From contig CANQXK010000017.1 in the NCBI GenBank assembly GCA_947627715.1, forward strand, positions 1 to 46,705: a stretch of DNA of 46,705 nucleotides, read 5' to 3'. This document shows positions 1 through 46,705 of the stretch, piece by piece. Every line of letters starts with the position of its first letter. The first letter of the stretch is position 1. The notes beneath the pieces were generated by a model. That model searched no databases and had not been told where the DNA came from. It saw only the letters and a program-made list of their open reading frames with translations. A program made the translations under genes and the position numbers. The stretch comes from an uncultured Oscillospiraceae bacterium (GTDB lineage Bacteria; Bacillota; Clostridia; Oscillospirales; Oscillospiraceae).

Positions 1-46
1 GACCGTTGACACACCGGCTCCCCGGTGAAAAGTCAACGGTCTTTTT
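1..46 (+). terminator. Rho-independent terminator of a gene left of the window
   Basis: A perfect 10-bp stem pairs positions 1-10 with 32-41, has a smaller nested stem (ACCGG/CCGGT), and is followed by a T-run at 42-46. It must end transcription of a gene whose body lies outside the window. Confidence 0.8.
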
Positions 47-217
47 CTTCCCCAAACGCTCCATTTTGGCGTGGGGGTATAACTGAATACGAATACATAG
101 CCCTTGCTTTCAAAGGCGGTTACAGAGCGACAAATGCTCCAAAATCGCCCCGAGAATTTACGGAAAGCAAGGGCTTTTTCTATTCTCTGGCGGAAACGGA
201 AAGGAGGTGGTGTCTGT

Positions 218-400
218 GTGCCGAGAATGAGCAAAAAGCGGAAACAGGAATGGGCGCTGTTTCTCAATGAGCGAAACCGTATCACCTATAACGAGCTTTG
301 CAGGAAGTGCCAACACGACTGCAAGCAGAGTTTTCGGGTGACGGTTATCGAATGCCCGAACTATTTATCAAAGCGAAAAGGAGAAAATCGAAGTGACTGA
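218..400 (+). CDS. Small conserved protein of an integrative/conjugative element
   Basis: A 60-residue, Lys/Arg-rich protein with three cysteines in its middle (CRKC and a further Cys five residues on, then one near VIEC). The GTG at 218 is chosen because a strong AAGGAGG lies 10 nt upstream; the in-frame ATG at 227 is too far away. It overlaps the next reading frame by 8 nt, so the two are translationally coupled. Small ORFs of this kind precede AAA ATPase genes in Tn916-like and related elements of Firmicutes; the name rests on that context and general resemblance. The biochemical role is unknown. Confidence 0.55.
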   Translation: MPRMSKKRKQEWALFLNERNRITYNELCRKCQHDCKQSFRVTVIECPNYLSKRKGENRSD

Positions 401-556
401 CAATCAAACAAGCGAAGGCGTGGAGCTTGAAATCATCAAGGCAAGCGAGGTCACGCCGAAAGAGGTCAAATGGCTATGGTATCCGTTCATTCCTTACGGC
501 AAGGTCACGCTGTTGCAGGGCGGCCCCGGCGACGGGAAAAGCGCCTTCCTTTTTTT
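393..556 (+). pseudogene. AAA/RecA-like ATPase, 3'-truncated remnant of a mobile element
   Basis: The frame opens with GTG at 393 and runs through a typical N-terminus (EIIKASEVTPKEVKWLWYPFIPYGKVTLLQGGPGDGKS) ending in a Walker A motif GGPGDGKS, as in RepA/AAA_25-type ATPases of integrative elements. Normal family members are several hundred residues long. Here recognisable protein stops within about ten residues of the lysine-serine pair, and the frame then runs antisense through the terminator and 3' end of the MATE gene until a stop at 704. The sequence therefore jumps from element DNA to chromosomal DNA near 548-560. It cannot be a working ATPase. The breakpoint could be a deletion scar or an assembly join. 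Confidence 0.6.
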
Positions 557-580
557 CTCCAAAGGGGTCAAATCCGCAAT

Positions 581-612
581 AAAAAAGGCGGCCTCCGTCC
601 GGCGGCCGCCTT
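581..612 (-). terminator. Terminator of the MATE transporter gene
   Basis: A 9-bp GC-rich stem (585-593 with 604-612) is followed on the minus strand by six or more T residues. It lies directly after the MATE stop codon at 619. Confidence 0.8.
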
Positions 613-618
613 CTGCTT

Positions 619-2004
619 TTATGGGGTTTGCGCCGGTTCCGGCGCGGGCTTTGCCACGTGGGCGTACATACGCTTTCTGGAGAGGAAGCAGGCCGTGCCC
701 ATGACAGCGGCGGTGATGGAGAGGCTCGCGGGGTAGACCATCATGAGCGTCCTGAAGGTGGGGTCGGCGGGGAAGACCACGAACACCCAGAAGAAGCGGC
801 TCCCGCAGACGAAGAGAAGGGAGCAGAGAGCCGGGACGAGGCTGTAGCCGAACCCGCGCATATAGCCGGAGACCACCTCCACCACCATGGAGAAGGTGTG
901 CCCGATGAACATATACCGAAGGCGGATAAGGCCGTTCTCGATCACCGCCGGGTCCTCGTTGAACACCCGCAGCAGCGGCCTTGCGAACAGCAGGAGCAGC
1001 AGCACCGCCGCGCCGAAGAAAGCGTAGCCCACAAGGAAGGTGACCCTCAGGGAGCGGCGGCACCGCTCCAAGTTGCCCGCGCCGCAGTTCTGGCCCACGA
1101 AGGTGGTGACGGCCTGCCCGAAGGAGCTGAGCACCGAGTAGGTGAAGCTCTCCACGTAGTTGGCCGCCGAGGACCCGGCCATGACCACGGTGCCCAGGGA
1201 GTTGAGGGCGCGCTGGATGGTGATGTTGGCCACCGAGAAGACCATGCTCTGCACCCCGGCGGGGAGGCCCACCTGGAGGATGCGCTTCATGGTGAACCAG
1301 TCCACGCGCAAGGCCCGAAACTCCACCCGCACGTCGCCGCGGCTCCTGCACAGAAGCCACAGGAGCACGGCGGAGCTGACGAAGTTGGAGGCCACCGTGG
1401 CGATGGCCACGCCGTCCACCGTCATGTGGAAGCCGGCGACAAAGACCAGGTTCAAGATCACGTTGACCACGCCGGAGATGAAAAGCACGATGAGGGGCGT
1501 CTTTGTGTCCCCCTGCGCCCGGAAGATGGCGGAGAGGAAGTTATAGAGGAGGATGACGGGCATCCCCATGAGGTAGATGCGCAGGTAGAGCACCGCCATG
1601 GCGTGTACGTCCTCCGGCACCTCCATCATGGTGACCACCGGGGAGGAGATGAACCAGCCCAGCACCGCCAGCCCCACGCCCCCCACAAGGCCGAGGATGA
1701 TGGAGGTGTGGACGGTCTTGCGGATGCCGTCGCGGTTGCCCGCGCCCAGGTATTGGGAGACCAGGACGTTGGTGCCCAGGGAAAGGCCGATGAAGAGATT
1801 GACCAAAAGCCCGATGATCGGCCCGTTGCTGCCCACCGCGGCCTGGGCGGCGTTTCCCACGAACCGCCCCACCACCGCCACGTCCGCGGCGTTGAAGACC
1901 TGCTGCAAGATGCTTGTGGCCGCCAGGGGCAGGGCAAAGAGAAGGATCTTATCCCAGATGGTGCCGGAGAGCATCCCGGCTTTACGTTCGCTTGCTGATT
2001 TCAT
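619..2004 (-). CDS. MATE family multidrug/Na+ (or H+) antiporter
   Basis: A 461-residue polytopic membrane protein with two homologous halves of six predicted helices each, matching the usual MATE length of about 450. The N-terminus (LSGTIWDKILLFALPLAATSILQQVFNAADVAVVGRFVG) is the classic first MatE repeat of DinF/NorM-like proteins, and the second half begins near VDWFTMKRILQVGLPAGVQSM. The family exports cationic drugs or metabolites using an ion gradient. The ATG at 2004 (MKSASERKAG) is preferred over the upstream in-frame ATG at 2061, whose extra residues look non-membrane and unlike the family. It is last in a minus-strand run, after the lyase-like gene, and has its own terminator. Substrate unknown. 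Confidence 0.9.
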   Translation of the reverse strand: MKSASERKAGMLSGTIWDKILLFALPLAATSILQQVFNAADVAVVGRFVGNAAQAAVGSNGPIIGLLVNLFIGLSLGTNVLVSQYLGAGNRDGIRKTVHTSIILGLVGGVGLAVLGWFISSPVVTMMEVPEDVHAMAVLYLRIYLMGMPVILLYNFLSAIFRAQGDTKTPLIVLFISGVVNVILNLVFVAGFHMTVDGVAIATVASNFVSSAVLLWLLCRSRGDVRVEFRALRVDWFTMKRILQVGLPAGVQSMVFSVANITIQRALNSLGTVVMAGSSAANYVESFTYSVLSSFGQAVTTFVGQNCGAGNLERCRRSLRVTFLVGYAFFGAAVLLLLLFARPLLRVFNEDPAVIENGLIRLRYMFIGHTFSMVVEVVSGYMRGFGYSLVPALCSLLFVCGSRFFWVFVVFPADPTFRTLMMVYPASLSITAAVMGTACFLSRKRMYAHVAKPAPEPAQTP

Positions 2005-2101
2005 GCCGAAAAGACCGTTCTTTCCTTGAGATTGTCCCCACCTTTGGGGACGGCTTGCCAAAAACGCAAATCAGTTTATTCCCCGCGATATGCCCGCCGG
2101 G

Positions 2102-2121
2102 AAAAGCCCGTCAGGGCTTTT
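2102..2121 (-). terminator. Short hairpin at the end of the lyase-like gene
   Basis: An 8-bp inverted repeat (2102-2109 with 2114-2121) overlaps the stop codon at 2111-2113 and ends in a TTTT run on the minus strand. It may give partial termination before the MATE gene. Confidence 0.45.
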
Positions 2122-3271
2122 GGGGTATAAGCAGGGGCAGGGAGGTCACGTCGTCGGGGATCTGCGCAAGATACATCTGGCAGTAGCCGCTGACGTCGGA
2201 GTTGAAGAGGATCCGCTTCCCGTCCGCGCAGAAGCGGGGGTGCGGGTGGTGAGAGCCGTAGAAGAAGCTCCCGTCGTGCATACACAGGACCCGCGCCGGG
2301 TCGAAGTCCGTGCCGTTGAAGCGGTAGAGCTTGATGGAGTTCCCGGAGTCGGAGACGATCAGGTCAAAGTCGTTGGAGTGGATGTGGTCCGGGGAGGGGA
2401 GAGGGACGCATTCGGCCTCCCGCTGGCCGGAGCCGTCATATCTCACCACGCCGAACCAGGACTTGCCCTCCTCGCGCCGGTGGACCTGATAACCGATGTG
2501 CTCCCCGTCCAGGTGCCAGTACTCGTGGCCCACCATCTCGCCAGGGACCTGGCGCTCCCGCACCCGGCGGGGCGCGCCCTCGTCCATGTCCAGGACCCAG
2601 ATGCGGTGGTCCACCAGATTCCAGGGCCCCTCATGACAGAAGCTCAGGAGCTGGGGCCGCGTGGGGGAGGGGTTCACGTGCCCCACCCAGGCGTACTCCT
2701 GCCAGATCTCCTCGCCGCCGCCGCGCTCGGTGTCGATGCGGACGATGCGGGTGTCCGGGCGGGCCTCGAAGGTCTCCCTCATGCCGATGTAGCTGGCGGA
2801 CAGGTTGGCGTAGACCCGGCCGGAGAGGTCCTCCCCCACGGTGGCGTAGGCGAAGCGCCCGTCCGCGCCGGTGAGGCCGCCGTGGAGAGTGAAGCCCGAG
2901 GGGCAGGTGTACAGGAGGCGGGTCTCAAGCGTCTCAAGGTCCAGGGCGTACAGGCGGTTTTCCAGGGTGTAGTACACCTCCGGCCTTGCGGGGTTTACGT
3001 CGTTGGGGAAGTTGGGCGTGGAGGCCGCGCGGGCGGGGAAGTCCGTCAGGCGCGCGATCTCGCCGCTCTCCAGCTCGATGGAGAAGAGGTTGGAGGCGTT
3101 GTCCCTGTCGCCCCGGAAAAGGAGACGCCTCCCGCCGTCCCACCAGCCGTTGTTGGTAAAATAGGCGTGGAGGCTGTGGCCCAGATAGCTTGTGAGCTGT
3201 GTGACGGCGGCGCCGGAGACCCGGTCGCGCCGCTCACATTTCTCGCTGGGCCACGTCTGATACGATCTCAC
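2111..3271 (-). CDS. Oligogalacturonate lyase-like beta-propeller protein (PL22 type)
   Basis: A 386-residue cytoplasmic protein with no signal peptide. It shows repeated propeller-blade motifs (DGGRRLLFRGDRDNASNLFSIEL, ADGKRILFNSD). The C-terminal region keeps the histidines that bind Mn2+ in oligogalacturonate lyases: HIHSND near residues 296-298 and HHPHP at 341-345. In the known family these enzymes cleave digalacturonate to unsaturated and keto-deoxyuronate products at the end of pectin breakdown. The GTG start at 3271 is supported by an AAAGGGG site nine bases upstream. No other pectin genes flank it, so the exact oligosaccharide is inferred from the family alone. A more general WD40-like protein is the alternative. 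Confidence 0.75.
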   Translation of the reverse strand: MRSYQTWPSEKCERRDRVSGAAVTQLTSYLGHSLHAYFTNNGWWDGGRRLLFRGDRDNASNLFSIELESGEIARLTDFPARAASTPNFPNDVNPARPEVYYTLENRLYALDLETLETRLLYTCPSGFTLHGGLTGADGRFAYATVGEDLSGRVYANLSASYIGMRETFEARPDTRIVRIDTERGGGEEIWQEYAWVGHVNPSPTRPQLLSFCHEGPWNLVDHRIWVLDMDEGAPRRVRERQVPGEMVGHEYWHLDGEHIGYQVHRREEGKSWFGVVRYDGSGQREAECVPLPSPDHIHSNDFDLIVSDSGNSIKLYRFNGTDFDPARVLCMHDGSFFYGSHHPHPRFCADGKRILFNSDVSGYCQMYLAQIPDDVTSLPLLIPQKP

Positions 3272-3346
3272 CGTGGTTTGACCCCTTTCTTAATAATATT
3301 AATGAATGAGATACGGTCCTTTCGGTTTTCCGGCCCGGCGGGGCGG

Positions 3347-4075
3347 TCAGTCGTGCCGCGTCCCGTCCGTCCAGCACTCGCAAAAGCGCGCGGAGAAGGA
3401 GGGGGCGGCCCCCTGAAGGAGAAGGTGGGTCACGTCCCCGTACCGCCACACCCGAAAGGAGGCGATCCCCTGCCGCCGTTCCTCGGTGTAGACCGTGGTG
3501 ACGGAGGAGGGCGCGGCGCATAGCCCGTGCCAGAGGAGCATGGGGGAGGCCCCCATGAGGTGGCTCAGCAGCACGCACCCCACGCCGTAGTGGCAGAAAA
3601 ACGCCAGCGTGTCGTGGTTTGACCGCTCCACCCTGTATAGTCCGCCCTCCCGCCGGTAGCCGTTTTCGGCCAAAAGCGCGTCAAAGGCCGCCGTCACCCG
3701 GTCGTACTCCGCTTTCACGTTCCCCGCCGCCATCACCGGGTGCTGGAACCAACGGCCGCCGTCGTGCAGGAGCGGGTCGTCCGCCCAGTCCTCCGGCAGC
3801 CAGTCCCAGCAGATGTGCTGTTGGGAGCTGTCGTCCGGCCGCCAGATGGGGGCGGAAAACTCCCGGAGCCAGTCGCAGACCTCCGCCTCCTGCCCCAGGA
3901 CCCGGAGCGTCAGGGACGCGGTGTCCCGCGCCCGGCCCAGGGGGGAGACGTAGAAGCGATGGATGGTCTCGCCCTTCAGAAAGTCCGCCAGACACCGGGC
4001 CTCCCGCCACCCGGTCTCGGTCAGGGTGTCGTTCTCGTAATCCGGGTCGGCGTGACGGATGAACAGAAGCCTCAT
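3347..4075 (-). CDS. Histidine phosphatase family protein (phosphoglycerate mutase-like)
   Basis: A 242-residue protein that opens with the branch-1 signature as IRHADP (residues 6-11, the catalytic His at 8; RHA in place of the commoner RHG). It continues with the VSPLGRARDTA motif near residues 43-53 and a second catalytic His in FFCHYGVG near residue 160. The family transfers phosphate through a phospho-histidine on sugars, nucleotides or proteins. Here the substrate is unknown, since the length and the insert after residue 75 do not match glycolytic GpmA. The stop is 75 nt from the start of the lyase-like gene, so the two may be co-transcribed. Confidence 0.85.
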   Translation of the reverse strand: MRLLFIRHADPDYENDTLTETGWREARCLADFLKGETIHRFYVSPLGRARDTASLTLRVLGQEAEVCDWLREFSAPIWRPDDSSQQHICWDWLPEDWADDPLLHDGGRWFQHPVMAAGNVKAEYDRVTAAFDALLAENGYRREGGLYRVERSNHDTLAFFCHYGVGCVLLSHLMGASPMLLWHGLCAAPSSVTTVYTEERRQGIASFRVWRYGDVTHLLLQGAAPSFSARFCECWTDGTRHD

Positions 4076-4499
4076 GGCATCGCCCCACTAAAATGTTTTC
4101 AATCATTGTACAACGTTTTATGAAAAAATTCCTCTGATTTTTTCCACAAAAATCAGAGGAATTTATATGAGAATTGCGGGAGGTTTGACTGATACGAATA
4201 TCCAATTAAAATAAGCCATTCGCGGCGGCCTTTTTTGTGTCAAGCGGCGTCAGCCGCCTTGGCAATACATACAGTATTCCCTGTGGCGTCTTCCTTGCCT
4301 GACGCAAAAAATCCTCGCCGCTCGGTGCCTTTTTTGATCGGATATTCGTATTATTTGCAAAAATTGCGCCATGCCCTCCGCCGCACCGCCCTCCGGGGGA
4401 AAACCGCCGTTATTTTAGCGGGAATTTCACCGTTTTGCGGGCCAAAGTCAGTTAATTCGACAATCTTTGCCCCAACACATTGCAAATTCTTTAGGAGCC
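4076..4499. other. Non-coding gap with an AT-rich hairpin
   Basis: No supported gene lies here. A perfect 17-bp stem (4126-4142 with 4148-4164, 5-nt loop) is the main structure. A 118-codon frame from 4235 has no ribosome site, an unlikely composition and runs into the MarR start, so it is not called. The stretch 4310-4420 encodes a Lys/Arg-rich peptide in that frame that resembles a dispersed intergenic repeat more than a gene. Confidence 0.5.
4126..4164. repeat. Perfect 17-bp AT-rich inverted repeat
   Basis: Arms 4126-4142 and 4148-4164 are exact reverse complements around a 5-nt loop. Each strand ends in T-rich sequence, so it could work as a weak bidirectional terminator, or be a small palindromic element. 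Confidence 0.7.
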
Positions 4500-4528
4500 T
4501 TGACATTTTTGCCGCGCCGATTTATAAT
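4500..4528 (+). promoter_or_regulatory. Sigma-A promoter of the marR-ABC exporter operon
   Basis: TTGACA at 4500-4505, a 17-nt spacer, and TATAAT at 4523-4528: a perfect consensus promoter about 60 nt before the MarR start. Confidence 0.85.
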
Positions 4529-4595
4529 TTCAGGGCTGAGACGGCGCGGGTCAGGCTCCCGCGCCTCAACGGACGAATTTATGGGAAGTGAGCCA

Positions 4596-5039
4596 ATGAC
4601 GGACGATCCGCGGACGGAGGACCGGGGCGGGGAGGAGAGCCTTCACGCCCTGTTTTTGCGCTGCTCCAACATCATCTCCCGCCGCATCGGGGGGAACGCC
4701 AGCCGCAGGCAGATCATCGCGCTCCTCAACGAGCGGGGGGCGCTGACCCAGTGCGAGCTGCAAAAGCTCCTGGGCATCCAGGCGGGGAGCCTCAGCGAGC
4801 TGGTGGCGAGGATGGAGAAATTCGGCGTCATCACCAGAGCGCCGGACGAGGCCGACAGGCGGCGGATCGTCATACGCCTCACCCCCCTGGGGGAGGAGCG
4901 GGCCAGAGAACCCCGGACCATCGGCGACGACCGGCTCTTTGCCGCGCTGACAGACGGGGAGCGCCGCGCCCTGCGGGAGATGCTCCAGAAAATCGAGGAC
5001 GCCCACAACAGATGGAAGCAGGAGGTGGACGGGAAATGA
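4596..5039 (+). CDS. MarR family transcriptional regulator
   Basis: A 147-residue winged-helix protein. The recognition region reads QCELQKLLGIQAGSLSELVARMEKFGVITRAPDEADRRRIVIRLTPLGEE, the typical MarR helix-turn-helix plus wing with its DxRR motif. It probably represses its own operon: its stop overlaps the start of the first exporter half by ATGA, and the consensus promoter lies just upstream. The start at 4596 is chosen because a GGAAGTGAG sits a few bases ahead; ATG at 4581 is possible. MarR regulators are commonly released by the compounds their target pump exports, but the ligand is unknown here. Confidence 0.88.
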   Translation: MTDDPRTEDRGGEESLHALFLRCSNIISRRIGGNASRRQIIALLNERGALTQCELQKLLGIQAGSLSELVARMEKFGVITRAPDEADRRRIVIRLTPLGEERAREPRTIGDDRLFAALTDGERRALREMLQKIEDAHNRWKQEVDGK

Positions 5040-6790
5040 AACTCATCTTCAGATACCTTGGCCGGTACAAAAAGCTGGTGTTCATCACCATGATCATGAA
5101 GCTGCTGGGGACGGTGGTGGAGCTTCTTCTCCCCACCATCTTTGAGCATATCATCGACAAGGTGGTCCCGGCGGGCAAGCTTGCCCCGGTGCTTTTTTGG
5201 GGCCTTGGGATGTTCGCCACCGCCATTTTATGCCGGGAGCTGAACGTCCACGCCAACCGCCGGGCCATCGACAACGCCCACAAGGTCAGCTACGACGTGC
5301 GGCAGGACCTTTTCAAAAAGACCATGAACCTCTCCGGGGCGCAGTTTGACGCCTTCGGCCTGCCCAGCATCATCTCCCGCATGACCTCGGACTCCTACAA
5401 CGTCCAGTCCGCGGCCCAGCAGCTCCAGCTCATGTGCATCCGCGCGCCCATGATGCTCATCGGCGGCATCCTCGTCTCCCTGTGGATGGACGCGAGCCTC
5501 GCCCTCATCATGGTCATTATGCTGCCCCTGCTCATCGCCATCATTTTAGGCGTGTCCGCCAAGGGCCTGCCCCTTTACGCCAAGGTCCAGCAGAAGCTTG
5601 ACGTGGTGGTGCGGGTCATGCGGGAGAACATCACCGGCATCCGGGTGGTGAAGGCCCTGTCCAAGGCCGACTACGAGAAGCGCCGCTTTGCCAGTGTCAA
5701 CGAGGAAATGACGAAGAGCGACATCACCGCCACCACCGTCATGGCCATCCCCGGCCCCTTCATGCAGATGTGCCTCAACACGGGCCTTGCCCTGGTGGTC
5801 ATCGTGGGCGCGGGCCGCGTAAACCGGGGCGTGATGGACCCCGGCGTTATCCTGGCCTTCCTCACCTATTTCAACATGGTCACCATGGGCGTCATGGGCC
5901 TCTCCCGTATCTTCATGACCATGAGCCGGGCCAGCGCCAGCGCCAACCGCATCGCCTCCGTCATCGACGCGGATACCGACCTGCCCGCCCTGGGGGAGGA
6001 CGAGGCCAAAAAGCCCTCCGGCGAGGGCTTCATCCGCTTTGAGAATGTGGACTTCAGCTACGGCGAGGACTCCGCCGACAAGTCGGGGTTCGTGGGAGAG
6101 AGCCGGGAAAAGGCCCTGTCCAACATCTCCTTCACCGTGAACAGGGGGGAGAGCCTGGGCATCATCGGCCCCACCGGCTGCGGCAAGACCACCATCATCA
6201 ACCTTCTGATGCGCTTTTACGACGTCACCGACGGCGGCGTCTTTGTGGACGGGCGGGACGTGCGCACCTACGAGAAGGACGAGCTTCGCCGCCGGTTCGG
6301 GACGGTCTTTCAAAACGACGTGGTCTTCCAGGACACCCTGCGGGAGAACATCAGCTTCGGCCGCGAGGTGACGGAGGACAATATCTTAGAGGCCGTCCGG
6401 GACGCCCAGGCCGCGGAGTTCATCGCGGGCCTGCCCGACGGGCTGGAGCACGAGGCCGCCATCAAGGGGGCCAACCTCTCCGGCGGGCAGAAGCAGCGGA
6501 TCTTCGTCTCCCGCGCCCTGGCCGCAAGGCCGGAGATCTTGGTGCTGGACGACTCCTCCTCCGCCCTGGACTACAAGACGGACGCGGCCATGCGCCGGGC
6601 CATCGCCGAAAATCACGCCGACAGCACCATCCTCATGATCGCCCAGCGGGTCTCCAGCGTCATGAACATGACCAAGATTTTGGTGCTGGACAACGGCAAG
6701 TGCATCGGCTACGGCACCCACGAGGAGCTTATGAAAAACTGCAAGCCCTATCAGGAGACCTTCAAGGTCCAGATGGGCGAGATCGCGTAA
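5036..6790 (+). CDS. Heterodimeric ABC exporter half, degenerate Walker B subunit
   Basis: A 584-residue exporter with an N-terminal six-helix domain (about residues 1-310) and a C-terminal ATPase domain. Walker A GPTGCGKT is at residues 378-385 and the signature LSGGQKQR at 481-488. Walker B reads LVLDDSSSALD with Asp506 where the catalytic Glu is expected. This matches the non-catalytic subunit of heterodimers such as TM287/288 or BmrCD. Its canonical signature would complete the active ATP site built on the partner gene. The ATG overlaps the MarR stop (ATGA) and has AGGAGGTGG upstream. Such pumps export drugs or lipids; the substrate is unknown. Confidence 0.9.
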   Translation: MKLIFRYLGRYKKLVFITMIMKLLGTVVELLLPTIFEHIIDKVVPAGKLAPVLFWGLGMFATAILCRELNVHANRRAIDNAHKVSYDVRQDLFKKTMNLSGAQFDAFGLPSIISRMTSDSYNVQSAAQQLQLMCIRAPMMLIGGILVSLWMDASLALIMVIMLPLLIAIILGVSAKGLPLYAKVQQKLDVVVRVMRENITGIRVVKALSKADYEKRRFASVNEEMTKSDITATTVMAIPGPFMQMCLNTGLALVVIVGAGRVNRGVMDPGVILAFLTYFNMVTMGVMGLSRIFMTMSRASASANRIASVIDADTDLPALGEDEAKKPSGEGFIRFENVDFSYGEDSADKSGFVGESREKALSNISFTVNRGESLGIIGPTGCGKTTIINLLMRFYDVTDGGVFVDGRDVRTYEKDELRRRFGTVFQNDVVFQDTLRENISFGREVTEDNILEAVRDAQAAEFIAGLPDGLEHEAAIKGANLSGGQKQRIFVSRALAARPEILVLDDSSSALDYKTDAAMRRAIAENHADSTILMIAQRVSSVMNMTKILVLDNGKCIGYGTHEELMKNCKPYQETFKVQMGEIA

Positions 6791-6803
6791 GGAGGCGAAG
6801 GAT

Positions 6804-8594
6804 ATGCCGGGAGCCGGAGACAGGGGCGGCGTCAAGCGCAAACCCAGGGACGCGAAGCGCACGCTCAGAAGGATCATCAGATATATGGCCCTCTACAAGT
6901 GGGTGGTGGTGGCGCTGGTCATCCTCGCCTTCCTCAGCAACGTGGGCAACCTCATGGGGCCGCGCCTGGCCGGAAAGGCCATCGGCGTGGTGGAGGAGGG
7001 CGCCAAGCTGGGCGCGGGCCGGATCGACATGGACGAGGTGGTGCGCTACGCCGTCCTCATGATGATCTTTTACGTGGGAAGCACGCTTTTGAGCTTCCTG
7101 GTGGGCATCGGCATGGCCAGAGTGGGCCGCCGGATCGCCAACCATATGCGCCGGGACGTGTTCCACAAGATCATGGCCATGCCCGTGAGCTACTTTGACC
7201 GCAACCAGGCCGGCGACATCATCAGCCGCGTCAGCTACGACGTGGACGTGGTGACCATGAGCCTTAGTTCCGACGTGGTGCAGATCATCACCAGCCTCGT
7301 CACCGTGGTGGGGAGCTTCGTGATGATGGTCATTATCTCCCCGCCGCTGATGCTGTGCATGGTCTTTACCATCCCGGTGTCCATATGGTACACCCGGCAT
7401 ATGTCCAAAAAGACGCGGCCCCTCTACTCAAAGCGCAGCGCCGCCTACGGCGACATGAACGGCTTTGCCGAGGAGATGTTCTCCGGGCAGAAGACCATCT
7501 TGGCCTACGCCAACGAGGACCGGGTGACGGACAACTTCTCCCACATCAACGGGGCAGCCGCCGAGGCGTACAAAAACTCCGACGGCCTGGGCATCACCAT
7601 GGGACCCACCATCGGCATGATCAACAACTTCGGCCTCTCCGCCATCGGCATGGGCGGCGCGGTGCTGTACCTTTTGAAAATCGTGGGCCTTGAGCAGATC
7701 TCCACCTTCGTGCTGTACTCCCGGAAATTCTCCGGCCCCATCAACGAGATCAGCAACATCATCAACGAGATCTACTCCGCCCTGGCCGCCGCCGAGCGCG
7801 TCTTTGAGTTTCTGGACGAGCCGGAGGAGCCGAAGGACGTCCCGGACGCCCGGGAGCTTTCAGACTGCCGGGGCGAGGTCCGGGTGGACGACGTGTGCTT
7901 CGGCTACACGCCGGACAAGCTCATCCTGAAGCACGTCGCCCTGGAGGCCGCCCCCGGCCAGACCATCGCCATCGTGGGTCCCACCGGGGCGGGGAAGACC
8001 ACCATCATCAACCTTCTGATGCGCTTTTACGACGTGAACTCCGGCGGCATCTACGTGGACGGGCGGGAATCCAGGGAGTACACCATGGACTCCCTGCGCC
8101 GCAGCTACGCCATGGTGCTCCAGGACACTTGGGTGTTCAACGGCACCATCTTCGACAACATCGCCTACGGCAAGGAGAACGCCACCGAGGAGGAGGTCAT
8201 CCAAGCTGCCAAGGCCGCCATGATCCACAGCTACATCATGCGCCTGCCCCAGGGCTACAAGACCGTGATCAGTGAGGACGGCGGCAACATCTCCAAGGGC
8301 CAGAAGCAGCTGCTGACCATCGCCCGCGCCATGCTCTACAACACCAGTATGCTCATCCTGGACGAGGCCACCTCCAACGTGGACACCACCACCGAGCGCC
8401 AGGTCCAGAAGGCCATCCGGGGCCTGATGCGGGGCAAGACCAGCTTCGTCATCGCCCACAGGCTCAGTACCGTCCAGAACGCCGACAAGATACTGGTCAT
8501 CGACCACGGCAACCTTGTGGAGCAGGGTTCCCACGAGGAGCTGATGGCCCAGCGCGGCTTCTACTACAAGCTCTACGCCAGCCAGTACGAATAA
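6804..8594 (+). CDS. Heterodimeric ABC exporter half, catalytic subunit
   Basis: A 596-residue partner of the upstream exporter half, 13 nt after it with an AAGGAGG site. The membrane domain covers about residues 20-340. The ATPase domain has Walker A GPTGAGKTT at 392-400 and a complete Walker B LILDEATSNVD with Asp520 and catalytic Glu521, but a degraded signature ISKGQKQL near 496 instead of LSGGQ. The two genes are complementary: each supplies the half-site the other has lost, giving one hydrolysing and one degenerate nucleotide site. Paired expression behind the MarR gene suggests induction by the exported compound. Confidence 0.9.
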   Translation: MPGAGDRGGVKRKPRDAKRTLRRIIRYMALYKWVVVALVILAFLSNVGNLMGPRLAGKAIGVVEEGAKLGAGRIDMDEVVRYAVLMMIFYVGSTLLSFLVGIGMARVGRRIANHMRRDVFHKIMAMPVSYFDRNQAGDIISRVSYDVDVVTMSLSSDVVQIITSLVTVVGSFVMMVIISPPLMLCMVFTIPVSIWYTRHMSKKTRPLYSKRSAAYGDMNGFAEEMFSGQKTILAYANEDRVTDNFSHINGAAAEAYKNSDGLGITMGPTIGMINNFGLSAIGMGGAVLYLLKIVGLEQISTFVLYSRKFSGPINEISNIINEIYSALAAAERVFEFLDEPEEPKDVPDARELSDCRGEVRVDDVCFGYTPDKLILKHVALEAAPGQTIAIVGPTGAGKTTIINLLMRFYDVNSGGIYVDGRESREYTMDSLRRSYAMVLQDTWVFNGTIFDNIAYGKENATEEEVIQAAKAAMIHSYIMRLPQGYKTVISEDGGNISKGQKQLLTIARAMLYNTSMLILDEATSNVDTTTERQVQKAIRGLMRGKTSFVIAHRLSTVQNADKILVIDHGNLVEQGSHEELMAQRGFYYKLYASQYE

Positions 8595-8645
8595 CTTACG
8601 GCGCCCCGCGTAACACCGTACATAAAAAATTTTTTAAAACCTCCG

Positions 8646-8671
8646 CCGCCCCTCTTGACAGAGAGGGGCGG
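8646..8671. repeat. GC-rich hairpin overlapping the sdpR -35 box
   Basis: A 9-bp stem (8646-8654 with 8663-8671) encloses the TTGACA of the next promoter in its loop. It follows the exporter operon by 50 nt and may act as its terminator, though no T-run follows on the plus strand. Confidence 0.5.
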
Positions 8672-8683
8672 TTATGGTATATT
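8655..8683 (+). promoter_or_regulatory. Promoter of the SdpR/SdpI-like operon
   Basis: TTGACA (8655-8660), 17-nt spacer, TATATT (8678-8683). The initiation point would fall inside the palindrome that follows. Confidence 0.85.
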
Positions 8684-8684
8684 A

Positions 8685-8713
8685 CATTTAACATTTAGAC
8701 TAAATGTTAAATG
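8685..8713. promoter_or_regulatory. Perfect 13-3-13 palindromic operator, probably for the ArsR/SdpR-type repressor
   Basis: Positions 8685-8697 and 8701-8713 are exact reverse complements separated by GAC, and cover the expected transcription start. The spacing and AT-rich arms suit an ArsR-family winged-helix dimer. Autorepression by the next gene is inferred. Confidence 0.8.
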
Positions 8714-8734
8714 AGAGCGAAAGGAGCGGCTGCC

Positions 8735-9019
8735 GTGGGGCTTCAAACCACCCTCCGCGCCCTGTCGGACCCCACCCGGCGGGAGATTTTGAATCTCCTG
8801 AAGGGCGGGCGCATGGCGGCGGGGGAGATCGCGGAGAAATTCCCCGTGACGGGGGCCAGCGTCTCCCGGCACCTGGCGGTGCTGCGGGAGGCGGGGCTGA
8901 TACGGGACAGCAGGGAGGGGAAGTTCATCTATTACGAGCTGAACGCCTCGGTGCTGGAGGAGATCATGCTGTGGATCAAGGACCTGAGAGGAGGAAACGA
9001 AGATGATCAGGGAAAATAA
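8735..9019 (+). CDS. ArsR/SdpR-type autorepressor
   Basis: A 94-residue winged-helix protein opening GLQTTLRALSDPTRREILNLLKGGRMAAGEIAEKF. This is the typical start of SdpR-like ArsR proteins, and no metal-binding cysteine pair is present. The GTG at 8735 is chosen because AAAGGAG lies 8 nt upstream and because the upstream ATG at 8711 falls inside the operator palindrome. In Bacillus subtilis SdpR represses the sdpRI operon and is sequestered at the membrane by SdpI bound to toxin. The same pairing is present here, since the following gene is SdpI-like and overlaps by 17 nt. No toxin gene (sdpC) is in the window. Confidence 0.88.
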   Translation: MGLQTTLRALSDPTRREILNLLKGGRMAAGEIAEKFPVTGASVSRHLAVLREAGLIRDSREGKFIYYELNASVLEEIMLWIKDLRGGNEDDQGK

Positions 9020-9653
9020 GTGGAAAATTCTCATCACCACGTTGGTGACGCTGCTGCCCATGCTGGCGGGACTTCTTTTGTGGAACAGGCTCCCGGAGCG
9101 GCTGCCCGTCCACTGGAACGCCGCCGGGGAGGCGGACGGCTGGGGAGGCCGTGCCCTGGCGGTGTTTGCCGTGCCCGGATTTATGGCGGCCGTCCACCTT
9201 CTGTGCGTACTTTGCACCAGCCTGGACCCCAAGGTCCGGGGCCAGACGAAAAAGGTCCTGGGGATGGTGTTCTGGATCTGCCCCTTTATGTCGGTGCTGG
9301 TGGGGGGCGTGGTCTACGCCGAGGCCCTGGGGGCCGGCGTCAACGTCGCCACGGTGATCTTGGCCGCCACGGGGGTGCTGTTCGTGGCTTTGGGGAACTA
9401 TCTGCCCAAGTGCAAGCGCAACTACACCATCGGCATCAAGGTCATGTGGGCCTTGGAGGACGAGGCCAACTGGAACGCCACCCACCGCTTCGCCGGGAAG
9501 GTCTGGGTGGCGGGGGGCCTGCTGGTCATTCTGGTGTCCTTCCTTCCGGGGGACTGGGCCATCTGGGTCTACCTGCCCCTGACGGCGCTGATGGCGCTCC
9601 TGCCGGTGGGGTACTCGTACCTCTATTACCGCAGACACGGAAAGAAAGAGTGA
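9003..9653 (+). CDS. SdpI family membrane protein with DUF1648-like N-terminus
   Basis: A 216-residue membrane protein with about six predicted helices. The N-terminus (LPERLPVHWNAAGEADGWGGR) is a DUF1648 motif, and the C-terminal part (NYTIGIKVMWALEDEANWNATHRFAGKVWVAGGL) is the SdpI signature. Known SdpI confers immunity to the SDP toxin and titrates the SdpR repressor. Immunity or a stress-sensing role is therefore likely, but neither toxin nor target is known here. It overlaps the repressor gene by 17 nt and has GAGGAGG-like sequence ahead of its ATG. Confidence 0.88.
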   Translation: MIRENKWKILITTLVTLLPMLAGLLLWNRLPERLPVHWNAAGEADGWGGRALAVFAVPGFMAAVHLLCVLCTSLDPKVRGQTKKVLGMVFWICPFMSVLVGGVVYAEALGAGVNVATVILAATGVLFVALGNYLPKCKRNYTIGIKVMWALEDEANWNATHRFAGKVWVAGGLLVILVSFLPGDWAIWVYLPLTALMALLPVGYSYLYYRRHGKKE

Positions 9654-9658
9654 GGAGT

Positions 9659-10039
9659 ATGACTGTACTTTGGGTTTTCATGCTTCTTATGGACCTGGTC
9701 ATTCCGCTGTCTATGACAGGATTCGGCAAGATGTACAGGAAGGGCGGCTCGGAGAAAATCGACGACTCCTTTGGGTATCGAACCAAAATGTCCATGAAGA
9801 ATCAAGACACATGGAGGTTTGCCCACGAGTATTTCGGGAGGATCTGGGTCAAAACCGGGCTGGCCCTGCTGCCGGTTTCCGCGATTCCTCTATTGCTTGC
9901 GCTTAACAGGGATACCACAACGGTTGCCCTTGTGGGCCTCGCGGTCATGTTCGTTCAGCTCATTCCGATGCTTTTACCAATTCCCCTGACGGAAGCCGCG
10001 CTCAAAAAAACGTTTGATGAAAACGGGGTCCGAAGATAG
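9659..10039 (+). CDS. Short SdpI-like membrane protein
   Basis: A 126-residue protein with three or four predicted helices and the central motif GYRTKMSMKNQDTWRFAHEYFGRIWVKTGL, which is the SdpI C-terminal signature. It lacks the DUF1648 half found in the gene just upstream (5-nt gap, GAGGAG site). The first residues (MTVLWVFMLLMDLVIPLSMTGFGKMY) are a membrane segment. The GC content is visibly lower than in the upstream gene, so the two look like separate acquisitions and not a recent duplication. A role as a second immunity protein is inferred. Confidence 0.82.
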   Translation: MTVLWVFMLLMDLVIPLSMTGFGKMYRKGGSEKIDDSFGYRTKMSMKNQDTWRFAHEYFGRIWVKTGLALLPVSAIPLLLALNRDTTTVALVGLAVMFVQLIPMLLPIPLTEAALKKTFDENGVRR

Positions 10040-10089
10040 ATCTCGGCTCCCCGGCAGCCGCGCGGCGTCCCGTATTGACAAAATCAATT

Positions 10090-10129
10090 ATAAAAGGACG
10101 GTATTGCTCTCACAATACCGTCCTTTTAT
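10090..10129. terminator. Bidirectional terminator
   Basis: A 17-bp stem (10090-10106 with 10113-10129) with A-run and T-run flanks. It lies between the SdpI-like gene and the convergent DUF1015 gene and can serve both. Confidence 0.85.
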
Positions 10130-10188
10130 GCAAATATACCGCTTTACATACACCCGTCTGGCGCGTGGCCGTTCATTTCCGAGGGAAT

Positions 10189-11406
10189 TTACTTTATCTT
10201 CCGGCACTCCAGGTAGTACCGCTTGTCTCTGGCGTGGCCGATGGAGAAGGACTTCTTGGGGAACACCCCGTCGGCAATGACGGTGCTGAACAGCTCCGAC
10301 TTATCCATGGCGGGCAGCAGGAAGCCCACGGCGCCCGGCTCCTCGGTGAGCTTGAGAAGCGACGCCTCGTCGTGGATGTAGTCCACCTCGCCCGCGCCCA
10401 GCATGGCGGCGTACTCCTCCAGGAAGCTCTGTAAAAGCTCGATCATGCCGCCGAAGCTGCGGCCGCGTATGCGCATCTTCCCGGCCCGGCGGCCGCCCAC
10501 GGCGTACTCGATCTCCCGCCCGTCGGGGATGGACAGCTTGCGCTCCATCTGCTCAAGGAGCTTTTCCGGGTCCACGTCAAAGACCACCCGGTGGATCGGC
10601 TCAAACACCACGCCGGGGTCGTAGACGTTGTTCAGCTCCACAAGGGCGTACCGAGCCGGGTGCGTCTCCCGCTCCTCCGGCGTAAGGCCGGCCCTGACGC
10701 GGTTCCAAAGCTCCTTGGCCGCGGCCAGGGAGTGGTTCCCGTCGCCGATGACGATCTGCACCGGGCGCAGGGCCAGCGCCGCCAGGGCCTCGTTTACCGC
10801 CCTGGCCTCCTCGCCGGCGACCTGCCAGCCCGTGATGTGGCCGCCGTCCTCCATCAGGTCGAAATCGTAGAGGCGGCGCATCCGATGGGTCTTGCCGTGG
10901 AGCGGCTCCACCACGGACAGCTCCGGGTCGTCGATGAGTACCATCGTGTGGGGCAGCTCCAGGGGGGCGTTCTCCCGGATCCTGATCCTGGGCGGGAGAC
11001 GGTCCGCCACCGTGCGCTCGCTGGCCCGGATGGGGGTGGTGGAGGCGGGGGAGTAGTCGTAGGCGTCAAGGTCGATGGCCCCCACAAGTCCCCGCCGCAC
11101 GCCGCCGGTGACGTGGCGCTCCACGTAGACATAGGAATCGGCGAGCGTCTCGAAGATGCCCGCCTCCAGGCACCCGCGCATGGCCTCGTTGGCCTTCACG
11201 GCCACGTCCAGGGGCGACACGTTCCTCAGATACGCCTCCGGCAGGATCATGTGGAAGGTGGAGAGCTTGTCCGCGCACCGCTTTGCCACCCGGTCCCAGT
11301 ACTCCGGCTCCGAGGTGAACTGGTCGCAGGCGATGACGCTCCAATCGGTCATATCCCCGGTGAGAGGGAGAAGTATATCCGCTGGCTTGAAGGCCGGTTC
11401 TGACAT
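10189..11406 (-). CDS. DUF1015 family protein
   Basis: A 405-residue soluble protein. It opens FKPADILLPLTGDMTDWSVIACDQFTSEPEYW and contains VIGDGNHSLAAAKELW, the conserved DGNHR-like motif of the DUF1015 family (here DGNHS). No catalytic function is established for the family. In many Clostridia it sits near serine or phosphonate metabolism genes, but none is seen here. The ATG at 11406 is preferred to 11415 because GAAAGG lies nine bases before it. It is divergent from the cytidylate kinase-like gene and has its own consensus promoter. Confidence 0.85.
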   Translation of the reverse strand: MSEPAFKPADILLPLTGDMTDWSVIACDQFTSEPEYWDRVAKRCADKLSTFHMILPEAYLRNVSPLDVAVKANEAMRGCLEAGIFETLADSYVYVERHVTGGVRRGLVGAIDLDAYDYSPASTTPIRASERTVADRLPPRIRIRENAPLELPHTMVLIDDPELSVVEPLHGKTHRMRRLYDFDLMEDGGHITGWQVAGEEARAVNEALAALALRPVQIVIGDGNHSLAAAKELWNRVRAGLTPEERETHPARYALVELNNVYDPGVVFEPIHRVVFDVDPEKLLEQMERKLSIPDGREIEYAVGGRRAGKMRIRGRSFGGMIELLQSFLEEYAAMLGAGEVDYIHDEASLLKLTEEPGAVGFLLPAMDKSELFSTVIADGVFPKKSFSIGHARDKRYYLECRKIK

Positions 11407-11439
11407 GAAAAGCATCCTTTCAGATAAAAAGTACCCTCT

Positions 11440-11468
11440 ATTCTACCAGCTTTGCCCCGAAAAGTCAA
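11440..11468 (-). promoter_or_regulatory. Promoter of the DUF1015 gene
   Basis: Read on the minus strand: TTGACT (11468-11463), 17-nt spacer, TAGAAT (11445-11440), about 35 nt before the start codon. Confidence 0.7.
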
Positions 11469-11507
11469 ATCACGAAAAAATAAAATCAATTTTGTTTCGG
11501 TAAATGA

Positions 11508-11536
11508 TTGCAAAAAGGAAAAATGTGTGGTATATT
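11508..11536 (+). promoter_or_regulatory. Promoter of the cytidylate kinase-like gene
   Basis: TTGCAA (11508-11513), 17-nt spacer, TATATT (11531-11536). Confidence 0.7.
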
Positions 11537-11598
11537 TATATAAAGACCGGGGGCGAAGCTCCGCTCTTTTTAGACATTTCGCACAAGGAGGGGTGGCT

Positions 11599-12219
11599 AT
11601 GAAAAAAACCATTATCGCCATAAGCCGCGCATACGGCGCGCACGGAACGGTGGTGGGCTCAAAGCTCGCCGCGAACTTAGGGGTCCCCATGTTTGACAGG
11701 AAGATCATTGACCTGGCCTCGGAGAAGAGCGGCCTCTCCCCGGACTACATAGGGAAGCTTGAGGAGAACGTCACAGGCTCCTTTCTTTTCAACCTGGCCG
11801 CCAGCTCCTACAACGTCCACGGCTTCCACCACAGCTACGACGTACCCATGAGCTACACGGCGTTTTCCGCCCAGGCCAACGTCATCCAGGAGATCGCCAA
11901 AAAGGGCAGCGCCGTCATCATCGGCCGCTGCTCGGACTACCTTCTGCGGGACGACCCGGACTGCGTCAAGGTGTTCCTTTACGCCGAACAGGCCGACAGG
12001 CTGGCCCAGTGCAAGGCCGAGTACGGCCTGGACGACAAGGGCGCGGAGCAGCAGCTTCGCAAGCTGGACCGCAGCCGCCAGAACTACTATAAGAACTTCA
12101 CCGGCGAGAACTGGGGCCGCGCCCAGACCCACGATTTGTGCATCAACGTCACCAAGATCGGCGCGGACGGGGCCGTGGAGATGATCTTGCAGTACCTGAA
12201 GGCGGCGGGACGCCTGTGA
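11599..12219 (+). CDS. Cytidylate kinase-like family protein
   Basis: A 206-residue P-loop protein. The N-terminus KKTIIAISRAYGAHGTVVGSKLAANLGVPMFDRKIIDLASEKSG follows the Cytidylate_kin2 pattern, with GAHGTVVG in place of the more usual GSGGxxIG loop. A later block has VIIGRCSDYLL and a KLDRSRQNYYKNFTGENWG lid-like region. These proteins resemble CMP kinase but are distinct from essential Cmk, and their substrate is generally unproven. The ATG is preceded by AAGGAGGGG. The gene stands alone between its promoter and a strong terminator. Confidence 0.85.
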   Translation: MKKTIIAISRAYGAHGTVVGSKLAANLGVPMFDRKIIDLASEKSGLSPDYIGKLEENVTGSFLFNLAASSYNVHGFHHSYDVPMSYTAFSAQANVIQEIAKKGSAVIIGRCSDYLLRDDPDCVKVFLYAEQADRLAQCKAEYGLDDKGAEQQLRKLDRSRQNYYKNFTGENWGRAQTHDLCINVTKIGADGAVEMILQYLKAAGRL

Positions 12220-12273
12220 CCGCCCCACGCGTCCCTTTGGCGGAAAAGCCCGCGGGGCTTATTTGACGATCGG

Positions 12274-12300
12274 AAAGGCCGGCATTTCATGCCGGCCTTT
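12274..12300. terminator. Bidirectional terminator
   Basis: A 12-bp stem (12274-12285 with 12289-12300), 3-nt loop and T-run. It lies between the kinase-like gene and the convergent membrane protein genes. Confidence 0.85.
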
Positions 12301-12320
12301 TGTCTTATTTTCTTTTTGCC

Positions 12321-12887
12321 TTACTGATTTTCGGAGGACTGGCTGAGGAGGTCCTGCGAATACGCCTCATATACCTCCATCACTTTTTCGTACCCTTCCG
12401 TGGAGTACGGATCGGCGACGATCAGATCAAAGGCGTCGGCCACCGCATGGCAATAGCGGTGGTAGTACTCCTCTTCTGAAAACGCCATTGCCAGTTCGCG
12501 GAAGGCTTCATCGGGGGCGCCATTAAGATAAGCCGAAAGGGAATCATCGTGGAAGTACTTGTAGTTAGCCTTGGCATAGCTTGTTTCAGGATACCATCTG
12601 GCGGCGGATTCAAAAAAGTACTTTAAATTACGCTGCCCAAAATCATAATCCACATTCATTATATCGCCGGACTGTGACGACGTTGCTTTACCGTCCTTTA
12701 CCATATGAAAAACATCGGCCAAACGACTTACATTATCGTAAAACTCCCCGTCGATAATGTCCTGCTGCGTGTTTCGGATCAGAGCGCCGCGCCAGCATAC
12801 AGCGAGAATGACGCACAGGCCCACGGCGATCGCCGCAAGCACTACGATCAATATTATGCGGTTTCGTTTAATTTTAACCTTTTCCAT
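12321..12887 (-). CDS. Membrane-anchored protein of unknown function, paralogue A
   Basis: A 188-residue protein: a short Lys/Arg-rich cytoplasmic tip, one membrane anchor (about residues 10-32, IILIVVLAAIAVGLCVILAV), then an extracytoplasmic domain rich in aromatic and acidic residues ending SQDLLSQSSENQ. It aligns along its length with the next gene upstream (same anchor, then FYDN.../FYDS..., YCHAVADAFDLIVADPYSTEGYEK against YCGAVGDAFDMIAADPYSTEGYIK), so the two are tandem duplicates. The ATG at 12887 is chosen for its AAAGGAGGG site. No family is recognised. The predicted fold is helical, perhaps TPR-like. Confidence 0.75.
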   Translation of the reverse strand: MEKVKIKRNRIILIVVLAAIAVGLCVILAVCWRGALIRNTQQDIIDGEFYDNVSRLADVFHMVKDGKATSSQSGDIMNVDYDFGQRNLKYFFESAARWYPETSYAKANYKYFHDDSLSAYLNGAPDEAFRELAMAFSEEEYYHRYCHAVADAFDLIVADPYSTEGYEKVMEVYEAYSQDLLSQSSENQ

Positions 12888-12931
12888 AGATGAAAATACC
12901 CTCCTTTGTCTGTCCCTGGTTTTTGGAAGGA

Positions 12932-13453
12932 TCAAGAATTGTCAGAGGAAGACTGGCTGGGGTGGTCCTGCTCATAGTCTCTATACGTTTCCGCTAATTT
13001 TATGTACCCCTCCGTGGAGTACGGATCGGCGGCGATCATATCAAAGGCGTCGCCAACCGCACCGCAATAGCGGTAGAATACCTCCCTGTCTCCAAAAAGG
13101 ACTCTGAGATTCCAAAGGGCGATCGCAGGGGAACGAAGAGACTCGTTGTTCATGACGAAGGAATCGGAGTGAGCCTGGGCATAGCTTGAATTAGGATACT
13201 GCGCGTCCGCGTTGGTAAGCAAGTACATCGCTTTTTCATAATCGCACTGGAGCGGGTCGTCCTGGGCCGGGCGCAGCACGGCGGACAACGAGACCGCCGA
13301 ATCATAAAATTCCTTGTCCATAAAGTCCTGATGAACCTTCTGGATCAGAGCGCCGCGCCAGCGTACAGCGAGAAAGACGCACAGCCCCACGGCGATCACC
13401 GCAAGCACCACGATCAGTATTGCGCGTTTGCGTTTATTCTTAGCCTTTTCCAT
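12932..13453 (-). CDS. Membrane-anchored protein of unknown function, paralogue B
   Basis: A 173-residue protein with the same plan as its downstream neighbour: basic tip, one anchor (residues about 10-32), WRGALIQKVHQDFMDKEFYDSAVSLSAVLRP and a C-terminal block VGDAFDMIAADPYSTEGYIKLAETYRDYEQDHPSQSS. The ribosome site AAAGGAGGG and flanking bases are also nearly identical between the pair, which points to a recent duplication of the whole gene with its leader. It is probably co-transcribed with the secreted protein gene upstream. Confidence 0.75.
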   Translation of the reverse strand: MEKAKNKRKRAILIVVLAVIAVGLCVFLAVRWRGALIQKVHQDFMDKEFYDSAVSLSAVLRPAQDDPLQCDYEKAMYLLTNADAQYPNSSYAQAHSDSFVMNNESLRSPAIALWNLRVLFGDREVFYRYCGAVGDAFDMIAADPYSTEGYIKLAETYRDYEQDHPSQSSSDNS

Positions 13454-13499
13454 TGATGATAATTCCCTCCTTTGCCTGTCCCCCGTTCCGGGGAGCGGG

Positions 13500-14816
13500 T
13501 CATTTTCCTACGTTAACGTAAACGAAGCGGGAAAGAGTTTGTGACGCGGACCCAAATTCTTCGGGGGCGTTCTCAAGTATAAAATGAAAATGGGCAGTTA
13601 ACAGGACTGAGCGGGGATCCAGCACCGGGTCAGATTCATTAGAGCGGTCCGAATATTTTACAACAATACCATATTGAGCACCTTTGTCATATAGCGTATA
13701 TCCGTTAGGGAGATTGCCACTGGAGGTTTCGCAGGGAACAGAAGAATCAACTTGTTCGGTCCCCAAGCCAACCCAGACATCTGAATTACCCGTCATGGTT
13801 TTTTGCTCTGTAAAGTTTACACCCAAACTAAATGAGCGATATGTAAAGGTGAATGAAACGCTGAAATTGGTGTCAAAACGACTGAAGAATCTTTCGTCGC
13901 GTACATATTGCCGGAGCGGCGCCTGAGCATCCAACATGAGGTATGGGGCGGTATATAACGATACACTTAAATCTCTCAGCTTAAAATGGTCTTGGGTAGA
14001 AGACGCATATCCTTCAACTTCACATTCGGTGTGGGACTCTAAAATATTAAAATAAATGTTGGCCTGAGAACCCCCGTTTATGACTATATCGTCGAAGTCA
14101 TAGCACAGTTGGAAGGTGAAAACAAAGGTGACTTGAGTGTCCAGCATACTGTACGTCGCCGTTACGGTAATAGGGTCTTTCCTGTGAGCGTTGAGGGTAG
14201 AAATACCAGAATCAGAATTGCTGATTGGAGAATAGTAATTTACAAACCAGTTTTGGAGCTTATTTGCGGCCTCGCTGCTGTAAACGACAGACTGCGAGTT
14301 CAGGAGCGATGCGCCAATGTCCTCCTTCAGATATATTTCAATTAATAGTAAAGAATTAGTACCATCTAACTGCATATATACTTTTATGACATTTATATAT
14401 TCGGGATGATTCTTATGAAACAAGGAAAAGAACAACGAAGTTTTATCAAGCTCTCGTTCAAGGGACATATAGGCAACGTTGTAATTTGCGGATTGATCCA
14501 TCCCGTCATATAAAAGTATGCATCTGTTTTCGCTTGTAGTAATCAGATCTCCTGAAACGGAAAAGGAAATACCCTTGACATCCCCAAAGACACTCAATTG
14601 AGATGACTCAAGGGAATAACTGACGGAGAACTGACTTGAGGGGAGAATTACGTCAGGATTTGTTTCTTCGGACCCAATATTGGAGCCGGTCTCGTCTATT
14701 GTTTCGATATAGGCTGCTTTTACCTCGGTATCATTTTTGGGGCTTTCAGCTGCTGTAAAACCGTTCAGAGAAAGGATAGCTGCCGCTACGAGAAAAAGAG
14801 AAATTGCTTTTTTCAT
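13500..14816 (-). CDS. Secreted protein of unknown function
   Basis: A 438-residue protein with a clear signal peptide (KKAISLFLVAAAILSLNGFTAA, cleavage near residue 22-24). The mature part is Ser/Thr/Asn-rich with many alternating hydrophobic strands, as in beta-sandwich extracellular proteins. No catalytic motif or sorting signal is seen, so it should be released or held by partners. GAAAGGA nine bases before the ATG at 14816 decides the start; a TTG at 14834 is the alternative. Base composition is markedly more AT-rich than the rest of the window, which suggests acquisition by transfer. It leads the operon with the two membrane-anchored paralogues. Confidence 0.75.
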   Translation of the reverse strand: MKKAISLFLVAAAILSLNGFTAAESPKNDTEVKAAYIETIDETGSNIGSEETNPDVILPSSQFSVSYSLESSQLSVFGDVKGISFSVSGDLITTSENRCILLYDGMDQSANYNVAYMSLERELDKTSLFFSLFHKNHPEYINVIKVYMQLDGTNSLLLIEIYLKEDIGASLLNSQSVVYSSEAANKLQNWFVNYYSPISNSDSGISTLNAHRKDPITVTATYSMLDTQVTFVFTFQLCYDFDDIVINGGSQANIYFNILESHTECEVEGYASSTQDHFKLRDLSVSLYTAPYLMLDAQAPLRQYVRDERFFSRFDTNFSVSFTFTYRSFSLGVNFTEQKTMTGNSDVWVGLGTEQVDSSVPCETSSGNLPNGYTLYDKGAQYGIVVKYSDRSNESDPVLDPRSVLLTAHFHFILENAPEEFGSASQTLSRFVYVNVGK

Positions 14817-14860
14817 CAGTATCAGTCCTTTCAAAAATTAATATAACACCTCCTGTTTTA

Positions 14861-14933
14861 GAGGATAAATGTATTATAACAGAAAATGAATAAAATGACA
14901 AATTTAAATAATAGATTGTCGTTTATTTGTAAC
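14861..14933 (-). repeat. Promoter-containing direct repeat, proximal copy
   Basis: About 73 nt nearly identical to 14991-15063 (offset exactly 130). On the minus strand it carries TTGTCA (14901-14896), a 17-nt spacer and TATAAT (14878-14873). This is a near-perfect promoter about 55 nt ahead of the secreted protein start. Confidence 0.85.
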
Positions 14934-14990
14934 ATGGGAGTTTAACCACACGTTCTCGCCTTTCATAAATGGGTATACTCCCCCTATTTT

Positions 14991-15063
14991 AAGGATATAT
15001 GGATTATAACAGAAAATGAATAAAATGACAAGTCTAAATTATAGATCGTCATTCATTTGCAAC
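14991..15063 (-). repeat. Promoter-containing direct repeat, distal copy
   Basis: The second copy of the block. Its promoter core is fully conserved (TTGTCA 15031-15026, 17-nt spacer, TATAAT 15008-15003), while flanking bases have drifted. Two tandem promoters would therefore drive the secreted protein operon. Confidence 0.85.
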
Positions 15064-15126
15064 GGCTGAAAACAGGCGTTTTCCCCCCCCGCCAAAAAAT
15101 ATTTCTACAAACGCGTAAAAATACTC

Positions 15127-15155
15127 TTGACATTTCTACATGCTTGTAGTAGTAT
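15127..15155 (+). promoter_or_regulatory. Promoter with embedded BlaI/MecI-type operator
   Basis: TTGACA (15127-15132), 17-nt spacer and TAGTAT (15150-15155). The spacer holds the palindrome CTACA-4-TGTAG (15136-15149), which matches the TACA/TGTA half-sites bound by BlaI/MecI repressors. Binding there would block polymerase. Confidence 0.8.
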
Positions 15156-15197
15156 AAGCTCATCCACGGTGGACGCACCGGGACAGGAGGAAGAAAT

Positions 15198-15584
15198 ATG
15201 GATCGATCCCGTAAGATGTCAGAAACAGAAGCAGAGATCATGGAGGTGCTGTGGGACGCGGAGGGGGCCATGTCGGCCTCGGAGCTTATTGAGTATTTCG
15301 CCCGCAGCCGTGGGAAGGTGTGGAAGGCCCCGACGCTGGCCACGTTCCTGGCCCGGCTTTCGCAAAAGGGGCTGGTGGACGCGGAGAAACGCGGCCGGGT
15401 GCCCTACTATTTTCCCGCGAGGACCAGGGCGGAGTATTCCCGCGACCAGGCGAGAGAGCTGCTGGACGCCATGTACGACGGCTCGGTGACGAAGTTTTTT
15501 GCGGCGCTGTGCGGCGACACGCCCCTGTCCGGGGAGGACAGGAAGGCGCTGCGGGAGTGGCTGGATAAGGAGGAGTTCAGGTGA
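15198..15584 (+). CDS. BlaI/MecI/CopY family repressor
   Basis: A 128-residue winged-helix protein. It begins KMSETEAEIMEVLWDAEGAMSASELIEYF and has the recognition segment WKAPTLATFLARLSQKGLVDAEKRGRVPYYFPA, followed by a C-terminal dimer region. It should bind the TACA/TGTA palindrome in its own promoter and be inactivated by proteolysis triggered by the M56 sensor encoded next. Start: ATG with AGGAGG upstream. Family targets are beta-lactamases or cell-envelope stress genes; none is adjacent, so the regulon is unknown. Confidence 0.9.
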   Translation: MDRSRKMSETEAEIMEVLWDAEGAMSASELIEYFARSRGKVWKAPTLATFLARLSQKGLVDAEKRGRVPYYFPARTRAEYSRDQARELLDAMYDGSVTKFFAALCGDTPLSGEDRKALREWLDKEEFR

Positions 15585-16828
15585 GAAACGCATTTGCGTC
15601 CGTGCTCCTCATGAGCGCCGCGGGGAGCGCCGCGTATGGGCTTTTCAAGCTGCTGTCGCTTTTGGGCGGGCGGCGGCTGAGCCAGGGCTGGCGCTACCGG
15701 GGCCTTCTGCTTGTGGGGGCGCTCTTTGTCCTGCCCCTTCACAGGCTGTGGAGGCTGGTCCCGCGCCCGAGGGCCGTGTCCGGCATCGTCCGTGCGGCGC
15801 GGGCCGCAGGGCTTTACGGGGCGGCCGGGGGAACCGGCGTGGCGGCGGCGCTTGGGCGGAGCGTTCGGTTCGCGGCGGCGGTGTGGCTGGCGACGGCCCT
15901 GTGTCTTGCCGCGCGGGCGCTTTTCCGGCTTTTGCGCGCCAAGAGGCTCTTGGAGAGCAGCGCCGTGGAGGCGGACCAACGCCTCTGCCGGATCGCCGCG
16001 CAGGAGGCCCTGCGCGCCGGCGTGCGCGCCGCGCCGCGGCTTTTGGAGTCGCCCCTGGTCCGAAGCCCCATGCTGACGGGCTTTTTGCGCCCCACGGTCA
16101 TGCTGCCGGAGGGGGAGTGGAGCGATGAGAACCTCCGGCTCATCCTCTCCCACGAGCTGGCCCACTTCCGGCGGGGGGATCTGTGGAAGAAGCTGTTTTT
16201 CGCGCTTTTGCGGTGCTTCCACTGGTTCAATCCGCTGGTGTGCCTTTTGAGCCGCGACTTTTCCTACCGCATGGAGACGGCCTGCGACGAGCGCGTCGTC
16301 AGCGCCATGGACCGCGTGGGGCGGAAGAGCTACGGCTATCTCCTGATCGACTGCGCGCCAAACGTCCGGCAGGAGGCGGCCGGGGCCTTTGTGGCTTTCG
16401 CCTCAAGCCGGGCCAAGCTTGAAAGGAGAATTGAAACAATGATGGAATCAAAAAAGAGGTCCCACGTCATCTTCGGGCTTTTGCTGGCCCTCATCCTCGC
16501 CGTGGGCTGCGTTGCCACCACGGCCCTGGCCGCCGGAGCGGACGCCCAGCCTGTGAAGGTCATCGACTGCACCAACGCCGAGGCCGTCGCCACCGGCGAC
16601 ATCAGCGAGATCACGCTGCGCGCGGGGGACGGGAAGACCGCGAACGTGTGGTACGACACCGCCACCGGCGAGCCTCTGGACGCCGTGACCTATGAGGTGT
16701 CCGGCGGCTGCTTTGCCGACGCGGAAGCCGAGGCCATAAAGGTCAAGCTTACCTACCTGGAGCAGGACACCATGGAGATGAGCACTGCCGAAGTGGACGG
16801 CTTTGTGGCCAGTTTCGACGCCGAGTAA
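15581..16828 (+). CDS. M56 family (BlaR1/MecR1-like) membrane metalloprotease sensor
   Basis: A 415-residue protein with N-terminal membrane helices and a gluzincin motif HELAH at 191-195 inside SHELAHFRRGDLWKKLFF, followed by a helix and the ACDERVV motif near residue 230. A further membrane helix near 293-315 leads to an extracytoplasmic tail of about 100 residues. That tail is far too short for the penicillin-binding sensor domain of BlaR1 and lacks SxxK/KTG motifs, so the signal is probably not beta-lactam acylation in that form. The GTG start overlaps the BlaI stop (GTGA), giving coupled translation. It is expected to relieve repression by BlaI. Confidence 0.88.
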   Translation: MRNAFASVLLMSAAGSAAYGLFKLLSLLGGRRLSQGWRYRGLLLVGALFVLPLHRLWRLVPRPRAVSGIVRAARAAGLYGAAGGTGVAAALGRSVRFAAAVWLATALCLAARALFRLLRAKRLLESSAVEADQRLCRIAAQEALRAGVRAAPRLLESPLVRSPMLTGFLRPTVMLPEGEWSDENLRLILSHELAHFRRGDLWKKLFFALLRCFHWFNPLVCLLSRDFSYRMETACDERVVSAMDRVGRKSYGYLLIDCAPNVRQEAAGAFVAFASSRAKLERRIETMMESKKRSHVIFGLLLALILAVGCVATTALAAGADAQPVKVIDCTNAEAVATGDISEITLRAGDGKTANVWYDTATGEPLDAVTYEVSGGCFADAEAEAIKVKLTYLEQDTMEMSTAEVDGFVASFDAE

Positions 16829-16847
16829 ACCCAATCGACCCTGCAAC

Positions 16848-16876
16848 GCCCCGAGGCGCCCGCCTCGGGGCCCTTT
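16848..16876 (+). terminator. Terminator of the BlaI/BlaR1-like operon
   Basis: An 11-bp GC stem (16848-16858 with 16861-16871) and a run of five T residues. It lies 20 nt after the stop codon. Confidence 0.85.
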
Positions 16877-16905
16877 TTGCGCCGGAGGCGGGACGCGGCG
16901 GCCTG

Positions 16906-16934
16906 TTGCACTTTTTTGAGAAAGGTGCTATAAT
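16906..16934 (+). promoter_or_regulatory. Promoter of the acetyltransferase-lipid kinase pair
   Basis: TTGCAC (16906-16911), 17-nt spacer, TATAAT (16929-16934), 30 nt before the start codon. Confidence 0.8.
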
Positions 16935-16963
16935 GGGCAAAGCAATTTTACAGGAGGCGCAAA

Positions 16964-17434
16964 ATGGAAATACGCAGAGCCGAGGAGCGGGATATGCCCG
17001 CCATCGGGAAGCTTCTTGAGCAGGTGGAGCTGGTCCACCACAGGGGGAGGCCGGACCTTTTCAAAAACGGCGGGCGGAAGTATAACGACGCCCAGCTTGA
17101 GGAGATCCTCCGGGACGACCGCCGCCCGGTTTTCGTCTACGACGACGAGGCGGAGGGGGTCCTGGGGTACGCCTTCTGCGTCTTTGAGGACCACGCCGGG
17201 GAGAACGTGCTGACGCCCATTCTCACGCTGTACATCGACGACATCTGCGTCTTTGAGCACGCCAGGGGCAGGGGCGTGGGCCGGGCCATCTACGAGTACG
17301 TCCGCGCCTGGGCCAAATCCGCCGGGTGCTACAACGTGACCCTGAACGTGTGGGAGTGCAACCACGGCGCCAGGGCGTTTTACGAGAAAATGGGCCTGAA
17401 GCCGTACAAATACGGGATGGAGACGATCTTATAA
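16964..17434 (+). CDS. GNAT family N-acetyltransferase
   Basis: A 156-residue protein with the GNAT order: N-terminal MEIRRAEERDMPAIGKLLEQ, beta-4 LYIDDICVFEHARGRGVGRAIYEYV (the R/QxxGxG/A acetyl-CoA loop as ARGRGVGRA), then NVTLNVWECNHGARAFYEKMGLKP with the usual late Tyr. The family transfers acetyl from acetyl-CoA to an amine; the acceptor cannot be told. AGGAGG precedes the ATG. The lipid kinase gene starts 12 nt after its stop, so the two form an operon. Confidence 0.88.
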   Translation: MEIRRAEERDMPAIGKLLEQVELVHHRGRPDLFKNGGRKYNDAQLEEILRDDRRPVFVYDDEAEGVLGYAFCVFEDHAGENVLTPILTLYIDDICVFEHARGRGVGRAIYEYVRAWAKSAGCYNVTLNVWECNHGARAFYEKMGLKPYKYGMETIL

Positions 17435-17446
17435 GGAGGAAGCCCC

Positions 17447-18328
17447 ATGAAAAAAGCGCTTTTGATCGCAAACCCGAAATCGGGAAAGCAGAAGATCCAG
17501 ACGGAGCTTTTCACCATCGTGGAAAAGCTCTCCTCCGCCGGATATACCCCCACCGTGGCCCTCACCGCCCACCGGGGCCACGCCACGGAGCTGGCCGCCC
17601 AGGCCGGGGAGTACGACCTGCTGGTCTGCACCGGCGGGGACGGCACCCTCAACGAGGTGATCAGCGGCGTTCTGGCCGCCAGGATCGACAAGCCCATCGG
17701 CTACATCCCCCTGGGTTCCACCAACGACTTTGCCGCCTCCCTGGGCATCCCCTCGGAGATCGACGCCGCCCTGGATGGCATCGTCAACGGCACGCCCCGC
17801 CCCATCGACGTGGGGAGCTTCAACGGGCGCGTCTTTATGGACGTGGGGCTTCTGGGCATCTTCTCCCGCACCTGCTACGAGACGCCCCAGGACATGAAGA
17901 ACACCCTGGGGTTCCTGGCCTATGTGCTGGAGGGCATCCGCGAGGTGCCCACCGTCCACCCCATCCCGCTGCGGATCGAGGCGGGGGACCGGGTGTACGA
18001 GGGGGAGTACCTGGCCTGCGTGGTGTCCAACTCCCGAAAGCTGGGGGGCGTGGTGAGCCTGGGGGAGGACTTGGTGGACCTGTCCGACGGGCTTTTCGAG
18101 CTTCTGCTGGTGGAGCGGGAAAAGACCCCCATGCAGCTGCACGGGTACGTCAAGGCGCTGCGCACCGCCGATTTCCGGGCCGAGGGCATGACCTTCGTGT
18201 CCGTCCCGTCGCTGAAGATCAGCTCCTCCGACCGCGAACCCTGGACCCTGGACGGGGAGCGGGCCGACTGGCCCGGCCAGGCGGATATCCGCGTCATTCC
18301 CCACGCGGTGAGCCTGCTGATGAAATGA
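17447..18328 (+). CDS. Diacylglycerol kinase-like lipid kinase (YegS/BmrU type)
   Basis: A 293-residue cytoplasmic protein of DAGK_cat fold. It opens KKALLIANPKSGK and has the nucleotide loop GGDGTLNEVISG starting at residue 63 and the GSTNDFAASLGIP motif (PLGSTNDF) typical of the family. A C-terminal beta domain ends at residue 293, the usual length. Members phosphorylate diacylglycerol or related lipids for phospholipid recycling. TAAGGAGG lies ahead of the ATG. Confidence 0.9.
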   Translation: MKKALLIANPKSGKQKIQTELFTIVEKLSSAGYTPTVALTAHRGHATELAAQAGEYDLLVCTGGDGTLNEVISGVLAARIDKPIGYIPLGSTNDFAASLGIPSEIDAALDGIVNGTPRPIDVGSFNGRVFMDVGLLGIFSRTCYETPQDMKNTLGFLAYVLEGIREVPTVHPIPLRIEAGDRVYEGEYLACVVSNSRKLGGVVSLGEDLVDLSDGLFELLLVEREKTPMQLHGYVKALRTADFRAEGMTFVSVPSLKISSSDREPWTLDGERADWPGQADIRVIPHAVSLLMK

Positions 18329-18342
18329 TGAAATAAAAAGAC

Positions 18343-18381
18343 CTGCCGGAGAGGGATGGTTTCCTTCCCCGGCAGATTTTT
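18343..18381. terminator. Bidirectional terminator
   Basis: The stem CTGCCGG (18343-18349) pairs with CCGGCAG (18369-18375), with an A-run before and a T-run after. It lies between the lipid kinase and the convergent permease gene. Confidence 0.75.
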
Positions 18382-18399
18382 GCGCCCTTTTTAAAGTTC

Positions 18400-21300
18400 T
18401 CACTCCGCCGCCTTCAGGGCCTCGGCGGGGTTTATTCTTTTGAGCCGCAGGAACATGATGCCGTCCACCAAAAGGCTGAAGAGGAAGGTGAGGGCGATGG
18501 AGTACACATAGCTCATGGGCAGGACGCGGGGGGTGAAGTGGATGAGGTCGATCTTCACCTGCGCCATCACGTAGGCGTTGAGCGCCAGCCCCATGGGCAC
18601 GCCCACCGCCGCGCCGATGACGGTGAGGAGCAGATTTTCCCGGAGGACGTAGAGGGCCGACTCCAGGTCATAGAACCCCAGCACCTTCACCGTGGCAAGC
18701 TCCCGCAGCCGCTCCTGGATGTTGATGTTGGTGAGGTTGTAGATCACCACGAAGGCCAGGGCCGCGGCGCAGACGATGGTGAGAAGCACGATGTAGATGA
18801 GGCTCTCCATCATGCTGCCGATGCGGTCGCGCATCTCCTGGCTGGCGGAGGCGGTGAGCACGTTCTCCATGCCCAGGATCTCCGCCAGGGCCTCCCCGGT
18901 GGCCGCCGAATCGTTTTTCAGCACCAGCGCGTAGTTGATCTCCGGGCTTCCCCCGGCGTAGGCGGCGTATGTGTCCGAGGTGATATAGATGTTGTTGTAT
19001 ATGTAGTTGTCGTAGACGCCGGAGACCGTCAGCGTCATGGTCCCGCCGTCGCCGTCCCGAAGCTCGATAACGTCCCCGGTCCTCAGCGACAGCGCCGAGG
19101 CGAGGCCGGAGTTGATAAGGGCCTCCCCCTCGCCGGGGAAGGGCAGGGGAGCGCCGCCCCGGTGGAAATCCACAAACTCGCCGATGAGGTCAAGCTGCCG
19201 GGAGTCCACGGCGTTGAGGTAGACGTCCTTCTCCGTCCTGTTGGCGCTGGCGGTGAAGGAGCTTTGGTGCAGGAAGAGCGCGTCGTCGGCAAGATGGGAC
19301 ACCGACTCCATGAACTGCGCCTGTTCCTCCGCGTCCAGCTCCGAGGCGAAGGTCACCGTGAAATCGTAAAGGGAGATCTCCGAAAACTGGTAGTCCACCA
19401 CGTTGCGGATGGAGTCGTTGATGCCCATGCCTGTCATCATCAGGGCGGTGCAGCCGCCGATGCCCAGGATCATCATCAGGACCCGCGCCTTGTAGCGGAA
19501 GATGTTGCGCACCGTCACCTTCCAGAGGAAGCTGAGGCGGTTCCAGATGAGGGGGACCCGCTCCAGCAGCACCCGCTTCCCGGCCTTGGGGGCGCGGGGG
19601 CGGATGACGTTGGCGGGCACGTCGCCAAGCTGCCGCCGGCAGGAGAAGTACGTCACCCCCAGCATGGCGGCCAGATACGCCAGGAACGTCCCGGCGGAGA
19701 GGGGGAGGTCGAAGGTGAACTCGATGGTGTCGGAGAAGGAGTACATGATCCTGTACGCCTGCCACACCACCAGGGGGATCACCCTGGAGCCGAGAAGGAT
19801 GCCCGTCGCCCCGCCCAGGGTGGTGGCAAGGCCGGCGTAGATGAGGAATTTGCTCATGACCGCGAGCCGCGAATAGCCCATGGCCATCAGCACCCCCAGC
19901 TGGGACCGCTGTTCCTCCACCATGCGGGAGACGGTGGTGATGCAGATGAGCGCCGCCACCAGGAAGAAAAAGAGGGGGAAAACGGCGGAGATGCTCCTGA
20001 CGATGGAGGCGTCGGACTTGAAACACTCGTACCCCACGTTCCCCCAGCGGCCAAGAAGGTACGACTCCGGGCGCGGGATGTCTAAGATCTCCTGCTGGGC
20101 GCTGTCCAGCTCCTCTTTGGCGTCGGCAAGCTCCGCCTCCGCGTCGGCAAACGCCCGGTCCGCCTCCTGCCGGGCGTCCTCATACTCGGAAAGCCCGTCC
20201 TCATATTCGGCAAGCCCGTCGGCGTACTGCTGCTCCGCGTCGGCAAGCTCCGCCTCCGCCCGCTTTATTTCCCCGGCGCCGTCGTAGTATTTTGAAAGCC
20301 CGTCCTCGTATTGGGCAAGCCCGTCGTTGTAGTCCGCCAGCCCCTCGTCGTATTTTGCCTGGGCGTCCAAAAGCTGGTCGTTGGACGCGGAAAGCGTGCG
20401 CTCGGCCTCCTCCATGGAGATGTTGAAGGTCTCAAGGCCATCCTCGTACTCCTGAAGGCCGGCCTGATACGCGCTCCAGCCCTCGTCCAGCTCCTCCCGG
20501 CCCTGGTCAAGCTGGTCTTTGGCCTCGTCCAGCTGTGCGCGGGAGTCCCGCAGTATGGCGCGGGAGGCGCTGAGTTCCGCCCGCCCGGAAGCGATCTGAC
20601 TATCCAGATAGGCCAACGACTGCTCAGCGGTCTTGATCTGATTTACGATCCCCTCGGCTGTTCTGGAATCCCCGATGAGGGTAAGCCCTTTTTGAAGAAG
20701 CTCCAGGGCTTCAGCGTCCTGCGCCATCAGGGCGTCATAAAATTCATCGGCGGTTGAATAAGGGATGCCGGGGAAAGGGGCTAATTGAATAAGTATCCCA
20801 AGCTGATCCTTGAGAGTTTTCTTGCCCGCATCCAAATCCTCCAAGCCGCTGTTGAGTTGGGCCTCATAACCGTTCAGGGTGGAGACGCCGCTTCGGTAGG
20901 AGGCCATGCCTTCGCTGTACTGCCGCTCCCCGTCCTCGTAGAGGGCCAGGCTCTCCGCGTACTCCGCCTCGCCGTCCTCTAACTGCGCCAGGGAGTCCTC
21001 CAACTGCGCTTTGGCGCTGTCCAGCTCATTTTGCCCCTTGAAGCGCTCCTCCTCCAACTGGGAGACGCCCTTGTCGTATTCCTCCCAGCCCTCGTCCAGC
21101 TGCCGTTTGGCGTCGTCCAGCTCCGCCTTCGCCCCGTCCAGCTCCCGCTTTGCGTCCAGAAGGGCCGCCCAGCTTTCGGTAAGCTCCGCCCTGCCGTCCT
21201 CAAGCTCCCGCTTCCCGTCCCCGATTTCCTTCGCCGCGTCCTCCAACTGTACCCTGGCGTCCTCAAGCTCGGCCCAGGCATCGCTCAGCTCCGCCTCCGT

Positions 21301-22131
21301 GTCAGCCCGCTCGGCCGTATAGGTATTGAGCGCGTCGTCATATTCCGCCCTGGCGTCGTCAAGCTCCGCCTGGGCGTCGGACACGACGGAGGCGTAGCGG
21401 GCCTGCCCCCGCTCCTCGGCCAGGTCCGTCAGCCTGTCCTCCAGCGCCTCGCTGCGCCGGTCGTACTCCTGGGAATACCCCTCCGGCATATCGGGACAGC
21501 GCACATAGACGCTGGTGTAGTAGTCCGCGTCAAAGACCTCCGGCAGGACGTAGCAGAAGCTGGCAACCGCCCCGGACCCCAGGGAGGTGCTGCCCCGCTC
21601 AAAATTGAGGTACAGCGGGGAGGTGCAGACCCCCGCCACCGTCAGCTCCCGCACCGTGAAAAGCTCCAGCGTCTCCTGGTCGTTGTCCTCGGCCAGAACC
21701 ACCTTGTCCCCCACGGAGAGGCCCGACCAGGAGTCGGCCAGGCATTCCCCCGCGTTCTCCGGCAGCCGCCCCTCCAAAACGTCCGGGGTGTCGATGCGCC
21801 GGGGCAGGGAGTAGAAGGCGTATACCCGGTCGGTGCCGTCGCCCAGGTCCACCAGGGCGTCCCGCTCAAAGCTCCCCTCCGCGTCCAGCACGTCCGGGTC
21901 GGCGGCCAGGGCCTCCACGTCCTCCTGGGAAAGCCCCAGCGTGGTGGCAACGGAGAAATCGTGAAAGCTCGTCTCGGCAAGATACGTGTTGGCCGTCGCC
22001 GTCATCGCCTTTTCCGACACCCGCAGGCCCACGAAAAATCCGCTCCCCAGGACGATGATGGCAAGGATAGCCAGAAACCGTCCCGGCGAGCGCAATATCT
22101 CGCGGTAAGTGTTTTTCGCAAGCGGCGTCAT
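18400..22131 (-). CDS. FtsX-like ABC transporter permease with giant extracytoplasmic coiled coil
   Basis: A 1243-residue permease. Residues about 18-40 form the first membrane helix, followed by a MacB-like extracellular domain (about 45-235). Then comes an extremely long heptad-rich region (about 245-705), with Glu/Asp/Ala repeats such as AELDDAKRQLDEGWEEYDKG and YEDGLSEYEDA. It is interrupted near 450-520 by a non-heptad segment (LGILIQLAPFPGIPYSTADEFY). Three helices of the first FtsX domain follow (about 725-850), then a second extracellular domain and a final FtsX domain ending LRLKRINPAEALKAAE. The two heptad stretches should fold back as an antiparallel hairpin. With the ATPase encoded 7 nt upstream it forms a mechanotransmission-type ABC system. 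Substrate or partner unknown. Confidence 0.88.
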   Translation of the reverse strand: MTPLAKNTYREILRSPGRFLAILAIIVLGSGFFVGLRVSEKAMTATANTYLAETSFHDFSVATTLGLSQEDVEALAADPDVLDAEGSFERDALVDLGDGTDRVYAFYSLPRRIDTPDVLEGRLPENAGECLADSWSGLSVGDKVVLAEDNDQETLELFTVRELTVAGVCTSPLYLNFERGSTSLGSGAVASFCYVLPEVFDADYYTSVYVRCPDMPEGYSQEYDRRSEALEDRLTDLAEERGQARYASVVSDAQAELDDARAEYDDALNTYTAERADTEAELSDAWAELEDARVQLEDAAKEIGDGKRELEDGRAELTESWAALLDAKRELDGAKAELDDAKRQLDEGWEEYDKGVSQLEEERFKGQNELDSAKAQLEDSLAQLEDGEAEYAESLALYEDGERQYSEGMASYRSGVSTLNGYEAQLNSGLEDLDAGKKTLKDQLGILIQLAPFPGIPYSTADEFYDALMAQDAEALELLQKGLTLIGDSRTAEGIVNQIKTAEQSLAYLDSQIASGRAELSASRAILRDSRAQLDEAKDQLDQGREELDEGWSAYQAGLQEYEDGLETFNISMEEAERTLSASNDQLLDAQAKYDEGLADYNDGLAQYEDGLSKYYDGAGEIKRAEAELADAEQQYADGLAEYEDGLSEYEDARQEADRAFADAEAELADAKEELDSAQQEILDIPRPESYLLGRWGNVGYECFKSDASIVRSISAVFPLFFFLVAALICITTVSRMVEEQRSQLGVLMAMGYSRLAVMSKFLIYAGLATTLGGATGILLGSRVIPLVVWQAYRIMYSFSDTIEFTFDLPLSAGTFLAYLAAMLGVTYFSCRRQLGDVPANVIRPRAPKAGKRVLLERVPLIWNRLSFLWKVTVRNIFRYKARVLMMILGIGGCTALMMTGMGINDSIRNVVDYQFSEISLYDFTVTFASELDAEEQAQFMESVSHLADDALFLHQSSFTASANRTEKDVYLNAVDSRQLDLIGEFVDFHRGGAPLPFPGEGEALINSGLASALSLRTGDVIELRDGDGGTMTLTVSGVYDNYIYNNIYITSDTYAAYAGGSPEINYALVLKNDSAATGEALAEILGMENVLTASASQEMRDRIGSMMESLIYIVLLTIVCAAALAFVVIYNLTNINIQERLRELATVKVLGFYDLESALYVLRENLLLTVIGAAVGVPMGLALNAYVMAQVKIDLIHFTPRVLPMSYVYSIALTFLFSLLVDGIMFLRLKRINPAEALKAAE

Positions 22132-22138
22132 AACAAAA

Positions 22139-22840
22139 TCACCATTCGATCTGAGAGATGGGCACAGGGGCCTCGTTGAGCTTCACGTCCCGCACGGTGC
22201 CGTTGCGCACGGTGATGACCCGGTCGGCCATGGCGGTGAGGGCGGAGTTGTGGGTGATGATGAGGACGGTCATGCCGCTTTTGCGGCTGGTGTCCTCCAA
22301 AAGCTGAAGGATCTGCTTGCCCGTGTTGTAGTCCAGCGCCCCGGTGGGTTCGTCGCACAGAAGAAGCTTGGGGTTCTTGGCCAGGGCTCTGGCGATGGCC
22401 ACCCGCTGCTGCTCGCCGCCGGAGAGCTGGGAGGGGAAGTTGCGCAGCCGCTCCCCCAGCCCCACGGCCCGCAGCGTCTCCGCCGCGTCCAGGGGGTCCG
22501 GGCAGATCTGGGCGGCCAGCTCCACGTTCTCCAGGGCCGTCAGATTTTCAATGAGGTTGTAAAACTGAAAGACGAACCCCACGTCCCGCCGCCGGTAGGC
22601 GATGAGCCGCTTGGGGGGATAGGCGGAGATCACCTCCCCGTCCAGGGTGATCCGCCCGTCCGTCAGGCTGTCCATGCCCCCCAGGATGTTGAGAAGCGTG
22701 GTCTTCCCCGCGCCGGAGGGACCCACAATGACGCAGATCTCCCCCCGCTCCACCTGAAAGGAGACCCCGTGGAGGGCTTCCACCTCCACCTCGCCTGAGC
22801 GGTAGATCTTTTTCACGTTCTCAAATTCGATAAAGGCCAT
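22139..22840 (-). CDS. ABC transporter ATP-binding protein (MacB/LolD type)
   Basis: A 233-residue ATPase with Walker [10 protein letters not shown] at 40-48, Q-loop [17 protein letters not shown], signature [15 protein letters not shown], Walker [13 protein letters not shown] and H-loop ITHN, all intact. This subfamily powers FtsX-type permeases that do mechanical work or export peptides and drugs, and not classical transport through the membrane core. It is first in the operon, 7 nt before the permease, behind a good promoter. Confidence 0.92.
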
Positions 22841-22864
22841 GGGCGTTTCACTCCTTGTTCCTCT

Positions 22865-22893
22865 ACTATAGCACAGAACGGTCCCGTTGTCAT
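22865..22893 (-). promoter_or_regulatory. Promoter of the ABC ATPase-permease operon
   Basis: On the minus strand ATGACA (22893-22888), 17-nt spacer, TATAGT (22870-22865), 25 nt before the start codon. Confidence 0.75.
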
Positions 22894-22916
22894 GAATAAA
22901 CAGTTAAAAAAATAAC

Positions 22917-22958
22917 TTGCAAAAGCTGGCTGAAAGATTTATTCTAAATAGTAGAATA
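22917..22958 (+). promoter_or_regulatory. Promoter with overlapping palindrome ahead of the Pr6Pr gene
   Basis: TTGCAA (22917-22922), 17-nt spacer, TATTCT (22940-22945). The -10 box forms the left arm of a 7-5-7 palindrome (22940-22946 with 22952-22958), a likely operator for an unknown regulator. Confidence 0.6.
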
Positions 22959-22980
22959 ATAAAAGGGAGGCGCACCGTCC

Positions 22981-23634
22981 ATGCTGCACATTTTTGAACT
23001 CATAAGCTCGCTCGCCATCGCCGTCCTCGCCCTTGTGGGGGTCTTCCTCCAGGCCGGCCTTCACCAGGGCCGGTACAGGCTGGGCACCTTCTCCTATTAC
23101 ACCAACCTCTCCAACCTCATCACCGGCGTCTATCAACTGCTCCTCTTCATCTTCGCCCTCCCCGGCAGCGCCTTCTATGACCGCCTTGCCGGCGCGGGGG
23201 TGCGCTACAGCCTGACGCTGATGATCTGGGTCACCCACCTCATCTACCACTTCCTGCTGGTGCCGGATTATAAGAAAAAGCAGGGGGAGGACTTCAAAAA
23301 GGAGTGGTCCACCTTCCACAACCTGGACGTGCACTACGTGGTGCCCCTGCTGGCGCTTCTCCAGTGGCTGGTGTGCGCCGACAAGAACGTCCCCTTCGCC
23401 GCCGTGTTCGCCTGGCTCCTCATCCCCCTGGCGTACCTGATCTTCGCCATGCTGAGGGCTCAGATCCTGGGTCCCAACCCCAAGAGCGGCGTCTACCGCT
23501 ACCCCTACTCCTTCATGGACCTGGACGAGCAGGGCCTGAAGCAGTGGTGCGTCAACGTGGGGATGGCCCTCGCCTTCTACATAGTCCTGGGCTTCGCGCT
23601 CTATGGAGTGAGCTGGATCTTCAGGATCATCTGA
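22981..23634 (+). CDS. Pr6Pr family integral membrane protein
   Basis: A 217-residue protein with six predicted helices and few charged loops. It has the family block FSYYTNLSNLITGVYQLLLF near residues 35-55, a central WVTHLIYHFLLVP, and conserved His residues in THLIYHFLL and NLDVHYVVP. Function is not established for this family. AGGGAGG precedes the ATG. The YitT gene follows after 13 nt. Confidence 0.8.
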   Translation: MLHIFELISSLAIAVLALVGVFLQAGLHQGRYRLGTFSYYTNLSNLITGVYQLLLFIFALPGSAFYDRLAGAGVRYSLTLMIWVTHLIYHFLLVPDYKKKQGEDFKKEWSTFHNLDVHYVVPLLALLQWLVCADKNVPFAAVFAWLLIPLAYLIFAMLRAQILGPNPKSGVYRYPYSFMDLDEQGLKQWCVNVGMALAFYIVLGFALYGVSWIFRII

Positions 23635-23647
23635 CGAGAGGTGTCCC

Positions 23648-24547
23648 ATGTCCGCCTATAAGGTCTCTTTCAAATCCCTTCTCTATGTCCTCGCGGGGAA
23701 TCTGGGCCTGGCCGCGGCCCTTGACTGCTTCTTCGCGCCCAACGAGATCGCCGCCGGTGGCTTCGGCGGCGTGGGCGTCATTGTAAACTCCCTGCTGCCC
23801 GTCAGCGTGGGCACGGTGGTCTTTCTCATCTCTGTGCCCGTGTTCCTGTGGTCCTGGTTCGTCCAGGGTCCGGCCTACACCGTCTCGGCGCTGCTGTCCA
23901 CGGCGGCCTTCTCCGTGTTCGCTGACCTGCTCTCCTTCCTGCCCTGCCTTACGGAGAACCGCCTTCTGGCCGCCGTCTGCGGCGGGGCGCTGTACGGCGT
24001 CTCCGGGGCGGTGCTGGTGCGCGGGTACGTGGCCGGAAGCGGCACGGACCTCCTGGCGCGCCTGCTGGTCACCAAAATTCGCCACGTGTCCCTGGGGACC
24101 CTGGTTTTCATCTGCGACGCGGCGGTGGTCCTGGCCTCCGTCTTCGCCTTCGGGGACATCGAGTCCGGCATCTACGCCGGGGCCGCCATCGCCGTCTGCT
24201 CCTTCACCATGGACAAGATGATCCACGGCTTCAACAAGGCCGTGGTCTTTGAGGTCATCACCCCGGACAACGACGCCTGCCGCCGTCTCAGCCGCGCCGT
24301 TATGGAAAAGCTGGACCGGGGCGTCACTCTCATCCCCGCCGTGGGGATGTATCTGGAAAGCCCCCGCGATCTGCTGCTGATCGCCGTGTCCCCCAAGCAG
24401 ATCTACGAGGTCAAGGACATGATCCACTCCCTGGCCCCCGGTTCCTTCGCCGTGATGATCGACGCCAACGAGGTCATGGGCGAGGGCTTCAAGGGCCTGG
24501 ACGTGACCGTCCCTTTAAAGAACATCTCCGAGGCCGACAAGCTGTAG
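23648..24547 (+). CDS. YitT family membrane protein with C-terminal DUF2179 domain
   Basis: A 299-residue protein. The membrane half (about 1-190) has the YitT repeats FFAPNEIAAGGFGGVGVIVN and GSGTDLLARLL. The C-terminal domain (about 205-290) is DUF2179 (GVTLIPAVGMYLESPRDLLLIAVSPKQIYEVKDMIHSLAPGSFAVMIDANEVMGEGF). The length is normal for the family, which is of uncertain transport function. It is co-directional and close to the Pr6Pr gene upstream. Confidence 0.9.
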   Translation: MSAYKVSFKSLLYVLAGNLGLAAALDCFFAPNEIAAGGFGGVGVIVNSLLPVSVGTVVFLISVPVFLWSWFVQGPAYTVSALLSTAAFSVFADLLSFLPCLTENRLLAAVCGGALYGVSGAVLVRGYVAGSGTDLLARLLVTKIRHVSLGTLVFICDAAVVLASVFAFGDIESGIYAGAAIAVCSFTMDKMIHGFNKAVVFEVITPDNDACRRLSRAVMEKLDRGVTLIPAVGMYLESPRDLLLIAVSPKQIYEVKDMIHSLAPGSFAVMIDANEVMGEGFKGLDVTVPLKNISEADKL

Positions 24548-24587
24548 CCCGCCCCGCCCCCGGAACGAAAGCGCCGGGGAGCGGGCT
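24546..24587 (+). terminator. Hairpin between yitT-like and hydrolase genes
   Basis: Nested stems pair 24546-24552 with 24581-24587 and 24558-24563 with 24574-24579. The T-run is only three bases, so termination may be partial. The hydrolase ribosome site starts three bases later. Confidence 0.5.
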
Positions 24588-24602
24588 TTAAGGAGGCATC
24601 CC

Positions 24603-25562
24603 ATGATCGTTTTGTACATACTTCTGGGCCTTTTCGGCCTCTTCCTGCTGCTGGAGGTCTTTTTCTACCTGATGGCCTTTCAGGGCCACACCGGCGCGGA
24701 CTTCACCCGCTTCAACTTCGCTTTGAAGCCGGAGCTGCGCCCCTACGCCCAGCTTATCCTCTCCGGCAAGCGGTACTGCCTGGAGACCCCCCACGAGGAC
24801 GCGGTGATCCGCGCCCGGGACGGGGTGAAGCTCGCCGGGCGCGTCTACGACCGGGAGGAAGCCCGGGCCGTGGTCATCATGATGCACGGCTACCGCTCCA
24901 TGGCGGAAAACGACTTCTCCTGTTCCTCCGAGTACGTCCACAAGTCCGGTTTTGCCATGATCCTGCCGGACCAGCGCGCCCACGGCCGCTCCGGCGGCCG
25001 CGCCATGACCTTCGGCATCCGGGAGCGGTGGGACGTGATGGAGTGGATCAAATACGCCGAGACCCGCTTTCCCGGCAAGAGGATCATCCTGGAGGGCCTC
25101 TCCATGGGTTCCTCCACCGTCCTGATGGCGGCGGGGGAGCGGGAGCTTCCCCCGTCCGTGGCGGGGATCATCTGCGACTGCGGCTACACCTCCCCACGGG
25201 ACATCATCCGCACCGTCATCAGGAGCTGGCATCTGCCCGTGGGGCTGTGCTACCCCATGGTGCGGCTGGCGGGCAGGGTCCTGGGGGGCTTTGACGTGGA
25301 GGAGTGCTCCGCCCTGGAGGCGGGCAGACGCGCCCGCGTCCCCGCCCTCTTCATCCACGGCGAGGCGGACGATTTCGTGCCCTGCCGGATGGGCAGGGAC
25401 AACTACGCCGCCTACGCCGGCCCCAAAAAGCTGGTCACCGTCCCCGGCGCGGGCCACGGCCTGAGCTACGTGGTGGATATGCCCCAATGCCAGCGCGCCC
25501 TGAACGGCTTTTTGGACGGCATTCTGGAAAAAATGGAAAACTCCGCAATTAATTTAAATTGA
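24603..25562 (+). CDS. Membrane-anchored alpha/beta hydrolase
   Basis: A 319-residue protein with one N-terminal anchor (IVLYILLGLFGLFLLLEVFFYLMAF), then an alpha/beta hydrolase domain. It has HGYRSMAENDF (oxyanion loop, about residue 98), the nucleophile elbow GLSMGSS (about residue 161), an acid in HGEADDFVP and the catalytic His in GAGHGLSY near the C-terminus. This is the serine aminopeptidase S33-like/YqkD type; such enzymes act as esterases or lipases at the inner face or outside. The substrate is unknown. Confidence 0.88.
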   Translation: MIVLYILLGLFGLFLLLEVFFYLMAFQGHTGADFTRFNFALKPELRPYAQLILSGKRYCLETPHEDAVIRARDGVKLAGRVYDREEARAVVIMMHGYRSMAENDFSCSSEYVHKSGFAMILPDQRAHGRSGGRAMTFGIRERWDVMEWIKYAETRFPGKRIILEGLSMGSSTVLMAAGERELPPSVAGIICDCGYTSPRDIIRTVIRSWHLPVGLCYPMVRLAGRVLGGFDVEECSALEAGRRARVPALFIHGEADDFVPCRMGRDNYAAYAGPKKLVTVPGAGHGLSYVVDMPQCQRALNGFLDGILEKMENSAINLN

Positions 25563-25657
25563 CCTCTTGACGAAACAGAGAGAATGGAGTAAAATGTTAT
25601 GTAAATTGGGGGAATCCTGATTTCTTCCAACGAAAGAGCTGATACGGAGGGATCAAC

Positions 25658-26359
25658 GTGGGACTTATACCGCAAGTAAAATGTGGAAGATGTGATCGGA
25701 CCTATTCCGGTCTTCGCAGCCGCTGCCCCTATTGCGGAGCGCACCGGCATAAAAGGGGAAAGAGGACGACGGATGGCGACAACGCCACCTGGAAGCTCAT
25801 CATCGGCGTTCTGCTGATCGTCATTCTCATCGCGGCGGTGATCGTCATTCTGGTCACCAGCTCCAACGAGAAGCGCACCGAGGGGGAGACCGGGCAGCAG
25901 AGCCAGTCCGTCAATAACGCCAACGAGGGCAGCCAGACCGGCCAGGGCAGCCAGAGCGGCCAGGGCGATCAGACCGGCGAAGGCGAACAAACCGGCCAGG
26001 GCGATCAGACCGGCGAGGGAGAGCAGACGGGCCAGGGCGGCCAGACCGGCGGACAGTCCACCGAACCCAGCGTGCCCGCCACGGTCATTGCCTCCAGCGT
26101 CTCCGCCAAATCCCTCTACGTTAACCCCGTAAAGGACTTCACGGTGAAGATCGGCGAGACCCAGCCCGTCACCGCCGTCATCACGCCGTCCAACGTCACC
26201 AGCATCCCCGTCTGGACCAGCGACAGCGCCGCCATATCCGTCATCCCCGCTGACGAGACCGGCATGAAGGTCAACGTCACCGGCATGAGCATCGGCGTTG
26301 CCAACATCACCGTCTCGGTGGACGGACTGGAATACACCTTTGTGGTCCGCTGCAACTGA
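25658..26359 (+). CDS. Zinc-ribbon, single-TM protein with Gln/Gly repeats and an Ig-like (BIG2) domain
   Basis: A 233-residue protein. Residues 9-26 carry a four-cysteine zinc ribbon (CGRC...CPYC). Residues about 45-68 are a membrane helix (LIIGVLLIVILIAAVIVILVT). Residues about 80-135 are a low-complexity linker of repeated GEGEQTGQGDQT-type units. Residues about 140-233 form a BIG2-like Ig domain (TPSNVTSIPVWTSDSAAISV...TVSVDGLEYTF). The ribbon should be cytoplasmic and the Ig domain outside, so it may relay or hold surface partners. The GTG start has ACGGAGGG eight bases upstream. Specific function unknown. Confidence 0.8.
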   Translation: MGLIPQVKCGRCDRTYSGLRSRCPYCGAHRHKRGKRTTDGDNATWKLIIGVLLIVILIAAVIVILVTSSNEKRTEGETGQQSQSVNNANEGSQTGQGSQSGQGDQTGEGEQTGQGDQTGEGEQTGQGGQTGGQSTEPSVPATVIASSVSAKSLYVNPVKDFTVKIGETQPVTAVITPSNVTSIPVWTSDSAAISVIPADETGMKVNVTGMSIGVANITVSVDGLEYTFVVRCN

Positions 26360-26383
26360 GAAAGCCTCCTTTGACGGCCTTGA

Positions 26384-26412
26384 AAACTCCCCGCCCTGCG
26401 GGGAGTTTTTTT
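26384..26412 (+). terminator. Terminator of the zinc-ribbon protein gene
   Basis: An 11-bp stem (26384-26394 with 26398-26408) running into a seven-T tract. Confidence 0.9.
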
Positions 26413-26422
26413 GAAAATCCTG

Positions 26423-26451
26423 TTGACAAGGCGATAAAAATATGGTACACT
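26423..26451 (+). promoter_or_regulatory. Promoter of the tRNA cluster
   Basis: TTGACA (26423-26428), 17-nt spacer, TACACT (26446-26451), 25 nt before tRNA-Gly. Confidence 0.8.
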
Positions 26452-26475
26452 CGTTAGGCCGTGTTGAGAGAAGAT

Positions 26476-26550
26476 GCGGGTGTAGCACAATGGTTAGTGC
26501 ACCAGCCTTCCAAGCTGGGGACGTGGGTTCGATTCCCATCACCCGCTCCA
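26476..26550 (+). tRNA. tRNA-Gly (TCC)
   Basis: Cloverleaf with acceptor GCGGGTG/CACCCGC, anticodon loop CTTCCAA (anticodon TCC), GGTTCGATTC T-loop and encoded CCA. Confidence 0.95.
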
Positions 26551-26589
26551 GCTTCCCAAAAGGCAGGACAACCATGGCGTTATTGAAAT

Positions 26590-26666
26590 GCGCCAATAGC
26601 TCAGCAGGATAGAGCAACTGCCTTCTAAGCAGTAGGCCGGGGGTTCGAGTCCCTCTTGGCGTGCCA
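26590..26666 (+). tRNA. tRNA-Arg (TCT)
   Basis: Acceptor GCGCCAA pairs with TTGGCGT (G-U at the first pair). Anticodon loop CTTCTAA gives TCT; T-loop GGTTCGAGTC and encoded CCA are present. Confidence 0.93.
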
Positions 26667-26714
26667 GCGTCGTCGCGGAAGTCGCGTTGGTTTGGCGCTC
26701 GGCAGTCGCCAGAG

Positions 26715-26797
26715 GCGGCTGCCTCACGCCTCACACGCGGACTTCGCTCCTCCTTTCCCCACGCAATCTCCGATTGCGCGGGGACCCCGTTGAACGG
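26715..26797. repeat. 88-nt type tRNA-spacer repeat, copy 1
   Basis: It starts GCGGCTGCCTCACGCC and contains the hairpin CCCCACGCAATC/GATTGCGCGGGG (26757-26783), then ACCCCGTT. It is the isolated first copy, between tRNA-Arg and tRNA-His. Confidence 0.85.
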
Positions 26798-26811
26798 AAA
26801 AAGTTGAATAT

Positions 26812-26889
<78 letters not shown>

Positions 26890-26892
26890 TGC

Positions 26893-26920
26893 GTTGACGC
26901 CGCCTGAAGGCGGCGTCAAC
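26893..26920. repeat. Perfect 12-bp hairpin between tRNA-His and tRNA-Gln
   Basis: The arms 26893-26904 and 26909-26920 are exact complements around a 4-nt loop. No T-run follows, so it is more likely a processing or pause structure than a terminator. Confidence 0.7.
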
Positions 26921-26935
26921 ATGTAAATAGAAAAT

Positions 26936-27010
26936 AGGGATGTCGCCAAGCGGTAAGGCACAGGACTTTGACTCCTGCATTCGTGGGTTCGAGTCCCGCC
27001 ATCCCTGCCA
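26936..27010 (+). tRNA. tRNA-Gln (TTG)
   Basis: Acceptor AGGGATG/CATCCCT, anticodon loop CTTTGAC (TTG), T-loop GGTTCGAGTC, encoded CCA. Confidence 0.94.
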
Positions 27011-27040
27011 ACGTCCTCACTGACGCCGCTTTACTTCGGG

Positions 27041-27392
27041 CTTCTTTCAGTCGCCCTCAGGCGCAGGCGTCGTTCGTCCTCTCCCCACGCAATCTCCGAT
27101 TGCGCGGGGACCCCGTTTGGAGTGGAAAGCGGCTGCCTCACGCCTCACACGCGGACTTCGCTCCTCCTCTCCCCACGCAATCTCCGATTGCGCGGGGACC
27201 CCGTTTGGAGTGGGGGGCGGCTGCCTCACGCCTCACACGCGGACTTCGCTCCTCCTCTCCCCACGCAATCTCCGATTGCGCGGGGACCCCGTTTGGAGTG
27301 GAAGGCGGCTGCCTCACGCCTCACACGCGGACTTCGCTCCTCCTCTCCCCACACGATTTTCAATCGTGCGGGGACCCCGGAGGACACAATAA
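27041..27392. repeat. Four 88-nt tandem repeats with a conserved hairpin
   Basis: Full units start at 27129, 27217 and 27305 (exact 88-nt period), preceded by an in-phase, 5'-diverged unit from about 27041 whose second half matches. Each holds a stem of seven pairs inside CCCC/GGGG arms. In the last unit the stem changes on both sides (CGCAATC/GATTGCG becomes CACGATT/AATCGTG), keeping pairing. The block fills the gap between tRNA-Gln and tRNA-Lys, and no gene is supported in it. Confidence 0.88.
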
Positions 27393-27402
27393 ACAAAAAT
27401 AT

Positions 27403-27478
27403 GACTTGGTAGCTCAGCAGGCAGAGCACCTGCCTTTTAAGCAGGGTGTCCCGGGTTCGAATCCCGGCCAGGTCACCA
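27403..27478 (+). tRNA. tRNA-Lys (TTT)
   Basis: Acceptor GACTTGG/CCAGGTC, anticodon loop CTTTTAA (TTT), T-loop GGTTCGAATC, encoded CCA. Confidence 0.95.
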
Positions 27479-27519
27479 AAACGGAAAAAGTCCGCCGCAA
27501 GGCGGACTTTTTCCGTTTT
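27478..27519. terminator. Strong terminator closing the tRNA cluster
   Basis: A 19-bp perfect stem (27478-27496 with 27501-27519), 4-nt loop and T-runs on both strands. It serves the tRNAs and the convergent XRE gene. Confidence 0.9.
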
Positions 27520-27603
27520 AGCGCCTTGCGGCGGGGCTTTCATCGGACATGAGAAACAGACGGATTAGAAAAGGAAATTGAAAGGCGTTCCGACAGTTGA
27601 ACC

Positions 27604-28659
27604 TCACGATTTGATGGGCCTGTTCGCCGCGTCACATCTCAATTTTTCCCAATCCACATTTCCCTGCATATACATAAAGCTTTCATCTCCAAGGGACTTC
27701 AAAAGCTCCTGTTTCAAACCGGCTGAAAAGGCGGGATCAACGGCTTTTAGTGCCATGTGCTGGTAAAGCCTGGATTTCATGCAATCACCTACCGTGTCCA
27801 TACTTTTCAGGATTTCCCGCATAAGCCGTGCCGTCCATGCAACGTCCTTTTCCCAAGCCGCCACATTCAGCCCCCAGCAGACCTCATTATATTTGCCCAT
27901 TTCAAATATGGACGCGGCAGAGGAAGAGACTTCGACCAGCTTTTTAGCCATTTCATGGTCGCCGTCTTCCATATAAAGAATGCGCAAATCATTGAATGTC
28001 ATTTGTATGTGCTGATACGCACAGAAAATCAGTTCCTCGTATGCGCGATAGGCTTCCGTCCGTTTTCCCGTTTTGCTGTTTACAAGCGCCTCCTTGCGCT
28101 TGCGTTCCGGGTCCTCCAGAGAAAAGAAGGCTAAATACTCTGCCGCTTTTTCATAATTCTCTTGCCGTATAAACATATGGAACAGCGAATCTGCGGCCTG
28201 ATTACGGATCCGTTCGTCCTCTGAAAGCAAACATCTCTCGTACCACCCGAAAATCACACCATCATATCTGTCGTCGCCTGAAAGCCCCGTTGTCATTCGT
28301 TTCGCGTCCAGAAGGACAGCCGCCTGCCAAATCAGTTTTTCACAATTCGGATACTCCTCGATTTTTTCCTTTACGGAGAGAAAGACGTGATGGAAGTCGC
28401 CGTTCTCCAAGTCCTTTTGAATCTTCGATAAAAATTGGTTTATCTCTTCGTCTGTCAGCTCATCCTTAAAGGACAGAAGTTCATCTGTGGTAATGCCAAG
28501 CAGCCGCGCAAGAGGGGCAAGCAAAGCGACATCCGGCAGTGTGCTGCCCTTTTCCCATTTATTCACGGCGGGAGCGGTCACGCCGAGACGGGCGGCCATC
28601 TCCTCCTGTGTTAACCCTTTATTCCTCCTGTATTTTTTGATAACCTCTCCTGTTGTCAT
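27604..28659 (-). CDS. XRE family regulator with large C-terminal helical domain
   Basis: A 351-residue protein. Residues about 5-60 are a Cro/CI-type helix-turn-helix (EVIKKYRRNKGLTQEEMAARLGVTAPAVNKWEKGSTLPDVALLAPLARLLGITTDELL). The rest is a mostly helical domain of TPR-like spacing (repeated YxxAxxYLAFF, EAYRAYEELIF) that could bind a peptide or ligand, as in Rgg/PlcR-type regulators, though this is inference. The ATG at 28659 has AAGGGG ten bases ahead; a TTG two codons earlier is less likely. No obvious target gene is adjacent. Confidence 0.85.
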   Translation of the reverse strand: MTTGEVIKKYRRNKGLTQEEMAARLGVTAPAVNKWEKGSTLPDVALLAPLARLLGITTDELLSFKDELTDEEINQFLSKIQKDLENGDFHHVFLSVKEKIEEYPNCEKLIWQAAVLLDAKRMTTGLSGDDRYDGVIFGWYERCLLSEDERIRNQAADSLFHMFIRQENYEKAAEYLAFFSLEDPERKRKEALVNSKTGKRTEAYRAYEELIFCAYQHIQMTFNDLRILYMEDGDHEMAKKLVEVSSSAASIFEMGKYNEVCWGLNVAAWEKDVAWTARLMREILKSMDTVGDCMKSRLYQHMALKAVDPAFSAGLKQELLKSLGDESFMYMQGNVDWEKLRCDAANRPIKS

Positions 28660-28891
28660 GTTCAACGATCCCCTTCACAATCTCTGAATCGATTCTGTAA
28701 ATAGTATAGCTGATGGAGGTTCAAGAGTCTATTGAACATTGATTAAAACGTGAGAATTATTTTTTATTATTGGTTAATTTTCGCGTGTGCCGCAGAAGAG
28801 GCCGCGGTGTTTTTACGGCGCAGACGCCTCACCCCCTCCTTCCGATAGGACGGACCCTCTTCCCGGCGGCGGGGCTGCGCCTTGCGTTGGC

Positions 28892-29524
28892 TCAAGCCTT
28901 TTTTATGGGGAGTCTGATGACGGTCCTCCATTTCTCGGGGGGCACTTTTCGCGCGTCTGACATATAAATCTCGTGGTGCGGTCTTGCCGCCGTTATATCC
29001 TTGACATACCCGTTTTCGGCTAAAAATTTTTCCATGACGGCCACCGTGGCAGGCTCGTCGTCAAAGGCCCCTGAATGCATGATCTGAACGCACAGCCCCT
29101 CCTCCACGGTCATAAACTCCGCCGGTGAACAATCCAGCTTTTTCTTCTTCTCCGCCGTTTCGACAGCCCACTCAAAATCCTTTTTCGTCACAAAATCGGG
29201 CAAACGGATCACGGAGATCCAATGAAATGCGGATTTATCCGCGTAATTCACGCCGTCGGTACGGTCCTGCCACCAAAAGCCCTCAAGGGGCGGCACGACG
29301 TATTCAAAGAAGCCCTGGATGGTATGGTCCGTTTTATAACTCATCTTCAACGTGTAGGCGACAGCGTACAGGATGCCGATTGCCTGTTGATACGCGCCGC
29401 CAGCCTCGTTCGGGTCGCCCTTTCCCCTGACCGCGATATAATTCATCGGCGGGACGGTCACGATTTCAGGCCTGTTCTTTGGCATATAATATTCTTTGTA
29501 TTCCTTTTTAAAATCAAAAGCCAT
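28892..29524 (-). CDS. GyrI-like small-molecule-binding domain protein
   Basis: A 210-residue protein without a DNA-binding domain. It matches the stand-alone GyrI-like family: FKKEYKEYYMPKNRPEIVTVPPMNYIAVRGKGDPNEAGGAYQQAIGILYAVAYTLKM at the start and a C-terminal IMHSGAFDDEPATVAVMEKFLAENGY...HHEIYMSDARKVPPEKWRTVIRLPI. Family members bind hydrophobic or toxic compounds and some hydrolyse them. The start at 29524 has GGAGGGCG directly upstream; an ATG four codons earlier is possible. Confidence 0.87.
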   Translation of the reverse strand: MAFDFKKEYKEYYMPKNRPEIVTVPPMNYIAVRGKGDPNEAGGAYQQAIGILYAVAYTLKMSYKTDHTIQGFFEYVVPPLEGFWWQDRTDGVNYADKSAFHWISVIRLPDFVTKKDFEWAVETAEKKKKLDCSPAEFMTVEEGLCVQIMHSGAFDDEPATVAVMEKFLAENGYVKDITAARPHHEIYMSDARKVPPEKWRTVIRLPIKKA

Positions 29525-29632
29525 AGCGCCCTCCATAAATTTTTGAGTATTGAAAAAATCTTCTACCCGCGAAAACTTACCGTCCCTTCCCCCTTTGTGG
29601 AAAAAGCCCGTCAGGACGTTTCCGACAGGCCC

Positions 29633-29668
29633 AAAAAGGCCCCCCGGCGTATGCCGGGGGGCCTTTTT
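29633..29668. terminator. Bidirectional terminator between the GyrI-like gene and the phage-derived cassette
   Basis: A 16-bp stem (29633-29648 with 29653-29668) with A and T tracts at its ends, just after the metallopeptidase stop on the minus strand. Confidence 0.9.
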
Positions 29669-29680
29669 CGTTCAACAGGC

Positions 29681-30085
29681 TTATTGTTCCCGGAACCGGG
29701 CGGAAAGCTCCTTTGTATAGGCGAAGAAGTCGTCGAGGGAGTGAAAAACCGGGAGAAATCCGGGGTCGGGGAGGGCCAGGATGTTGAGAAACCCGTCGTC
29801 GGAGCCGCGCCCGTCCTGCGGCGCGTCCCTTTCCGGCGCGGCCCTCTCAGGCCCCCTGGGGGGCAGCCCGTCCGCCTCCCGCTCCAGCTCCTCCACGGCC
29901 CGGTCGGAATAAAAATGGTCGCGGAAAATGTGCCGAAGCTCGTGCTCCAGACACTCCTTCTGCCGTTGCGGGGAGAGGCGGCTGCTCAAATAGATGTCAA
30001 AGGTCCCGTCGTCGTTGGGAACGGTGACCCCCTCCACCGTGGGCGGGAAGTCAAGGATCCTGACAAAATACGCGGGAGTCCACAC
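29681..30085 (-). CDS. ImmA/IrrE family metallopeptidase-like protein
   Basis: A 134-residue protein with a zinc-protease motif HELRH (residues 48-52) in ECLEHELRHIFRDHFYSD, and downstream acidic residues (VEELEREAD) that could supply the third ligand. In ICEBs1 and phage systems ImmA cleaves the repressor encoded beside it to start induction. Here the repressor gene ends 3 nt before this GTG start, so they are one operon. A Pro/Arg/Asp-rich linker precedes a C-terminal tail. Repressor cleavage is inferred. Confidence 0.82.
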   Translation of the reverse strand: MWTPAYFVRILDFPPTVEGVTVPNDDGTFDIYLSSRLSPQRQKECLEHELRHIFRDHFYSDRAVEELEREADGLPPRGPERAAPERDAPQDGRGSDDGFLNILALPDPGFLPVFHSLDDFFAYTKELSARFREQ

Positions 30086-30088
30086 CGT

Positions 30089-30460
30089 TTACTCTCCCTG
30101 CTGCTCGGTGCGGCGAAGGGCCTCGATGATGGCGACGGCGCGCTCCACGTCCTTGGGGGTGGCGTCCTTGGCCAGGGAGAAGAGCATCCGGCACTCGCTG
30201 CGGGAGCGCAGCATATCCAGATACGACTCAAGCTCCGCGTCCACAGGGGCGGAGAAGGGCATACGGTCGGAACTCTCGCCCTTCAGATACGCCAGGGACA
30301 CGCCGAAGAAATCGGCGATCTTCTTGAGCGTCGAATCGCGGGGGACGCTGGAGCCGTTCTTCCAGGTGCTCAAAGCCGCCTGGGAAATGCCGGTGGCCTT
30401 GGACACGCGGTAGGAAGTAACACACTGTTCCTTGCAAAGCTGCACAAAAATTTCGTACAT
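30089..30460 (-). CDS. XRE family phage-type repressor
   Basis: A 123-residue protein. Its N-terminal helix-turn-helix is YRVSKATGISQAALSTWKNGSSVPRDSTLKKIADFFGVSLAYLKGE (about residues 17-62), followed by a short helical C-terminus and no LexA-type peptidase domain. It therefore needs the adjacent ImmA-like protein or another signal for release. It diverges from the structural cassette across a 250-bp control region and has TAGGAGTG as its ribosome site. Confidence 0.88.
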   Translation of the reverse strand: MYEIFVQLCKEQCVTSYRVSKATGISQAALSTWKNGSSVPRDSTLKKIADFFGVSLAYLKGESSDRMPFSAPVDAELESYLDMLRSRSECRMLFSLAKDATPKDVERAVAIIEALRRTEQQGE

Positions 30461-30505
30461 TTTTTGTTCACTCCTACAAATAATTAAAAATAATTAAAAA
30501 AGTAC

Positions 30506-30534
30506 TTGACTTTTGCGGCACGTGGAAGTATACT
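30506..30534 (+). promoter_or_regulatory. Promoter of the phage-derived structural operon
   Basis: TTGACT (30506-30511), 17-nt spacer, TATACT (30529-30534). The surrounding 30461-30713 has no gene. It includes AT-rich direct repeats (30477-30500) and a gapped palindrome TGAATAC...GTATTCA near 30560-30590 that may be repressor sites. Confidence 0.75.
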
Positions 30535-30713
30535 ACAGCTAACAAAGCAATACAAACGACTGAATACTTATATACTCAGCGTATTCAAGCTTTGATAACT
30601 TTCGTTCTTCGCGGCCACACAGCGGGAGCTTGTGCGATGGTTCCGATTAATTGAAGTATATCATATTTGTACAGCTTTGTCAACAATAGAATCTAAAGAA
30701 GGAGTGAACGAAT

Positions 30714-30935
30714 TTGAGCGGAGGCGGGAGAGCCTTTGTCAGGACCGAGTGGGAGGAGCGGGAGGGGCCGCCTGTTGGCGAGCGGTGTCAGAGGTGCCTG
30801 GAGGAGCTGACGGGCGGGGAGGTCTTTGGGCGGTGCGGCGAAAAGACGCTGTGCGCCTACTGCGCCGATGAGGAGTGGGCCGGCCTTTCCGGGGAGGAAA
30901 AGTTAGAGCTGCTGGGATATGAGGTGGTGAAGTAG
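30714..30935 (+). CDS. Small zinc-finger-like protein
   Basis: A 73-residue acidic protein with paired CxxC motifs (CQRC at 25-28 and CAYC near 47-50, with an extra Cys between). This implies one bound zinc. The TTG start is supported by AAGGAG nine bases upstream. It is the first gene after the divergent promoter and touches the next gene's start. It could be an early regulator or a structural helper; its function is not recognised. Confidence 0.65.
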   Translation: MSGGGRAFVRTEWEEREGPPVGERCQRCLEELTGGEVFGRCGEKTLCAYCADEEWAGLSGEEKLELLGYEVVK

Positions 30936-31337
30936 ATGAGCTATCCGTTGAAGAAGCTGGACGAGGGGATCGACCGGGCCATCGCCCACTGCATGGCCAC
31001 GGGGGAGGCCCCGGTGGGCTTTGTGCTCCACAAATTTCTCGACATACCCGAAAGTGAGCTGGCGCGATACCTGGAGGAGGGCGAGAAGGCACAGCGGGGA
31101 GAGGCCCCCTGGACGTCCGGCGTGAAGGGGCGGTTCCTGGCGGCGCGCCGCTGGGACGAGTTCAAGACGTTCTTTTGGCTGGACCGGGCGCAGAAGGACC
31201 CGAAGAACGCGAGCTTCGCCATGTTCAATCTGAAGCAGACCGAGAATGGCGGCTACGCGGAGAAGGAGGAAAAGGGGAAGAAGACCCCGGTAGTGGTGCG
31301 CCTGGACGGCGTGGGAGGGAAAGATGCGCTGCTTTGA
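30936..31337 (+). CDS. Putative terminase small subunit
   Basis: A 133-residue protein directly before the terminase large subunit. Position, length and mixed helical character (LHKFLDIPESELARYLEEGEKA; DEFKTFFWLDRAQKDPKNASFAMFNLKQ) suit a small terminase that recognises DNA for packaging. No strong family motif is visible, so the call rests mainly on synteny. The ATG follows the upstream stop immediately. Confidence 0.55.
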   Translation: MSYPLKKLDEGIDRAIAHCMATGEAPVGFVLHKFLDIPESELARYLEEGEKAQRGEAPWTSGVKGRFLAARRWDEFKTFFWLDRAQKDPKNASFAMFNLKQTENGGYAEKEEKGKKTPVVVRLDGVGGKDALL

Positions 31338-31391
31338 GAAAGGCGCGGCCCCTCCCGCCGCCGGGAAGCGCGTGGGAGAGGAGGGGGAGCG

Positions 31392-32756
31392 ATGGCGGAC
31401 GGGGCGGTGATCTTCGACCCGGGACAGGCCAGCGAGAAGCAGAAGCGGTTTTTCCTGGCCAGGGCGCCCTTTATCGCCTACGGCGGGGCCAAGGGCGGCG
31501 GAAAGACGTGGGCGGTGCGGGTCAAGGCGGTGGGCGGGGCCGTCATGAACCCCGGCCTCCGGGTGCTGATCATGCGCCGGACGTACCCGGAGTTAGAGGA
31601 GAACCACATCGGCCCCATCGTGCGCATGGTGCCGCCGGAGCTTGGCAGCTACCTGGCTGCCACCAGGCGCATGACCTTCTTCAACGGGTCCACGGTGAAA
31701 TTCGGCCACTGGCAGGGGGAGCTTTCGGAGCTTGAGTACCAGGGCCAGGAGTTCGACTGGATCTTCATCGACGAGGCGACGCAGTTCACGGAGCGCAGCT
31801 TCAACTACCTGAAGGGCTGTCTGCGCGGCGTGAGTCCCTATGACAAGCGTATGTACCTGACGTGCAACCCGGGAGGCGTTGGACACGGGTGGGTCAAGCG
31901 GCTTTTCATCGACCGGGACTACCGCCGGGGCGCGGAGGACCCGGAGGAGGACGAGGACCCGGCGGACTACGTCTTTATCCCCGCCACGGTGGAGGACAAC
32001 GTCTTTCTCCTGCGCTCCTCGCCCCACTACCTGAAGATGCTCTCCCAGATGCCGGAGAACGTGCGCCGGGCCTACCGCTACGGCGACTGGGACGCTCTGG
32101 GGGGCAGCTACTTCGACGAGTTCCGCTATGACCGGCACACCGTCCCCCCGGAGAAGCTCCCCGCCCACTGGCGGCGCTACCGGGCCATGGACTACGGCCT
32201 CGATATGCTGGCGGTGCTGTGGATCGCCGTGGACGAGGAGGGGCGCTGCCACGTCTACCGGGAGTGGACGAAGGAGAAGCTCATCGTCCGGGACGCGGCG
32301 GCAGGGATCCTGGAGCGGACGCTGCCGGGGGAGGACGTCCTGGCCACCTTCGCCCCGCCGGACCTGTGGAGCACCCAGAAGGACACGGGCAGGACCATGG
32401 AGGAGATCTTCCGCGCCTGCGGCGTGGCCCTTGTCAAGGCGGACAACAGCCGGGTCCAGGGACATATGCTCATCAAGGATATGCTGGCCCCGCGCCCGGA
32501 CGGGAGGCCGGGGCTGGAGATCTCCCGGACGTGCAAAAAGCTGATCGCCGACCTTGCCGCCATCCAGGCCGACGGGGACAACCCCAGCGACGCGGCAAAG
32601 ACTCCCCACGAGGTGACCCACACGGTGGACGCCCTGCGGTACTTCTGCGTCTCCCGCGTCTCTCCGGCGGACGCGCCGGGGGAGCGCGGGGCGGAGGAGG
32701 ACGGGGAGGACGACGGCCTTGGCGGGGAGCCGGACCTGGGGTATCTGATGTATTGA
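31392..32756 (+). CDS. Phage terminase large subunit
   Basis: A 454-residue packaging motor. Walker A is GGAKGGGKT at 31-39, and Walker B is IFIDE at 124-128 within EFDWIFIDEATQF. A coupling motif LTCNPGG lies near 155-161. A C-terminal RNase H-like nuclease begins with Asp267 in AMDYGLDMLAVLWI and later acidic residues (VKADNSRVQG, HTVDALRYF). Both domains look intact, so it could cut and package DNA. AGGGGAG precedes the ATG. It leads the late operon and defines the region as phage-derived. Confidence 0.95.
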   Translation: MADGAVIFDPGQASEKQKRFFLARAPFIAYGGAKGGGKTWAVRVKAVGGAVMNPGLRVLIMRRTYPELEENHIGPIVRMVPPELGSYLAATRRMTFFNGSTVKFGHWQGELSELEYQGQEFDWIFIDEATQFTERSFNYLKGCLRGVSPYDKRMYLTCNPGGVGHGWVKRLFIDRDYRRGAEDPEEDEDPADYVFIPATVEDNVFLLRSSPHYLKMLSQMPENVRRAYRYGDWDALGGSYFDEFRYDRHTVPPEKLPAHWRRYRAMDYGLDMLAVLWIAVDEEGRCHVYREWTKEKLIVRDAAAGILERTLPGEDVLATFAPPDLWSTQKDTGRTMEEIFRACGVALVKADNSRVQGHMLIKDMLAPRPDGRPGLEISRTCKKLIADLAAIQADGDNPSDAAKTPHEVTHTVDALRYFCVSRVSPADAPGERGAEEDGEDDGLGGEPDLGYLMY

Positions 32757-32762
32757 GAAAGG

Positions 32763-35696
32763 GTGAGAACAATAGCAAAAATCACAGCCAACGTGTCGGA
32801 GCGGGTGTTTAACATCACCAACTGGCACGGGGTGAACGAAGCGCCGGAGGGGGAGGCGCGGCTGCGGCTCGGCGAGGCGGCGGTGATGCGCAACTTCTGC
32901 GTGACGTCGGGCGGCGCGTTGAAGAAGAGGCCGGGGAGCCTCAATGTGGCGGGGCTGGTGACCCGGTACGTGGCCCACGTGAGGGAGGGGTCCCGGAAGC
33001 TGGCGCTGACGCAGCGGGGCCTTGCGGAGGGGCTGGAGATGCGCCCCCGCATCCTGGCGGACGACATGGGGAAGGTGGACCCGGCGGGGGACCCGGTGAC
33101 GGTGACGGCGGAGACGGCGAGCCAGTACAGGGGGTATTACTTCCAGACCGGCGGGGCCGCCTATGAGCTGGAGGAGTGCGCCGTCACCCCCGGCGAGGGC
33201 ACGGAGGCCATCGCCGGAGGCCGGGCGACGCCGGGGGAGCTGGCGGCCATCGCCTCCGGCACGGAGCGGTGGACCCAGTCCGGCGGGTCGGTCTTTGAGG
33301 GCGCGGAGAGGCTTGAGACCTTTGAGCGCGGCTTCATTCGCGGCGACGAACCCGGCGCGGACGGGGCCTCCACGGAGCGCCTGCCCCCCACGGGGACCGA
33401 GGTGGGCTTTGAGACGAAGGACCTGGGGGGCTATGTGATGCGCGGCGGCACGCTCCACCGCTACTACGGGGAGAAGGTGGAGGCGTATGAACCCACCTAC
33501 CGCTGGGACAAGTACAACTGTACCCGCACCAGGACGCCCTACACCTACTTCAGCCAGGGGACATACGAGTGGGTCCTGGGGCCGACAGACATGAGCGCCT
33601 CCAACTCCGGCTACACCTCCTACGAGTTTGACAGCCAGACCGGCGAGTTCACAAACGCCGGGAGCTTAAAGACCGTCGATCCCGGCGGGAGCGGGACGCT
33701 CTACCACGCGGAAGGGACGGGTCTTGCCAGGTGGAGGATCACCCGCGTGGACTCCACCCACTCCAACATCGACTATTACTTCCGCCGGTCGGAGAAGCAG
33801 ACGGGCTACAGCACCTCCTACTCACGGGGGAGCCGCGTCGGGGAGGTGGAGGTCCGGGAGGGGGACCGCCCGGAGGCGGACAGCGGCTTTCAGTATGTGA
33901 CCACCTTCAGCTCCGGCGGCCAGACCTACACCGTCATGCTCAGCGGTTCCACGTATTACTGCTATCTGAAGGACCAGGAGGCGGGCGTACAGAGCTATTT
34001 AAGGCGCTACAGCTTCCAGGGCTATCCGCTGGCGGTGGAGCCGGACACCTTCGAGTGGTACGGGAAGGAGACCTACGCCACCGCCGCGGACCCAAACGAC
34101 ATGGCGGTACGGGGCCTTTGGTCCGGCTACGTGGGAGGCCGGGAGGTGCTGTGCGCCGCGTGCAGCGGGACCCTGTGGGAACTCTCGTCGTCGCGGAAGC
34201 CGGGAGGAAGCACGGACGCGCCGGAGGTGTGGACAAAGCTGCCCTGCGGGGAGATGGACACCTCCAGGGACGTATATATGTTCGGCTTCGATGAGAAGCT
34301 CTACATCCTCAACGGCGAGAAGTACCTTGTCTGGGACGGGGAGAGGCTGGCGGAGGTGGAGGGCTACAGGCCCTTAGTGTCCGTCAGCGTGGAACCCACG
34401 GGGGGCGGGACGCTCCTGGAGAACGTCAACCGCCTCACGGCGGGGAAGCGGTGCTGGTTCTCCCCGGACGGGGAGGCCACGGTCTTCCAACTCCCGGAGG
34501 CGAACATCAAAAGCGTCGATTGGGTGGAGAGCCGCCTGGACGGCGTTGACCTGCCCGCCTTCGCCGTGGACCCGGAGGCCGGGACGGTGACATTTGAGAC
34601 GCCCCCGGAGAAGGGAGTCAGCACCCTGGAGATCGCCTGGACGGGGGCGGAGAGCTTCCGGGGGCAGGTGTGCGCCATGCGGTTTGCGGAGCTTTACAAC
34701 GGGGCGCAGGATTCGCGGGTGTTCCTCTACGGGGACGGGACCAACCGGGCCATCTACTCCGGCCTTGACCACGACGGCAGGCCGCGGGCGGACTACTTCC
34801 CGGACCTCTACGAGGTGGCGGTGGGGGACGCCAACACGCCTCTCACGGCCATGATCCGCCACTACAACAAGCTGATGGCCTTCAAGCCGGACTCCGCCTG
34901 GAGCATCGGCTACGACACCATCACCCTCATAGACGGGACGGTGACGGCGGGGTTCTACGTGGCCCCGGTGAACAGGTCCATCGGCAACTGCGCCTGGGGA
35001 CAGGCACAGCTGGTGCAAAATAGGCCCCGGACCCTGGACGGGCGCAGCGTCATGGAGTGGAAGGCCACCAGCTCCAGCGGCATCACCGGGGACCAGCGCA
35101 ACGCCGAGCGGGTGAGCCAGCGGGTGGATTCCTCCATCCGGCAGTTCGACCTGACGAAGGCCCGGACCTTCTACGACAAGTTCAGCCACGAGTACTACGT
35201 CATCGGGGAGGACGGCACGGCCATCGTGCAGAATCTGGACGTGGACGCCTGGTATGTGTACACGGGGCTTGATGTGACGTGCATGATCAACTACGCCGAC
35301 GAACTCTACTACGGCACGCGGGACGGGTTCCTGCGGCACTTCTCGGAGCGGTACTTCTCGGACAACGGGGAGGTCATCGACGCCTATTGGGAATCCGGGG
35401 CCATGGGCTTTTCGGCGGACTTTAAGCGCAAGTACTCCGCCATGCTGTGGCTGGGCATCAAGCCGGAGGACAACGGGTATCTGGAGGTGACGGCCCAGAC
35501 GGACAGGAAGAGCGACTTTGCCGTCTACGACGTCCGCGCCGCCGGGGCCAACCGGGTGCCGGAGATGGAGCGGGTGAAGCTCAAGGCCAAGAAATTTACG
35601 TACTACAAGCTCATTTTGCGCAACGCCACCGCCGACAGAACGGCCACGGTGGTGTCGGCGGATCTGAGGATTCGCGGGGCCGGCTACGTCCGGTGA
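32763..35696 (+). CDS. Large virion protein, P22 gp10-like DNA stabilisation/tail accessory protein
   Basis: A 977-residue protein rich in beta strands. Its opening EARLRLGEAAVMRNFCVTSGGALKKRPGSL is the typical N-terminus of podoviral packaged-DNA stabilisation proteins (P22 gp10 type), which seal the portal. The middle has many Tyr/Ser/Thr/Gly-rich strands (TYRWDKYNCTRTRTPYTYFSQGTYEWV) that may form a receptor-facing insert. The C-terminal part has propeller-like strands (FLYGDGTNRAIYSGL, YDTITLIDGTVTAGFYVAP). It is far longer than P22 gp10 (about 470 residues). The start is doubtful: GTG at 32763 directly abuts its GAAAGG, while an ATA at 32772 has better spacing. Confidence 0.65.
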   Translation: MRTIAKITANVSERVFNITNWHGVNEAPEGEARLRLGEAAVMRNFCVTSGGALKKRPGSLNVAGLVTRYVAHVREGSRKLALTQRGLAEGLEMRPRILADDMGKVDPAGDPVTVTAETASQYRGYYFQTGGAAYELEECAVTPGEGTEAIAGGRATPGELAAIASGTERWTQSGGSVFEGAERLETFERGFIRGDEPGADGASTERLPPTGTEVGFETKDLGGYVMRGGTLHRYYGEKVEAYEPTYRWDKYNCTRTRTPYTYFSQGTYEWVLGPTDMSASNSGYTSYEFDSQTGEFTNAGSLKTVDPGGSGTLYHAEGTGLARWRITRVDSTHSNIDYYFRRSEKQTGYSTSYSRGSRVGEVEVREGDRPEADSGFQYVTTFSSGGQTYTVMLSGSTYYCYLKDQEAGVQSYLRRYSFQGYPLAVEPDTFEWYGKETYATAADPNDMAVRGLWSGYVGGREVLCAACSGTLWELSSSRKPGGSTDAPEVWTKLPCGEMDTSRDVYMFGFDEKLYILNGEKYLVWDGERLAEVEGYRPLVSVSVEPTGGGTLLENVNRLTAGKRCWFSPDGEATVFQLPEANIKSVDWVESRLDGVDLPAFAVDPEAGTVTFETPPEKGVSTLEIAWTGAESFRGQVCAMRFAELYNGAQDSRVFLYGDGTNRAIYSGLDHDGRPRADYFPDLYEVAVGDANTPLTAMIRHYNKLMAFKPDSAWSIGYDTITLIDGTVTAGFYVAPVNRSIGNCAWGQAQLVQNRPRTLDGRSVMEWKATSSSGITGDQRNAERVSQRVDSSIRQFDLTKARTFYDKFSHEYYVIGEDGTAIVQNLDVDAWYVYTGLDVTCMINYADELYYGTRDGFLRHFSERYFSDNGEVIDAYWESGAMGFSADFKRKYSAMLWLGIKPEDNGYLEVTAQTDRKSDFAVYDVRAAGANRVPEMERVKLKAKKFTYYKLILRNATADRTATVVSADLRIRGAGYVR

Positions 35697-35713
35697 CGCG
35701 GGAAAGGAGAAAC

Positions 35714-35902
35714 ATGGATAATTTAAGCAGCCGTCTCTCGGCGCTTCTCAGCGTCAAGAGCATCGTGACCATCGCGCTGACGGCGGTGTTCGCCTTCCTC
35801 TCCCTGAGAGGGGGCGTGGGGCAGGACTTTATGACCATCTACGCGGTGATCATCGCCTTTTATTTCGGGACCCAGAGCGCCAGGGAGAAGAAGGAGGAGT
35901 GA
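35714..35902 (+). CDS. Holin-like small membrane protein
   Basis: A 62-residue protein with two hydrophobic stretches (SIVTIALTAVFAFLSL and FMTIYAVIIAFYFGT) and a charged C-terminus (SAREKKEE), the layout of small phage holins. AAAGGAG precedes the ATG. It sits apart from the lysin (5.4 kb downstream), so another membrane role is possible. Confidence 0.6.
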   Translation: MDNLSSRLSALLSVKSIVTIALTAVFAFLSLRGGVGQDFMTIYAVIIAFYFGTQSAREKKEE

Positions 35903-35905
35903 GGT

Positions 35906-36877
35906 ATGGCGGTTTCGGTCTATGACCGGCAGTTTTTGACCGACGAACAGAAAGAGAAGCTCCGGGCCATCACGGAGGAGTGGCAAAGGGCCAGCGCCGC
36001 CGGGGACAGGGCGGGGATGGACTCGGCCCACGCCGCGGCGGAGCGGGTGAGGGCGGAGGCCGGCTACGGCGGCGGGGCGGACGGCTCGCTATACCTGCCC
36101 TCCGCCTCCGCCGGGAGCGGCTATGTCCCCGAAAAGAGGACCGGCTACCGGCCTCAGACAGAGGCGGTGGACCGCCTCTACGACGCGTCGCGCGATCTGA
36201 AGCTGGCGGAGCTGAAAACGGCCTTTGACAAAAACGCCGCCGCGCTGGAGGCCGAGGGGGAGGCCATCCCAGGCCTTTATCAGGCCGGGCGCAACGACGT
36301 GTCCGCTCGGAGCGAGCTTGCCGGGAAGAACTTCAACGAGTACGCCGCCGCCTCCGGCCTCAACACCGGCGCCGCGGGGCAGGAGGCCCTCGCCCGCTCC
36401 AACCAGCTCCAGAAGGACCTGGGGGAGCTGGACGCCGGGGAGGCGGAGGCCCAGCGCGACCTTCTTGCCCGCAGGACGGCGCTGAACACCAAATACGCCG
36501 ACGACATCGCCGCCGCCGTGGCCCAGGGGGAGGCGGACCGCGCCCAGGCGCTTTTGGAGGAGTACCGCCGGGCGGAGGAGTCCAGGGTCAGCGTCTCCGA
36601 GAGCCTGGCGCAGGAGAATTACCGGGCCTACGAGTCCGCCGTGGCGGCGGCCAGGACGGCGGCGGAGAAGAGCGACGCCTCGGCCAAGGCCCAGAAGGAG
36701 CGGGCGGAGAGGCTGGCGGGGTTCGGGGACTTTTCCGGCTACGCCGCCCTTGGCTACTCCGAGGAGGAGATCGGCGCGATGAAGAGGGCCTGGATCAGCA
36801 AAAACCCGCTGACGGCCTACTACACAGGGGCCATCAGCGCGGAGGAGTACAGGAGGCTCACGGGGAAAAAGATATGA
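35906..36877 (+). CDS. Ala/Glu-rich coiled-coil phage protein, possible internal/ejection protein
   Basis: A 323-residue protein. Residues 8-70 carry a helical module followed by AGYGGGADGSLYLP, a motif seen in many Firmicutes phage structural proteins. Residues about 85-300 are an almost continuous amphipathic helix rich in Ala, Glu and Arg, with Gly breaks at ASGLNTGAAGQEALARSNQ. Ejection proteins of short-tailed phages have this composition and position near the portal, but this is inference. It ends by overlapping the next gene (ATGA). Confidence 0.5.
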   Translation: MAVSVYDRQFLTDEQKEKLRAITEEWQRASAAGDRAGMDSAHAAAERVRAEAGYGGGADGSLYLPSASAGSGYVPEKRTGYRPQTEAVDRLYDASRDLKLAELKTAFDKNAAALEAEGEAIPGLYQAGRNDVSARSELAGKNFNEYAAASGLNTGAAGQEALARSNQLQKDLGELDAGEAEAQRDLLARRTALNTKYADDIAAAVAQGEADRAQALLEEYRRAEESRVSVSESLAQENYRAYESAVAAARTAAEKSDASAKAQKERAERLAGFGDFSGYAALGYSEEEIGAMKRAWISKNPLTAYYTGAISAEEYRRLTGKKI

Positions 36878-37116
36878 CGACGGTTGACATCATACTTGTC
36901 CTGCTGGCGCTGCTTCTCTTTGAAGCGGCGGTCCTGGCGGGCATGAGGATCGGAAGGGCGCTCCACGGGGAGCGGAGGGGCCAGGGGGAAAAAGGCCCCG
37001 AAAGCGCCGAGAGCGCGGATTACGAGCGGCGCTGGCAGGAGGGCATCGACGCCATGCTGGGCTACGATGTGAGAAAGGCCAGGAGCGCCGCGGGGAGGGA
37101 TCTGGATGAGAGATGA
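36874..37116 (+). CDS. Small single-TM phage-cassette protein
   Basis: An 80-residue protein with an N-terminal helix (VDIILVLLALLLFEAAVLAGM) and a charged soluble tail (ERRGQGEKGPESAESADYERRW). It overlaps its neighbours on both sides (4 nt upstream, 11 nt into the portal gene), showing tight operon structure. No function recognised. Confidence 0.6.
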   Translation: MTTVDIILVLLALLLFEAAVLAGMRIGRALHGERRGQGEKGPESAESADYERRWQEGIDAMLGYDVRKARSAAGRDLDER

Positions 37117-38698
37117 CCTGCTGCGGGGAAAGCCCGCCGGCGGCGCGGGAGCGCGGACGGACCCCTATGGGGAGGGGCGCGCCTGGGAGTTGACCCCGGA
37201 GGCGGTGTGGACCCTCTACGACAGGGGCCGGGCCTTCAAGGAGGCCATCGACCTCTATGAGACGGTGAACACCAACGAAAATTTCTTCATCGGCAAGCAG
37301 TGGGAGGGGGTGCGGTCCAACGGACTGCCCACGCCGGTATTCAACATCCTCAAGCGCGACGTGTGCTTCGTGGTCAGCTCCATCACCTCGGACAACCTGA
37401 AGGTGCAGGCGTCGCCCCTGGCCTCCACCCCCAACACGGCGGCCCTCTCAGGCCCGGCGCGGGTGCTCAACGAGGAGTTTGAGAGCTTGTTTGAGCATAA
37501 CCGCCTGCCGGCGCTGCTGCGGGAGTTTGCCAGGGACGCGGCGGTGCGGGGGGACGGGTGCCTCTACACCTGGTGGGACCCGGAGGAGAAGAACGGCGGT
37601 CCGGTGGACGGGGCCATCCGCACGGAGATCCTGCCCAACACCCGCGTCCACTTCGGCAACCCCAACGACCGCCGGGTCCAGGAGCAGCCCTATATGATCC
37701 TGGAGAGCCGCGAGATGGTGAGCGAGCTTCGCCGGCGCGCCCGCGACTTCGGAAGCCCCGACTGGGACGGGATCGTCCCGGACGGCGACAACACCCACCC
37801 GGGGGAGGAGCGGCGCACGGACGACAAGGTCACCAAGCTCCTGCTCCTGTGGCGGGACCGGGAGAGCGGGGAGATCTGGGGGTACGAGTGTACCCGCTCT
37901 GCCCTGGTGAGGGACCCCTTCCCCCTGGGACTGCGCCGCTACCCGGTGGTGTGGATGAGCTGGGACTACGTCCAGGACTGCTGCCACGGCCAGGCGATGC
38001 TCACCGGCCTCATCCCCAACCAAATCTTCATCAACAAGATGTGGGCCATGAGTATGCTGTCGCTGATGACCACGGCCTACCCCAAGATCATCTACGACAA
38101 GACGCGCATCCCCAAGTGGACCAACCAGGTGGGGCAGGCCATCGGCGTCATGGGCGGGGACGTGGGCACAGCGGCCCGGTCCGTCTCCCCCGCGGTGATC
38201 TCCCCCCAGGTGACCCAGTTCATCGAGGCGGCCATCGATCAGACCAACCGCAACCTGGGCACCACCAGCGCGGCCCTGGGGGATGTGGCCCCGGACAACA
38301 CCTCCGCCATCATCGCCCTTCAGCGGGCGGCGTCCACCCCCAGCGAGATCACAAGGCAGAACCTCCGGGAAGCGGTGGAGGAGCTGGCGCGGATATACCT
38401 CGACTTTATCGCCGGGTTCTACGGGGTGAGGACGGTGGATTCGGAGGACGGCGCCGCCGTGCCCTTTGACTTCGGCCTCTTCAAGAACCTGCCCATGGCG
38501 CTGAAGATCGACGTGGGGGCCAGCGCATACTACTCGGAGATCGCCTCCATCCAGACCCTGGACAACCTGCTCCGCCAGGGGAGGATCGACATCGTCCAGT
38601 ACCTGGAGAGGATCCCCGACGGGTACATCACCGACAGGAGCGGACTTATTGAGGAGATCAAAAAAGCAAGAGAGGAGAGTGCGACTCATGGAGAATGA
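37106..38698 (+). CDS. Phage portal protein (P22-like)
   Basis: A 530-residue protein. The early block AFKEAIDLYETVNTNENFFIGKQWEGVRSNGLPTPVFNILKRDVCFVVSSI and the middle VWMSWDYVQDCCHGQAMLTGLIPNQIFINKMWAMSMLSLMTTAYPKIIYD are typical of portal proteins of gut short-tailed phages. Twelve copies form the DNA channel at the capsid vertex, where the terminase docks. The length fits a portal without a fused domain. It lies after the ejection-like genes, an order unlike P22, where the portal follows terminase directly. Confidence 0.85.
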   Translation: MRDDLLRGKPAGGAGARTDPYGEGRAWELTPEAVWTLYDRGRAFKEAIDLYETVNTNENFFIGKQWEGVRSNGLPTPVFNILKRDVCFVVSSITSDNLKVQASPLASTPNTAALSGPARVLNEEFESLFEHNRLPALLREFARDAAVRGDGCLYTWWDPEEKNGGPVDGAIRTEILPNTRVHFGNPNDRRVQEQPYMILESREMVSELRRRARDFGSPDWDGIVPDGDNTHPGEERRTDDKVTKLLLLWRDRESGEIWGYECTRSALVRDPFPLGLRRYPVVWMSWDYVQDCCHGQAMLTGLIPNQIFINKMWAMSMLSLMTTAYPKIIYDKTRIPKWTNQVGQAIGVMGGDVGTAARSVSPAVISPQVTQFIEAAIDQTNRNLGTTSAALGDVAPDNTSAIIALQRAASTPSEITRQNLREAVEELARIYLDFIAGFYGVRTVDSEDGAAVPFDFGLFKNLPMALKIDVGASAYYSEIASIQTLDNLLRQGRIDIVQYLERIPDGYITDRSGLIEEIKKAREESATHGE

Positions 38699-39179
38699 GG
38701 AGAGAGACTGGTTCACCCAGGGCTGGGGCGACGACGGCGTCGTCAGCGACAGCCGGGAGGAAGAGGCGCTGCCGGAGGAGACCCCGGAGGGCGGGGAAGC
38801 CGCCCTGCCTGAAGGGGATGCCGCGGCGGGGAAGGCCGCCCCCTCCGGGGAGGGCTGGGAGAAAGAGGCCGGGGCGGCCATGACGGCGGGGCCGGCGTCT
38901 GCCGGAGGGGAGAGCCGGGAGGCGGACTTCATCCGCTTTATCAACGAGTACCCCCAGGTGGAGGCCGGGGACATCCCCCCGGAGGTCTGGCAGAGGGTGA
39001 AGAGCGGGGAGAGCCTTGTGACGGCCTACGCCCGGTACGAGGCCAGGACCCTCCGGGAGGAGAACCGGCGTCTCCGCCAGACGCAGGAGAACCGCTTCCG
39101 CTCCGCCGGAAGCCAGCGGGGGACCGGCTCCGCCGCGCCCCGTCGGGACGCCTTTGAAGAGGGGTGGGAGGTGGAGTGA
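38688..39179 (+). CDS. Scaffold-like acidic protein
   Basis: A 163-residue protein with a very acidic, Gly/Ala/Pro-rich N-terminal half and a helical C-terminal half (ESREADFIRFINEYPQVEAGDIPPEVWQRVKSGESLVTAYARYEARTLREENRRLRQTQENRF). This organisation and its place between portal and capsid fit a capsid scaffolding protein. It overlaps the portal gene by 11 nt. No sequence motif proves it. Confidence 0.6.
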   Translation: MENEERDWFTQGWGDDGVVSDSREEEALPEETPEGGEAALPEGDAAAGKAAPSGEGWEKEAGAAMTAGPASAGGESREADFIRFINEYPQVEAGDIPPEVWQRVKSGESLVTAYARYEARTLREENRRLRQTQENRFRSAGSQRGTGSAAPRRDAFEEGWEVE

Positions 39180-39221
39180 GCCGGCGAAAAATGGCCGCGC
39201 CATTTTTCTGCCAAAGAAGAG

Positions 39222-39360
39222 AGCCTTCGTTAAGGCGCTGCCTTCCCCGCAGGGCGGGGAAGGTGTCGCCGGAGGCGACGGATGAGGTGGGGACCCCGAC
39301 GCGTGACAGCCTCATCCGGCCCCCTTTGGGGGCCACCTTCCCCACAAGTGGGGAAGGCAT
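39222..39360. repeat. Palindromic repeat, copy 1 (between scaffold and capsid genes)
   Basis: About 140 nt containing three stem-loops: CCTTCCCCGC/GCGGGGAAGG, TCGCC/GGCGA, and CCTTCCCCAC/GTGGGGAAGG, with a GGCCCCC/GGGGGCC stem. It is nearly identical to 39398-39537 (offset 176). No gene is present in 39180-39581. Confidence 0.9.
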
Positions 39361-39397
39361 TGGAAGCGCGAACGGGAGTGCCTACATAATGGGGGAA

Positions 39398-39537
39398 CGC
39401 CTTCGTTAAGGCGTTGCCTTCCCCGCAGGGCGGGGAAGGTGTCGCCGGAGGCGACGGATGAGGTGGGGACCCCGGCGCGTGACAGCCTCATCCGGCCCCC
39501 TTTGGGGGCCACCTTCCCCACAAGTGGGGAAGGCTTA
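39398..39537. repeat. Palindromic repeat, copy 2
   Basis: The second direct copy of the element, with only a few substitutions from copy 1. It ends 44 nt before the capsid start codon. Confidence 0.9.
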
Positions 39538-39581
39538 AAAGGAAAAAACAATTTTAATTTATAAAAAGGAGAAAATGAAGT

Positions 39582-40415
39582 ATGGCAATCAATCTGGCAA
39601 AAAGAGCATCGGACAAGGTGGTTGAGAGATTCAAGCTGGGCTCCTGCACCGAGGGGATCTTCTCCAACCGTTGGAAGTGGACGGGCGTTAGCACCGTGCA
39701 GGTGTACTGCGTGGACAAGCTGCCCCTCCAGGACTACGACAAGGCCAAGGAGGACGGCAGCCGCTTCGGGACGCTCACAGAGCTGGGCGACACCGTCCAG
39801 GAGATGACCGTCATGGACGACAAGGCCTTCAACGGCTCCATCGACAAGGGCAACAACACCGCGCAGATGATGATCAAGGCGGCCTCCAGCGTGCTGCGTC
39901 GTCAGACCGACGAGGTGATCATCCCCTACGTGGACAAGTACCGCCTCAACAAGCTGGCCGCCGGGGCGGGCCTCACCGGCGCGAATGTGGCCCTCACGAA
40001 GGAGAACGCCATCGAGACCATCATGAAGGCCGGGGCGGAGATGAGCAATCAGAAGGTGCCCAGGGACGGGCGCGTCCTCTACATCGGCGAGAGCGAGGCC
40101 ATCAAGGTCAAGCTGGCCGACCAGGTGGTGGGCGCGGACAAGCTCTGCGGGGAGGTCCTTGTCTCCGGCGTGTGCGGCACCATCGACGGGATGCAGGTGA
40201 GGGTCGTGCCCGACGACTATATGCCGGAGAACGTGGTCTTTATGATCGTCCGCCGGGGCTGCGCCGTGGCCCCGAAGAAGATCGAGACTTACCGCATTCT
40301 GGAGGAGCACCCCGACATCGACGGCGCGGTGGTCCAGGGACGGCTTCTCCACGACTGCTTCGTGCTGGAGCCTCTGGAGGCCGGCATCTATGTGGGCAAG
40401 TCCTCCGGCGAATGA
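39582..40415 (+). CDS. Phage major capsid protein
   Basis: A 277-residue protein with HK97-type features: an N-terminal arm (ASDKVVERFKLGSCTEGIFSNRWKWTGVSTVQVYCVDKL), a helix-rich P-domain (NAIETIMKAGAEMSNQKVPRDGRVLYIGESEAIKVK) and a final beta segment (HPDIDGAVVQGRLLHDCFVLE). AAAGGAG lies upstream of the ATG. The protein looks complete. It is separated from the scaffold gene by 400 nt of palindromic repeats, unusual for a head operon. Confidence 0.82.
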   Translation: MAINLAKRASDKVVERFKLGSCTEGIFSNRWKWTGVSTVQVYCVDKLPLQDYDKAKEDGSRFGTLTELGDTVQEMTVMDDKAFNGSIDKGNNTAQMMIKAASSVLRRQTDEVIIPYVDKYRLNKLAAGAGLTGANVALTKENAIETIMKAGAEMSNQKVPRDGRVLYIGESEAIKVKLADQVVGADKLCGEVLVSGVCGTIDGMQVRVVPDDYMPENVVFMIVRRGCAVAPKKIETYRILEEHPDIDGAVVQGRLLHDCFVLEPLEAGIYVGKSSGE

Positions 40416-40447
40416 GCCGCTGAGGGCGTGAAAGGTACGTAAAATAA

Positions 40448-40469
40448 GCCGCCCCGGAAACGGGGCGGC
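40448..40469. terminator. Terminator between capsid and antitoxin genes
   Basis: A 9-bp GC stem (40448-40456 with 40461-40469), 4-nt loop. The T-rich side (TTATTTT) is on the minus strand, so it mainly ends the toxin-antitoxin transcript. Confidence 0.7.
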
Positions 40470-40481
40470 GGAGGAACAGGG

Positions 40482-40745
40482 TCATTTGGCCAACTTGTAG
40501 AGCATGTATTGGTTGAGGCTGACCCCCTCGGCGGCGGCCTTGCGCTTCAGGTCGCGGTGGAGACTGCGGGGGATCCGCAGGACGAGGCGGCCGCTGTAGT
40601 CCTCCAGAGAACGCTCAAAGTCCTCAAGGCCTACAAGGGTACCGTCGTTGACGGTCTCGGCCTCGGCCAGCATGGCGAGATCGACGGCGTCAGGCTCCTC
40701 CGTGGGGAGCGAGGCGATTTTCTTTTCAAATTCTTCACGGTCCAT
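40482..40745 (-). CDS. HicB/CopG-like ribbon-helix-helix antitoxin
   Basis: An 87-residue protein. The acidic N-terminal part would cover the toxin, and the C-terminal GRLVLRIPRSLHRDLKRKAAAEGVSLNQYMLYKLAK is a classic Arc/CopG/HicB-type ribbon-helix-helix DNA-binding domain. It starts one base inside the toxin stop (TAATG), so the pair is translationally coupled with the toxin first. It should repress the pair's promoter. Confidence 0.85.
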   Translation of the reverse strand: MDREEFEKKIASLPTEEPDAVDLAMLAEAETVNDGTLVGLEDFERSLEDYSGRLVLRIPRSLHRDLKRKAAAEGVSLNQYMLYKLAK

Positions 40746-40999
40746 TATCTGTACCTCCTGTATTTGATGTTGGTCCTGGTGTTGATGGTCTCAACGATGA
40801 TGATCTCCCCGCCGCTGTATCTGAAAATAATGCGGTAATGGTCGATCTTGCACCTGAAAAGGTCCTTTGTGCCCGAAAGCCTGACGATGTCTCCCTTGAG
40901 TTCGCAAATTCCTCTCAAGGCGCGTTCGAGCTTTTCGCGTGTGGGTTGATCGAGACTGCTCAGGTATTTTCTGGGCTGTTTCTCCAATCTGATCTCCAT
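40745..40999 (-). CDS. RelE/ParE family toxin
   Basis: An 84-residue protein of RelE/ParE fold: MEIRLEKQPRKYLSSLDQPTREKLERALRGICELKGDIVRLSGTKDLFRCKIDHYRIIFRYSGGEIIIVETINTRTNIKYRRY. The DLFRCKIDHYRIIF strand and terminal RRY match mRNA-interferase type members, though ParE gyrase poisons look similar. It lies on the opposite strand inside the phage-derived operon. Confidence 0.88.
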   Translation of the reverse strand: MEIRLEKQPRKYLSSLDQPTREKLERALRGICELKGDIVRLSGTKDLFRCKIDHYRIIFRYSGGEIIIVETINTRTNIKYRRYR

Positions 41000-41028
41000 C
41001 TGTGCGTCTCCTTATATAGGATATGCAT

Positions 41029-41057
41029 ATAGTATCATAAATAGTACCGATTGTCAA
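41029..41057 (-). promoter_or_regulatory. Promoter of the toxin-antitoxin pair
   Basis: Minus-strand TTGACA (41057-41052), 17-nt spacer, TACTAT (41034-41029). TACTAT also occurs once inside the spacer, a possible antitoxin half-site. AAGGAG precedes the toxin ATG. Confidence 0.82.
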
Positions 41058-41077
41058 CAGGAAGGACGTGGTTTTTA

Positions 41078-41305
41078 TTGGACTGGACAAGCATTGTGGT
41101 GGCGGTGGTCACCGGGGGGCTGGCGTTTCTGGGCGTGCTGGTGGCGAACCGCAAGACCGGGGCGCTTATCGCCTACCGCCTTGAGCAGTTAGAGGCGAAG
41201 GTGGACAAGCACAACCACTTCGCCGAGCGGATGCCCGTGGTGGAGGAGCAGATCAAGGTTGCCAATCACCGCATCGAGGACCTTGAAAGGAAGGTGGAGA
41301 CGTGA
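41078..41305 (+). CDS. XhlA-like/holin-associated membrane protein
   Basis: A 75-residue protein with an N-terminal helix (DWTSIVVAVVTGGLAFLGVLVAN) and a coiled-coil tail (LEQLEAKVDKHNHFAERMPVVEEQIKVANHRIEDLERKVE). This is the standard small protein before lysins in Clostridia phages. It is started from TTG at 41078 with AGGAAGG upstream. Its stop overlaps the lysin start (GTGA). Confidence 0.78.
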   Translation: MDWTSIVVAVVTGGLAFLGVLVANRKTGALIAYRLEQLEAKVDKHNHFAERMPVVEEQIKVANHRIEDLERKVET

Positions 41306-42051
41306 CGGAGAACGAGCTTCGGCGAAATGTTGTAAGCATCATCAACTCCTGGCTGGGGGCCACGATGGGGTCCAACAAGCATCGGGAGATTTTGAACATC
41401 TACAACGCCTACAAGCCCCTGGCGAGGGGGTACAAGGTGCAGGTGGGCGATTCCTACTGCGCCATCACCGTCTCGGCGGCGTGGATCAAAGCCGGGATCG
41501 CGGAGTACACAGGCACCGAATGTTCCTGTAACGAGCTTATCCGTATTGCCGCTTCAAAGGGAATCTGGCAGGAGCGGGACGACTACGCTCCGAAAATCGG
41601 GGACGCGGTACTCTACGACTGGCAGGACAGCGGCAAGGGCGACAACGTGGGACAGGCTGACCACATCGGCATCGTGGTCAGCGTGACCGGGGACGGCTTC
41701 ACCGTCACGGAGGGGAACACCTCCGGCGGGAAGGTCGCTCAAAGGAATATGCGGGTCGATGGGGTAAAGATCCGGGGGTTTATCTGCCCGGACTACAAGG
41801 CGATCGCTGAGATCATGTCTCGAAAGGAGGAGGACAATATGACTGGCGAACAAATCCTGAAGAAAATCAACGAATATCTATCTGCCCAGAAGGTGCCCGA
41901 CTGGGCCGAAGGGGAGCTTGCGGAGGCGGTGCGGCTTGGCATCACAGACGGGTCGAACCCCACGGGGCTTATACCCCGCTATCAGGCGGCCATCATGGCA
42001 AAGCGGGCGGCGGAGACTTACAACAAAGGGAAGCGAGGAGAGAACGGTTGA
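41302..42051 (+). CDS. CHAP-domain endolysin
   Basis: A 249-residue enzyme. The N-terminal CHAP amidase/endopeptidase domain has catalytic Cys53 in GDSYCAITVSAAW and His121 in ADHIGIVV. The C-terminal part (about 180-240) has VPDWAEGELAEAVRLGITDGSNPTGLIPRYQAAIMAKRAAE, an SLH-like wall-binding motif. It should cleave peptidoglycan cross-links for lysis. The GTG start overlaps the upstream stop. Confidence 0.88.
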   Translation: MTENELRRNVVSIINSWLGATMGSNKHREILNIYNAYKPLARGYKVQVGDSYCAITVSAAWIKAGIAEYTGTECSCNELIRIAASKGIWQERDDYAPKIGDAVLYDWQDSGKGDNVGQADHIGIVVSVTGDGFTVTEGNTSGGKVAQRNMRVDGVKIRGFICPDYKAIAEIMSRKEEDNMTGEQILKKINEYLSAQKVPDWAEGELAEAVRLGITDGSNPTGLIPRYQAAIMAKRAAETYNKGKRGENG

Positions 42052-42458
42052 AAACAGGAACGGAAATATTTGACGCGGCGATGGGCCTCATGGACGAGCT
42101 GGACGGCGCGGGGAACCCGGAGAACCGGGACACGGAGGAGTACAGGAACCGGGCGCTGGGGATCGTGAACATGATGATCTGCGAATACAGGATCCTGGCG
42201 GGACTTCAGGGGGAGTTTGCGGGGGCGGCGGCCCTGGAGGACCCCATCCCGGAGATGGACGACGCCTACACGCTGGGGGCCATGCAGTACGGGCTGGCGG
42301 CGAACCTGCTGGTGGACGAGAACCCCGCCGCGGCGGCCTTCTTTCAGCAGAGGTACGAGGAGCTGAGGAACCTCTTCTTCGCCCGCAGGGAATGCGGGGG
42401 AGAGGAGATCGAGAACCTCTACGGGGGAGTTGAGTTCGGGAGGTTTGGCCACTGGTGA
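42048..42458 (+). CDS. Late phage protein, possible gp4-like head completion/adaptor protein
   Basis: A 136-residue helical protein (KTGTEIFDAAMGLMDELDG; EYRNRALGIVNMMICEYRILAG; AYTLGAMQYGLAANLLVDENPAAAAFFQQRYEELRNLF). Size and helical character suit a head-tail adaptor such as P22 gp4, the partner of a gp10-like protein. It lies after the lysin, unlike the usual place beside the portal. The TTG start overlaps the lysin stop (TTGA). It is the last gene of the cassette. Confidence 0.5.
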   Translation: MKTGTEIFDAAMGLMDELDGAGNPENRDTEEYRNRALGIVNMMICEYRILAGLQGEFAGAAALEDPIPEMDDAYTLGAMQYGLAANLLVDENPAAAAFFQQRYEELRNLFFARRECGGEEIENLYGGVEFGRFGHW

Positions 42459-42939
42459 GGGGCCTCGCCCCGGCGGGGGGTGTCACGGAAGACCCCGTGA
42501 CGGGGGTTGGCCGCTGCGTGACCGGGATTTTGCCTCCAACCGAAGGCGGGGTGGTTGACGTGACCACGGCAAGAGGTGTCCGCCCGGAGGGCGGGCGGGG
42601 AGCGCCGGGGAGGCCCGGCGGGGGATTTACTTTCCTCTTTTCGGATTCCCAAAAAGAGAGAAAGTAACAAAGGAGAAAAAGGAACCAAGGGGGATTTCGA
42701 TTTTCCCCCTTGGAACCCCTTTTAAAAACGACCAGCTTAGGGGGCCTGCGGGCCCCCTGCTGGACACACCCCCGGGGGGAGCGCCCCGACGGAGGTGCGG
42801 CTATCTTCGGGGCGTATTGGCGCCCCTCTCTGAGGGGAGCTGTCGAGCGAAGCGAGACTGAGGGGAGCGCGTTCCCCGCGCCCAGCTCCCCTCCGGCCCT
42901 ACGGGCCACCTCCCCTCAGAGAGGGGAGGCAATTCCCAC

Positions 42940-42990
42940 CTCATCCGTCGCCTGCGGCGACACCTTCCCCGCCCTGCGGGGAAGGCATTC
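42940..42990 (-). repeat. Inverted copy of the scaffold-capsid palindromic repeat
   Basis: The reverse complement of this stretch matches 39240-39290 and 39416-39466 with about one mismatch, including the CCTTCCCCGC stem and TCGCC stem. Confidence 0.85.
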
Positions 42991-43017
42991 CCCCTGCGGA
43001 CCCCGTTGCGCGTCAAA

Positions 43018-43183
43018 TGGCTCCCTTGCCGCGAAGCGGGAAGGGAGCTGTCAGCGAAGCTGACTGAGGGTTAAAACGATGATAGAGTGGTCCCGTGGGG
43101 AGAACCCGATAATAGAGCGGTCCTTTGACGGTGAACCCTCAGTCACGCTGGCGCGTGACAGCTCCCTTTATCAAAGGGAGCCA
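43018..43183. mobile_element. MITE-like element with about 50-bp terminal inverted repeats
   Basis: The left end TGGCTCCCTTGCC... runs to CTGACTGAGGGTT at 43072. The right end AACCCTCAGTCACG...AAGGGAGCCA finishes at 43183 and is its imperfect reverse complement. The 60-nt centre holds a near repeat (GATAGAGTGGTCC and AATAGAGCGGTCC). There is no coding capacity. Confidence 0.75.
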
Positions 43184-43270
43184 AAGAGGTAGTTTGATTT
43201 GATTCCGTTGCGCGGGGGCGGCGGGGATTATTTCCCTCTTTTGGGGGATGTAAGTAATCATGGAATTCCC

Positions 43271-43298
43271 TTGACTTTTTGTACAAATATGCTATAAT
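43271..43298 (+). promoter_or_regulatory. Promoter of the SDR gene
   Basis: TTGACT (43271-43276), 16-nt spacer, TATAAT (43293-43298), 57 nt before the start codon. Confidence 0.75.
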
Positions 43299-43354
43299 TG
43301 ATTTGATAGGCGGGGGAGTGGACCCGCAAACTAACGAAACGGGAGGGTTTTTTC

Positions 43355-44155
43355 ATGGTTGATTTCAGCTTGAAGGGCAAGGTTGCTCTCATCACCGGCG
43401 CTTCCTACGGCATCGGTTTCGCCATTGCCAAGGGCATGGCGGCTGCCGGGGCCACCATCGTTTTCAACGACATCAAGCAGGAGCTTGTGGACAAGGGACT
43501 GGCCGCCTACAAGGAGGCCGGCATCGAGGCCCACGGCTATGTGGCGGACGTCACCGACGAGGCCGCTGTGGCGGAGCTTGTGAAGAAGGTCACCGAAGAG
43601 GTGGGTCACATCAACATCCTTGTGAACAACGCCGGCATCATCATGCGCATCCCCATGCTGGAGATGACTGCCGCCCAGTTCCGCAAGGTGGTGGACATTG
43701 ACCTCAACGGCCCCTTCATCATGTCCAAGGCCGTCATCCCCGACATGATCGAGCAAGGCGGCGGCAAGATCATCAACATCTGCTCCATGATGAGCGAGCT
43801 GGGACGCGAGACCGTCAGCGCCTACGCGGCGGCCAAGGGGGGGCTGAAGATGCTGACCCGCAACATCGCCTCCGAGTACGGCAAGTACAACATCCAGTGC
43901 AACGGCATCGGGCCCGGCTACATCGCCACCCCGCAGACCGCGCCTCTGCGCGAGAAGCAGCCCGACGGCAGCCGTCACCCCTTCGACCAGTTCATCATCG
44001 CCAAGACCCCCGCTGAACGCTGGGGCGAGGCCGAGGATCTGGCTGGCCCGGCGGTGTTCCTGGCCTCTCCTGCCTCCGACTTCGTCAACGGACATATCCT
44101 CTACGTTGACGGCGGCATCCTGGCGTACATCGGCAAGCAGCCCGGAAACGAGTAA
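43355..44155 (+). CDS. Short-chain dehydrogenase, gluconate 5-dehydrogenase-like
   Basis: A 266-residue NAD(P)-dependent oxidoreductase. The cofactor motif is TGASYGIG at 14-21, NNAG occurs near residue 89, and the catalytic Ser/Tyr/Lys set is seen as ICSMMSELGRETVSAYAAAKGG (YxxxK near 158-162). The start VDFSLKGKVALITGASYGIGFAIAKGMA and the end FVNGHILYVDGGILAYIGKQP are those of gluconate 5-dehydrogenase/IdnO-type enzymes, which interconvert 5-ketogluconate and gluconate. GGGAGGG precedes the ATG. No kinase or transporter for gluconate is adjacent, so other sugar acids are possible. Confidence 0.85.
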   Translation: MVDFSLKGKVALITGASYGIGFAIAKGMAAAGATIVFNDIKQELVDKGLAAYKEAGIEAHGYVADVTDEAAVAELVKKVTEEVGHINILVNNAGIIMRIPMLEMTAAQFRKVVDIDLNGPFIMSKAVIPDMIEQGGGKIINICSMMSELGRETVSAYAAAKGGLKMLTRNIASEYGKYNIQCNGIGPGYIATPQTAPLREKQPDGSRHPFDQFIIAKTPAERWGEAEDLAGPAVFLASPASDFVNGHILYVDGGILAYIGKQPGNE

Positions 44156-44165
44156 ACCATACCTT

Positions 44166-44200
44166 AAAATCGCCGCCCCAACCGGGGCGGCGATTTTTTT
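44166..44200 (+). terminator. Terminator of the SDR gene
   Basis: A 14-bp stem (44166-44179 with 44184-44197) followed by T residues. Confidence 0.92.
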
Positions 44201-44334
44201 CGCCTGCGGCGGGGACGGGGCGGCTTTGGGCGAATTTTATTGTTATGGGGGTGGAAATTATTTGTTGGGTGTGGTATTATAAAGGAACGCACGTCAACGG
44301 ACGCTTATAAATCCTCACAAAAAGGGATGATGAT

Positions 44335-46626
44335 ATGGACGAGAGGACAGAGCTTACGGAGAACGGGTATTTCGCAAACCGGGAGCTTTCGTGGCTTTCC
44401 TTCAACGAGCGGGTGCTGGAGGAGGCGGGGGACACCCGCAATCCCCTGGGGGAGAGGCTCAACTTCCTCTCCATCTTCCAGTCCAATCTGGACGAATTTT
44501 ACATGGTGCGGGTGGGGACGCTCATCGACACCCTGGAGGACGGGGTCACCGACGACAAGATGGGGCTTACCTCCGCCCAGCAGATCAGGGCGATCCTGAA
44601 TCGGACGGGGGAGCTTTTAGAGCGGCGCGACGCCATTTTCCGGGACCTCTTCACCGCGCTCCACGACTACGGGGTGGAGATGGTGCGGTTCGTGAGCCTT
44701 CAGGACAAGGCCAGGGCGTTTTTGGAGAAGTATTTCGTCTCCGACGTGATGCCCCTGCTCTCGCCCCAGATCATCGGGCGCAAGCAGCCCTTCCCGTTTT
44801 TAAAGAACAAGACCACCTACGCCGTGGCGAAGCTCACCACCAAAAACGGCGGCACCCGCCTGGGGATCGTCCCCTGCGGGGACGGCGGGCTGAGGCGTGT
44901 TGTCCCCCTGCCGGGGGAGGGGCTTCGGTTCGTCCTGATGGAGGACCTGATCCGCCGCTTCCTGCCCCGCATCTTTGACCGCTACCGGGTGGAGAGTTCG
45001 GTGCTTATCCGCCTTGTGCGCAACGCGGACATCGACGTGGAGGAGGCGGGGACGGACGCGGACTTCAAGTCAGCCGAGGACTACCGCAAGACCATGGAGA
45101 AGCTGGTGCGCTCCCGGACCCGGCGCGAGCCGGTGAGGCTGGACTACACCGGGCGGCTGGACGACGACGTGCGCGCCGCCCTGCGCCGGTATCTGGGCCT
45201 CTCCAAGAGGCACCTCTTCCAGAGTTCCATCCCGCTGGACCTGAGCTTTACGGGCTTTTTGCGGGACGTGCTGCGGGACAAGACGGAGCTTTTCTATCCC
45301 CGCCGGGTGCCGCAAAACAGCGTGAACATCGACGTTCAACGGCCCATCGCGCCCCAGATCCGGGAGCACGACGTGCTGCTCTCCTACCCCTACGAGTCCA
45401 TCCGGCCCTTCCAGCACCTGCTGAACGAGGCGTGTCAGGACCCGGAGGTGGTGTCCGTCAAGATGACCCTCTACCGGGTGGCCCACAACAGCAAGATCGT
45501 GGAGGCGCTGTGCGAGGCCGCCGAGAACGGCAAGGAGGTCGTCGTGCTGGTGGAGCTGCGGGCGCGCTTCGACGAGGAGAACAACATCGGCTGGTCCCGG
45601 GTGCTGGAACAGGCCGGGTGCCGCGTGATCTACGGGCTGGACCGCATGAAGGTCCACTCAAAGCTCCTGCTCATCACCCGCCGCCACGAGGGGGAGATCG
45701 AGTACATCACCCAGATCGGCACGGGCAACTACAACGAGGACACGGTGCGGCTCTACACCGACTACGCCCTGATGACCGCAGACCGGGAGATCGGCGCGGA
45801 GGCGGCGCGGGTGTTCAACTGCCTGGCCATGGGGGAGGTAGTGGAGGACACAAAGCACCTGCTGGTGGCCCCGGCGTGCCTCAGAAGCCGCATTTTTGAG
45901 ATGATAGACGGGCAGATCGCCCGCGCCGCGGAGGGGAAAAGCGCGTACCTGGGCTTCAAGCTCAACGGCCTTACGGACAAGGGCCTCATTGAAAAGCTGG
46001 CCCAGGCCGGCAGGGCCGGGGTGAAGGTGGACCTTCTGATCCGGGGTATCTGCTGCCTGGTGCCGGGGGTCCCCGGAGAGACGGACAACATCAGCGTCTA
46101 CTCCATCGTGGGGCGGTTCCTGGAGCACGCGAGAGTTTACATAATCGGGACCGGGGAGGAGCGGCGCGTGTACATCTCCTCCGCGGACTTCATGACCCGC
46201 AACACCCAGCGGAGGGTGGAGGTGGCCGCGCCCGTCTACGACAGGGCCATCGGCGACCACATCGTGGGGATGTTTGAGACGCAGCTGCGGGACAACGTGA
46301 AGCTGCGCCGGCAGAACCCGGACGGGAGCTACACCTACGTAAGCCAGGGCGGGGAGGAGCTTTGCTCCCAGGAGCGATTCTACGACGAAGCCTACGCCGG
46401 GGCGTGGCGGATGGGCGGCGCGCCGGAGGCCCGGCCCCAGGAGGCGGAGGACGTTCAGGACCCCGCAAAGGGCCGGACGGCCGCGCTGGGGGACGCCGGG
46501 GCGCAGACGGAGAAAAAGCCGGAGGCGGTGAGGCCCAGGCCGAAGGTCACGGTGGAGCTTCCCCGGCCCGCTCTGGGGAAGGGAAAGGTCAAAAGGCTCC
46601 TGGCCGGACTTATAAGGAAAAAGTGA
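44335..46626 (+). CDS. ppk1: Polyphosphate kinase 1
   Basis: A 763-residue enzyme that polymerises the gamma-phosphate of ATP into polyphosphate and can run in reverse. The N-terminal domain (NGYFANRELSWLSFNERVLEEAGD) and head domain are complete. The two phospholipase D-like C-terminal domains keep both key histidines: His441 in MKVHSKLLL (the phosphorylated residue in the family) and His598 in RFLEHARVY. The motif SSADFMTRNTQRRVEV follows. The last about 75 residues (EARPQEAEDVQDPAKG...KGKVKRLLAGLIRKK) form a charged, basic tail beyond the usual end near residue 690. It is monocistronic, with a hairpin after the stop. Confidence 0.96.
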   Translation: MDERTELTENGYFANRELSWLSFNERVLEEAGDTRNPLGERLNFLSIFQSNLDEFYMVRVGTLIDTLEDGVTDDKMGLTSAQQIRAILNRTGELLERRDAIFRDLFTALHDYGVEMVRFVSLQDKARAFLEKYFVSDVMPLLSPQIIGRKQPFPFLKNKTTYAVAKLTTKNGGTRLGIVPCGDGGLRRVVPLPGEGLRFVLMEDLIRRFLPRIFDRYRVESSVLIRLVRNADIDVEEAGTDADFKSAEDYRKTMEKLVRSRTRREPVRLDYTGRLDDDVRAALRRYLGLSKRHLFQSSIPLDLSFTGFLRDVLRDKTELFYPRRVPQNSVNIDVQRPIAPQIREHDVLLSYPYESIRPFQHLLNEACQDPEVVSVKMTLYRVAHNSKIVEALCEAAENGKEVVVLVELRARFDEENNIGWSRVLEQAGCRVIYGLDRMKVHSKLLLITRRHEGEIEYITQIGTGNYNEDTVRLYTDYALMTADREIGAEAARVFNCLAMGEVVEDTKHLLVAPACLRSRIFEMIDGQIARAAEGKSAYLGFKLNGLTDKGLIEKLAQAGRAGVKVDLLIRGICCLVPGVPGETDNISVYSIVGRFLEHARVYIIGTGEERRVYISSADFMTRNTQRRVEVAAPVYDRAIGDHIVGMFETQLRDNVKLRRQNPDGSYTYVSQGGEELCSQERFYDEAYAGAWRMGGAPEARPQEAEDVQDPAKGRTAALGDAGAQTEKKPEAVRPRPKVTVELPRPALGKGKVKRLLAGLIRKK

Positions 46627-46637
46627 ATAATAACCAT

Positions 46638-46660
46638 CCACCGGCGAAGCCGGTGGTTTT
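46638..46660 (+). terminator. Terminator of ppk1
   Basis: An 8-bp stem (46638-46645 with 46649-46656) and a T-run, 11 nt after the stop codon. Nothing further is recognisable to the end of the window. Confidence 0.85.
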
Positions 46661-46705
46661 TCACATGCGGGCAAAGCCCTATGTTCCTCGCGGACACGTC
46701 AAACG

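What the first reader, a model, noticed from the sequence alone, without database searches (positions are those of the whole stretch)
29681..42458. Compact phage-derived packaging and lysis cassette without integrase or replication genes
Seen: repressor and ImmA-like protease genes diverge from a promoter that directly drives terminase, a gp10-like protein, ejection-like, portal, scaffold-like, capsid, XhlA, CHAP lysin and adaptor-like genes, all with intact motifs. The cassette is about 12.8 kb. No integrase, excisionase, polymerase, helicase, tailspike or tape measure is present between the regulators and the end of the cassette. Known: temperate podoviruses carry those modules, while gene transfer agents and domesticated capsid elements often do not. 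Inference: this may be an inducible particle-forming element that packages host or satellite DNA, or a minimal phage whose replication is supplied in trans. The gene order (portal late, adaptor after lysin) is also unusual.
Basis: partly seen in the sequence, partly recalled or inferred. Interest (0 to 1): 0.78.

Follow-up and report, generated by a model that had tools for sequence, protein, structure and literature searches.

The report
Inherited phage-like DNA-packaging gene cluster
A gut bacterium carries a compact, old phage-derived gene cluster that looks able to build, fill and release short-tailed virus-like particles but not to copy or insert itself, and its relatives appear to have passed it down with the chromosome, as expected for a gene transfer agent.

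Summary
The 12.8-kb cassette is real and is no lone deletion derivative. Its portal occurs in 30 of 34 genomes of the host genus (21 of 21 high-quality ones), once in 27 of the 30. Capsid, portal and terminase trees share far more splits with the host rpoB tree than chance gives. All 72 gene-pair dN/dS values are below 0.5. Fourteen of 14 core-clade loci keep the odd gene order; 8 of 11 share SDR/PPK on the right. No recombinase hit lies inside a cassette. Two free relatives examined carry replication genes. Two face-to-face promoters are kept in 13 of 13 species aligned. The 977-aa protein folds like P22 gp10. Best reading: a domesticated podovirus element working like a gene transfer agent, of the kind of FpGTA of Faecalibacterium (PMC12946183). 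Induction, host-DNA packaging and transfer are inferred. The window copy lacks the tail-fibre block of most relatives and may adsorb poorly. Related gene blocks occur across the host order.

The parts
29681..30085 (-). ImmA/IrrE-like metalloprotease (134 aa)
   Evidence: M78 3.2e-4, phrog_20936 2e-9
30089..30460 (-). Cro/CI-type repressor (123 aa); 91-99% identical in the 6 nearest species, about 65-75% in the other core-clade species and G320
   Evidence: HTH_3 1e-10; identities
30506..30534 (+). rightward promoter TTGACT-17-TATACT, kept in 13 of 13 species aligned
30655..30683 (-). leftward promoter TTGACA-17-TATACT facing the first, kept in 13 of 13 species aligned
30714..30935 (+). 73-aa protein, function unknown, present in near relatives
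30936..31337 (+). probable small terminase (133 aa), alignable with small proteins in the same place in free phages
   Evidence: no family hit; alignment A5; helical model pLDDT 82
31392..32756 (+). terminase large subunit
   Evidence: PF04466 6.5e-12, phrog_979 1.7e-45
32763..35696 (+). tail nozzle, P22 gp10-like fold, 977 aa
   Evidence: model, Foldseek, lengths
35741..35902 (+). 53-aa membrane protein, possible holin
   Evidence: phrog_13256 9e-19; beside the lysin in G270 and G302
35906..36877 (+). 323-aa coiled protein, possible ejection protein
   Evidence: no family hit; homologues in phages and relatives
36874..37116 (+). 80-aa protein with N-terminal membrane segment
37106..38698 (+). 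P22-type portal
   Evidence: PF16510 1.5e-18, phrog_156 6e-26
38691..39179 (+). probable scaffold protein
   Evidence: position and homologues; no family hit
39582..40415 (+). major capsid protein
   Evidence: phrog_422 3.8e-38
40482..40745 (-). HicB-type antitoxin
   Evidence: PF05534 8e-12
40745..40999 (-). RelE/ParE-type toxin
   Evidence: phrog_1213 2.4e-11, PF05016 5e-5
41051..41305 (+). XhlA-like lysis protein
   Evidence: phrog_1863 3.8e-14
41302..42051 (+). CHAP endolysin
   Evidence: PF05257 4.8e-7
42048..42458 (+). head-tail adaptor-like protein (136 aa), last gene
   Evidence: no family hit; homologues in phages and relatives

Best explanation
It is a domesticated short-tailed (podovirus) element, inherited with the chromosome, that works like a gene transfer agent. 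Likely steps: a Cro/CI repressor keeps one strong rightward promoter shut; when the ImmA-like protease is activated (signal unknown) the repressor is removed and the operon is read; portal, scaffold and capsid form heads; the terminase subunits fill them from DNA at hand, mostly host chromosome because the element has no replication genes; adaptor, nozzle and ejection-like protein close and tail the head; XhlA-like protein or a holin plus the CHAP lysin burst the cell. Shown: gene set, nozzle fold, co-descent with the host, purifying selection, conserved promoters, no recombinase hit in cassettes. Inferred: induction, particles, host-DNA packaging, delivery. The window copy lacks the tail-fibre block and may adsorb poorly, or by its longer nozzle.
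For: Portal in 30 of 34 genus genomes and 21 of 21 high-quality ones; capsid in 28 of 34, 20 of 21. Tree splits shared with rpoB: capsid 12 of 22, portal 14 of 23, TerL 10 of 16; label-shuffled means about 0.2, maxima 3-4. 72 of 72 dN/dS below 0.5; capsid dS is 0.3-1.2 times that of rpoB in the eight pairs where both exist. Order TerL-gp10-portal-scaffold-capsid in 14 of 14 core-clade loci that hold it on one contig; SDR and/or PPK to the right in 8 of 11. No recombinase hit inside a cassette in 53 genus stretches, 765 kb; tyrosine profile leave-one-out 20 of 20. No exact repeat of 12 bp or more shared by the flanks within about 2 kb. Promoters kept in 13 of 13 species aligned while sequence between them diverges. 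A phage-type copy in genome G314 carries RusA, primase/ATPase and helicase next to its terminase; IMG/VR relative L094 carries Erf and a DnaC-like loader. Third-position GC 0.89 against 0.86 in 11 host genes. An element of this kind is reported to package host DNA: FpGTA (PMC12946183).
Against: No particle or DNA-content data. Position and gene order differ between subclades, and viral contigs fall inside the genus-wide trees (L037, L040, L094 for portal; L094, L042 for capsid), so several domestications or gene exchange with phages are possible outside the core clade. Serine recombinases lie within 1 kb of the cassette ends in G302, G181 and G327. One PHROG labelled 'DNA polymerase' matches 4 of the 78 cassette ORFs (7.8e-13); which ORFs was not resolved; Pfam showed no polymerase among the 25 of 32 families listed. 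The window copy lacks tail-fibre genes; fibre N-terminus and a neighbouring small gene were not found elsewhere in its genome (no positive control). The small terminase may still recognise a specific site; its fold search found nothing. Other cassette genes have dS up to about four times that of rpoB, and gp10, ejection-like and scaffold genes evolve fast. Within the core clade the distance correlation with rpoB is weak for capsid (r 0.31, p 0.02) and not significant for gp10 and adaptor.
Confidence: 0.7

Rival explanations
1. A conserved killing particle of PBSX type: phage-like particles filled with host DNA that kill relatives and deliver nothing.
For: Same genome signature: fixed, vertical, no replication or integration genes; relatives vary much in the fibre block. 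The FpGTA authors leave this open for their element too.
Against: Short-tailed type (nozzle fold), no long-tail genes seen; the window copy has no fibre, which a killing particle would need (inference).
Confidence: 0.15
2. A phage satellite or replication-deficient phage that relies on a helper for replication and movement.
For: Phage-type copies of the same group occur in the genus (G314, G312).
Against: Satellites as recalled carry integrases; no hit here. Helper-like second copies in 2 or 3 of 34 genomes against 30 with a portal. No att-like repeats; descent follows the host.
Confidence: 0.06
3. Independent prophage remnants, each decaying after separate integrations.
For: Several chromosomal positions and gene orders among subclades; viral rows inside the genus trees.
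Against: Core-gene frames open in the loci read, dN/dS below 0.5 in 72 of 72, shared flanks and tree congruence in the core clade, promoters kept in 13 of 13. Outside the core clade separate domestications remain possible.
Confidence: 0.07

Closest known systems
FpGTA of Faecalibacterium (PMC12946183; outline with abstract, sections 9, 10 and 26, and find passages read)
   Same: Compact podovirus-type cluster with TerS, TerL, portal, scaffold and capsid, no replication genes, in all 12 Faecalibacterium genomes its authors examined; gut Clostridia; particles and about 9-kb DNA shown by its authors.
   Different: FpGTA is split into a 10.5-kb and a 5.5-kb locus, the second with fibre, receptor-binding and lysis genes; here regulators, head, tail and lysis are in one locus. 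Sequence homology could not be tested: no named Faecalibacterium sequence was reachable.
RcGTA and other alphaproteobacterial GTAs (recalled)
   Same: About 14-15-kb fixed cluster, vertical, no integrase or replication genes.
   Different: Siphovirus-like with a tail tube; other host phylum; controlled by host regulators, not by a phage-type repressor and protease.
PBSX of Bacillus subtilis (recalled; mentioned)
   Same: Fixed phage-like element in a Gram-positive host; packages host DNA.
   Different: Long contractile tail (recalled); here a short-tail gene set.
Phages of the same group (IMG/VR contigs such as L094, L039, L081, L101; phage-type copy L200 in G314; Oscillibacter valericigenes locus L172)
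   Same: Homologous terminase and portal, and in most also capsid, adaptor, nozzle.
   Different: IMG/VR contigs of 34-40 kb; replication genes in L094 and L200; tyrosine recombinase in 4 of 14 viral stretches scanned, none of which covers a whole phage.
Bacillus megaterium Page-like podoviruses
   Same: Nearest named isolated phages by portal, about 27% identity.
   Different: About 40-kb phages; far relatives only.

Membership tests
Gene transfer agent | Phage head/packaging genes with no integrase or replication module | tested here: met
   one unresolved PHROG label 'DNA polymerase' in 4 of 78 relatives' ORFs, none in the window
Gene transfer agent | Vertical inheritance at a fixed place in a host clade | tested here: met
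   Met in the core clade for descent and in 8 of 11 loci for place; position differs between subclades
Gene transfer agent | Genes maintained by purifying selection | tested here: met
   72 of 72 dN/dS below 0.5
Gene transfer agent | Particles package mostly random host DNA, too little to hold the whole cluster | not testable with these tools
   needs particles
Gene transfer agent | Particles deliver DNA to recipient cells | not testable with these tools
   needs transduction assay
FpGTA (podovirus-type GTA-like element) | Sequence homology to FpGTA operon I proteins | not testable with these tools
FpGTA (podovirus-type GTA-like element) | Small terminase without obvious DNA-binding domain | tested here: inconclusive
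   Helical model, no PDB match at E 0.001
Temperate prophage | Integrase, attachment repeats, replication genes | tested here: not met
Phage satellite (PICI-like) | Own integrase and mobility; helper dependence | tested here: not met
   No recombinase hit in cassettes; helper dependence itself not tested
P22 gp10-type nozzle | Fold of the short-tail nozzle | tested here: met
   SU10 2.4e-16, P22 gp10 1.4e-12 (TM 0.64 by target length), T7 1.5e-10

The most novel reading that the evidence does not exclude
This cassette is one branch of an ancient family of podovirus-type gene transfer agents spread through the host's whole bacterial order, mostly inherited with the chromosome and sitting among housekeeping genes, of which FpGTA is the only member so far shown to make particles.
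Probability: 0.4. Interest if true: 0.88.

Novelty: new variant of a known kind. Interest (0 to 1): 0.76.

Why it matters
By the account of PMC12946183, very few gene transfer agents are known outside Alphaproteobacteria, and FpGTA is the first podovirus-like one. The same study saw GTA-like packaging in Oscillospiraceae (3 of 25 events), and of the four MAGs it names as searched for operons one, a Faecalibacterium MAG, held a strong candidate. A conserved, regulated, all-in-one cassette in an Oscillospiraceae genus, with related blocks across the order, offers a sequence signature for such operons, and makes testable how old gene transfer agents in gut Clostridia are and whether they drive gene flow there.

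Tried and rejected
Lone deletion derivative, assembly artefact: rejected. Recombinase as part of the element: rejected for G302, where the serine recombinase lies in an insert that sister G270 lacks (G181 shows the same genes, but its contig starts inside them), and for G327, where it lies about 0.4 kb behind the last cassette gene and has no counterpart in sister G117. A weaker serine-recombinase hit in G270 (L214 1094-2896) lies about 7 kb outside the cassette and was not followed. Attachment repeats: none. Small-terminase fold: no match. Fibre N-terminus elsewhere in the window's genome: nothing found, no positive control; a collagen-repeat ORF on another contig (C13) was not followed. Homology to FpGTA: untestable here. 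The number of genomes without a match inside each of those families is not listed, so near-universality there is only an impression from the hit list. Searches for prior reports; apart from PMC12946183 the listings (titles and starts of abstracts only) showed no such element in Oscillospiraceae. One search was a mistaken query (a 20-aa placeholder) and wasted one search.

Full report
Observation. From left to right: ImmA-like protease and repressor (leftward); then rightward a 73-aa protein, a probable small terminase, terminase, a 977-aa protein, three small or coiled proteins, portal, scaffold-like, capsid, XhlA-like, CHAP lysin and adaptor-like protein (families). A HicB/RelE-type pair lies antisense between capsid and lysis genes. 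The 977-aa protein has no Pfam hit and one PHROG hit labelled amidase (8.3e-8), but its predicted structure (mean pLDDT 87.8) matches podovirus nozzles: SU10 at 2.4e-16, P22 gp10 at 1.4e-12, T7 at 1.5e-10; beta-propeller proteins such as DDB1 follow at 1e-7 and weaker. It is 875-1040 aa in the core-clade loci listed and mostly about 600-700 aa in free phages, with exceptions (L037, L045, L094 are 880-993).

Distribution in the genus. The portal was sought in all 34 held genomes of the genus: 30 match, and 21 of 21 that are at least 90% complete with at most 5% contamination. Three genomes (G304, G312, G314) have two copies; the other 27 have one, G321 being counted as one gene split over two contig ends. 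The four without a match are 72-87% complete. The capsid is in 28 of 34 and 20 of 21. Most named records of the same group are uncultured Oscillospiraceae MAGs called Lapin-..., so rabbit gut (my inference from the French word).

Descent. Trees of rpoB and TerL, portal and capsid agree well. Splits shared with rpoB: capsid 12 of 22 (25 genomes), portal 14 of 23 (26), TerL 10 of 16 (19); with shuffled labels the means are about 0.2 and the maxima 3-4. Over all genomes, distances correlate with rpoB (r 0.61-0.88 for nine genes, p 0.0003 or less); within the core clade this is weaker (capsid r 0.31, p 0.02), and for gp10 and adaptor not significant. In nine near pairs, all 72 dN/dS estimates (Nei-Gojobori, my script, best local match of each gene) are below 0.5: capsid 0.02-0.16, terminase 0.03-0.19, portal 0.03-0.21, nozzle 0.08-0.31, scaffold up to 0.50. 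Capsid dS is 0.3-1.2 times that of rpoB in the eight pairs where both exist; other genes run from about 0.3 to about 4 times. The pairs are not independent.

Place and order. In the 14 core-clade loci with terminase to capsid on one contig, all 14 have the order TerL-gp10-portal-scaffold-capsid. Of 11 core-clade loci with the right flank visible, SDR and/or PPK follows in eight (window, G311, G310, G317, G316, G020, G322, G324) and not in G117, G327 and G326; G321 is undecided, its contig ends too soon. G117, G327 and G315 share a release-factor gene on the other side. In the outgroups G302, G181 and G270 a 7-8-kb version (TerS-TerL-portal-capsid-adaptor-gp10-lysis, no repressor beside it) sits next to host genes.

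No mobility genes. Among 78 ORFs in or behind cassettes, the 25 most frequent of 32 Pfam families include no recombinase and no polymerase. The PHROG scan of the same 78, of which 25 of 113 families are shown, is mostly tail fibre and holin, but lists one family labelled DNA polymerase with 4 members (7.8e-13); I could not resolve which ORFs these are. Repeats of collagen type, present in 8 of the 78, may be the cause (inference). A profile built from 20 tyrosine recombinases of these genomes (leave-one-out 20 of 20) finds one hit in 53 genus stretches (765 kb), about 7 kb outside the G327 cassette. A serine-recombinase profile (two sequences, no control) finds four, all outside cassettes: G327 (about 0.4 kb off), G302 and G181 (about 0.9 kb off) and G270 (about 7 kb off). 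For G302 the insert that holds it is absent in sister G270, which has the same upstream gene straight before the cassette; G117 lacks the one of G327. The flanks of the window cassette share no exact repeat of 12 bases or more within about 2 kb.

Contrast with phages. In G314 a second, phage-type copy has RusA, a primase/ATPase protein and a helicase next to its terminase; G312 has a second copy of the same type. The IMG/VR relative L094 (34-kb contig) carries Erf and a DnaC-like loader. Of 14 viral stretches scanned, four hold a tyrosine recombinase; these stretches do not cover whole phages. In G303, by contrast, host genes (methyltransferase, MurT, glutamine amidotransferase, ECF transporter) run up to the terminase.

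Regulation. Between repressor and first gene lie two near-consensus promoters that face each other. Both are present in 13 of 13 species aligned while the sequence between them diverges; G320 and G306, which also have a repressor-like gene, were not in that alignment. Inverted repeats of 8-12 bases flank the rightward promoter in G324, G326 and G020, with different letters in each, as expected of operators that change with their repressor (inference).

Tail fibres. Most core-clade relatives carry, between capsid and lysis genes, a block with collagen-repeat or other fibre proteins, Peptidase_G2 or DUF6273-type tips, and often a holin. The nearest relative G311 has a short fibre start only, and the window copy has none; neither the fibre N-terminus nor a neighbouring small gene was found elsewhere in its genome (no positive control). 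So the window copy may be impaired in adsorption although its core genes are under constraint.

Limits of the vertical reading. In the genus-wide portal tree viral contigs L037, L040 and L094 fall inside the genus clade, and L094 and L042 do so for the capsid. The capsid clade of 20 core genomes is free of viral rows (SH-aLRT 96). Within that clade the case for one domesticated element is strong; deeper in the genus several domestications or exchange with phages cannot be excluded.

Beyond the genus. With a portal profile, 135 of 394 genomes of the order match at 1e-10 or better (102 of 315 high-quality; 53 of 168 genera), mostly once. Of 40 such loci fetched, chosen mainly for lying well inside contigs, most in families f13, f16, f19, f20 and f26 hold the portal with scaffold, adaptor and nozzle, and usually terminase and capsid, in about 5-9 kb; in the six f16 loci the terminase model did not hit, G410, G580 and G602 do not fit, and capsids in f16, f19 and f20 match the window-type model weakly or not at all. 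Genes within 4.5 kb of the f13 and f19 blocks (134 ORFs) are largely housekeeping, such as lepA, hemW, gtrA, enolase, phosphoglycerate mutase and ftsK (25 of 108 families shown). Portal shares 22 of 33 splits with rpoB over 36 genomes, TerL 20 of 30 over 33; shuffled maxima 3. Against this: G542 (which has a second copy) and G632 look phage-like by their flanks, with weak serine-recombinase hits, and recombinase hits lie in the stretches of G362, G599 and G580. In the window's family, 54 of 300 genomes match the window's portal (33 of 189 high-quality); G098 and G015 have host genes next to the terminase end of the cassette. Host-specific phages could give part of this pattern, so the order-wide claim is the novel case, not the verdict.

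Known work. PMC12946183 (outline with abstract, find passages, sections 9, 10 and 26 read) describes FpGTA of Faecalibacterium as the first podovirus-like GTA-like element, with about 40-nm particles and about 9-kb DNA. It also reports GTA-like packaging in Oscillospiraceae (3 of 25 events); of the four MAGs it names as searched, one, a Faecalibacterium MAG, gave a strong candidate operon. The present cassette fits that kind, differs in having regulators, head, tail and lysis in one place, and is in another genus. Homology to FpGTA could not be tested.

Verdict. What it packages and whether it delivers DNA are open.

Noticed in passing
window 39223-39534 and 42935-42987: A 136-bp repeat stands twice, 40 bp apart, between scaffold and capsid genes, and 53 bp of it stand inverted behind the last cassette gene: a dispersed repeat bracketing the capsid-lysis part.
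   Followed up: no
window 26713-27465: A family of repeats (76-99% identical) lies among five tRNA genes upstream of the cassette.
   Followed up: no
window 40482-40999; L221 5043-5582: A HicB/RelE-type toxin-antitoxin pair sits antisense inside the cassette, also in G321, where about 3 kb with fibre genes separate it from the capsid gene.
   Followed up: partly
window 32763-35696: The nozzle protein is longer (875-1040 aa) in core-clade cassettes than in most free phages, which points to an inserted part; it could take over receptor binding.
   Followed up: partly
L202, L204, L213 repressor-operon intergenic regions: Inverted repeats at the rightward promoter differ in letters between species, as if operator and repressor change together.
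   Followed up: partly
L215 5167-7847, L216 1670-4353: A ParB-like gene and a serine recombinase lie next to the cassette in G302, with matching genes in G181, in an insert not present in G270.
   Followed up: partly
L200 5250-9489: A phage-type copy with RusA, primase/ATPase and helicase genes and a portal about 72% identical to the window's lies in G314 besides its cassette copy.
   Followed up: partly
78 ORFs of alignment A1: One PHROG family labelled DNA polymerase matches 4 of the 78 ORFs in or behind cassettes of relatives; which ones, and whether the label is right, is unknown.
   Followed up: no
G000 contig C13 5953-6429 (L297): A collagen-repeat ORF of 417 aa elsewhere in the window's genome; whether it is a tail fibre was not checked.
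   Followed up: no
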